This document shows positions 1-34,956 of a stretch of 34,956 nucleotides of DNA, piece after piece. The stretch comes from a virus. The notes under the pieces are model-generated. The model worked only from the letters and a program-made list of their open reading frames with translations, searched no databases and had not been told where the DNA came from. The stretch lies in IMG/VR virus record IMGVR_UViG_3300029260_000255, positions 1 through 34,956 of that record; one strand, 5' to 3'. Numbering within the stretch: the first letter of the stretch is position 1; each line of letters starts with the position of its first letter. The position numbers were made by a program, and so were the translations under genes.

Positions 1-2142
1 AGTAGTGTAAACTTTACATGCCCCGCCAACATCACCTCTATTTTTAACAGATAATTTAACAGGACAATACGCTTCACATTCAAATCCTGTATTATTGCAT
101 GGTCCTTCTAACTGTATTTGTACTAAAGATGGAGCTGCATTAGGTTTTGGTACTACCATCATAGCATAACCTGGTGCGTTTTGAGTTAAAGTAACACCAC
201 CCGAAGCTTGATCAGTATAAGGCCCCATAACAATTGATGCACCTGCAACAAACGCAGGAATGTTAGGATCCCAAATATGCGATAGTCCATCATACGTTAT
301 ACCATTTGAACCAAGCGCATTTGTAATTGTTCCATCAACTCCCCCAACACCTGAAGTTAAACAGGAATCAAATCCTGGAGGGCAAGGGCATGGACTTCCT
401 CCACCAGCTATACTTCCTATTGCTCCTTGGAGATAACCAAAAATTGGAGAAGAATATTCACTTGCACTATTACCATCATAAGTCCATGTACATTTATCAG
501 GAACGTTAAATGATTTCAGACGAATAATAACAGCTCCTGTTGCTGCGCCCGCATCCATATCTATATTGTATTGCCCATTTGATAAGTTAGTTCCATTAAA
601 ACTTCCTCCACAAGGAGCAATAGGAATAGCAGTACATGGTGTAATTGACCGAACTATACCAGGTACTCTTGCTCCTGTTGATTGCACATCAGAAGCTGTA
701 ATTCCTGCATTCCAATCTGGAGACCAAGTTTGCCCTACATAATCTTCAGGTGGCAATGGATTAAATTGACCAGGAGTACCTGTATTAGATACGTCTTTAT
801 ACTCTCTTGGGCCAACTTGCACTGCCCAATTTTGAACTCCTCCTCCATCCAAAGCATCAAATTGCATTTTATAAACACCAACAGCAACAGGCGTTACTCC
901 ATAAGGATCTTCATATATCCAGTCTGATAATCCTAAAACCCCATTTGGTTGCCCTAATGGAACAACACCAGCTGCTGAAAAAGAGTCACCATTATAATAA
1001 TAAGAATTAGGATTAGTATTACCCCAGTTATCTACAGGTACATGATAGAAAGTTGTATCTACTACGTAATCACAAACATCTGCAAGAGGTGTTTTAGTTA
1101 ATTGACCAGCTGGAGTTTGATCATCTTCCAAGTCCCCAAATTGAGTTGATGAAAGTATAGGCGCTAATAATTCGGGACACTTAACATCAATACCCCACCA
1201 TGTTGATGTACAAGGACCAACTACACTTACCTTTAAATCTGTTTGAGGTATCCCTGGAGGAGATGGCACTACCATAACTGCTGGTTTAACTGATAAACCA
1301 CACGCCTGAAATTGAGTATTTCCTCCTGCAGAAAATGGCATTAAGTTTGGAGCTAAAGCAACATTGTTATTATAAGGACTTGCAGGAACTCCTAATGCTG
1401 TACTACAAGTTGAAATGCTTGTACTACAATTACAGTTACTTGTAGACTTATCAATACAATTCCAATTTAATAATGTAGATTGATAATCTCCTGTATTATT
1501 AACTATTCCTGTCCATCCAATCGGAGAAATTATACTACCTAATGGTTGGTTGACATTGGATATATTAAAAATTGATGAAGCATAATTATAATCATAAATT
1601 GTTCCAAGTGATTGTGAATTAACAGTCCCAAGTCCTGTTTTAATTAAAGGCCCAACTGGACTTTGTAGAGATAAACATGGATTTCCAGATGCATAAGTTG
1701 GACTATCAAAACCTCCGATAAGTCCTTTTAAATAACCACCTGTTAGCTGAGAATATTCTGATCTTTTTATCTCACCATAAGGAGTTGATGGACTAACGTA
1801 AGTCCATGTACATTGATCTGGAACAGGGAAATAAGTGCTGTTGTTAAGGCCAGGACTAAAAGTAATAATAGCTGCACCTGGAAGGCTACCCATACCAAAT
1901 ACAATGTTATATTCACCAGTTGATCCACCGTTAAAGTAAAAAGGATCACCGCAAGGTATTATACATGATTCGCAAGGAACCGCAGCTAATAAAATACCAT
2001 TTGATATTTCACGAACAAAACCTCCAAAGGCATAAAATCCGTCAGGGGATGGACTTGAAAGAGCAGCATCACTAAAAAATGCAGTAGCTGAAAAGAAAGA
2101 AGTTCCACTCCAGTATACTTGTAGTTGATTATTACACGACAT
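1..2142 (-). CDS. Cys-rich tail-tip/adhesin-like protein, partial (3' end outside window)
   Basis: An open frame runs from an ATG at 2142 to base 1 with no stop, so 714 residues are visible and the C-terminus is missing. I recognise no catalytic domain. The protein is rich in Cys, Gly, Pro, Asn and Ser and contains a large internal duplication: the motif VPDQCTWTY near base 1812 recurs as VPDKCTWTY near base 492, exactly 440 codons later, and a later MVVP segment followed by a GPC motif also recurs (near 1275 and 159). Each unit looks like a beta-rich extracellular module with paired cysteines. It lies directly downstream of the giant tail protein with a long AT-rich leader, so a distal tail or receptor-binding role is inferred from position and composition. 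The start is chosen because it opens the frame after the preceding stop and has the AT-rich leader typical of this genome. Confidence 0.8.
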   Translation of the reverse strand, partial: MSCNNQLQVYWSGTSFFSATAFFSDAALSSPSPDGFYAFGGFVREISNGILLAAVPCESCIIPCGDPFYFNGGSTGEYNIVFGMGSLPGAAIITFSPGLNNSTYFPVPDQCTWTYVSPSTPYGEIKRSEYSQLTGGYLKGLIGGFDSPTYASGNPCLSLQSPVGPLIKTGLGTVNSQSLGTIYDYNYASSIFNISNVNQPLGSIISPIGWTGIVNNTGDYQSTLLNWNCIDKSTSNCNCSTSISTCSTALGVPASPYNNNVALAPNLMPFSAGGNTQFQACGLSVKPAVMVVPSPPGIPQTDLKVSVVGPCTSTWWGIDVKCPELLAPILSSTQFGDLEDDQTPAGQLTKTPLADVCDYVVDTTFYHVPVDNWGNTNPNSYYYNGDSFSAAGVVPLGQPNGVLGLSDWIYEDPYGVTPVAVGVYKMQFDALDGGGVQNWAVQVGPREYKDVSNTGTPGQFNPLPPEDYVGQTWSPDWNAGITASDVQSTGARVPGIVRSITPCTAIPIAPCGGSFNGTNLSNGQYNIDMDAGAATGAVIIRLKSFNVPDKCTWTYDGNSASEYSSPIFGYLQGAIGSIAGGGSPCPCPPGFDSCLTSGVGGVDGTITNALGSNGITYDGLSHIWDPNIPAFVAGASIVMGPYTDQASGGVTLTQNAPGYAMMVVPKPNAAPSLVQIQLEGPCNNTGFECEAYCPVKLSVKNRGDVGGACKVYTT

Positions 2143-2175
2143 ATTTATATATATTTTTTATTTTATTTAATTTAA

Positions 2176-5100
2176 TTAAGGACAAACTCCTGTATTTATT
2201 ACTTCACCATTAACGCCTATTTGAACCCAATTTTTAGGACCAATTGTAGGGCCAGGGCCCGCTGTTACAATATAAAAACCAGTTGCTAAATAACTGCCAG
2301 CATCACAACCATCTCCTCCGAAAACAATGTTCCCTAATTGAGGTATAGATCCTGTACCATTAAATCCTAATAGACCAAGATTACCTGGAGTATTACTATC
2401 TGTAGTACATACTTGTGATACATTTTGTGTTACAGGACCAAAGTAAGCTTGCTCACATGGAACAATACATTCACAACATGCCTCAACAGCACTATTAGGA
2501 CAGTAGCATACAAATAAATTGTTTTCAAGAACAAATTCCCAAACTAAATATAAGTATTGATTACCAAGTGGTTGATTAAATGCTAACTCAGTTCCTTGGA
2601 ATACTCCAGGACTTGGATTAGTATATGTACCACCATTAACTACAGTAGCTGTTGCTAATAAATTAGCAATATCTCCAGGACTATTATTATATAAAGTATT
2701 AGAAGATAATAGTTTAAGCTTATGAATTAATGGATCAAAATTAAAATTATCAGGAAGTATTCTCTGAGTTCTAAGTGTTATGTCTGAAACAGTAGAAGGA
2801 TAATTACCCTGTCCCCTTATTCCTGTACTTACTGAATATTCAGAAGCCTGTGGTACAACTAATACTGCAGGAGAAAATCCTGTAAAATTACTGATGTATG
2901 AACCGTCTGTCCATCTATAATTAGTATGTATAGTTTCAGTAGCATAATTAGCTGAGTTAACTACTACCTGTATAAGTGTTAGAGGAATTTCAGGCGCACA
3001 CTCTAATGTAATTTCGTAAGTAGCTGGTGCATTAACTACTGTAATTTCTACTGCAGCAATATTAGGAGTTGCTGTATTTTTCAAAAAACTAAAAGGTGTA
3101 GTTGAAGCAGTAGTTAAAGTTCCTGAAGTAAAAGTAGTATTATTCCAAACAACATTAATAATAATACTTCCTGAAGTTATAATATAAGGTATATTAATGA
3201 CACCTGTACCCGTTCCTAAATCAACATCATATAAAAGAGTTGTACTAATTCCTAATTGACTAATAGTTGTGTTACAAGGAAGTTTTTGTTTTGGTCTTGG
3301 TACTGATTCATTGTTGATAGTTAACACATACTCATTCATATAAGGATCATAAGCCCCTAATTTTTGACTTGTTAAAGTTTCAGTAAATCTATCTCTAAAA
3401 AATGAGTTCATACCAAAGCGAGAAACAAGTTGTAATTGATCATTAGTTCGATCTGAACCTCTTAAATTAAGTACAGTACCTCTTTTAGCATCTGTAAAAA
3501 ATATTTCACTTCCCCAAACAGCAAAACTTTCAGGATTAAAACTAATACCAAATTCTTCTATCCTCGCTACCTGTGTACCTAATACTTCTTTTACTGATGC
3601 AATTGCCCCACCACCTGTAGAGTCTGTAATAACATTTTTACCTGTTAATACATAAGATATTCTGTCTTCTTGTAAAACTAATATATCTGTCTCTCTGGAA
3701 TGTAATATTTGTATAGGTCCAAAGGAAGTTTCTAAGTCTTTATAATTCACTAATCCTAAGTTAAATTCATTTAAATTATTAGAATTATTAGAATCACTAT
3801 AAACGCCACTATATGTTAATCCAGCAAACCGATCTGCCTCTTTAAAGTCTTGATTAGAAACGGCTAAAACTCTTTCTCCTAAATTAAAACTTTTACCTAC
3901 AGGACTATCTTGAATTCTAAAACTTTCTACACCATTCCCAAAAGTAAAACAGTTTATAAAATCTAAATCTGTAATCAAAGGAACACCTAAAGCAAAATCT
4001 TGATCTTGACCTCCATCATCTAAACTATATCCAGGACTTGGTACTAAAGAAAAAGTTCTTTCAGATTGATGATTTCGATTTACATCAATTTCTAATAAAT
4101 CAGAAGCATCATAAAACAAGTTTGGATCTGCATCTTGAGGTACTGTTTCCCATACTAATAACGATCCCCCTCTTGTTACTTCAATAAGAGTAGAACAATG
4201 ACCATTATAATATTCTGTCCATTCCCAACATCTGGGTATGCCACAAGAATTAACAAAATACATTGCTCCTGATGGCTCTTCACTTACTGAACACACAGCT
4301 TTAAAAGCATCATTCACACATCCCGAACTAAAACTAATTGTTAAGGAAGGAAGAAATGGACTTGTTAAAAGTGTAGTTGTACCTAAAGTATTCCTAAACT
4401 CAATTTCAGTTTCAAAACATTCATCTGCATTAGTACAATTCATTTGACTTAATAAGTCATCACCTACTGCCCATGTATAAAAATTTGGGTAGTCAGTTGT
4501 AGAAACAAAACTTTTATCATATCGTAATCTTTTACTATCACATTTTCCACCACCACCACCTCTCCAATTACTAATTTTTATTCTAATAGTTGATCCAGCA
4601 GGTATATCATAAGGAACTGGAGGGGTTACCGATTCATCTTCATTTAAAGAATAATTAGAAATACATCCAGATGAATATCTATCAGATCCCTTACTATCTT
4701 CTGCGTCTTTACTTTTATTTCCTCTATAATAACTTTTCTTTTGAGATTCAATAGTCCAGCCAGATGGTTTAAGTAACATATATAATCCAGCTAAAGATTT
4801 ATTCGTAATACCTTTTGATCCAAAGCCTTCAACTGCTAATACTGTAGTTTTTTCTTCGTCTTGAATTGGACCTGCAGTATCAACTTTTACTATAAGCTCA
4901 TCACCTACTTTTATTAAATTTTGGTTGTTACCATTTAATTGAAACCATACTAAACTTGGATCGTTTTCATTACTATAACCTGCTTCATTTTTACCAGTAC
5001 CATCTTGAGCATAAAATATATTAGAGAATACAGTAAAATAAGTTCCTTCACTTGGTTTAACTACAAACTTATAATGAGTAGCCCAATAAGGAGGTTTATT

Positions 5101-7494
5101 TTCAAGTGTTACTTTTATTTTGTTTTTATATACTGAAGTCTTAGGATCAAAAAATGTTGTATTATTATCACTTGTTAATACAGTAGATGCTCTACCTTGA
5201 TTATCCAAATATACAACCCCTGTTTCATAATCTCTGTTAGAATGTAAACTACCTTGATCTGCATCCAGAATATATCCAGCACTACATCCATATAAAACAA
5301 ACTCATAAAATAAGAAGTTACTTAGGCCACCAGCATCATAATATTGAGTAGCAGGGATAGCAAGACTAAATCCATCTGGAGTAGTTGCATCAGAAGTGTA
5401 TTCAAATCCTTGAGGAGAACAAAGGGCAGTTCCCGCTCCACCTGGGAACAGTTGATATGAACGACCTGAAACCTCTAATAATGAAACAGCATCTTGAAGT
5501 ACAGCAGGAGCAATAGGTGTTATATTAGCTATTGTTAATGTAGTAGCGGTAACCGCTGAAATTGTTGCTATAAACCCTGTTATATTATCTTTAACTATAT
5601 CACCAGCTAAAACGCCAAGGGGTGGATATTGAGTGGTATCAGTAAAATCTACACCACTCTCATCTGTTAAAAGCCCTGCTGTACAAGGTCCTAAAGCAAC
5701 AGTTAATGGAGGTACTTGTGGACCACAATAAGTTATTCCACTTCCAAAAGCAGTAGAAGTACAAGGAGCAGGAAAAGATGTTGTAGGAAAAACACAGGTA
5801 TCTCCAGTAAATCTACCACCATTTACTAATTCAAAACCTGTTGATGGTTCTATTGCTAATGCTTCTGAATAAAATTTATCTGTTAATGTTGTCCCTTGAT
5901 CAGAGTTATTACAAGGATAAAGATTTTGAGCCAATGTTCCTTGATTTTGAGCTAATGAGCCACCAATTCTATTTTTAAATTCTGTTGATGCACACATAGC
6001 AGCCACATTAGGAAATCCACCAATTGTAGCAACAGTATATGTCATACTTATAGTAAACGGAGATTCTTGAGTATATCCACTTGAAGTTACAGTTTGAGAA
6101 GACATTTCAAATCTAAAGTTAAATACTACGCCTTCTGGAATACCAGTTGGTAAATCAACATCTACTTTTGATAAATCCCATGTAATTACAGAGTCAACTC
6201 CTGGATCCCCTGGCCCTATAGTATAAGCTAAAGTAGAAAGAAAAGGATTAGGAACAGTATCATCACCTAATGTTACACCTGAAATCTCTTCTGAAAATGG
6301 TTGAGTATTATAAGTTATTTTTATTTCATTTCCATCTGGAGCATCTTTAATATCATACCCATCTATGTAGTTACCATAAACTAATCTATTTCCTTGAATA
6401 GTTTGAGCTTTAGCAATTCTTGGAACATTATCATATAATCTTAATAATTCATCTGATCCTAACGTAGTATATATTTCACTATTGTCAAATAAAATAGTCT
6501 TAAAATCATTATTAGCCCATCCCTCGTTTACTTTGTTATATCTTTTAATTACATATATAACATTACTTGTGGTCTGTTTGTAAAGTAAATCTACTTCTAC
6601 TACTTGTTTTGGTCCTGTAGAAAAAGTAACATTACAAGCATTAAATCTGTTAAACATACCAGCATTTAAATAGGTTTGAATACTAAATTCAAATGTCAAA
6701 GGTTGAAATGCGGGAACTGAAAATAAAGATATAGCACTATATCCACCATCTTCATATCTATACCTATAAGCAAAAGATAAAAATCTTGTCTTTATATAAT
6801 TTTCTTGTCCTCCAACTACTATTTCATCAGGCAATAAAACATTATTTGCTGTAGGTGGTTCAATATTAATTAATTGTACAGAAGGAGTTGCTAAAGGACG
6901 AATCCCTGGTGTACCTACACCATATTCCTCATAGCCAGGTGGCTTTACAATTACACTAATATCCTCTTCAACTAACTGATCTAAACCTGAAGGAAGTGGA
7001 AGTAAATATCCTGGTGGTGATTTTTGTACGTTTATAACTCTTGGAGGATTTAAATCATCAGTAAAAAATAAAAGATCTTCTATTTTACTAACACCTGTAA
7101 TTAAAAATTCTTTATCAAAATTTAAAACTTGAGTACTAATAACATGATACACTAACGTAGATGTTTGTGTATTGTAAGAAACTATTAAATCAACTTTACC
7201 TGTAACAATAGAAAGTGAATTATCAGGATCAGTTATAAACCAGTAAAGAGTTTCATTAACCCCATCTTCATAACAACCAATCGTTCTTGCTGATGGACTT
7301 ATGTTTTCTCCTAAAAACTGAACTGCTGTAAGAGCAGTGTTACCTTTAGAATTTTCTACAGCTCCTATTTCAGTAGCTTCAGTAGATCCTAAACGTACAT
7401 TAAGAGCGTCTATATATTCACCTGGTGGAACTAAACGTTCATCCACGCTTTTATTCATCTTACCACCTATGAAATTAGTTGATGATTTAGCCAT
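2176..7494 (-). CDS. Giant tail protein, nozzle/stabilization-like (1772 aa)
   Basis: This is the largest gene in the window. Its N-terminus carries the motif DERLVPPGEYIDALNVRLGS followed by IGAVENSKGN. From memory this pattern is typical of large tail proteins of Bacteroidota and marine podovirus-like phages, sometimes labelled stabilization or tail nozzle protein. The sequence is beta-rich throughout, with many short hydrophobic/Gly/Ser/Thr stretches and no catalytic motif that I can see. A short beta module (AGDIVKDNITGFIATISAV) sits near residues 620-670 and recurs in other virion proteins here. The last 120 residues are Cys-rich (CYCP, CCEC, IVPC), resembling the neighbouring protein at 1-2142. 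It follows the two connector genes with a 1-base gap, which fits assembly below the portal. The structural role is confident; nozzle identity is inferred. Confidence 0.85.
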   Translation of the reverse strand: MAKSSTNFIGGKMNKSVDERLVPPGEYIDALNVRLGSTEATEIGAVENSKGNTALTAVQFLGENISPSARTIGCYEDGVNETLYWFITDPDNSLSIVTGKVDLIVSYNTQTSTLVYHVISTQVLNFDKEFLITGVSKIEDLLFFTDDLNPPRVINVQKSPPGYLLPLPSGLDQLVEEDISVIVKPPGYEEYGVGTPGIRPLATPSVQLINIEPPTANNVLLPDEIVVGGQENYIKTRFLSFAYRYRYEDGGYSAISLFSVPAFQPLTFEFSIQTYLNAGMFNRFNACNVTFSTGPKQVVEVDLLYKQTTSNVIYVIKRYNKVNEGWANNDFKTILFDNSEIYTTLGSDELLRLYDNVPRIAKAQTIQGNRLVYGNYIDGYDIKDAPDGNEIKITYNTQPFSEEISGVTLGDDTVPNPFLSTLAYTIGPGDPGVDSVITWDLSKVDVDLPTGIPEGVVFNFRFEMSSQTVTSSGYTQESPFTISMTYTVATIGGFPNVAAMCASTEFKNRIGGSLAQNQGTLAQNLYPCNNSDQGTTLTDKFYSEALAIEPSTGFELVNGGRFTGDTCVFPTTSFPAPCTSTAFGSGITYCGPQVPPLTVALGPCTAGLLTDESGVDFTDTTQYPPLGVLAGDIVKDNITGFIATISAVTATTLTIANITPIAPAVLQDAVSLLEVSGRSYQLFPGGAGTALCSPQGFEYTSDATTPDGFSLAIPATQYYDAGGLSNFLFYEFVLYGCSAGYILDADQGSLHSNRDYETGVVYLDNQGRASTVLTSDNNTTFFDPKTSVYKNKIKVTLENKPPYWATHYKFVVKPSEGTYFTVFSNIFYAQDGTGKNEAGYSNENDPSLVWFQLNGNNQNLIKVGDELIVKVDTAGPIQDEEKTTVLAVEGFGSKGITNKSLAGLYMLLKPSGWTIESQKKSYYRGNKSKDAEDSKGSDRYSSGCISNYSLNEDESVTPPVPYDIPAGSTIRIKISNWRGGGGGKCDSKRLRYDKSFVSTTDYPNFYTWAVGDDLLSQMNCTNADECFETEIEFRNTLGTTTLLTSPFLPSLTISFSSGCVNDAFKAVCSVSEEPSGAMYFVNSCGIPRCWEWTEYYNGHCSTLIEVTRGGSLLVWETVPQDADPNLFYDASDLLEIDVNRNHQSERTFSLVPSPGYSLDDGGQDQDFALGVPLITDLDFINCFTFGNGVESFRIQDSPVGKSFNLGERVLAVSNQDFKEADRFAGLTYSGVYSDSNNSNNLNEFNLGLVNYKDLETSFGPIQILHSRETDILVLQEDRISYVLTGKNVITDSTGGGAIASVKEVLGTQVARIEEFGISFNPESFAVWGSEIFFTDAKRGTVLNLRGSDRTNDQLQLVSRFGMNSFFRDRFTETLTSQKLGAYDPYMNEYVLTINNESVPRPKQKLPCNTTISQLGISTTLLYDVDLGTGTGVINIPYIITSGSIIINVVWNNTTFTSGTLTTASTTPFSFLKNTATPNIAAVEITVVNAPATYEITLECAPEIPLTLIQVVVNSANYATETIHTNYRWTDGSYISNFTGFSPAVLVVPQASEYSVSTGIRGQGNYPSTVSDITLRTQRILPDNFNFDPLIHKLKLLSSNTLYNNSPGDIANLLATATVVNGGTYTNPSPGVFQGTELAFNQPLGNQYLYLVWEFVLENNLFVCYCPNSAVEACCECIVPCEQAYFGPVTQNVSQVCTTDSNTPGNLGLLGFNGTGSIPQLGNIVFGGDGCDAGSYLATGFYIVTAGPGPTIGPKNWVQIGVNGEVINTGVCP

Positions 7495-7495
7495 A

Positions 7496-8416
7496 TTATT
7501 TTATCAATTTATTCTGACCTCTCATATTCATTAAAAGTCTTCCTGGATGTATATTACTTAATCTTATTTTAGCATTTCTTAATAAAGAAGATTTATCTTT
7601 TCTTGCTCTATTAATAATATATTCTTGCGCTCCATGTTTACTGTTTAAAATAGCATATTTAATATATGCATAAATAAAGTCTTCAAACATTTTATTTACA
7701 CTTACACTTGAGTCATCACCATTTTCCATTCCATCAGAAACATATTCTAATACCACATACTTACCTGCCATTACTGATGTAAAATTAATTACACCTCCCT
7801 TTTTATTAATACTAAAAGTAGGGTTTATGTTTGCTGTTTCTGTATTTAAACCAAATCTTCCTTGTACATTATAATCAAAAGCCCAGTTACCATCACAACA
7901 ATAACCCATTTGACCATTATAAGGACCACTTCCTAAATACATATTTTTTTGTTGACCAGCTAATCTTGCAATATCAAAGACAGAATTATGAGGTTTTAAA
8001 ACATTACCATCTACATCAAATAATATTTTACAGTCATGGTCTTGCAAGTAAGCTCCGCTCCAATTTGTTTGAATATTTTCAGTTAAAGGAAATAACATTC
8101 CATCTCTCATTTCTGAAACTCTTACCCAGTTAACATAATCTTGTGGTAATATAAATCTTAATTGATCACACACCCTTAACTCTAATATTTTTATTTCTTT
8201 CATTGCATCATAGTTCAATTCTTGAACTCCTCTTTTTGCATGAAATAATACTTGATAACGATTAATGTTATTAATTAATTCATTATTACCTTGATACATT
8301 AACATAAAATTATTTACAATATTTTCTAATGTAACATATTGATAAGAACCCCAATTCGCATCTTCAGGTACTATTCCTCCATTTTCGTAGTATTGATAAT
8401 CTGTAATATATGCCAT
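7496..8416 (-). CDS. Head-tail connector / tail ring protein (306 aa)
   Basis: The N-terminus is aromatic-rich and is followed by a mixed alpha/beta body and a helical C-terminus. The C-terminal segment (AKIRLSNIHPGRLLMNMRG, near residues 281-300) resembles, from memory, ring or tail-tubular proteins of crAss-like phages, where this family sits between portal and nozzle. An internal stretch, VCDQLRFILPQDYVNWVRVS (near residues 82-101), has the FxLPxDYV pattern common in P22 gp4/T7 gp11-type connectors. It is flanked by another connector-like gene (2-base gap upstream) and the giant tail protein (1-base gap downstream), so it likely joins portal to tail. No enzyme motif is visible. Exact ring identity is uncertain. 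Confidence 0.75.
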   Translation of the reverse strand: MAYITDYQYYENGGIVPEDANWGSYQYVTLENIVNNFMLMYQGNNELINNINRYQVLFHAKRGVQELNYDAMKEIKILELRVCDQLRFILPQDYVNWVRVSEMRDGMLFPLTENIQTNWSGAYLQDHDCKILFDVDGNVLKPHNSVFDIARLAGQQKNMYLGSGPYNGQMGYCCDGNWAFDYNVQGRFGLNTETANINPTFSINKKGGVINFTSVMAGKYVVLEYVSDGMENGDDSSVSVNKMFEDFIYAYIKYAILNSKHGAQEYIINRARKDKSSLLRNAKIRLSNIHPGRLLMNMRGQNKLIK

Positions 8417-8418
8417 AG

Positions 8419-9372
8419 TTAACTTGTTTCTTGTGTATCGTTATTTTCTTCAGTTGATCCAAAATTATAAACATCAGCCTCTCTAATTTCTATTCCTACA
8501 TACTGACAAATCTTTGCAATCAAAGTAGGTTCGTCAGAATCTGGTAATTCAAATTCTTGAAAGTCAGCTTGATTAGGATCAAATTGTGGTTCTCCTAATA
8601 ATAAATTTTGAAAAGTCCATCTTGGAGAAAGTGGATATCTTATATATTGTGCTTGTATATCTCCTACATTTAAAACAGTAGATGGATATACTGTAATTAT
8701 ATTTCCGTCCAGTACATACGCTGGATATGTTTTATTTGGAGCTGTTAACATGGAATTAGTTAAAAGAAATATTTTATTTTGATTTACTCTTTCTACTTCT
8801 CTAATATTAGTATTAGAATATATAGCATAACTATTTCCTACTGCTAAAAATATATCAGAACTTAAAGTAATTGTATTAGTACTTACTACCCCAGTTATAT
8901 ATGCTTGTTGTAGCGTACTTGTATTTACTACTATTGCACCTATTTTTGGCGTTGGTGCTGAAGCTGGTATTGTAGTCCATCCTACAGCTGCAGCATCTAT
9001 TAATTGATTAGTATTAACACCTGTTGCTGTTCCTGTAAATAAAACAGTAGAATAATAAAATAATTTATTTATTAGATAATAATCATTAGGCAAATTAAAT
9101 GTATTTGCATTTGCTTGACCTAAAAAAACTTGAGTAGAAAAACCATCCATTACCTCAACTAATCCTTTTGTTATATTAGCATATCCTGTTCCAGAAGTTC
9201 TTCCATTTTCTCTATTGATCCAATTATTATATGAATAAAAGTAGTCCTCAAACATATCCATTTGAGCTTGCTTTGCATAAAGGTTAAAGTCTTGTGGAGA
9301 TATATATCCGTAGTTATTTTTATTCGCTATTGCTAATACAGTATTTCTTACTTCGTTTATTGATGCCGCCAT
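8419..9372 (-). CDS. Head-tail connector / ring protein with inserted beta module (317 aa)
   Basis: The start (NEVRNTVLAIANKNNYGYIS, then FNLYAKQAQMDMFEDYF) has the helical N-terminal pattern I associate with connector or adaptor proteins of Bacteroidota podovirus-like phages. A FNLPNDYYLINKL stretch near residues 92-104 matches the xLPxDY pattern of the following gene, suggesting the two proteins are distantly related. Residues about 142-187 form an inserted beta module (IGAIVVNTSTLQQAYITGVV) also seen in other virion proteins in this window. The gene opens a new transcription unit: a -7 element lies 19 bases upstream of the ATG, just beyond a strong terminator. A head-tail joining role is inferred from sequence pattern and from its place between head genes and the giant tail gene. 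Confidence 0.75.
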   Translation of the reverse strand: MAASINEVRNTVLAIANKNNYGYISPQDFNLYAKQAQMDMFEDYFYSYNNWINRENGRTSGTGYANITKGLVEVMDGFSTQVFLGQANANTFNLPNDYYLINKLFYYSTVLFTGTATGVNTNQLIDAAAVGWTTIPASAPTPKIGAIVVNTSTLQQAYITGVVSTNTITLSSDIFLAVGNSYAIYSNTNIREVERVNQNKIFLLTNSMLTAPNKTYPAYVLDGNIITVYPSTVLNVGDIQAQYIRYPLSPRWTFQNLLLGEPQFDPNQADFQEFELPDSDEPTLIAKICQYVGIEIREADVYNFGSTEENNDTQETS

Positions 9373-9390
9373 ATTATTTAAACATTTTTA

Positions 9391-9398
9391 CAAAGATA
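9391..9398 (-). promoter_or_regulatory. Bacteroidota-type -7 promoter element TATCTTTG
   Basis: The minus strand reads TATCTTTGT, an exact fit to the Bacteroidota -7 consensus TAnnTTTG, 19 bases upstream of the connector gene starting at 9372. It lies immediately downstream of the U-tract of the terminator at 9401-9435. A clear -33 element is not evident because the upstream region is the terminator's T run. Confidence 0.75.
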
Positions 9399-9400
9399 AT

Positions 9401-9435
9401 AAAAAAAAAGAGGCCCACTTTATTTGTAGGCCTCT
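9401..9435 (-). terminator. Intrinsic terminator after the 257-aa structural gene
   Basis: Read on the minus strand, AGAGGCC pairs with GGCCTCT (7 bp, 13-base loop) and is followed directly by a run of eight T. It lies 20 bases past the stop of the gene ending at 9456 and reaches almost to the next promoter. Confidence 0.9.
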
Positions 9436-9455
9436 GTTAATATATATAATATAAC

Positions 9456-10229
9456 TTAAGCTAAAGTCACAGATGTTGCATATAATATTGGAGCTCCCGA
9501 TCCTGAAGGAGAAGCAATTAAAGGCATTTCATTTACAATATGTTTCCAGTTAGACTCTAATGTGTCAATCATAAGTTCTTCAAAAGCCATTTGCCAACTA
9601 TAATTAGCTTGTGCTTCTGAGATATTAATAGTTAGAGTGTCAGTAGCTGCAGTTTTAGTTCTATAAGTTAATTCAACAGGTGCAGTTCCAGCGCCTCCAA
9701 CTATTGGAGATGAATTAAGAACATTTTCTATGTTAACTAATCTACCTCCAAATCCATTTTGAGATATTACGACAGCAGCATCACTACCATTATCATCAAA
9801 AATTACACGATCTAATTGTAATGAAATGTCACTGTTTACTTTAGCAACTGTAGCAGTTCTACCAGAAGTAAAATTAACAACAACATCGCCTACTCTAACG
9901 TCAGTTTTAAAATTTCCAGAAGCAACTAAAAATTCAAAAGCAGCTGTAGCAGACCATATTTTAAATGTAGCTCCTGAAGCTTCTAAAGTAGCGTTACCGT
10001 TTCCAGAAATACTTAAAACAGTATCACTATCTACAGCAGTTACTGTAGACACAGTAAATGTTGCAGTATTTAAAACTACATATCCTACTGCTACCGTAGC
10101 ATTAAAGCCACCTGTAGCGAAAGTTAATTTACCAGTCGCAGCTCCCGAAGAAGTTCCTGCTATAGCTGGTGTAGCCATGTCCGCTGTTACACTGTAAAGC
10201 GGGAGAGGCACATTAATAAACTTTCCCAT
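9456..10229 (-). CDS. Small virion protein built from two beta modules (257 aa)
   Basis: A Gly/Ala/Val/Thr-rich beta protein with no catalytic motif. Two related modules are visible: VAVGYVVLNTATFTVSTVTA with VDSDTVLSI (residues about 42-76) and VRVGDVVVNFTSGRTATVAK with VNSDISLQL (about 106-145). The C-terminal third contains a predicted amphipathic helix (FEELMIDTLESNWKHIVNE). The gene starts at a TAATG overlap with the stop of the 111-aa gene, so the two are translationally coupled, and a strong terminator follows. The FINVPL start resembles the FLSIPV start of its neighbour, suggesting related N-termini. Head decoration or a minor head protein is the likeliest role, inferred from position after the capsid gene and from composition. 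Confidence 0.7.
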   Translation of the reverse strand: MGKFINVPLPLYSVTADMATPAIAGTSSGAATGKLTFATGGFNATVAVGYVVLNTATFTVSTVTAVDSDTVLSISGNGNATLEASGATFKIWSATAAFEFLVASGNFKTDVRVGDVVVNFTSGRTATVAKVNSDISLQLDRVIFDDNGSDAAVVISQNGFGGRLVNIENVLNSSPIVGGAGTAPVELTYRTKTAATDTLTINISEAQANYSWQMAFEELMIDTLESNWKHIVNEMPLIASPSGSGAPILYATSVTLA

Positions 10230-10507
10230 TATGCTATTACTATTGCAGAAACAGCTTTAGAAGGAATTACTTTGTAAACTACTCTTGTCCAAGAAGTTTG
10301 AAGAGCAAATACCATTGCGTCTTGAATTTCTTTTCTAACACTAAATGCTACTTGAGCTGCCGCTGTAATTGTTGCAGTGTTACCGTTAAGGTAAGTAATA
10401 ACTGTTTCTACATTTGTTGCGGTTGCAGCTGTTACTGACAGGACTTCATTTACGTTCAAAAGAACGTTCCCTGCGCCTGTAACTGGGATTGATAAGAATT
10501 TTTCCAT
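10229..10507 (-). CDS. Small virion-like protein (92 aa)
   Basis: The start is set at the Met at 10507 (MEKFLSIPVTG) because a -7 promoter element lies at 10541-10548; a longer frame to 10564 would begin upstream of transcription. The product is a compact protein with a beta N-terminus and a helix (VRKEIQDAMVFALQTSWTRV) near its middle. This order matches the end of the neighbouring 257-aa protein, which also has a C-terminal helix ending in xxSNWKHIV. The two genes overlap by one base. I recognise no family. A head-associated structural or decoration role is inferred from neighbours only. Confidence 0.7.
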   Translation of the reverse strand: MEKFLSIPVTGAGNVLLNVNEVLSVTAATATNVETVITYLNGNTATITAAAQVAFSVRKEIQDAMVFALQTSWTRVVYKVIPSKAVSAIVIA

Positions 10508-10540
10508 TTTATAAAAAGTTTTTAATGGGTTAATAAAGTA

Positions 10541-10548
10541 CAAAGATA
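10541..10548 (-). promoter_or_regulatory. Bacteroidota-type -7 promoter element TATCTTTG
   Basis: TATCTTTGT on the minus strand, 33 bases upstream of the Met at 10507, and a few bases beyond the T-tract of the terminator at 10552-10578. It decides the start of the 92-aa gene. Confidence 0.75.
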
Positions 10549-10551
10549 AAC

Positions 10552-10578
10552 AAAAAAAAAGCACCCTATTAAGGTGCT
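10552..10578 (-). terminator. Intrinsic terminator after the 251-aa gene
   Basis: On the minus strand AGCACC pairs with GGTGCT (6 bp, 7-base loop) followed by nine T. It is 24 bases downstream of the stop at 10603. Confidence 0.88.
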
Positions 10579-10602
10579 CTTTCTGTAGTATATAATAAGA
10601 AA

Positions 10603-11358
10603 TTATTTTTTCTTATTCATATTGTTTTTTAATAGCTTATAAGTTTCTACTCCATCATCTGTTTGAAAGTAAGAAGCTACAATATCATTAGGTTCTTCAC
10701 CATAAGGTACTGTTAACATTTTAGTTTTATTTTTAGATAAGTTAAAGTATACATCTCTGTTTTGATTTCTTAGTTGGATTAATTGACTTCCAAAAAATTG
10801 AACAACATCATCATACATTTGTAAAGCAGGATCATTTAATACGTCAATAAACTCTTCAGGATAATTTCTTGAGAAAACCAATATATCTCTTTTAAGTTCT
10901 GCTGTACTTAGTTTGTCTGAATTAGCACCAATAAGAACTCTTGCTACTGTTTCAAGCATTGCAATATCTAAGTCTCTTGCTAAAAGTTGAGCGTCTAAAA
11001 TTAATTCTTCAATTTCTAATTCTTCAGCAGCATCTTTTTTATTATCTATTTCTTCAAAGATCATTCCGTTACCTGGATGATAATGTAAAAATTCTTGAAG
11101 AACTTGATTAGCTCTATCTACACTTAAGAATCCATCTTCAAATACAACAGGTTCTAAAATAGCATTTCCATCTTGCTCATCTTCAAATGGGCTTTTTTGA
11201 TTTCTTGCATAACGAAGAGGTCTGTTTGTTCCTTTCTCTTCATCAAAATAAAGTAATGAGGTTCTTTTATTGTGGTTTGAGGCTAACATGAAGCATAATG
11301 GCGCCACGTCTCCTTTTAATCTGTACTGTTTTGTAACAGCGGTTTTTGTTTTTTTCAT
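10603..11358 (-). CDS. Conserved-looking phage protein of unknown function between capsid and head genes (251 aa)
   Basis: The N-terminal part contains RPLRYARNQKSPFEDEQDGN (residues about 47-66) and a following VVFEDGFLSV stretch; from memory, proteins with this segment are common beside capsid genes in marine and Bacteroidota phages, but I know no function. The rest is acidic and helical (EELEIEELILDAQLLARDL near 113-131) with a Lys-rich tail. No membrane segment or enzyme motif is seen. It is bracketed by terminators, one after the capsid gene and one after its own stop, so it is either made from read-through or from a weak promoter just upstream (an imperfect TAACTTTA lies at 11374-11381). 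A head-associated accessory role is the best guess. Confidence 0.7.
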   Translation of the reverse strand: MKKTKTAVTKQYRLKGDVAPLCFMLASNHNKRTSLLYFDEEKGTNRPLRYARNQKSPFEDEQDGNAILEPVVFEDGFLSVDRANQVLQEFLHYHPGNGMIFEEIDNKKDAAEELEIEELILDAQLLARDLDIAMLETVARVLIGANSDKLSTAELKRDILVFSRNYPEEFIDVLNDPALQMYDDVVQFFGSQLIQLRNQNRDVYFNLSKNKTKMLTVPYGEEPNDIVASYFQTDDGVETYKLLKNNMNKKK

Positions 11359-11380
11359 TGGATATAATTTAATTAAAGTT

Positions 11381-11408
11381 AAAAAAAGGGGAGGATTTCT
11401 CCTCCCCT
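11381..11408 (-). terminator. Strong intrinsic terminator after the major capsid gene
   Basis: The minus strand reads AGGGGAGGA, a 4-base loop, TCCTCCCCT (9 bp perfect, GC-rich), then a run of six or seven T. It starts 16 bases after the capsid stop. It is the strongest hairpin in the window. Confidence 0.93.
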
Positions 11409-11423
11409 CATAATTGTTATTTA

Positions 11424-12872
11424 TTAATCTCTAAATAAGAAGAAGTTGTTTGCACCTAAAGTACATACAGCTCTTTCAGATAAGAAATTAACAGTCATTG
11501 CATCTAAAGAAGATGTTCTTGCTCCACCAGCTGAACCAGTGATCCAAGTTTTGTAACGTCTATCTTCAGTTTCAGAAGCTCTGTATCTTACATGTAAGAA
11601 TGGTCTCTTAGCGTTCTTACCTAAGATTTGGTCATATACAGTAGTTGAACCAGCTGGAACCATAAGTCCATTGATTGCTCCTCCTGTTAAACCACCTCTC
11701 ATTGTAGGATCGTTTAAGTATTTCCAGTCAGACTTGTAGAAGTCATAACCTCTACGGAATCCTGTGAAACCTAAGTTTAAAGCCATTTCTTCGTCATTAT
11801 CAAATAAACCGTATGAAGTTCCTCCAGCTCCGTAAGAGTTTTGAGCAGCTAACATATCGTCAATATCAAATGAGAATTGTCTGTTACAGAAAATAACATT
11901 TTCTTCAATAGCACCTTGCTTATCTAATCTCTGGATAACACTGTCAAATCCTGCAAGAGCAACTGGGTTACCTCCATTCCAAACATTTCCTCTGTTATTA
12001 ACTACAAAGAAAATTCCTTCAGAACCTTTGTTACCCATACCTCCTGCTGCACCTAAAGCAATTGCTGCTGCACCAGAACCTGCTGCTGCTGGAACCGCTT
12101 CAACCATTGCAGTCTCAAGATAGTCTTCAAAACGAAGTCTTGTTTCGTGCTCAGATTTTAAGTACCATAGGTATCCTGTACCTCCGTTTTCTGTTTGAAT
12201 CTCAACCCATCCAATTTGTGCCATGTCAGAACCGCTTACTTCGTAAGTGTCTTTGATGATGATTGGAGAATTTTGGAAAATAAGGTCTTGAGCTTCTATT
12301 GATCCAGCCATACCTAAAGTTCCTTTTTGAAATTCAGAACCGTAAATAAAGATAGTACAATTAGCTGCTGCTAACATAGTTTTTCCTCCTGCCTCATAGT
12401 AAGCTACTGTTACTGCTCCATTTGCTGCATTTACTGCAGTTACAATTGCTTTGTTACTTAATACAGATCCTGCAGTCTCATCAGAGATCATAAGAGTCTG
12501 TCCAACTCTAATAGCTGAAAATCCATTTGCTGGAGCACTTGATGCTGGAGCAGGTGGGTTTTGTTGTGCTACTGGGATAGTCCATGTGTCAACAGCAACT
12601 CCAGGTGCTGCTGCAGATGTTGCTCCTGTGTATTTAGTATGTAACCTTCCTTGTTCAGCCCATTTAATAAGGTCTGAGTTTGAAGGCATTTCAGCGCCTA
12701 CCATTCTTAAGAATGATGCTACTGTTCTATTACCATAACGCTCAAATTCTTTCTCGTATGTATCTGGAAGATACTGATTAAGAAAATCAAAGTTAGTGAT
12801 GTAGTTTGTTGCTAAGGCTACTTGCTGGCCACTTGGCTGCAAGTCAAAGCCTGGGGGTGTAATTACTGGCAT
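11424..12872 (-). CDS. Major capsid protein (482 aa)
   Basis: The gene follows the acidic scaffold gene and ends at a very strong terminator, the usual place and expression pattern of a major capsid gene. The N-terminal part (YEKEFERYGNRTVASFLRMV, residues about 39-58) and C-terminal part (FLSERAVCTLGANNFFLFRD) resemble capsid proteins of crAss-like and marine Bacteroidota podovirus-like phages as I remember them; length is within that range. Residues about 118-180 contain a beta module (RVGQTLMISDETAGSVLSNK) like that in other virion proteins here. Codon use is somewhat more GC-rich and Ala/Gly-rich than its neighbours, as expected for a highly expressed gene. HK97-type fold is inferred, not visible. 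No promoter is seen in the 20 bases upstream, so it is probably co-transcribed with the scaffold gene. Confidence 0.85.
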   Translation of the reverse strand: MPVITPPGFDLQPSGQQVALATNYITNFDFLNQYLPDTYEKEFERYGNRTVASFLRMVGAEMPSNSDLIKWAEQGRLHTKYTGATSAAAPGVAVDTWTIPVAQQNPPAPASSAPANGFSAIRVGQTLMISDETAGSVLSNKAIVTAVNAANGAVTVAYYEAGGKTMLAAANCTIFIYGSEFQKGTLGMAGSIEAQDLIFQNSPIIIKDTYEVSGSDMAQIGWVEIQTENGGTGYLWYLKSEHETRLRFEDYLETAMVEAVPAAAGSGAAAIALGAAGGMGNKGSEGIFFVVNNRGNVWNGGNPVALAGFDSVIQRLDKQGAIEENVIFCNRQFSFDIDDMLAAQNSYGAGGTSYGLFDNDEEMALNLGFTGFRRGYDFYKSDWKYLNDPTMRGGLTGGAINGLMVPAGSTTVYDQILGKNAKRPFLHVRYRASETEDRRYKTWITGSAGGARTSSLDAMTVNFLSERAVCTLGANNFFLFRD

Positions 12873-12892
12873 TTTGTTTCTTTTTTATTAAT

Positions 12893-13999
12893 TTATAATT
12901 TTTTTGCACTTCTAATTTTGAGTCCACTTCCACTGCCTGTATCGCTTACAGCTCTAATCTTCAATCCATCTTTACTAAAATTCTGTGGGGTTGGACGCAT
13001 ATCCATATTAATGTTTTTTGATTTTTTAGAAACATTTTCTACAGTTTGTGTCATACCCTGATTGTAAAAGAATTCAGCAAATTTGTCAAGATTCATAGCT
13101 ACTGACATTGCTCTATGATAACCTTTAGCGTCATTCATCAGTCCCGATTCCTTATCCATGAATTTATCCACGAAATTGTTTACGTTAGACTGTTTACTTT
13201 TCAGCTCCTCGTTATCACCAGGTTTAAAGACCATACTTTTATCTCCGATATTGAACTCAAAACCTTTGAACTCATCGTTAAAGACCTCATCAGTCTTATC
13301 TAAAAAGTAATCATACCTTTTCTTCTGTGCTTCTTTTGCAGTAGTAGATTCCTCTACATAACTTTTATAGCTATTAAAATTCTCAAGTTGATCTGCAGAT
13401 AATCCATCCCCACTTGACTCAAGAGGAATGTTATATTTATCTTTCTGTTCATTTAAAAACTTTTTAGCCTTTACAAGTTCTCTTTTTTTAGCTAACTGAC
13501 TTTTCTTAATATCTTTAGGATCATCTAAGTCTTCATCATACGAAAACTTATCCTCAATAATATCTTGAATATCTATTGCATCTAATCCTTCTTCTGTAGA
13601 TGAATAATACTCAGTTAGTATTTGATCGCCATCCATATCAGTGTAATCTTTTTGTAATCTTACAAAGTCTTGAATACTACGACCAGTTTCTTTTTTGTAC
13701 TTAAAATACGCTGATACATCTTCAGGTAATTCTTCATTTGATTCTTTCGTTTCAAACAATTGATCTACCGATTCGATATCTTTATCGTATCTATTTTTAA
13801 TATATGAAAGAACGTCTGCGTCATTTAACTCTGGCGCTGAAGTTTTTTCTGTAGGTATTTCTACCTTATCTATTTTTTCTTCTTCACTTACTGGATCAAA
13901 CTTCTCTTCATGCTCCTTAAGTAATTGCTCTTCTACTTCTACTTTGGATTTTTCAATCCCACTAACGTCCTTGACGATAAATTTTTCTTGGTTTTCCAT
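12893..13999 (-). CDS. Scaffolding protein (368 aa)
   Basis: Highly charged, acidic, Glu/Asp/Lys-rich and mostly helical, with a coiled-coil-like middle (KKSQLAKKRELVKAKKFLNE) and a basic C-terminus ending in LKIRSAKKL; a repeat of GLKIR occurs twice near the end (GLKIRAV and GLKIRSA). Acidic body plus basic C-terminal capsid-binding tail is the usual design of phage scaffold proteins, and the gene sits between portal and capsid genes. No serine-protease motif is seen, so a separate prohead protease is not evident here. A consensus -7 element (14020-14027) lies 21 bases upstream, so this gene heads a scaffold-capsid unit. The function is inferred from composition and position. Confidence 0.75.
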   Translation of the reverse strand: MENQEKFIVKDVSGIEKSKVEVEEQLLKEHEEKFDPVSEEEKIDKVEIPTEKTSAPELNDADVLSYIKNRYDKDIESVDQLFETKESNEELPEDVSAYFKYKKETGRSIQDFVRLQKDYTDMDGDQILTEYYSSTEEGLDAIDIQDIIEDKFSYDEDLDDPKDIKKSQLAKKRELVKAKKFLNEQKDKYNIPLESSGDGLSADQLENFNSYKSYVEESTTAKEAQKKRYDYFLDKTDEVFNDEFKGFEFNIGDKSMVFKPGDNEELKSKQSNVNNFVDKFMDKESGLMNDAKGYHRAMSVAMNLDKFAEFFYNQGMTQTVENVSKKSKNINMDMRPTPQNFSKDGLKIRAVSDTGSGSGLKIRSAKKL

Positions 14000-14019
14000 T
14001 TTATTTAATTTAATTTGTG

Positions 14020-14027
14020 CAAAGTTA
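14020..14027 (-). promoter_or_regulatory. Bacteroidota-type -7 promoter element TAACTTTG
   Basis: TAACTTTGC on the minus strand, in the short portal-scaffold gap, 21 bases upstream of the scaffold ATG. It would drive scaffold and capsid genes up to the terminator at 11381-11408. Confidence 0.75.
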
Positions 14028-14052
14028 ATACTAATTTAATTCTTTTTTTAAG

Positions 14053-16488
14053 CTATCTTGGATCAAATTCAGATAAATCAAAACCATCTAAGCTATCTTC
14101 ATTAGACTCAAAATTTATAGGCGTTCCTCCTGTTTTTCTTTGTTGAATCATTTTAGATTGTTGAGTTCCAGCTTGACTTATACGTTCAGCTTTTGCATCT
14201 TCTCTTTTATTTTCTCTTACATCAACTTGTTGTTCTTCCATTCCTCTTAACTGCATATTCATGTTAAACTCAACTTGCATTAATTGGCGCTTAAGATCTG
14301 CTTCATTTTTTTGTTTCTCAATTTCAAATGCTATCTCTGCCTGCTTAATTTGTATTTTAGCTTGTAGTTCAGCTTGAGTTTGTTGCATTTTAGCTTGAGC
14401 AGCTTGTTGTTGAAGTTGTTGTTGTTGCTGTCCTTGCATAGCTTGTTTCTGTTGTTCTTGCTGTTGAACTTCTGCTGCTCTTTGTTTTCTTTTTACTTTT
14501 AAAAGTTGATTAGCCATTTTTAAATTATTAATAGTTCTAATATCAATAGCATCTTCTAAATCAATTCCACCTTGTTGTAAAGACATTTGTATATTAGCTT
14601 CTAACTGAGACTTTTCTTCTTCATCTGGACTCATTTCAATAAATATACCAAAGTCATGAAGATAAAGATTTTTTATCTCTTCTAATATTGATAAATTATA
14701 TTTACCAATTTGCATAGCAAATTCATCTCTATTTTCAGCATACTCTAATACATCAGCAGTTCTTATAGATAAACATTCTGCTAAAGTTTTAGTTATGTAA
14801 AGACTTGATTGTAAAATATGTCGTGTAGCTACATTAGAATTTAAAGCTGCCAATTTCTGAACCCCAACTAAAGAATTAGGATCTGGCATACTTGCATCTC
14901 TTGCTTCATTAAGTCCAGTAACTTGTCTTAACATTCCTAAATAATGATTATAGTTCCCAATAAGCATTTGCATTTTACTTTGTCCACTGTTTGAAGTAAG
15001 TTGAGTAATTGGAACTTTAGCATTATTAAATTCTCCATCTTGAGTATAACTTCTACCAATAACGGAACCTGTTTGGAAATATAATCGTAATGCATCTTCA
15101 GGATTATAAGCCTGGCCAGTACCTAAGTCTATTTCACTTAATCCATCTGCATCTATAAACACACCATCTGGAACTACTTTAGCTACAACTTGTTGTATTT
15201 TTAAATGGCTTATTTGTATTAAATCAGCAAAAGGAATCATTCTTCTAACTAAAGATTCTAAATTTCCCTTATACATTCTTGGAGCACATGCCACATAATT
15301 AGGCATAGCATATTGGTTAGCAGAATTAGGTCTAACCATATTCTCCATCATTTTCCATTCCAGCATAATGTTTGTTCCCATAACCATAACACCCTCATAC
15401 CAAACATCAATTCTTTTTTCTACTCTTTCAAAATTACCCTCATCCATCATTTCTTGTGGAGGATTAAATTCATCATCTTTCTCTACAGTCTTAAAGTTGC
15501 CTTCAGCCATTTTCTTTTTCTTGTACACAAAACTGTTAGTACTTTTGTAATTAAAATATAATAAAGTACAAGTATCTCTTGAGAACATACTGTTGTTATA
15601 CATTGCTTGACTGTTATAGTAATCATACCAAGACTGACTATACTTGGATATTTCTTCCATTTGTTCAAGAGTAATAGTTGGATCAATTTTAACAACTTCA
15701 CCAATCGGAACTGTTTTTATTTCTCCCCAGTAAAAAGTATCTTTAAAATACGGATCTTCTGTGTAGCTATAAACAACATTAGCGGGATCTACATACTCAA
15801 CCTTTATACCATCTCCTTTTTGAAAAGTATGTTTAGCTATACCTACACCTAAAGTAGTAATATCAAGATCAATTCTTTTTCTTGTATCAGCATAATGATT
15901 TTCATTAAACATGGTATTAATAGCTATTTCATTTGCTATCTCAATCCCTGGTTTATAATTAAGCTGCATATATAATTCCATTTCAGCATCACTTGTTGGT
16001 AGTGTTTTAGGATCTACTTGAAACACTTCCATCTGAAAGTCTTTTTCTATTTGTTTAAATAAGTCTTGAGCTACAACATTAGTCTGAACCATTTTCTGAA
16101 ATTCATTTCTTTTTTCAGCTGACATTGCATCCATAGCAGTGCAATTAACTTTAAATAATCTATCTGACATCCCGTTAACTACTATATCTACAAACTTAGG
16201 AATAATTGGAACTGGTGTCCAATCTAAATTTAAATAAGACAAATCACCATCTACTGCTAATTCATTTTTGTATTTAGATACAGACTGTTCTCCACGTGCA
16301 TACAGCCTTAATCTATGAAATTCTCCCCACTGATCATAAAACCTACAACCACTTCCTTCCTTTCTAAACCACTCATATTGTATGGCTTGACCTACTATTA
16401 ATCCGAATTCAACTTTAGCTTTTTCTTTGTCAGGAGCAAATTGATCAGGGAAAGCAGTTGACCTTATATTTATTGTAACGTCTTTCAT
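14053..16488 (-). CDS. Portal protein (811 aa)
   Basis: Length, location between large terminase and scaffold, and sequence pattern fit a podovirus-type portal: an N-terminal FHRLRLYARGEQSVSKYK and VPIIPKFVDIVVNGMSDRLF segment (residues about 57-124) resembling portals of crAss-like and marine phages as remembered, then an alpha/beta wing, and a long C-terminal Gln-rich helical region (about 660-770, with QQQEQQKQAMQGQQQQQLQQ) that would form the barrel in the capsid. It forms the dodecameric DNA channel at the vertex and binds terminase. The start overlaps the terminase stop by four bases (ATGA), so the two are translationally coupled. A -7-like element lies inside the terminase end at 16529-16536. 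Confidence 0.88.
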   Translation of the reverse strand: MKDVTINIRSTAFPDQFAPDKEKAKVEFGLIVGQAIQYEWFRKEGSGCRFYDQWGEFHRLRLYARGEQSVSKYKNELAVDGDLSYLNLDWTPVPIIPKFVDIVVNGMSDRLFKVNCTAMDAMSAEKRNEFQKMVQTNVVAQDLFKQIEKDFQMEVFQVDPKTLPTSDAEMELYMQLNYKPGIEIANEIAINTMFNENHYADTRKRIDLDITTLGVGIAKHTFQKGDGIKVEYVDPANVVYSYTEDPYFKDTFYWGEIKTVPIGEVVKIDPTITLEQMEEISKYSQSWYDYYNSQAMYNNSMFSRDTCTLLYFNYKSTNSFVYKKKKMAEGNFKTVEKDDEFNPPQEMMDEGNFERVEKRIDVWYEGVMVMGTNIMLEWKMMENMVRPNSANQYAMPNYVACAPRMYKGNLESLVRRMIPFADLIQISHLKIQQVVAKVVPDGVFIDADGLSEIDLGTGQAYNPEDALRLYFQTGSVIGRSYTQDGEFNNAKVPITQLTSNSGQSKMQMLIGNYNHYLGMLRQVTGLNEARDASMPDPNSLVGVQKLAALNSNVATRHILQSSLYITKTLAECLSIRTADVLEYAENRDEFAMQIGKYNLSILEEIKNLYLHDFGIFIEMSPDEEEKSQLEANIQMSLQQGGIDLEDAIDIRTINNLKMANQLLKVKRKQRAAEVQQQEQQKQAMQGQQQQQLQQQAAQAKMQQTQAELQAKIQIKQAEIAFEIEKQKNEADLKRQLMQVEFNMNMQLRGMEEQQVDVRENKREDAKAERISQAGTQQSKMIQQRKTGGTPINFESNEDSLDGFDLSEFDPR

Positions 16489-18773
16489 GTAATTATTTGA
16501 CTTGTATTGCTTGAATTATTATATCTCGCAAAGTTAATACTTATTTTTGATTTTTCTTTAGAGGGTGTATATAAGTGCTTCTGATTAGCCATAATAGCTA
16601 ACCCCGAACTAATAGCAGCATCAAACTTAGTTCTATTGCTTATATCAAACTTAGCCCAATCTTCTAAAGTCTTTCCAAAATACATCACTCCCATGTCTCC
16701 TGGCTCACGATTATCTCCATTAAAATCTATACCTATATATTTTTCTATATACGATTCAATAGCTGATGCGTGTGATTGTTTAACATCTTCAGAAGTGTTA
16801 GGAATACCTCCTAATTCCTTTTCTGTTTTAGATAATTTAGTGTATACTTTATCTGGTCGATTTAATGAATAACCTCTGTATCCTCTATTTTTAAAATGAT
16901 AAAGTAATCGAGGTTTATTATTTTCACAAAGTATTGGCATTCCATAAAATATACACGCCATTAATACTTCTTCAAAAAATATTTCAGCAGTCTGAGGTCG
17001 AGCTATATACTCTAAAAAAAAATGATTAACTGGAGCTTGATCCATACTAAATTTAGTAAGACCATGTAATGATCCATTAGATCCTTTACCAACAACAACT
17101 CCAGATATATCATAAGAGTCACAACCGAATGAACCGATATGCTCATTACCTGGCTTCTTTTTTCCTCTTTCCATTATTACCTTATTATCCATTCCAGGAG
17201 GAGGAGTCCAACTTACTAAAAATCTTCCATGTTTGTTTGGCGACCATATTACTTTGCTATCTTTTATTCCGTTTTCCCAAGAAAAAGATCCTCTTGTAAT
17301 ATGATGATCTATTATTAAAGAATCATTATAATCTACTTGTTGATATATTTTTGTTAAATTAAATATAGACTGTTTACTTTCATCTCTAAACGCATGAGAC
17401 TCAGTACGAGGAAATTGCCTGTAAAATTCATTTAACGCATCAGGATCTTGAGATAAAGAAGCTACTTCATTTTCCCAATAATCTATAGCCCCTATACTAA
17501 TTAATTCTCCATCTATTCCCATGACAGGAGCTTTTGGAGTTTTAAATATAGGCATTCCATATCTGTCAATATATCCTTCAAAATTCCATTCCATAGGAAC
17601 AAATAAACAATACAATCCACTTTTTGTTTGTCCGTTAGCATTTCTTTTAGAAGGAAGTGAATCGTCAAAAAGAGATTTAAAATTTCTACCTCCTTTATCT
17701 AAAGCATTTGATGTTGATCCCATCATACATTTACCAATAACCTTACTACCTAATCGTAAGCATGTTTTAGTTACACGCCAGTTATTCAATATGTTATCTG
17801 GTCTTTCCCATTTACCACTTTCATCATGTAATAGTAACTGTAATTTTTCACCATCATAACTATTATCACCAGTGTTTTTCCAGTCAATAGTTGTATCTAA
17901 TCCCTCCAGTTCATCATCAGCGAGATTAAACATATTCTTTTTTGTAATTTTAGATGCAGGAACTCTATATGCTAATTCAGTTTTAGGTTTATCCATACCA
18001 TCTTGTATGGGTTTAAAAAAGAATGGATAATTCTTTGATATAGGGACAACTTTATCGGTAAACATTTTTTTAGCATCCGCCCCACTTTTGGAAAGTATTC
18101 CTATTCTTGAATCTTTAGTAATAGTAGCTTGATTAACTCCCTCACATGAACTCATAAAAGAAAATCCTGAACGTCTTATTTTTAAATAACACATACCGAA
18201 ACTTCGTTTATCAGCTTTACAAGCCTCCCAAAATAAATAAAAAATTCTATTAGCTTCCCTAAAGTCAGGGTTTCCTACATCAATTTTTGTCCATTGCAAG
18301 TACATGTAATGAGTCCCTGTTATATATGTAGGGCTCCCATTATTTATAAACCAATAACCCTGCTCTCTTCTATTAAATTCTTCTTCTATATAGTCTACCC
18401 ATTGAGACTTAAAATTAGCTGGAGTTTCATGCCATTGAAATATAGATTTAACTCTATTTAATTCTTTAGAAATTGGAGTTGTTTCCCAATACTGTTCTTC
18501 TTTAGTTTTAGATCTTTTATATATTTCTTTTGGAGGTTTTGGTAAGGCTATTTGTAATCCATTAATATTAATAATAGAACCTATCTGACCATTTTTAGAT
18601 ATAACAACTACATCGTATTTTTCATTATACCCATACAACCAAGACCTACCTCTATTTTTATTAGATATAATAGTATTAGGAATAAGTTTTGTTACTTCTT
18701 TATATAATTTATTTTGATCTTGATTCTGCAAATCCTTTAGGTGTATTATTTTTTCTTTCGGCAACATTACCAT
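16485..18773 (-). CDS. terL: Terminase large subunit (762 aa)
   Basis: DNA-packaging ATPase and nuclease. The ATPase half has a lambda-type deviant Walker A, KIRRSGFSF (residues 198-206, Lys at the first position rather than before Ser/Thr), a Walker B LLLHDE (313-318) and a coupling motif GSTSN (352-356). The nuclease half shows a first acid in GSFGCDSYD (Asp552), a second in ILCENNKP (Glu617) and a C-terminal Asp in KFDAAISSGLA (Asp718), the RNase H-like triad pattern. The start at 18773 (or the Met at 18767) overlaps the preceding 92-aa gene by about 60 bases; no in-frame Met lies further down before conserved-looking sequence, so the overlap is probably real. It is coupled to portal by an ATGA overlap. 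Confidence 0.92.
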   Translation of the reverse strand: MVMLPKEKIIHLKDLQNQDQNKLYKEVTKLIPNTIISNKNRGRSWLYGYNEKYDVVVISKNGQIGSIININGLQIALPKPPKEIYKRSKTKEEQYWETTPISKELNRVKSIFQWHETPANFKSQWVDYIEEEFNRREQGYWFINNGSPTYITGTHYMYLQWTKIDVGNPDFREANRIFYLFWEACKADKRSFGMCYLKIRRSGFSFMSSCEGVNQATITKDSRIGILSKSGADAKKMFTDKVVPISKNYPFFFKPIQDGMDKPKTELAYRVPASKITKKNMFNLADDELEGLDTTIDWKNTGDNSYDGEKLQLLLHDESGKWERPDNILNNWRVTKTCLRLGSKVIGKCMMGSTSNALDKGGRNFKSLFDDSLPSKRNANGQTKSGLYCLFVPMEWNFEGYIDRYGMPIFKTPKAPVMGIDGELISIGAIDYWENEVASLSQDPDALNEFYRQFPRTESHAFRDESKQSIFNLTKIYQQVDYNDSLIIDHHITRGSFSWENGIKDSKVIWSPNKHGRFLVSWTPPPGMDNKVIMERGKKKPGNEHIGSFGCDSYDISGVVVGKGSNGSLHGLTKFSMDQAPVNHFFLEYIARPQTAEIFFEEVLMACIFYGMPILCENNKPRLLYHFKNRGYRGYSLNRPDKVYTKLSKTEKELGGIPNTSEDVKQSHASAIESYIEKYIGIDFNGDNREPGDMGVMYFGKTLEDWAKFDISNRTKFDAAISSGLAIMANQKHLYTPSKEKSKISINFARYNNSSNTSQIIT
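16529..16536 (-). promoter_or_regulatory. Possible internal promoter TAACTTTG ahead of portal gene
   Basis: TAACTTTGC lies 41 bases upstream of the portal ATG but inside the end of terL, where it encodes part of INFARYN. It matches the motif used elsewhere in the window, but a chance match in coding sequence is possible. Confidence 0.35.
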
Positions 18774-18987
18774 CTAACAGTGATCTTTCTTCTTCTATTC
18801 TTTTTAATATTTCAAAAGCATCAAAAATAGCTAACTTTTTAGTTGCTGCTGCATTTTTTAATCTATCGGCCGCCAATGGATCTTCAGCTTCATACTTAAT
18901 AATATCTTCTTTAGCTACTTTAACTAATTGTTTAACAGCTTTTTCTCCAGCCTCTATTATGCTTAATTTAATTTCTCTTATGTCCAT
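18709..18987 (-). CDS. Small terminase subunit candidate (92 aa)
   Basis: A short, charged, all-helical protein (RLKNAAATKKLAIFDAFEIL at about residues 41-60, then KRIEEERSLL). It has no recognisable HTH, but its location directly before terL, with a long overlap of its 3' end with the terL start, is the usual place of a small terminase subunit. It begins at a TAATG overlap with the oxygenase gene stop. From memory, proteins with this helical pattern precede terminases in marine phages. The role is inferred from context; an unrelated small head-morphogenesis protein is the alternative. Confidence 0.65.
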   Translation of the reverse strand: MDIREIKLSIIEAGEKAVKQLVKVAKEDIIKYEAEDPLAADRLKNAAATKKLAIFDAFEILKRIEEERSLLDGNVAERKNNTPKGFAESRSK

Positions 18988-19559
18988 TATTTGTATTTAT
19001 AAAACATTACGTATACTTGTCTTCCTTCTTTCCAAGACTTGTTAGGATACTTACTGTGAAAGTAATTAGATGGATAAGATATGATTCTATTCTGCTCATA
19101 TCCAGAAACAGAAATTAATCTCCACATATCTAAGTTCTCTGAGTCTTCTCTTATAGTTCTATCATACTCTTCATTTGTTACAGAAGAAGGTAAACTATTA
19201 CCGTATATTTCATGCTCCCAAAATGCAGTTCCATTTAACTCCTCTAATTCTCTGGGTGACATATAAATAACTGCAGCTCTATCAGGTTTTTCTCCTTTTA
19301 TATTTAAATCAGAATGTATTCTCCAAGTATTATCGAACTCATCTGTAGATACTCTAAAAAAACTTAATATATTTTCTAAAGACCTACCCTCTATTATTTC
19401 TAATTTTTTTAAAACGTATTCATTAAAAGATTCTGGAGACTCTTGAACGTAAAAGTTTTTTTCACCTACAGTATGTTTTATAAATTCTCCTTTATTTAAA
19501 TAATTTGTAGCTATTTTAAATAAATCTTTATCTATGAAGTTATCTACAGTATATATCAT
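18987..19559 (-). CDS. 2-oxoglutarate/Fe(II)-dependent dioxygenase (190 aa)
   Basis: The iron-binding facial triad is visible: WRIHSDLN gives His82 and Asp84, and SNYFHSKYP gives the distal His168; Arg180 in KEGRQVYVMFY is placed for 2-oxoglutarate binding. The core between (RAAVIYMSP, GTAFWEHEIYG) fits the double-stranded beta helix of prolyl-hydroxylase-like enzymes, and length is normal for the small phage versions also common in marine cyanophages. It would hydroxylate a protein side chain or another small substrate in the host cytoplasm; the substrate cannot be read from sequence. The gene overlaps the upstream GroES-like gene by four bases (ATGA) and the downstream small gene by one, tying it to the packaging operon. 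Confidence 0.88.
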   Translation of the reverse strand: MIYTVDNFIDKDLFKIATNYLNKGEFIKHTVGEKNFYVQESPESFNEYVLKKLEIIEGRSLENILSFFRVSTDEFDNTWRIHSDLNIKGEKPDRAAVIYMSPRELEELNGTAFWEHEIYGNSLPSSVTNEEYDRTIREDSENLDMWRLISVSGYEQNRIISYPSNYFHSKYPNKSWKEGRQVYVMFYKYK

Positions 19560-20119
19560 AATATCATTGTTATGTTATTAGTAAACATTCTATATAGTTT
19601 TTCATCGTCTACTGTAAATTCATAATCGCTATCTGGTGTAAATGAAATACGATCACCAACAGAAACTCCTAAGTCTAACAACTCTTTATTTATATATTTA
19701 ACTATTCCCATTAATGGCTCTTCTTCACAATTTTTAAATAGATAAGAGTCTTTAGTTTTAATGGGTTTTATAAAACAATATTTACTATGAGCCATCCAAG
19801 TTTCTTTATTCTTATATAAAAAAAATTGTTCGTTGTCTATTAAAAATAAATCGTCTTTAAGAAAGCTTCTTCCACTTTTTTGTCTTCCTTTCATATCATA
19901 ATAAAATTTAAATACATTATGATGTACTAACAAACTATCTCCTTTTTTTACTGGACCACTATAATTTATAGGTAATGCCACAACTTCAGCAAAACGATTA
20001 GAAGATACATGATCTTCTTGAGATACACTTGTTATAAATTCAGTGTCTGCTATTTTTTTAATATTGTCATACCTTCTTCCATTTAAAGGTTTAACAATAA
20101 AGTTATATGGAGATCTCAT
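19556..20119 (-). CDS. Possible double-domain GroES-like co-chaperonin (187 aa)
   Basis: The C-terminal half follows the GroES beta-barrel pattern: YCFIKPI (114-120), EEPLMGIVKYIN (133-144), VSVGDRISFTPDS (152-164) and EFTVDDEKLYRMFTNNITMI (167-186), matching in order the KPL, GxVxxVG, VGDxVxFxxY and ExxxDGExxLxxxxxDIxA blocks of GroES. The N-terminal half shows a weaker version: FIVKPL (7-12), RFAEVVALP (42-50), VKKGDSLLVHHN (57-68) and LFLIDNEQFFLY (91-102). A tandem arrangement is known in chloroplast Cpn20 but would be unusual in a phage. The gene is coupled to its neighbours by TAATG (upstream) and ATGA (downstream) overlaps. If not a co-chaperonin, it is a GroES-fold structural protein. 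Fold assignment is by eye only. Confidence 0.6.
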   Translation of the reverse strand: MRSPYNFIVKPLNGRRYDNIKKIADTEFITSVSQEDHVSSNRFAEVVALPINYSGPVKKGDSLLVHHNVFKFYYDMKGRQKSGRSFLKDDLFLIDNEQFFLYKNKETWMAHSKYCFIKPIKTKDSYLFKNCEEEPLMGIVKYINKELLDLGVSVGDRISFTPDSDYEFTVDDEKLYRMFTNNITMIL

Positions 20120-20337
20120 TAAAAGTTTATATTAAACTCTAATGATATTGGTAGTGTATTTAAAAATTCTTTCCATAAATAAACAACCTCACCTTTTTGA
20201 ATCCATATTTTATATGATCCTTCTATTGATTGAATAAGATGTATTTTATGAGATCCTCCTAAAACGTCTTGCCCTACTATGTAGTGCATTGCGCCAGACT
20301 TATAGTCTGCGCCAATTGATATTTTTCTAATGTCCAT
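20119..20337 (-). CDS. Hypothetical protein (72 aa)
   Basis: Small, with a mixed beta pattern (GAMHYIVGQDVLGGSHKIHL, SYKIWIQKGEVVYLWKEF). No family recognised, no membrane segment. It has the genome's typical AT-rich leader, sits 25 bases downstream of the fibre gene, and its stop overlaps the start of the GroES-like gene (TAATG), so it opens the chaperone/oxygenase/terminase operon. Its coding nature is supported by this spacing and coupling. Confidence 0.7.
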   Translation of the reverse strand: MDIRKISIGADYKSGAMHYIVGQDVLGGSHKIHLIQSIEGSYKIWIQKGEVVYLWKEFLNTLPISLEFNINF

Positions 20338-20362
20338 TTCATTTTATTTAATTTATTTTATT

Positions 20363-22720
20363 TTATACTGCTGTATATGCCCATCTTAAATCACATCTTC
20401 CTTGAACACTTACAGTACCTGATGATGATTGTGTTATAGTAAAATATAAAGCTTCTGTACCCACAAATGAATTTGGAGATAAACTTACATTACCACATAC
20501 TAAATTGTCTGTACCAGTAGTAGTAATAGATACGGCTCCAACTTTTGAAGGAGTATAAGAAGCATTACATGGATCATATTTAAAAAATTCTATAAGAAAT
20601 GGAGCACCAGAAGTACCAGCTATAGATACGACACCACCACATAAATTACTTTGAAGAGTGTCAGTTGCGCAAGAAGAAGTTCCATTATTTGCATTACCAT
20701 ATATTGTAGCTCCTAATTTTTGAGAATTAGTCCATCCAGATCCAGTAGAAGTACTTACATAAACTAATTGATCAGCACCACTTGGACTCCATGAACCTTG
20801 AGATATATTACCATAAGAATAATACTCCTGATACATATTAACATCTTTAACTCCAAATTTAAAATTAGTTGAAAAATTGTTTGATCCTCCTCCTGATCCA
20901 GAAGGTGTTACCCACGAACCATCTCCTCTTAAAAAAGTTGTGTTTGTTCCTCCCTGCGGTACAAATCCTTCTAAAGTTCCCCCTGCATATCTTTTAGGAC
21001 TAACAGTAGCTACAGTTCCCACAGTAGTTACAGTTAAAGGTTGTCCTACCGATGTGCCACTTGCTCCTAACAACACTTGTGTAACTCCTACAGATCCACC
21101 AGAAGGTATTACCCATGTACCATCTCCTCTTAAAAAAGTTGTGTTTGTTCCTCCAGATGGAACTACACCAAGGTTAGAACCTCCAACGTATACTCTTTGC
21201 GATAGAGTAACTACTCCATTAGTAGTACTCGTAGTAAGTGGAGCACCTGCAGAAATAAGTGGAGAACCTACTGTAAGTGAAATTATTCCAGAATTTGCTA
21301 TTACTAATTGAGAAGAACTACTTCTTGTGATAACTACGCCATTAACTCCCGTTAATGTTATATTTTGATTATTCCCATTGTTATCAAGAAGATTTAAATT
21401 AGTAGTAGCAGCTGGAACTGAATAAGTGTAAGTGGTATTTACAAGACTTGGATTGATCCATGTTAGAATTCCTCCACTAATTCCTAAAAACTGACCGTTT
21501 GATCCTATAGATCCATTAGCCTGTATATTTGTTGGTATAACTGTTGGTAAGGTAATACTTGCAGTACCTGTTAAGGTAATACTTAAAGCTGAAGTAGCTC
21601 CTACAGCTAAAGTGTCATTTAAATTACAACATGTAGTTGCAACCCAAGCTAACCCAGAACCTGTTGAGCTTAATACCTGGCCTGCTGCTCCAGCAGATAA
21701 AGATGTGTCAAGTATAGTTCCTGCTGTAAGAGAACCTGTTATATTTATAAGTGCATTTGCTCCCGTAGCAACATTACCTGCATTTAATACTTGTTGTAAT
21801 GTATTTGTTCCTGATGAAGATGGAGACCATGTCACTCCAGTTCCTGTAGAAGTTAATACTTGGCCTGCCGTACCAACTACACCAGTTGAATCCGCCAACG
21901 TTCCTGATAAATATATTCCAGCTGTAACTGAAGTTGTTCCATTATTGCTAAAAGTATTGTTACCACTCCAAACATTAGCTGCTGCAGATGTAATTGAATT
22001 TCCAGAAGAAAAAGTAGTTACACTTGTTCCTGTAAATGTTATCCCAATATTATTAGCAATATTACCTGCACTTAATGTAGCTTGTAATGTACAGCATGAT
22101 GATCCTGGAATAGTTGATGACCATTGTAAGCCTGTTCCTGTAGAAACTAACCATTGTCCTGCTGTACCTGTAGATCCACCAGCGTTTATTTGACCTGTAG
22201 AGTTAAATATTAAATCTGTTGAATTAATATTTACATTTCCTGTAAAAGTACTTACTCCTACACCTGTTAAAGTAGCAGAGGATGCAATAATTAAATCAGC
22301 TCCTACACCTGTAAATGTCATACTTGTTCCACTTACAACAGATGCTGTAGTAGCAGTATTCCCTATTAATAGAGTATCATTCCAAGAAGAATTTGCTCCT
22401 GATGCTGCAATCCATTGTAAACCTGCGCCTGTTGAACTTAGCACTTGACCAGCTGTCCCAATTCCACCTCCTGCTGTAATAGTAGTTGGTGATACAGTTC
22501 CAACAACAACAATATTACCTGTTAAGTTAATATTTTGTGTTGCAGTATTACCTGTATTTAAAACTGATTGTAAACCCTGAAGTACACCTGCACCTCCAGT
22601 TAAACTACTAACTAAAAACGTAACCGTTTCATTATCGTTACTAACATCAGTACCAATAAGTAAATCGTCAGCTGATGGTACTATTGTAGGATATACGGTG
22701 GTGTTTTCAATTCTTGCCAT
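20363..22720 (-). CDS. Tail fibre protein with GQVLSSTG and FLRGDGTW repeats (785 aa)
   Basis: A repetitive, Gly/Thr/Ser-rich fibre. Five repeats of the type AGQVLSSTGAGLQW occur through the first 400 residues, followed by two units containing GTNTTFLRGDGTWVIPS spaced 67 codons apart. A C-terminal globular part with several Cys (near 645-785) could be the receptor-binding head. The N-terminus (ADDLLIGTDVSNDNETVTFL) resembles the start of the 260-aa fibre-like gene (GDKWIGTKEGTNATKNFS), suggesting a shared virion-anchor. Repeats of this kind form trimeric shafts in phage fibres. It has its own consensus promoter at 22744-22751, 24 bases upstream of the ATG. Confidence 0.85.
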   Translation of the reverse strand: MARIENTTVYPTIVPSADDLLIGTDVSNDNETVTFLVSSLTGGAGVLQGLQSVLNTGNTATQNINLTGNIVVVGTVSPTTITAGGGIGTAGQVLSSTGAGLQWIAASGANSSWNDTLLIGNTATTASVVSGTSMTFTGVGADLIIASSATLTGVGVSTFTGNVNINSTDLIFNSTGQINAGGSTGTAGQWLVSTGTGLQWSSTIPGSSCCTLQATLSAGNIANNIGITFTGTSVTTFSSGNSITSAAANVWSGNNTFSNNGTTSVTAGIYLSGTLADSTGVVGTAGQVLTSTGTGVTWSPSSSGTNTLQQVLNAGNVATGANALINITGSLTAGTILDTSLSAGAAGQVLSSTGSGLAWVATTCCNLNDTLAVGATSALSITLTGTASITLPTVIPTNIQANGSIGSNGQFLGISGGILTWINPSLVNTTYTYSVPAATTNLNLLDNNGNNQNITLTGVNGVVITRSSSSQLVIANSGIISLTVGSPLISAGAPLTTSTTNGVVTLSQRVYVGGSNLGVVPSGGTNTTFLRGDGTWVIPSGGSVGVTQVLLGASGTSVGQPLTVTTVGTVATVSPKRYAGGTLEGFVPQGGTNTTFLRGDGSWVTPSGSGGGSNNFSTNFKFGVKDVNMYQEYYSYGNISQGSWSPSGADQLVYVSTSTGSGWTNSQKLGATIYGNANNGTSSCATDTLQSNLCGGVVSIAGTSGAPFLIEFFKYDPCNASYTPSKVGAVSITTTGTDNLVCGNVSLSPNSFVGTEALYFTITQSSSGTVSVQGRCDLRWAYTAV
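20899..21154. repeat. Two 55-bp near-identical direct repeats in the fibre gene
   Basis: 20899-20953 and 21100-21154 are offset by exactly 201 bases (67 codons), differ at only a few positions, and encode the FLRGDGTW blocks. They keep the reading frame, so recombination between them would shorten the fibre by one unit. Confidence 0.85.
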
Positions 22721-22743
22721 TACTCAATTTTTATTAATTTTTA

Positions 22744-22751
22744 CAAAGGTA
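22744..22751 (-). promoter_or_regulatory. Bacteroidota-type -7 promoter element TACCTTTG
   Basis: TACCTTTGT on the minus strand, 24 bases upstream of the 785-aa fibre gene, in the gap after the 361-aa fibre gene. Confidence 0.7.
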
Positions 22752-22763
22752 GTAAAAATAAAA

Positions 22764-23849
22764 TTATGAGATTTGATTTATTGATAATCTACATCCACTA
22801 ATAAGAGATATTAGTGCTGATGTTGTTGATGTCCTTCCTTGTATCCAAAATTGAGCCCTGATTTTTGAGTTAGCACCTACATTATGTAAAACTGTAGCCG
22901 ATCCACTATCTCTATCTACACTACCGTTTCCTCTAACATAATTAAAAACTTGTGTTCCTTGTATATCTGAGAAGGAACCACGATTTGGAGCGTATTGCAC
23001 AACTGCACCAGCTAACAATCTATTAGGAACTGAACCGTTTTCACTTGCAAAATTAAAGCTAATCATTACTAATTGTGCAGCAGTAATATCTACTTCACTT
23101 CCACTTGCATTAGAAGACATACCTACTTCTGTTATTTCAGGAGTATCAAATAAAACTGTTACTCGAGTTTCAGTAGCTCCACCTCCAGCTATTGTTTGTG
23201 CATTTTCTGGAGACCAAGAACCTTTATTAGACGTTGGTACTGAGGTTATATAACCAGCCCCATTTGTTAACTGATTATTATTAGTTGGAATTGTTGGAAA
23301 CGTACTTCTATTTCCATCTCCCCTTATATATTCTGTTGAAGATCCTTGCCAATCTAAAACAATAGAGGGAGAAGTTGTTGGATTTGCAACCGCAACCGCT
23401 AATCCATTACCAGTTACTGAAGCAGCAACATTTGTTACTGTACCTTGAGGATTACTAAATGACACTTGAATAATACCACCTGGCTGACCTAAAGTAATTG
23501 TTGTAGTAGAAGTTCCTGAAGCAGTTATAGCTGACACACTGTCAAGGTATGCAGTATTCCAATTTGCAGAATTACCACCTGAACCAGTAATACCAAGATT
23601 AGCAAGAGTTAAAGTTCTTGTTGTTGCAGATGTAGCAACACCATTTGTAAAATTTAAAGTTGCAAATACAGTGGCAGTATTAAGAGTATTATTTTGATTA
23701 ATACCTATAGTTGTGTTTCCACTTGAAGTTACATACCCCTGACCATTAGTTAACTGGTTGTTATTAGTCGGAATAGTAGCACTTGAAAATGCTAATGTTC
23801 CTAAAGCTACCCCCTCAATAACAAGTGAATCCTTAAATTCTATTGCCAT
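22764..23849 (-). CDS. Tail fibre-like protein (361 aa)
   Basis: Begins MAIEFKDSLVIEGVAL, similar in style to the start of the next upstream fibre gene (MAINFLDGIDFNGTEI), and contains two TNNNQLTNGxGYxTS motifs and a EYIRGDGNRSTFP block near residue 175, all seen in phage fibre shafts. The last ~140 residues (from GSWSPENAQ) are non-repetitive and would form the distal domain. There is no enzymatic motif. It lies 12 bases downstream of the 631-aa fibre gene with the AT-rich leader and no promoter, so it is co-transcribed with it. It may be a paralogous or alternative fibre. Confidence 0.8.
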   Translation of the reverse strand: MAIEFKDSLVIEGVALGTLAFSSATIPTNNNQLTNGQGYVTSSGNTTIGINQNNTLNTATVFATLNFTNGVATSATTRTLTLANLGITGSGGNSANWNTAYLDSVSAITASGTSTTTITLGQPGGIIQVSFSNPQGTVTNVAASVTGNGLAVAVANPTTSPSIVLDWQGSSTEYIRGDGNRSTFPTIPTNNNQLTNGAGYITSVPTSNKGSWSPENAQTIAGGGATETRVTVLFDTPEITEVGMSSNASGSEVDITAAQLVMISFNFASENGSVPNRLLAGAVVQYAPNRGSFSDIQGTQVFNYVRGNGSVDRDSGSATVLHNVGANSKIRAQFWIQGRTSTTSALISLISGCRLSINQIS

Positions 23850-23861
23850 TATTTAATTTAT

Positions 23862-25757
23862 TTATGCTACCTTAATTATGCTATATGCTAATGCACTTGC
23901 TGATACTGCTGATGCAACTGAAATTGTTATTGAATTTATAGATGGTCTTGTTATTCTTGCAAAAACAGTATCGTAATTACCACTATTTAAGTATACACCT
24001 ACCTGAACGGCTCTTGTTCCAAAATTATGAGTAATAGTAAATGAAGATCCAGCTCCAAGAATTCCGTTTTTAGTTGTAGCAGTTGAAATACATGATTCAA
24101 CTTCACTACAGAAATTAATAACACCTGAAGCTGGTATGCTTATTGTTTCATTTGATGCCGCTGTTATTAACCCTTTAGCGTCTACAGTGAATTTTCCAAC
24201 TGTTGAAGCTGTTCCGTAACTACCAGCAGTTACGCCTGAAGCTCCTAATCTAACCCAACCATTAACTGATACAGTAAAGTTTGCAGAGTCAAATCCAGCA
24301 ACACCTTTTTCAGTACCTCCATCTGTCGATCCTGCACCTGCAATGTTTGCGTCTTGAATTACTACTGTATAATTAGAAATATTTGGAGAAGAATTAGCTG
24401 CAATAGTATTATTAGCAAATATTAAATCACCAACTTCAAGTGTTCCTAATACTGCATTAGTACCATCTACTGATACAACAAAGTAATCACCTGTTGTAAG
24501 AGCAATATTACTTGAACCTGTTAATGCTGGAGAGTTAGTAGTTGCATTATATGCTCCTTGGAATACACCAACACCTGCAACTAAAGCTTGAACTTGTGAT
24601 AAATTAACTGAATCTGTACCAGCAGTACCAACTGCAAGCCCTGTAAATTTATTTGCACCCATTGCAATATTACCGTCAGCAGTTCCCCAATCATTAATTG
24701 GTATTGATGATGCTAATATTAGTGAATTAGCTCCATTATCTGTAATAACTACTTTGTCATTAGCAGATACAAAAGCTGATGCTGTAGGTAATTCAGCTAA
24801 GTCTAAGTTAATTGTTAAATCATCTGTTGCACTAACAGCTGTGTCAATTCCTGTAGAACCTTGTATAGTTACTGTGTTACCATTAGTTATAGATTGAGCA
24901 GAACCACTGTCAGCAGCTAAACTCCAAGAACTCATTGTGCCTGGTGCAGCTCCTGAAGTAATAGAAGTAATGTGACCATCTGCATTAACTGCAAGTGAAG
25001 ATGGATTAGTATAAGAAGCAGCAGTAACACCTGAGAGACCATGTTTTATAGTAACAGTGTCAGTAGTCATTGCAGTAGAGATAATTCCTACTCCATCAAT
25101 AGACAAAGTTTCTCCATTAGTAATGGTTTGTGTACTACCACTATTACCTTCAACATTAAAAGAAGTCATTGTTCCAGCACCACCAGCAGATGCTGCTGTA
25201 ACTCTACCAAAAGCATCTACTGTAATATTTGCAGAAATATAAGAACCTGCAGCTACTCCTGAATTTACTAAACTAAAGTCAAGCTCATCAGCTGTAGCTG
25301 CTGAAATTGATATTGTACTATTTGAACTTTCTACAGTAACAGTGTTATTTTGACTAACCTGAAAGGTGTTTGTACCATCAGAAAAGTTAAAAGACATACT
25401 TGCTGGAATAGCTGCCCAAGTGTTATCACCTCTTAAAAAATTACCTACTCCTGGAGTTCCAGTAGCACTTAATGTAGATGTTAATACCGCAGCACTTGTA
25501 GAATTAGTAACTGTATTAGTAACAAATGTAGAGGTTCCTCCATTAACAGAAGTAACCGTACCTGGAGCGCCAGAAGAATCTAAAGCTACCCATACAGTTC
25601 CATTGTAGTAAGATAATTTATTTATAGTTGAATTAAAAATAATTTGTCCCGCACCTTGGATTGCCGCTCCTGATGGATTTGAAGTTAAACTCTCTACTAA
25701 TACCTTAGATATTTCTGTTCCATTAAAATCTATTCCGTCTAAAAAATTTATTGCCAT
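23862..25757 (-). CDS. Tail fibre protein with tandem shaft repeats (631 aa)
   Basis: A Ser/Thr/Ala/Gly-rich repetitive protein. A ~70-residue unit recurs: blocks such as GSTQTITNGETLSIDG and GSAQSITNGNTVTIQG, each followed by a AxSYTNPSSLAVNADGHIT-like segment, and a third more diverged copy precedes them. A GVGNFLRGDNTWAAIP block (about residues 100-115) matches the RGD-containing blocks in the other fibres. The C-terminal ~80 residues (FTITHNFGTRAVQVGVYL) form a compact domain resembling those ending tail-fibre-type proteins. It probably forms an elongated trimer. It lies 11 bases after the 260-aa gene. Confidence 0.82.
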   Translation of the reverse strand: MAINFLDGIDFNGTEISKVLVESLTSNPSGAAIQGAGQIIFNSTINKLSYYNGTVWVALDSSGAPGTVTSVNGGTSTFVTNTVTNSTSAAVLTSTLSATGTPGVGNFLRGDNTWAAIPASMSFNFSDGTNTFQVSQNNTVTVESSNSTISISAATADELDFSLVNSGVAAGSYISANITVDAFGRVTAASAGGAGTMTSFNVEGNSGSTQTITNGETLSIDGVGIISTAMTTDTVTIKHGLSGVTAASYTNPSSLAVNADGHITSITSGAAPGTMSSWSLAADSGSAQSITNGNTVTIQGSTGIDTAVSATDDLTINLDLAELPTASAFVSANDKVVITDNGANSLILASSIPINDWGTADGNIAMGANKFTGLAVGTAGTDSVNLSQVQALVAGVGVFQGAYNATTNSPALTGSSNIALTTGDYFVVSVDGTNAVLGTLEVGDLIFANNTIAANSSPNISNYTVVIQDANIAGAGSTDGGTEKGVAGFDSANFTVSVNGWVRLGASGVTAGSYGTASTVGKFTVDAKGLITAASNETISIPASGVINFCSEVESCISTATTKNGILGAGSSFTITHNFGTRAVQVGVYLNSGNYDTVFARITRPSINSITISVASAVSASALAYSIIKVA

Positions 25758-25768
25758 TTTACTTTTCT

Positions 25769-26551
25769 TTAATTACAAAACGCTTGTCCTGAGAACTGAG
25801 CGTTAAATGTTATTGTTAATTTATTATTATTTATATAATCTACTTTTCCGTACACTTGTTGTTTTAACGTATTCACTACTGAAACAGAAGGGAACTTGTT
25901 TAAATTATGATTCACCACCCAAACTAATGCTGGTACTCCTTGATCAAAAACAAATGTCTTATCACCACCTACTGCAGTTGGGTTCCAATTCAGCAAAGAT
26001 ACAAAATATTCTTTATCTTGCTGGAAGGAGCCTTGAGAAGCTAAATGGTTTAATTTAACCCTATAAAAATCTGGTTCATTAGGATTAGTGTTAGGGACAG
26101 CAGAGTTCCATGAAAAAACTCCAAACTCACTAATATCCTGAGTATTGCTAATAAAAACTATTGAATCTACTAACTGAGGATAAAAAGTACCGATGTTTGT
26201 AGGTGATCCTTGAGATAAATATTTTAAAGAAAAGTCGCTTAATAAAAATCCTGTAGTAGCAATTAACCCAGCATTAAATGGAACTGTACTTAATGGTACG
26301 GCAGCTCCATTTATAATGCCAGTATTAGGATCAAAAGATATTGTACCTTTTTCTCTTGTGACTAAATTGTTTGCCACATATTGAAATTTATATCTTAGTG
26401 TTTGAGAATCAATAGCAGAAGTAACATTAATAAACTCCATAACCTCTTCTATTGAAAAGTTTTTAGTAGCATTAGTTCCTTCTTTAGTTCCAATCCACTT
26501 GTCTCCAAGTTTTAAATTGTTAGCTAAAGCGTATGATTCAATTCTTGACAT
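25769..26551 (-). CDS. Fibre or fibre-anchor protein (260 aa)
   Basis: The N-terminus (LGDKWIGTKEGTNATKNFS, then EEVMEFIN) matches a pattern found at the start of several phage fibre or baseplate-attached proteins and, loosely, the 785-aa fibre here. The C-terminal ~60 residues (ALVWVVNHNLNKFPSVSVVN) resemble the terminal domain of the 631-aa fibre. It lacks long repeats, so it could be a short fibre or an adaptor linking fibres to the tail. It follows the coiled-coil gene with a 1-base gap. Function inferred from neighbours and similarity in style. Confidence 0.72.
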   Translation of the reverse strand: MSRIESYALANNLKLGDKWIGTKEGTNATKNFSIEEVMEFINVTSAIDSQTLRYKFQYVANNLVTREKGTISFDPNTGIINGAAVPLSTVPFNAGLIATTGFLLSDFSLKYLSQGSPTNIGTFYPQLVDSIVFISNTQDISEFGVFSWNSAVPNTNPNEPDFYRVKLNHLASQGSFQQDKEYFVSLLNWNPTAVGGDKTFVFDQGVPALVWVVNHNLNKFPSVSVVNTLKQQVYGKVDYINNNKLTITFNAQFSGQAFCN

Positions 26552-26552
26552 T

Positions 26553-26795
26553 CTATTCTTTCTCCTCTTTCTCTTTATCTTTTACTTCTCCTGTCTCTAA
26601 ATTAATAACAGAATCTTTACCGTACTTCTCCATTAATTTTACTTCAACTGCTCCAAAGTCTTTTTTTATTGCTTCTACTCTTAAGCAAATACCATGCTTT
26701 TGTAACTCTAAATCTCCTAAATTAATCTTTAACTTAGAAAACTCAGAATTTAATTCTTGTAGTTCTTTTAATTCTTGTTCTTCAATTTTTTTCAT
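26553..26795 (-). CDS. Small coiled-coil protein (80 aa)
   Basis: Heptad-like Leu/Ile spacing across residues 1-40 (KELQELNSEFSKLKINLGDL) indicates a coiled coil, followed by a charged C-terminus rich in Glu and Lys. No signal sequence or membrane segment. A -7 element (26824-26831) lies 29 bases upstream, making it the first gene of the fibre operon. Small coiled-coil proteins of this kind occur beside structural genes in marine phages; a role as a fibre chaperone or assembly factor is possible but unproven. Confidence 0.72.
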   Translation of the reverse strand: MKKIEEQELKELQELNSEFSKLKINLGDLELQKHGICLRVEAIKKDFGAVEVKLMEKYGKDSVINLETGEVKDKEKEEKE

Positions 26796-26823
26796 TTTAT
26801 TTTATTTAATTATTAATATTTTA

Positions 26824-26831
26824 CAAAGATA
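26824..26831 (-). promoter_or_regulatory. Bacteroidota-type -7 promoter element TATCTTTG
   Basis: TATCTTTGT on the minus strand, 29 bases upstream of the coiled-coil gene and just downstream of the holin-like gene stop. It would drive the 26795-22764 fibre genes. Confidence 0.75.
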
Positions 26832-26852
26832 AAAAAAATTATGTAATAAACT

Positions 26853-27260
26853 TTATTTATTTTGCTTACTGCTTCCTCCAAAGAAAAAGTCAATAATTGT
26901 ATTAACCTTAGCAGACATGGCTCCAAAAACTGTAGATATAAAACCTATTTCATACTCTGATAAAACAACATCATGAAGTACAAAATATTTAAACATAGTG
27001 TAGGTTAATAGAAAGTAAGCTATAGTAAATAATGCAGCTAATATTTTTTGAATAATAGCATCATCTTTGTATAAAGACCTTGCATCTTTACGGTCTTCCA
27101 CTTCTTTATTGAAAGCTTCTCTTTCTGCTTCCAACATAATTTTTTTTATAGCAAACTTAGCCTGTTCTCTTTCTTCATCGGTAGTTATAATCTCATCCAA
27201 TATACCTTCTGCATTATCAAGTACCTTACCAAATAATCCTCCTAATATATTTTTTATCAT
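26853..27260 (-). CDS. Holin-like membrane protein (135 aa)
   Basis: An N-terminal Gly-containing amphipathic start (IKNILGGLFGKVLD), a charged helical stretch (DEEREQAKFAIKKI, then EAFNKEVEDRKDARSLYKDD), and two strong hydrophobic segments near residues 72-95 (ILAALFTIAYFLLTYTMF) and 104-128 (ending IIDFFFGGSSKQNK). This layout, including the FFxGSS end, matches the 3TM phage/GTA holin family as I know it. It would form membrane lesions that let the M15 peptidase upstream in the same operon reach the wall. It overlaps the preceding gene by four bases (ATGA). Confidence 0.75.
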   Translation of the reverse strand: MIKNILGGLFGKVLDNAEGILDEIITTDEEREQAKFAIKKIMLEAEREAFNKEVEDRKDARSLYKDDAIIQKILAALFTIAYFLLTYTMFKYFVLHDVVLSEYEIGFISTVFGAMSAKVNTIIDFFFGGSSKQNK

Positions 27261-27511
27261 CGTCTTGATTTTTTACCTACACACTTCCATCTCTTACGAG
27301 ATAAATTATTGGGAGTGTTAGGATCATTTCTTTTACCTATAGGTAATCCCATTTTTATTCCATAGCTTCTGGCGCAGTAAGAATCTCCTTTTGAGGTACC
27401 AGGCTTTACTCTTGATCCACCACCTTTAGCTTTTCCTGCCTGACCATAACTCACTCTCTTTCCAGAAGCAGTTACTTTTACTTTTGCTTTACCTTTCCTG
27501 GGAGTTGCCAT
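27257..27511 (-). CDS. Small basic Cys-containing phage protein (84 aa)
   Basis: Lys/Arg/Gly-rich with the blocks GKRVSYGQAGKAKGGGSRV and SYCARSYGIK, and a C-terminal LSRKRWKCVG. From memory this arrangement is common in marine phage genomes as a small protein of unknown function. No membrane segment. The start overlaps the stop of the 42-aa gene (TAATG) and its end overlaps the holin-like gene (ATGA), placing it in the lysis cassette. Its basic charge suggests nucleic-acid or cell-envelope contact; nothing more can be said. Confidence 0.75.
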   Translation of the reverse strand: MATPRKGKAKVKVTASGKRVSYGQAGKAKGGGSRVKPGTSKGDSYCARSYGIKMGLPIGKRNDPNTPNNLSRKRWKCVGKKSRR

Positions 27512-27639
27512 TACTTTTTCTTCTTTGGCGTATGATTATATCCTTTTTTCTTTAAAGACAAATGATCCTTCATAGTTTTAGCAACTTTCTTAATACCAGT
27601 CTTACTATACATATTATGTATTTTGAATTTCTTAGCCAT
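27511..27639 (-). CDS. Tiny basic protein (42 aa)
   Basis: Reads MAKKFKIHNMYSKTGIKKVA and ends NHTPKKKK. It is joined on both sides by TAATG overlaps (to the 50-aa gene upstream and the 84-aa gene downstream), which is the best evidence that it is real. Its MAKK start resembles that of the 50-aa gene. Function unknown; strongly basic. Confidence 0.7.
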   Translation of the reverse strand: MAKKFKIHNMYSKTGIKKVAKTMKDHLSLKKKGYNHTPKKKK

Positions 27640-27794
27640 TATTTTTTATTTTTAGGTAAAGACTTAATCTTTCCGTTTTCTGTTCTTGCGTATCTATGAG
27701 TAGAAGTTTCTTTACTTGATATTAATGTACCACAGTACTTCCCCTTACCGTACTCCCAACATACTTTTTTCCCTGTTCTTCCTTTTTTTGCCAT
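27639..27794 (-). CDS. Tiny basic Cys-containing protein (50 aa)
   Basis: The start is set at the Met at 27794 (MAKKGRTGKKVCWEYGKGKY); a longer frame to 27884 would lie inside the M15 peptidase gene. The TAATG overlap with the next gene and the one-base gap to the peptidase stop support it. It has two Cys in its N-terminal half and a Lys-rich end. No known family. Confidence 0.7.
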   Translation of the reverse strand: MAKKGRTGKKVCWEYGKGKYCGTLISSKETSTHRYARTENGKIKSLPKNKK

Positions 27795-27795
27795 A

Positions 27796-28161
27796 TTAAT
27801 ATAACCAAATTGCGTTAGGCTTAGATGAATCGTTGTCGGCATGTATGAAGGTTTTTGCAATCCCCAAACGTGTAAATCCGACATTTACTAATGCCCTAAC
27901 TATTATTGATCTATTGTGTGAATTATCACAGTGTATATCTGCAGCATACCCTTTTAAGTGTGAGGATTTGATCGGATCCTTACCTAAACTCTTATAGATA
28001 GCATTATTCTTAGCTTCAGTACGAAACCCACTATTAATTTTAAAAGGAATCTGTGCTTCTTCACGTGCACAATCAATCATCTCTAAGAAATCATCATCCA
28101 TATATTTACCTGAGCCTGGCTTATCAGAGGAATCAAATTCCTGTAAGGTAAAATATTTCAT
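27796..28161 (-). CDS. M15-family peptidoglycan peptidase, endolysin (121 aa)
   Basis: A D-Ala-D-Ala carboxypeptidase-like domain with its zinc ligands visible: SSHLKGYAADIH gives His68 and Asp75, and FIHADND gives His107; SGFRT (44-48) is the conserved Arg-containing block. Its length is that of a single catalytic domain without a wall-binding module or signal peptide, as in many Gram-negative phage endolysins, so export would depend on a holin. It follows the 51-aa membrane protein by two bases and precedes three basic micro-genes and the holin-like gene. It cuts peptide cross-links or stem peptides in host peptidoglycan at lysis. Confidence 0.9.
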   Translation of the reverse strand: MKYFTLQEFDSSDKPGSGKYMDDDFLEMIDCAREEAQIPFKINSGFRTEAKNNAIYKSLGKDPIKSSHLKGYAADIHCDNSHNRSIIVRALVNVGFTRLGIAKTFIHADNDSSKPNAIWLY

Positions 28162-28163
28162 GA

Positions 28164-28319
28164 TTACTTTGTTTTCTTAATAAACTTATAAAGTGTAAAT
28201 CCTATTGCGAGTGTAAGTGAAATAAATTGAAGTATTTCATTACACTGTACTAATGTTAATCCTAACGCTCCTCCATTGGCAGCGATCACTTCTACTGTAT
28301 CTTTCAAATCTTTAGTCAT
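28164..28319 (-). CDS. Small membrane protein, possible second holin (51 aa)
   Basis: Too short for many gene callers. It reads MTKDLKDTVEVIAANGGALG, then a hydrophobic segment (residues about 20-46, including ILQFISLTLAIGFTLYKF) and a KKTK end: one transmembrane helix with a basic cytoplasmic tail. It lies two bases before the M15 peptidase start, so a small holin or pinholin-like role is plausible. The 135-aa holin-like gene in the same operon is the competing candidate. Confidence 0.7.
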   Translation of the reverse strand: MTKDLKDTVEVIAANGGALGLTLVQCNEILQFISLTLAIGFTLYKFIKKTK

Positions 28320-28389
28320 TTTTTAATTCTGTAGAAGTAGATACATATATTATATCTTCTGTTAATGTGCTTGTTTGTATCCAATTCAT
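28312..28389 (-). CDS. Possible 25-aa leader peptide at head of lysis cassette
   Basis: MNWIQTSTLTEDIIYVSTST and five more residues, starting only five bases after a -7-like element and overlapping the 51-aa gene start by eight bases. It could couple translation of the lysis genes, but the short distance to the promoter makes it doubtful. Confidence 0.35.
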   Translation of the reverse strand: MNWIQTSTLTEDIIYVSTSTELKND

Positions 28390-28394
28390 AGCTG

Positions 28395-28402
28395 CAAATA
28401 TA
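28395..28402 (-). promoter_or_regulatory. Possible promoter TATATTTG ahead of lysis cassette
   Basis: TATATTTGC fits TAnnTTTG and lies in the gap after the 131-aa basic gene, before the membrane protein/peptidase genes. Confidence 0.5.
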
Positions 28403-28407
28403 TAAAA

Positions 28408-28803
28408 TTAACTAAGACTATTTCCCTTCTTAACTTTAGCGGTTGTTTTAATAACCTTAGCAGTATTATGAAGTTTTTTTGCAGCAGCAACCTTAGCTAA
28501 TGCCCCTGACACTCCTGCTCCTGCAACTAAACTAAATGCTTTACTAACCTTATCTTTACCTGCTAAAACATCATTACCAGTCTTTTTAACAAAAGCTAAA
28601 TTCTTATTAGTTGCTTTATTGTGTTTTGTAGGATTACCCCACTTATCAACCATTCTTTTTTTCTTCTTAAGTGTAGTACGATTAGTTTTAGAACTCTTGG
28701 TTTTAGTCTTATTATTTTTTTCTCTCTTATACTTGGCCATAAGAGCCTTATTTTTTTCTACCGTAGTAAGTTTAACAGCATTTGTTTTTTTCTTATCAGG
28801 CAT
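28408..28803 (-). CDS. Basic protein with Ala/Gly-rich segment, MPD-K family (131 aa)
   Basis: Starts MPDKKKTNAVK and has a Lys/Thr/Asn-rich first half (KNNKTKTKSSKTNRTTLKKK), then an Ala/Gly/Val stretch (AFSLVAGAGVSGALAKVAAA, near residues 88-107) that could insert in a membrane or form an amphipathic helix, and a basic tail. The start resembles MPDPVKK and MPDPKKKK of two genes at 30442-31331, so the three may be diverged paralogues. It follows the 175-aa gene by one base. A virion DNA-binding or ejection protein is possible; no known domain. Confidence 0.72.
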   Translation of the reverse strand: MPDKKKTNAVKLTTVEKNKALMAKYKREKNNKTKTKSSKTNRTTLKKKKRMVDKWGNPTKHNKATNKNLAFVKKTGNDVLAGKDKVSKAFSLVAGAGVSGALAKVAAAKKLHNTAKVIKTTAKVKKGNSLS

Positions 28804-28804
28804 A

Positions 28805-29332
28805 TTACCACATTGCTATAATGTCAGTAGCCGTACTGTCATCATCTACTCTAACCACTTGTATTGGTAAAAAAGATGCGTCTGCAATATTTTTATAAGT
28901 TACCGCCTCATTAGCTGGTCCTCCAAAAGTTGCAGAGTTTCCATTTATTTGTGCCATCTGAACTTTAAGATTACCCGTTCCACCAACAAATAAAGTACAT
29001 CCAATTGTAGCGTTAGTATAAATACTATACACATCAGCAGCGCCTCCTGCAGTAGCTCCAGATAAAGTAATCTGAGTGTCACTATCCACAGATACAACAT
29101 AGTATGCCTTTGCTGCCGTAGTGTTATATACAATAGCTCCTGGGCTTATACCTGCACTTAAAAACTTAGTAAGTATGCCTGTTAATGTGTTTGCAACAGC
29201 AAATGATCCAGTAACTACTGTAGCTCCTCTACCTAAATCTAATACAACAACTGTGTTAGGATCTGGTATACGAACATCATCTGATGGTATTACCACTAAA
29301 GCTTCTCTGGTTTGTAATTTTTGATATGCCAT
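28805..29332 (-). CDS. Structural protein with beta module (175 aa)
   Basis: Beta-rich, Val/Ala/Gly/Thr-rich. Residues about 58-108 hold the recurring virion module (SPGAIVYNTTAAKAYYVVSV, SDTQITLSGA, VYSIYTN), nearly identical in pattern to that in the 317-aa connector protein. The N-terminus (VVIPSDDVRIPDPN) and the C-terminus (IQVVRVDDDSTATDIIAMW) look like those of small decoration-type proteins. It lies between another structural-looking gene and a basic gene. Head or tail decoration is inferred. Confidence 0.75.
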   Translation of the reverse strand: MAYQKLQTREALVVIPSDDVRIPDPNTVVVLDLGRGATVVTGSFAVANTLTGILTKFLSAGISPGAIVYNTTAAKAYYVVSVDSDTQITLSGATAGGAADVYSIYTNATIGCTLFVGGTGNLKVQMAQINGNSATFGGPANEAVTYKNIADASFLPIQVVRVDDDSTATDIIAMW

Positions 29333-29344
29333 TTTATTTATTTT

Positions 29345-29740
29345 TTAGAATGTTGTTAATGCTGCTTTAACCCAAACGTTTGTTGCTATACAAAAATAAA
29401 CAGCATCTGCTGCCCATCTTATCTCTCCCAATACTCCTGCTGAAGTAGATGTAGCTGGAGCTATGTTTAAATTAGTTAAATTTACTTGACCTGCTGAAAA
29501 TAAATCTGTTCCGTTAGTTGTAAGATTTGCATTCCCTTCAATAGAGTTAGCCGTAGCAGCTCCAAAAGCAACTTGACCTGTAGTTATTGTTCCTGCTATA
29601 TTACCCACATTTACAGTATCTACAACATCCTGCATTGAAAAAGATTCTCTGTCAGAATTAGATTGTTTAGATCCTAAATTAGCTGTTGGTACAGTTTCTG
29701 TAGTAGTGTGAAACCTGTTTGTTAATGGTATTGTTGCCAT
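29345..29740 (-). CDS. Fibre-like structural protein (131 aa)
   Basis: The N-terminus (NLGSKQSNSDRESFSMQDVV) resembles the anchor-type start of phage fibre and head-fibre proteins; the rest is a single Thr/Ala/Gly-rich shaft and head segment (NSIEGNANLTTNGTDLFSAG, then GVLGEIRWAADAVYFCIATN and VWVKAAL), where the GxIRWxxDxxYxCxxxNxWxKA pattern is typical of the C-terminal part of many phage fibre proteins. At 131 residues it would be a very short fibre or head-decoration trimer. It lies 12 bases before the 175-aa gene. Confidence 0.75.
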   Translation of the reverse strand: MATIPLTNRFHTTTETVPTANLGSKQSNSDRESFSMQDVVDTVNVGNIAGTITTGQVAFGAATANSIEGNANLTTNGTDLFSAGQVNLTNLNIAPATSTSAGVLGEIRWAADAVYFCIATNVWVKAALTTF

Positions 29741-29750
29741 GTTTTATTTT

Positions 29751-29930
29751 TTATTTTTCGTAAGGAAACATTCTGTTAAGAGCGTCCTTTCTTTTATTAC
29801 ATCCGCAATCTTTTCCTGCTGCTTTAGCCACAGTGTCAACTACAGTTTTTATTCCTGTTGCTCTGGTAAAATTTTCTATACTATCTCCCAGGCCTTTTGA
29901 TTTAATTTGATGTGTTGGAGTTCTTTTCAT
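29751..29930 (-). CDS. Small Cys-containing phage protein (59 aa)
   Basis: Not in typical callers' size range but well supported: MKRTPTHQIKSKGLGDSIEN, then a KTVVDTVAKAAGKDCGCNKR block and an ending of MFPYEK. From memory, proteins with this GLGDxI...GKDCGCNxR...LNxMFPY layout recur in Bacteroidota and marine phages. The CGC pair could bind a metal or form a disulfide. It starts two bases after the 32-aa gene stop and ends 10 bases before the 131-aa gene start. Function unknown. Confidence 0.75.
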   Translation of the reverse strand: MKRTPTHQIKSKGLGDSIENFTRATGIKTVVDTVAKAAGKDCGCNKRKDALNRMFPYEK

Positions 29931-29932
29931 AA

Positions 29933-30031
29933 TTACTTTTTACAAGTACAAGTTTGGTAAGGACAGTTTTCTGTATCAAACATTAACATATTTAATAACC
30001 AGTTCCATTTACATTTTATTGCTTTAATCAT
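29933..30031 (-). CDS. Cys-rich micropeptide (32 aa)
   Basis: MIKAIKCKWNWLLNMLMFDT, then ENCPYQTCTCKK. Four Cys, three clustered at the end, after a hydrophobic stretch. It fits exactly between the stop of the 65-aa gene (1 base) and the start of the 59-aa gene (2 bases), which is the main evidence that it is translated. Could be a small membrane-associated or metal-binding peptide. Confidence 0.6.
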   Translation of the reverse strand: MIKAIKCKWNWLLNMLMFDTENCPYQTCTCKK

Positions 30032-30032
30032 A

Positions 30033-30230
30033 TTATTTATTTTTACATCCAAAATTATTAGCATAGTTTGCCATTTCTACTACTGACTTAGAATACTTAT
30101 TTGTATTCTTCATTACAGCAGAAGCACCACTACACGCATCTTTGAATCCGTTATTCATTGCCCACTTAGTAAACTTGCCTTCATTAGACTTTTTAATTTG
30201 TGGGAATTTCTTTTTAGTTCTACCAGCCAT
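30033..30230 (-). CDS. Small basic phage protein (65 aa)
   Basis: MAGRTKKKFPQIKKSNEGKF followed by WAMNNGFKDACSGASAVMKN and an ending NNFGCKNK, with two Cys. The KFTxWAxxNGFKDxC...VMKN...NFGCK layout is one I associate with small proteins of marine and Bacteroidota phages, function unknown. It starts at a TAATG overlap with the 69-aa gene stop, in a run of small basic genes. Confidence 0.75.
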   Translation of the reverse strand: MAGRTKKKFPQIKKSNEGKFTKWAMNNGFKDACSGASAVMKNTNKYSKSVVEMANYANNFGCKNK

Positions 30231-30439
30231 TATTTACGTATTGCAGATCCAATCTTTTTCTTTACGTTGCTTATGCACTCGTAAGACATGTTGTGATCTC
30301 CACCGTATGCATGACCGTAATCTTTTGATGACATAGCTTTAGACTCGTTTCTTCTTGACTTCATTGATTGAGACTTCTTTCCGTTCTTAGCAGCTAATGA
30401 CTCATCAAGTCTTGAATTGTAACCTTGTTTGTAATTCAT
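30230..30439 (-). CDS. Small basic phage protein (69 aa)
   Basis: Rich in Lys, Ser, Arg and Asn: RLDESLAAKNGKKSQSMKSR and RNESKAMSSKDYGHAYGGDH. A DESL...SMKxRRxES pattern recurs in small proteins of marine phage genomes in my memory. The stop overlaps the start of the 65-aa gene; a 2-base gap separates it from the 178-aa gene stop. Function unknown; virion-associated or DNA-binding is possible from charge. Confidence 0.72.
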   Translation of the reverse strand: MNYKQGYNSRLDESLAAKNGKKSQSMKSRRNESKAMSSKDYGHAYGGDHNMSYECISNVKKKIGSAIRK

Positions 30440-30441
30440 AA

Positions 30442-30978
30442 TTATTTTTTCTTTTTAGTAATTCCTTTTCTGTTTCCAGTTTGTATTTTATTTTTAACTC
30501 CTTTCTTAATCCACTTAGCTGCATTTTGCATAGCTTTTATAGGCCTTGCTTTTTTCAGTTCGTTAGCTGCAATACCTGCTGCTGTTACACCTGCAATTGC
30601 TGGCATAATAGGTGATAGTGCAGACATAGCCGCCACTGATCCTGCGGTTCTTGCAGCTGCGACAGCAATACCTTTTACAGTTTTTTTAACAACCTTCTTT
30701 CTATTTCTTGCTGGCCCTGATTGTTTTCCTTTTGAATTAAAGTCCCTAACTATAGTTCCTGTTTTATCTCCAGGTCTTGTTAGTGATCTTTTCTTAGAAC
30801 CATCCTTTCTATATTTAACAACTTTAGATGCAACCGTTTTTTTACCTTTATAAGTCTTTACTTTCTTAGTAGTACCATCTCTACGAACTCTTGTCTTAGT
30901 AGTAGTTCCGTCTGCATTCTTTACAGCGGTTACTCTATTTTTTCTTTTAACTACAGTTTTCTTTACTGGATCTGGCAT
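30442..30978 (-). CDS. Very basic repeat protein with Ala-rich segment, MPD-K family (178 aa)
   Basis: Starts MPDPVKKTVVKRKNR. The first half is a series of short basic beta-type repeats ending in DGT or DGS (NADGTTTKTRVRRDGTTKKV, VVKYRKDGSKKR). The second half is a ~40-residue Ala/Gly/Pro stretch (GIAVAAARTAGSVAAMSALS, about 110-129, continuing IMPAIAGVTAAGIAAN), long enough to cross a membrane, then a basic end. A DNA-condensing or DNA-ejection virion protein is a reasonable hypothesis; no named family recognised. It is downstream of the related 107-aa gene. Confidence 0.75.
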   Translation of the reverse strand: MPDPVKKTVVKRKNRVTAVKNADGTTTKTRVRRDGTTKKVKTYKGKKTVASKVVKYRKDGSKKRSLTRPGDKTGTIVRDFNSKGKQSGPARNRKKVVKKTVKGIAVAAARTAGSVAAMSALSPIMPAIAGVTAAGIAANELKKARPIKAMQNAAKWIKKGVKNKIQTGNRKGITKKKK

Positions 30979-31007
30979 GATTTTTTTTATTTATTTTTTA
31001 TATTTAT

Positions 31008-31331
31008 TTAGTATCTTTTTCCAAAAACTAAACCTGTTCTTTTTTTTCTCTTTAAAGTTCCGTCTTTTTTATACTTAGTAACAGTACTTAATCCGTCAGT
31101 ATCTTTTACTTTAGTTTTTGTTAACATACCACTTTTATTATACTTCTGAGTTATATTAGTATTAGTAGTTCCCTTGTTTTTCTTAGTAACTTTAATTTTT
31201 TTAGTACTACCATCTTTTCTTTTAACTTCTTTTACTTTAGTTCCGTCAGAATGTTTAGTAACAGTCTTACTTCCACCAAACAATCTCTTTCTGGTTTTAG
31301 TAGTTGCTTTCTTTTTTTTTGGATCTGGCAT
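31008..31331 (-). CDS. Very basic DG-repeat protein, MPD-K family (107 aa)
   Basis: Starts MPDPKKKKATTKTRKR, then four or five short repeats of the type KHSDGTKVKEVKRKDGSTKK and KYKKDGTLKRKKR. The same repeat style occurs in the 178-aa protein, but the Ala-rich segment is absent, so it looks like a shorter paralogue. A -7 element lies 18 bases upstream (31349-31356). Extreme Lys content suggests nucleic-acid binding. Function unknown. Confidence 0.75.
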   Translation of the reverse strand: MPDPKKKKATTKTRKRLFGGSKTVTKHSDGTKVKEVKRKDGSTKKIKVTKKNKGTTNTNITQKYNKSGMLTKTKVKDTDGLSTVTKYKKDGTLKRKKRTGLVFGKRY

Positions 31332-31348
31332 AATTTTTTAATATTTTA

Positions 31349-31356
31349 CAAAGATA
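31349..31356 (-). promoter_or_regulatory. Bacteroidota-type -7 promoter element TATCTTTG
   Basis: TATCTTTGT on the minus strand, 18 bases upstream of the 107-aa gene, in the short gap after the 130-aa basic gene. Confidence 0.75.
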
Positions 31357-31367
31357 GTTATTATTTT

Positions 31368-31760
31368 TTAATTCCAAGTAGTGTCCCAACGAGTACGACT
31401 ACCCATGTTTCTTTTTTTTCTGTTCGCTTTTTTCTCTGCTCTATTTTTAGCTGAAGCTAATCTTTTGTCTGCTCTTGCTGTTTTTCTTACTGACTTTTCT
31501 TTTTTAAAAGCATTAAGCTTATCAATAGATTTGTTTCTTTTATTATCAGCTCTTCTTTCTTTTCTTTCTGTTCTTTTAGTTCTATCAGCTGGCTTAGTAA
31601 CTGTAGTTTTTTTAGAAAGCTTATCAACTTTATCCGCTAACTTAGCTTCTTTTTCTGAAATAGAAGAAACTTTTTTATCTCTCTTTAATTTTGCCTTTGC
31701 AATAGACTCTTTTCTTGCTTTATCTATCTCTTTTCTTTTTCTATCTTTTCTGCTTGACAT
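31368..31760 (-). CDS. Highly basic helical protein (130 aa)
   Basis: Lys/Arg/Ala/Glu-rich, probably a long charged helix (RKDRKRKEIDKARKESIAKA, KEAKLADKVDKLSKKTTVTK), ending in an aromatic tail RTRWDTTWN. The start is set at the Met at 31760 (MSSRKDRKRK) because the promoter element at 31783-31790 lies just upstream; a longer frame to 31793 would begin inside the promoter. It is transcribed divergently from the regulator at 31804. Histone-like or DNA-condensing function is inferred from charge only. Confidence 0.75.
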   Translation of the reverse strand: MSSRKDRKRKEIDKARKESIAKAKLKRDKKVSSISEKEAKLADKVDKLSKKTTVTKPADRTKRTERKERRADNKRNKSIDKLNAFKKEKSVRKTARADKRLASAKNRAEKKANRKKRNMGSRTRWDTTWN

Positions 31761-31768
31761 AAATTTAG

Positions 31769-31776
31769 TACTTTTG
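31769..31776 (+). promoter_or_regulatory. -7 promoter element TACTTTTG for the plus-strand regulator
   Basis: TACTTTTGT fits TAnnTTTG, 28 bases upstream of the ATG at 31804. It lies within 7 bases of the opposing element at 31783-31790, so the two promoters overlap. Confidence 0.6.
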
Positions 31777-31782
31777 TTTCCG

Positions 31783-31790
31783 CAAAGATA
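31783..31790 (-). promoter_or_regulatory. -7 promoter element TATCTTTG for the basic gene cluster
   Basis: TATCTTTGC on the minus strand, 23 bases upstream of the Met at 31760. Bidirectional arrangement with the plus-strand element at 31769-31776. Confidence 0.7.
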
Positions 31791-31803
31791 CAAATTAAAT
31801 TTA

Positions 31804-32277
31804 ATGCCAAATATAATACGTAAGAACTACGATAGAGTTCAACCCTCTCATGATTACATGAAGTACTGGAGGGTGATAAGGTATTGGGCTAAAGCCAAAT
31901 ACAAAGTCGGAACTCCCGCTATAGATATGTTATTTTTCTTATACAGCGAACAGATATTTAATAAAACAAAGTTTAAAGAGTTTGAAGAATGTATGTCTTG
32001 GGATGAATCCAGGTTTTATGAGCTACTTAAGTCTGGATGGATACACGTGTGGAGAAAAAGAAAGGGTAAAGAAGCTACTTTGTATGAGTTATCTTATAAA
32101 GGTAAACGACTGGTAAACACTCTTTACAAAAAACTAAACGGAGAAGAGATAGGGGAAAGCCCGCAGGCTAATCCTTTATTTAGAAATGATGCCACTTACA
32201 TGGATAAAGTTTATCGTAATATGATTGTAGAGATGAATCAGTTTATAAAACAACAACGATATCTCGCTCTTGAATAA
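31804..32277 (+). CDS. Winged-helix DNA-binding protein, MarR-like candidate (157 aa)
   Basis: The only plus-strand gene in the window. Residues about 37-112 follow a winged-helix layout: helix IDMLFFLYSEQIF, helix TKFKEFEECM, recognition-type helix DESRFYELLKSGWIHVW, a basic wing RKRKGKEATLYELSYKG and helix KRLVNTLYKKL. The order helix-helix-helix-wing with KEATLYELSxKGKxLV is like MarR/PadR-type regulators. The start at 31804 has an A-rich leader and a -7 element; the longer frame back to 31381 is the reverse strand of a basic gene and is rejected. Its end overlaps the GroES gene end by 35 bases, tail to tail. It could repress its own divergent promoter or switch late genes. Confidence 0.75.
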   Translation: MPNIIRKNYDRVQPSHDYMKYWRVIRYWAKAKYKVGTPAIDMLFFLYSEQIFNKTKFKEFEECMSWDESRFYELLKSGWIHVWRKRKGKEATLYELSYKGKRLVNTLYKKLNGEEIGESPQANPLFRNDATYMDKVYRNMIVEMNQFIKQQRYLALE

Positions 32278-32500
32278 TAGTATAAGGATTATCTTCTATT
32301 AACATATTATGACCTGCACCTGCATCATAATATATGATATCTCCAGAATTAATAACAGTAACATCAGTTCCTTCTTTAATTACTTCACCTTTCTTATACC
32401 TAAATTCTGAAGCATCTTGTGCTGATAGTAGAAGCCCAGACTCTGTCTTAAGCTCTTCCTTGATCATTTTAATTACTATGTACTTCCCTATTGGTTTCAT
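32243..32500 (-). CDS. groES: Co-chaperonin GroES (85 aa)
   Basis: A short GroES: MKPIGKYIVIKM gives the first strand, TESGLLLSAQDA (residues about 19-30) is the mobile loop with the GLLL hydrophobic triplet that docks on GroEL, KKGEVIKEG (36-44) is the conserved turn, NSGDIIYYDAGAGHNMLIED (51-70) the roof/barrel, and IIQERDIVVV the final strand. It is about ten residues shorter than cellular GroES, as often in phage versions such as T4 gp31-type caps (which are instead larger). It lies 62 bases downstream of the GroEL gene with no promoter between, so the two are probably co-transcribed, and would cap a GroEL ring for folding phage proteins. Confidence 0.88.
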   Translation of the reverse strand: MKPIGKYIVIKMIKEELKTESGLLLSAQDASEFRYKKGEVIKEGTDVTVINSGDIIYYDAGAGHNMLIEDNPYTIIQERDIVVVL

Positions 32501-32562
32501 ACTCTTTTAAATTTGATTCTAATTTATTTTTATATTTCCCGCTAAATAACCATACTATCAAC

Positions 32563-34155
32563 CTAAGCATCAGTATGTATTCTTGCATGCGTAACAATAG
32601 CGTTAGTAGTAAGTATTGTAGATGCAACACTAATAGCATTAGATAAAGCCTCAGAGGTAACCTTAGCTGGATCAACTACACCCATCTCAAACATATCTCC
32701 ATACTCTCCAGTTACAACATTGTATCCAAAGTTCTCAGTTTTTTTATGGAAGAGATCATTATCATATATTTTATCAACCTCTAATCCAGCGTTTATAAGT
32801 ATCTGAGTTAACGGAGCTACAAGGGCATGTCTAATAATCTTATCAGAAGTACTATCTGAATTATAATCTTTAGCTAAGGTAGCTAATAACAATCCGCCAC
32901 CAGGTACAATACCTTCCTTTAGTGCGGAACGAACTGCACAAACAGAGTCATCGACTCTGTCAAATTTTTCTTTTTGTTCTATATCAGATGTAGCACCTAC
33001 TTGTATACATCCTATTCCTCCAACTAAACTTGCTATACGCTCATTCACAAAGTCACGCTCATGTTTAGCAGTTAAAGTTTCTTGCTGTTCTCTAAGTTCT
33101 AATACTCTGTCAACTGTTTCTTTACTAATCTCTCCATTTTTTATAATGATAGTAGAGTCTTTACCAACTATAATTTTATCAGCAACACCTAAGTCTTCCA
33201 TTCTAATCAAAGATAAATCGTCTCCAGTCTTTTCTGAAAAGTATTTAGCTCCTACTGAGAATGCAATGTCCTGCATAAGCTCGTGAGACTTGTATCCAAA
33301 TGATGGAACTTGTATATTACAAAACTGTAACCCATTACGCTGCACATTAGCAGCGAGAGTATTAATAACATTAGTAGAACAGTTACCTATGATAAGTAAT
33401 TTATCTCCAGCATTAATAATTGGTTTAAGTATATTCTCGATTTGAAGTATATTAGTAATCTCAGTATCGCATAACAATACTTTAACACCATCCATAACAC
33501 ACTCGTCTTTTCTTTGATCGTTAATAAACATAGTGGATGTGTACCCTCTATCAACTTTTATACCATTAGTAACCTCAGCATAAGTTTTGTCAGTTTGAGA
33601 TCTCTCAACCGTTACTATACCATCCTTACCCACTTCTTTGTATGCTTTGGCAATAATTTCGCCAATCTCCACATCATTGTTTGCAGAGATAGTTGCAATA
33701 TCAACAAGCATCTCATCAGTAACATCTACAGCATTATTTTTTATTTGCTTTAATAGATCATCACCAGCCGCTCTAATCTCTCTAACAACCTGTATAAGGT
33801 TATCCTCCTTAGTTATAAAACTCTGTCCCGCCTTTACTAATGCTTCTGTAAGTACAATTGCTGTAGTTGTACCATCACCTGCGGTGTTAGCCGTCTTCTC
33901 CGAAGCTTGCTTCATCATCCTAACTGCTAAGTTCTCTATAGGATCAATAAGAAATATACTCTTAGCTACAGTAACCCCATCTTTTGTTACTGTTAATCCT
34001 TGAGTATGTTCTTGTGATTCAATAAGCACTGTCTGGCCCTGTGGCCCCAGAGTTGACTTAACTGCTTTAGATATTTTGGAGATTCCCGATATTAACTTAT
34101 CTCTCGCTTCTTCATCAAACGATAAGTCTTTAGGTATGTAACCTTGCTCTTGCAT
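32563..34155 (-). CDS. groEL: Phage chaperonin GroEL (530 aa)
   Basis: A full-length group I chaperonin. ATP-site motifs are in place: STLGPQG (34-40; Gln where bacteria have Lys), TKDGVTVAK (57-65) and AGDGTTTA (92-99). RVDDSV holds the catalytic Asp equivalent to E. coli Asp398, and EGIVPGGG and MGVVDPAKV follow. The apical domain keeps GYTSTMFIN and LLIIGNCS-type strands. It ends at HARIHTDA with no GGM tail, which cellular GroELs carry. The N-terminus is a few residues longer than in E. coli. A -7 element lies 32 bases upstream. It forms the folding chamber in the host cytoplasm, probably for capsid or other phage proteins, with the GroES just downstream. Identity is certain; client proteins are inferred. 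Confidence 0.97.
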   Translation of the reverse strand: MQEQGYIPKDLSFDEEARDKLISGISKISKAVKSTLGPQGQTVLIESQEHTQGLTVTKDGVTVAKSIFLIDPIENLAVRMMKQASEKTANTAGDGTTTAIVLTEALVKAGQSFITKEDNLIQVVREIRAAGDDLLKQIKNNAVDVTDEMLVDIATISANNDVEIGEIIAKAYKEVGKDGIVTVERSQTDKTYAEVTNGIKVDRGYTSTMFINDQRKDECVMDGVKVLLCDTEITNILQIENILKPIINAGDKLLIIGNCSTNVINTLAANVQRNGLQFCNIQVPSFGYKSHELMQDIAFSVGAKYFSEKTGDDLSLIRMEDLGVADKIIVGKDSTIIIKNGEISKETVDRVLELREQQETLTAKHERDFVNERIASLVGGIGCIQVGATSDIEQKEKFDRVDDSVCAVRSALKEGIVPGGGLLLATLAKDYNSDSTSDKIIRHALVAPLTQILINAGLEVDKIYDNDLFHKKTENFGYNVVTGEYGDMFEMGVVDPAKVTSEALSNAISVASTILTTNAIVTHARIHTDA

Positions 34156-34187
34156 TGTAGTAGAATTTAAATTAATTTAATTTGATG

Positions 34188-34195
34188 CAAAGATA
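34188..34195 (-). promoter_or_regulatory. Bacteroidota-type -7 promoter element TATCTTTG for groEL
   Basis: TATCTTTGC on the minus strand, 32 bases before the groEL ATG, followed by the AT-rich leader typical of this genome. Confidence 0.75.
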
Positions 34196-34308
34196 ATAAA
34201 ATAAAATAACTGCAATCTATTTGATTAAAAAATAAATGTTAATATGATAAAAAAAAGTTTTCTATTTATATATATATATTTACTATTCTTCTTTATACTT
34301 TTCTTTAT

Positions 34309-34327
34309 AGAATAAATACTTTATTCT
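34309..34327. repeat. Perfect 8-bp inverted repeat, 3-base spacer
   Basis: AGAATAAA-TAC-TTTATTCT, about 115 bases upstream of the groEL -7 element. AT-rich, without a T-run, so an operator-like site is more likely than a terminator. Confidence 0.6.
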
Positions 34328-34398
34328 TGTCATCTTGTCATAAATAAATATAATATAATAGAAACCAATTAGTTAGGCTATGACGAGTTTGTTTTTAG

Positions 34399-34418
34399 GT
34401 CATCATGAGTATGATGAC
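34399..34418. repeat. Perfect 8-bp inverted repeat, 4-base spacer
   Basis: GTCATCAT-GAGT-ATGATGAC. It has no adjoining T-run on either strand and could be a protein-binding site or a hairpin in the mRNA of neighbouring genes. Confidence 0.65.
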
Positions 34419-34435
34419 TCTTGTCATATATATAT

Positions 34436-34476
34436 AAAAAAAGAGGGTGAGCAACAAATCAATGCACCCAACCTCT
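34436..34476 (-). terminator. Probable intrinsic terminator after the 75-aa gene
   Basis: On the minus strand AGAGG pairs with CCTCT and GGGTG with CACCC in an imperfect hairpin, followed by a run of T from base 34442 downwards. It lies 28 bases past the stop of the 75-aa gene. Confidence 0.6.
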
Positions 34477-34503
34477 TTCAACACAACATAACAAATAAAC
34501 TTC

Positions 34504-34731
34504 TTAGTAATTATTTCTATCGAAACGATCCATTTTTTTTCTCATCTCTGCACGCTCAATACCGTCAGCTATACAGTCAATCTTATATTGTTTTTCCATC
34601 TGCTTTCTATAACGAGAAGCCTGTGCTATACCCGTTTCACCGTCTTCACGATCATTTATTAATCTTCCGTTCTGAACATTAAGTCCGCCTACATTGTCCG
34701 ATCCCACAAAAGGGTTTGTCATTTTTTTCAT
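34504..34731 (-). CDS. Hypothetical protein (75 aa)
   Basis: Charged and mostly helical in its C-terminal half (QASRYRKQMEKQYKIDCIAD, then GIERAEMRKKMDRF), with a Gly/Asn-rich first half (TNPFVGSDNVGGLNVQNGRL). No membrane segment. It starts two bases after the stop of the 31-aa basic ORF, in the same transcription unit, and is followed by a probable terminator. Family not recognised. Confidence 0.72.
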   Translation of the reverse strand: MKKMTNPFVGSDNVGGLNVQNGRLINDREDGETGIAQASRYRKQMEKQYKIDCIADGIERAEMRKKMDRFDRNNY

Positions 34732-34733
34732 AA

Positions 34734-34829
34734 TTAATATTTTGGTTTTGTTTTTGTATTTGATCTTACAGCCTTCTTAGCCTTAGGTGTTGTAGCCTTC
34801 TTAGTCTTAGGTGTTGTCTTTTTTGTCAT
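34734..34829 (-). CDS. Tiny Lys/Thr/Pro-rich protein (31 aa)
   Basis: MTKKTTPKTKKATTPKAKKA followed by VRSNTKTKPKY: two near-repeats of TxKKxTTPKxKKA, resembling histone-H1-like tails. A -7 element lies 15 bases upstream, and the stop is two bases before the 75-aa gene. Short, but promoter and spacing support translation. Nucleic-acid binding is inferred from composition. Confidence 0.55.
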   Translation of the reverse strand: MTKKTTPKTKKATTPKAKKAVRSNTKTKPKY

Positions 34830-34843
34830 TGTTTTATTTTTTA

Positions 34844-34851
34844 CAAAGATA
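34844..34851 (-). promoter_or_regulatory. Bacteroidota-type -7 promoter element TATCTTTG
   Basis: TATCTTTGT on the minus strand, 15 bases upstream of the 31-aa ORF. Confidence 0.7.
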
Positions 34852-34956
34852 AAAAAATTTTTTAGACACCTCGGGGCTTAGGGTTATTATATGGCATACG
34901 CTGAGCAGTCCTCATTAGAAAGTAGTTTGTAAATCAACCCCCCCCCTCTTCTTTTC

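What the first reader, a model, noticed from the sequence alone, without database searches (positions are those of the whole stretch)
19556..20119. Possible tandem double-domain GroES-like protein next to the terminase genes
The 187-aa product seems to contain the GroES block order twice (FIVKPL...VKKGDSLL...DNEQFFLY and CFIKPI...VSVGDRISF...DDEKLYRM). Double co-chaperonins are known from plastids (Cpn20). With the separate GroEL and GroES of this window, the phage may have two different caps, perhaps for different substrates such as capsid protein and another late protein.
Basis: inference. Interest (0 to 1): 0.7.

Follow-up and report, generated by a model that had tools for sequence, protein, structure and literature searches.

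The report
Double-domain phage GroES-like chaperonin cap
This gene of a marine phage makes a protein that looks like two GroES lids joined in a row, a design known from plant plastids, and it usually travels with a separate single GroES, which suggests that the two may build one mixed seven-part lid for the folding chamber.

Summary
The 187-aa ORF is on the minus strand (20119..19556) with all six blocks in place. The C half is a GroES domain by profile and fold. The N half is not recognisable by sequence, but predicted alone it takes the GroES fold (top 15 structural matches all co-chaperonins). The best whole-chain PDB match is Cpn20, the plastid double co-chaperonin.

It is a family: 540 IMG/VR stretches in one scan, 85 phage records. 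Terminase follows in 202 of 206 copies; the other four sit at contig ends. Of 35 viral records with the double, 33 carry a separate single GroES, and 5 of those (71-76 kb) lack GroEL. Of 24 other records chosen for the single GroES, 20 have the double.

Best mechanism (inferred): three doubles plus one single close a roofless seven-domain lid on phage or host GroEL to fold late proteins. In the window's lineage only the N domain keeps a full-length loop. Databases label relatives 'co-chaperonin GroES'; my paper searches found no description of a phage double. New variant of a known kind.

The parts
19556..20119 (-). tandem double-domain GroES-like protein, 187 aa
   Evidence: PHROG 13932 E 1.2e-22 over residues 1-183; AF2 pLDDT 86.4, pTM 0.79; Foldseek top match Cpn20 7ekq_R E 1.5e-5
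19805..20119 (-). N domain, residues 1-105: GroES fold by prediction only
   Evidence: AF2 of residues 1-108 pLDDT 88.3, pTM 0.79; VIA ranks 1-15 all co-chaperonins, E. coli GroES 4pkn_X Z 7.2, rmsd 2.8, 81 aligned; best other entry Z 4.9
20000..20086 (-). N-domain loop between first and second long strand (residues 12-40), mobile-loop equivalent
   Evidence: lowest model confidence in the chain (mean pLDDT 73 and 62 for residues 21-30 and 31-40); 30-33 residues between anchors in 45 of 45 relatives against 24 in E. coli GroES
19916..19924 (-). HHN motif, residues 66-68
   Evidence: 44 of 45 aligned relatives
19856..19909 (-). N-domain hairpin extension, residues 71-88, with no counterpart in ordinary GroES
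   Evidence: read from the alignment and the model's strands; placing it as an insertion is inference
19559..19804 (-). C domain, residues 106-187: GroES by profile and fold
   Evidence: profile match to PDB GroES chains E 7.9e-5 over positions 115-186; hhalign probability 94-95; VIA Z 10.2 against GroES 8wuc_a, 79 aligned, rmsd 1.9
19709..19765 (-). C-domain loop, residues 119-137, shortened in this lineage
   Evidence: 17-19 residues in 41 of 45 relatives, 26-28 in the other 4
32243..32500 (-). separate single-domain GroES, 85 aa, proposed ring partner
   Evidence: Pfam Cpn10 E 1.7e-11, PHROG 3188 E 1.5e-15
32563..34155 (-). phage GroEL, 530 aa
   Evidence: Pfam Cpn60_TCP1 E 2e-53; 36.5% identical to E. 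coli GroEL, D52, D87, D398 and D495 kept (importance of these residues recalled)
16485..18773 (-). terminase large subunit downstream of the double
   Evidence: PHROG 6681 E 5.2e-177; same order in 202 of 206 copies
20119..20337 (-). conserved 72-aa protein just upstream, sharing one base with the start of the double
   Evidence: homologues at the same place in 5 of 5 phages compared

Best explanation
The gene encodes a co-chaperonin made of two GroES-fold domains joined head to tail. Shown by computation: GroES profile and fold in the C half, predicted GroES fold in the N half, conserved place before the terminase genes, purifying selection, company of a separate single GroES. Inferred: in the infected cell three doubles (six domains) and one single GroES close a seven-domain ring that caps the seven-fold GroEL (the phage's, or the host's where the phage has none). 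The ring lacks the roof loops, as T4 gp31 does, and helps to fold late phage proteins such as capsid or terminase proteins. In the window's lineage the N domain carries the full-length GroEL-binding loop and the C domain a shortened one.
For: Whole chain: Foldseek top match is Cpn20 (7ekq_R, E 1.5e-5) and ranks 1-36 are all GroES, Cpn10, Cpn20 or gp31; VIA 7ekq_R Z 10.3, 159 aligned, rmsd 4.5, model 1..187. N half alone: Foldseek ranks 1-14 and VIA ranks 1-15 all co-chaperonins. C half: profile E 7.9e-5 to PDB GroES. Partnership: separate single GroES in 33 of 35 viral records with the double; in the reverse test 20 of 24 records picked for the single have the double. Five of the 35 (71-76 kb) have double and single but no GroEL match (two of these records searched again with the window's GroEL). 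All domains roofless: 11-14 residues between anchors in the doubles against 21 counted by hand on E. coli GroES (sequence), and a gap there in the phage singles of the alignment. gp31 also lacks roof loops and folds the T4 capsid protein (passages of PMC6318259). Cpn20 and Cpn10 form functional seven-domain hetero-oligomers (passages of PMC3542282; PMC4242682). Three doubles with one good loop each plus one single give four good loops, the least number said to be needed to bind GroEL (passage of PMC4242682).
Against: No stoichiometry and no GroEL binding could be tested. The N half has no significant sequence match: 0 of 50 N halves hit Cpn10 in Pfam, and a reversed N profile scored as high as the true one against two of three GroES profiles. 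Foldseek for the N half alone gives no E below 0.001, and Z about 7 is below the level that the tool itself calls safe. The gene is about 12 kb from the single GroES and GroEL, so not in one operon. The four records with long C loops (phi38:1, phi18:3, L111, L112) include three whose records I checked and which also have a single GroES, so the loop count cannot be the general reason for the partnership. In the window GroEL three apical positions recalled as GroES contacts differ from E. coli (234, 263, 264). In the window itself the loop motif is weak (ADTEF where relatives read GGIEF).
Confidence: 0.5

Rival explanations
1. Two separate caps: the double forms its own rings of three or four chains and serves one set of substrates, the single GroES forms ordinary heptamers and serves another.
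For: The genes lie in different places, the single beside GroEL and the double beside terminase. [quoted passage not shown] falciparum cpn20 replaces GroES in E. coli (PMC3542282, title and passages).
Against: The single is kept in records that have lost or never had GroEL. Doubles alone would offer three or four good loops per ring in the window's lineage, at the limit quoted for GroEL binding (passage of PMC4242682; loop lengths).
Confidence: 0.25
2. A GroES-fold protein that no longer works with GroEL and acts as a head-assembly or terminase factor.
For: Fixed place before terminase and portal (annotated phages), shortened C loop in 41 of 45, an HHN motif and hairpin extension conserved beyond what a lid needs, weak sequence kinship of the N half.
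Against: In the phi18:3 record nine proteins are marked as found by virion mass spectrometry, and the double (gp96) is not among them (annotation); this speaks only against a virion protein. A loop with the GroES-like motif persists in the N half, e.g. GGIEF, NGLIL, SGLVL, SGLEL. Steady company of a single GroES.
Confidence: 0.15
3. A two-storey cap: seven doubles, the N domains forming the ring on GroEL and the C domains a second tier that enlarges the chamber.
For: The two domains have diverged, and only the N domain keeps a full-length loop in most members.
Against: The whole-chain model aligns over both domains with Cpn20, whose domains are joined head to tail in one ring (fit is loose, rmsd 4.5-7.1). 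It would not need the single GroES.
Confidence: 0.06

Closest known systems
Cpn20, plastid double co-chaperonin (PDB 7ekq chain R, Chlamydomonas)
   Same: two GroES-fold domains head to tail in one chain of about 190 aa; best whole-chain fold match; found beside a single-domain partner
   Different: phage gene; no roof loops; C-domain loop shortened in the window's lineage; N-domain hairpin extension with HHN; about 12-16% identity; PMC3542282 calls the double structure specific to eukaryotes of plant lineages (passage)
T4 gp31 (PDB 1g31)
   Same: phage co-chaperonin without roof loops and with a long mobile loop (passage of PMC6318259); structural match to each half (Z 6.9 to the C half; Z 6.2 to the N half)
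   Different: gp31 is a single domain forming heptamers and works with the host GroEL; the window's phage has its own GroEL
Bacterial GroES / Cpn10 (Pfam PF00166)
   Same: fold of both halves, profile match of the C half
   Different: two domains in one chain; this protein scores 16.3 bits, under Pfam's cut-off of 21.1
PHROG 13932 'co-chaperonin GroES', with Cellulophaga phages phi18:3 and phi38:1, Calle, Flavobacterium elemo phages, Maribacter phage Panino
   Same: same family over nearly the full length, same place before terminase
   Different: annotated simply as GroES, chaperonin cpn10 or hypothetical protein; the two-domain make-up is not stated in the records that I saw

Membership tests
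PHROG 13932 | profile match over nearly the whole length | tested here: met
   E 1.2e-22, residues 1-183, profile 1-195 of 200
GroES / Cpn10 fold family | GroES barrel in the C half | tested here: met
   Z 10.2 with 79 aligned, rmsd 1.9; profile E 7.9e-5 to PDB GroES
GroES / Cpn10 fold family | GroES barrel in the N half | tested here: met
   predicted model only: Z 7.2, 81 aligned, rmsd 2.8; ranks 1-15 all co-chaperonins; Foldseek best E 6.4e-3
GroES / Cpn10 fold family | sequence profile of Cpn10 recognisable | tested here: inconclusive
   this protein 16.3 bits, under the 21.1 cut-off, C half only; 31 of 45 relatives match at E up to 1, best 8.5e-8; seven relatives' doubles over the cut-off in genome searches (G027-G033); N halves 0 of 50
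GroES / Cpn10 fold family | mobile loop with hydrophobic GroEL-binding motif | tested here: inconclusive
   loop present in the N half and low in model confidence; motif clear in many relatives (GGIEF, NGLIL, SGLEL), weak in the window (ADTEF); C loop short in 41 of 45
GroES / Cpn10 fold family | ring of seven domains that caps GroEL under ATP | not testable with these tools
   needs purified proteins
Cpn20 | two Cpn10 domains head to tail in one chain | tested here: met
Cpn20 | roof and mobile loops in both domains (as stated for cpn20 in PMC3542282) | tested here: not met
   no roof in either domain, C loop shortened; so it works like Cpn20 but is not filed as a Cpn20
Cpn20 | gene of a plastid-bearing eukaryote | tested here: not met
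   relatives are tailed phages, those with a named host infecting Flavobacterium, Cellulophaga and Maribacter
T4 gp31 | single-domain phage co-chaperonin | tested here: not met
   two domains

The most novel reading that the evidence does not exclude
Phages of Bacteroidota have evolved, apart from plastids, an obligate mixed lid of three double and one single co-chaperonin, in which (in the window's lineage) exactly four of seven domains carry a full GroEL-binding loop, the least number that binds GroEL, so that neither gene product works alone. The lid is roofless and enlarges or opens the chamber for a late phage protein.
Probability: 0.3. Interest if true: 0.78.

Novelty: new variant of a known kind. 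Interest (0 to 1): 0.6.

Why it matters
One of the papers seen calls the double structure specific to eukaryotes of plant lineages (PMC3542282, passage). A large phage family with the same layout would be a second, probably independent case, in organisms that can be grown (Cellulophaga, Flavobacterium and Maribacter phages). It makes the old symmetry question, how an even number of domains fits a seven-fold chaperonin, testable in a small system, and it gives a precise prediction: a 3 to 1 ring of double and single. It would also add a new way in which phages remodel GroEL for late proteins besides T4 gp31.

Tried and rejected
Sequence-only proof of the N half: phmmer of the protein against PDB gave no co-chaperonin at E up to 10; the family profile matched GroES with the C half only; hhalign of the N half gave scores 15.5-20.9, reached by 0-2 of 200 column shuffles, but a reversed N profile scored 19.2 and 19.5 against two of the three GroES profiles. 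So I do not use sequence as proof for the N half. N against C half: 13 columns only, 3 of 200 shuffles as high.

Metabolic enzyme: GroES-like domains of alcohol dehydrogenases appear in the structure lists, but lower (Z 5.3 and less; 4.9 and less), and there is no nucleotide-binding domain in 187 aa.

Cap of a ClpP-like protease, suggested by the title of entry 7ekq (CrClpP-S2c): I did not look for a phage ClpP; kept only as a remote thought.

Papers: searches (all ten allowed) found no paper describing a tandem double GroES in a phage. Most subscription papers are not in that library, so this is a weak absence. Papers seen as passages only: PMC5780408, PMC6318259, PMC3542282, PMC11348598, PMC11590407, PMC4242682. 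All others as search listings. The mention of contacts, ATP residues and the GroES motif is recalled.

Full report
What is there. The stretch 19556-20119 encodes, on the minus strand, a protein of 187 residues. Its start shares one base with the stop of a 72-aa gene upstream, and it overlaps the next gene (190 aa, 18987-19559) by four bases. Downstream follow a 92-aa protein and the terminase large subunit. A GroEL (530 aa) and a single GroES (85 aa) lie about 12 kb away on the same strand. The record holding the window is a virus record of 34,956 bases, so the genome may be incomplete.

Family. PHROG 13932, called co-chaperonin GroES, matches residues 1-183 at E 1.2e-22. Pfam Cpn10 matches only the C half, at 16.3 bits, under the curated cut-off of 21.1. 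Among 45 aligned relatives 31 match Cpn10 at E up to 1, the best at 8.5e-8. In IMG/VR 347 of 354 and 540 of 545 pattern matches encode relatives of two different queries (only the best 80 of each are kept, and the two sets can overlap). In the phage collection 85 of 50,697 records match: 68 of Flavobacterium sp. BAL314 phages, 15 Cellulophaga, one Maribacter and one unassigned record. A scan of one genome per species gave 11 relatives, all in contigs titled as MAG, so likely phage contigs binned with bacteria.

Fold. AlphaFold2 with 45 relatives gave pLDDT 86.4 and pTM 0.79. In Foldseek against the PDB the first hit is chain R of 7ekq (E 1.5e-5, 208 columns), which the sequence library calls Cpn20 co-chaperonin subunit, and ranks 1-36 are all co-chaperonins. 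VIA-align gives 7ekq_R Z 10.3 over 159 residues, tied with GroES 8wuc_a at Z 10.2 over the C half alone, rmsd 1.9. So the C half carries much of that signal, and the relative placement of the two domains is only roughly like Cpn20 (rmsd 4.5 and, in Foldseek, 7.1). I therefore predicted residues 1-108 alone with 50 relatives: pLDDT 88.3, pTM 0.79. Foldseek ranks 1-14 are all GroES, Cpn10 or Cpn20, but the best E is only 6.4e-3. In VIA-align ranks 1-15 are all co-chaperonins, E. coli GroES at Z 7.2 (81 residues, rmsd 2.8), and the first other entry, a dehydrogenase with a GroES-like domain, has Z 4.9. Independent support: among predicted viral structures the phi18:3 protein, called chaperonin cpn10, matches over the whole length (203 columns, TM-scores 0.79 and 0.74, 21% identity).

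What sequence can and cannot show. The C half is GroES by profile (E 7.9e-5 to PDB GroES chains; hhalign probability 95, 84 and 94 against bacterial, phage and joint GroES profiles). The N half is not: 0 of 50 N halves match Cpn10 in Pfam; its hhalign scores are reached by 0 to 2 of 200 shuffles, but the reversed profile does as well in two of three comparisons. The alignment that hhalign finds is nevertheless the expected one, loop to loop and GD to GD.

Loops. Between fixed anchors the N loop has 33 residues in 37 of 45 relatives and 30-32 in the other 8; E. coli GroES has 24 by the same count. The C loop has 17-19 in 41 of 45 and 26-28 in four (phi38:1, phi18:3, L111, L112). Long C loops read like ordinary GroES loops in three of the four, e.g. 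GSIIVP in L111 and SLIYIP in phi18:3. N loops often carry a GroES-like motif: GGIEF, SGLVL, NGLIL, SGLEL, GGVEF in Panino; the window has the weaker ADTEF. The simplest reading is an ancestor with two full loops and a shortening of the second one in the lineages of the window and the elemo phages (inference). Both halves lack the roof loop: 11-14 residues where E. coli GroES has 21 by hand count; the phage singles of the alignment lack it too. T4 gp31 lacks roof loops as well (passage of PMC6318259).

Neighbours and partners. In 206 copies of the double on the loci held then, terminase follows on the same strand in 202 (113 within 700 bases, 89 within 2.5 kb); in the other 4 the contig ends within 1.2 kb. 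The copies are not independent, since some loci are near-duplicates or the same phage in two collections. I then searched the full records of 38 loci, picked mainly for contig length of 40 kb or more (L080 was left out by oversight): 35 viral records and 3 MAG assemblies. A separate single Cpn10 is in 33 of 35 viral records. The two without are G011, whose contig ends inside its GroEL gene, and G020, a 42-kb record with neither. GroEL is in 28 of 35. The seven without are G020, G037 (40 kb, single GroES at its very end), G029 (72.8 kb) and the four phi18:3-like records (71-76 kb, doubles 99-100% identical, so one lineage; phi18:3 is called a complete genome). Search of two of these records with the window's own GroEL also found none. 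In the reverse direction I took all 24 further records of 44 kb or more that came up by the window's single GroES: 24 have GroEL and 20 have the double. The four without it are 44-54 kb long, against 49-67 kb for those with it, so they may be fragments. Panino has a double, a single and a GroEL.

Mechanism. The head-to-tail layout, the match to Cpn20 and the steady single partner suggest the solution described for plastids, where Cpn20 and Cpn10 combine into functional rings of seven domains (passages of PMC3542282, and PMC4242682). Three doubles and one single make seven. [quoted passage not shown] three doubles with one full loop each plus one single give four. This is a prediction, not a result. 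It cannot be the general reason for the partnership, because lineages with two long loops keep the single too. The place next to terminase suggests late expression and service to a late protein. The two proteins are not among the nine that the phi18:3 record marks as found by mass spectrometry in the neighbourhood shown, which speaks weakly against a virion role. The phage GroEL keeps the catalytic aspartates but differs from E. coli at some apical positions recalled as GroES contacts, so co-adaptation of lid and barrel is possible.

Verdict. A real and widespread tandem double co-chaperonin of Bacteroidota phages, with the second domain certain and the first resting on prediction. I put the two-GroES-fold reading at about 0.9, and the mixed three-plus-one ring at 0.5. 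It is a new variant of a known kind; the family is annotated in databases, but I found no paper that describes it as a double.

Noticed in passing
window 20119-20337, minus: A 72-aa protein just upstream of the double has homologues at the same place in MW202828, elemo, phi38:1 and Panino; a conserved small partner or head protein of unknown role.
   Followed up: partly
window 18709-18987, minus: The 92-aa protein before terminase is related to the gene at that place in MW202828 and, more weakly, phi18:3 (E 9.3e-6 from MW202828); a candidate small terminase subunit.
   Followed up: partly
window 18987-19559, minus: A 190-aa protein with a weak match to DUF6445 (E 3.9e-4, below cut-off) and PHROG 1644 'minor coat protein' (E 1.3e-9) lies between the double and the 92-aa protein in the window but not in MW202828.
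   Followed up: no
BFVD entry A0A516L046 (304 aa): A viral protein of 304 aa matches the double model over 217 columns (TM-score 0.73 by query); it may hold more than two GroES-like domains.
   Followed up: no
G035, the MAG behind L207: Eleven Cpn10 matches, several in frames of 142-216 aa; probably co-chaperonins of several phages binned together, perhaps with other fusions.
   Followed up: no
window 32243-32500, minus: The single GroES lacks the roof stretch that bacterial GroES has.
   Followed up: partly
window 20363-25757, minus: Three large neighbouring ORFs (785, 361, 631 aa) rich in similar Gly/Ser/Thr stretches, tail-fibre-like in appearance.
   Followed up: no
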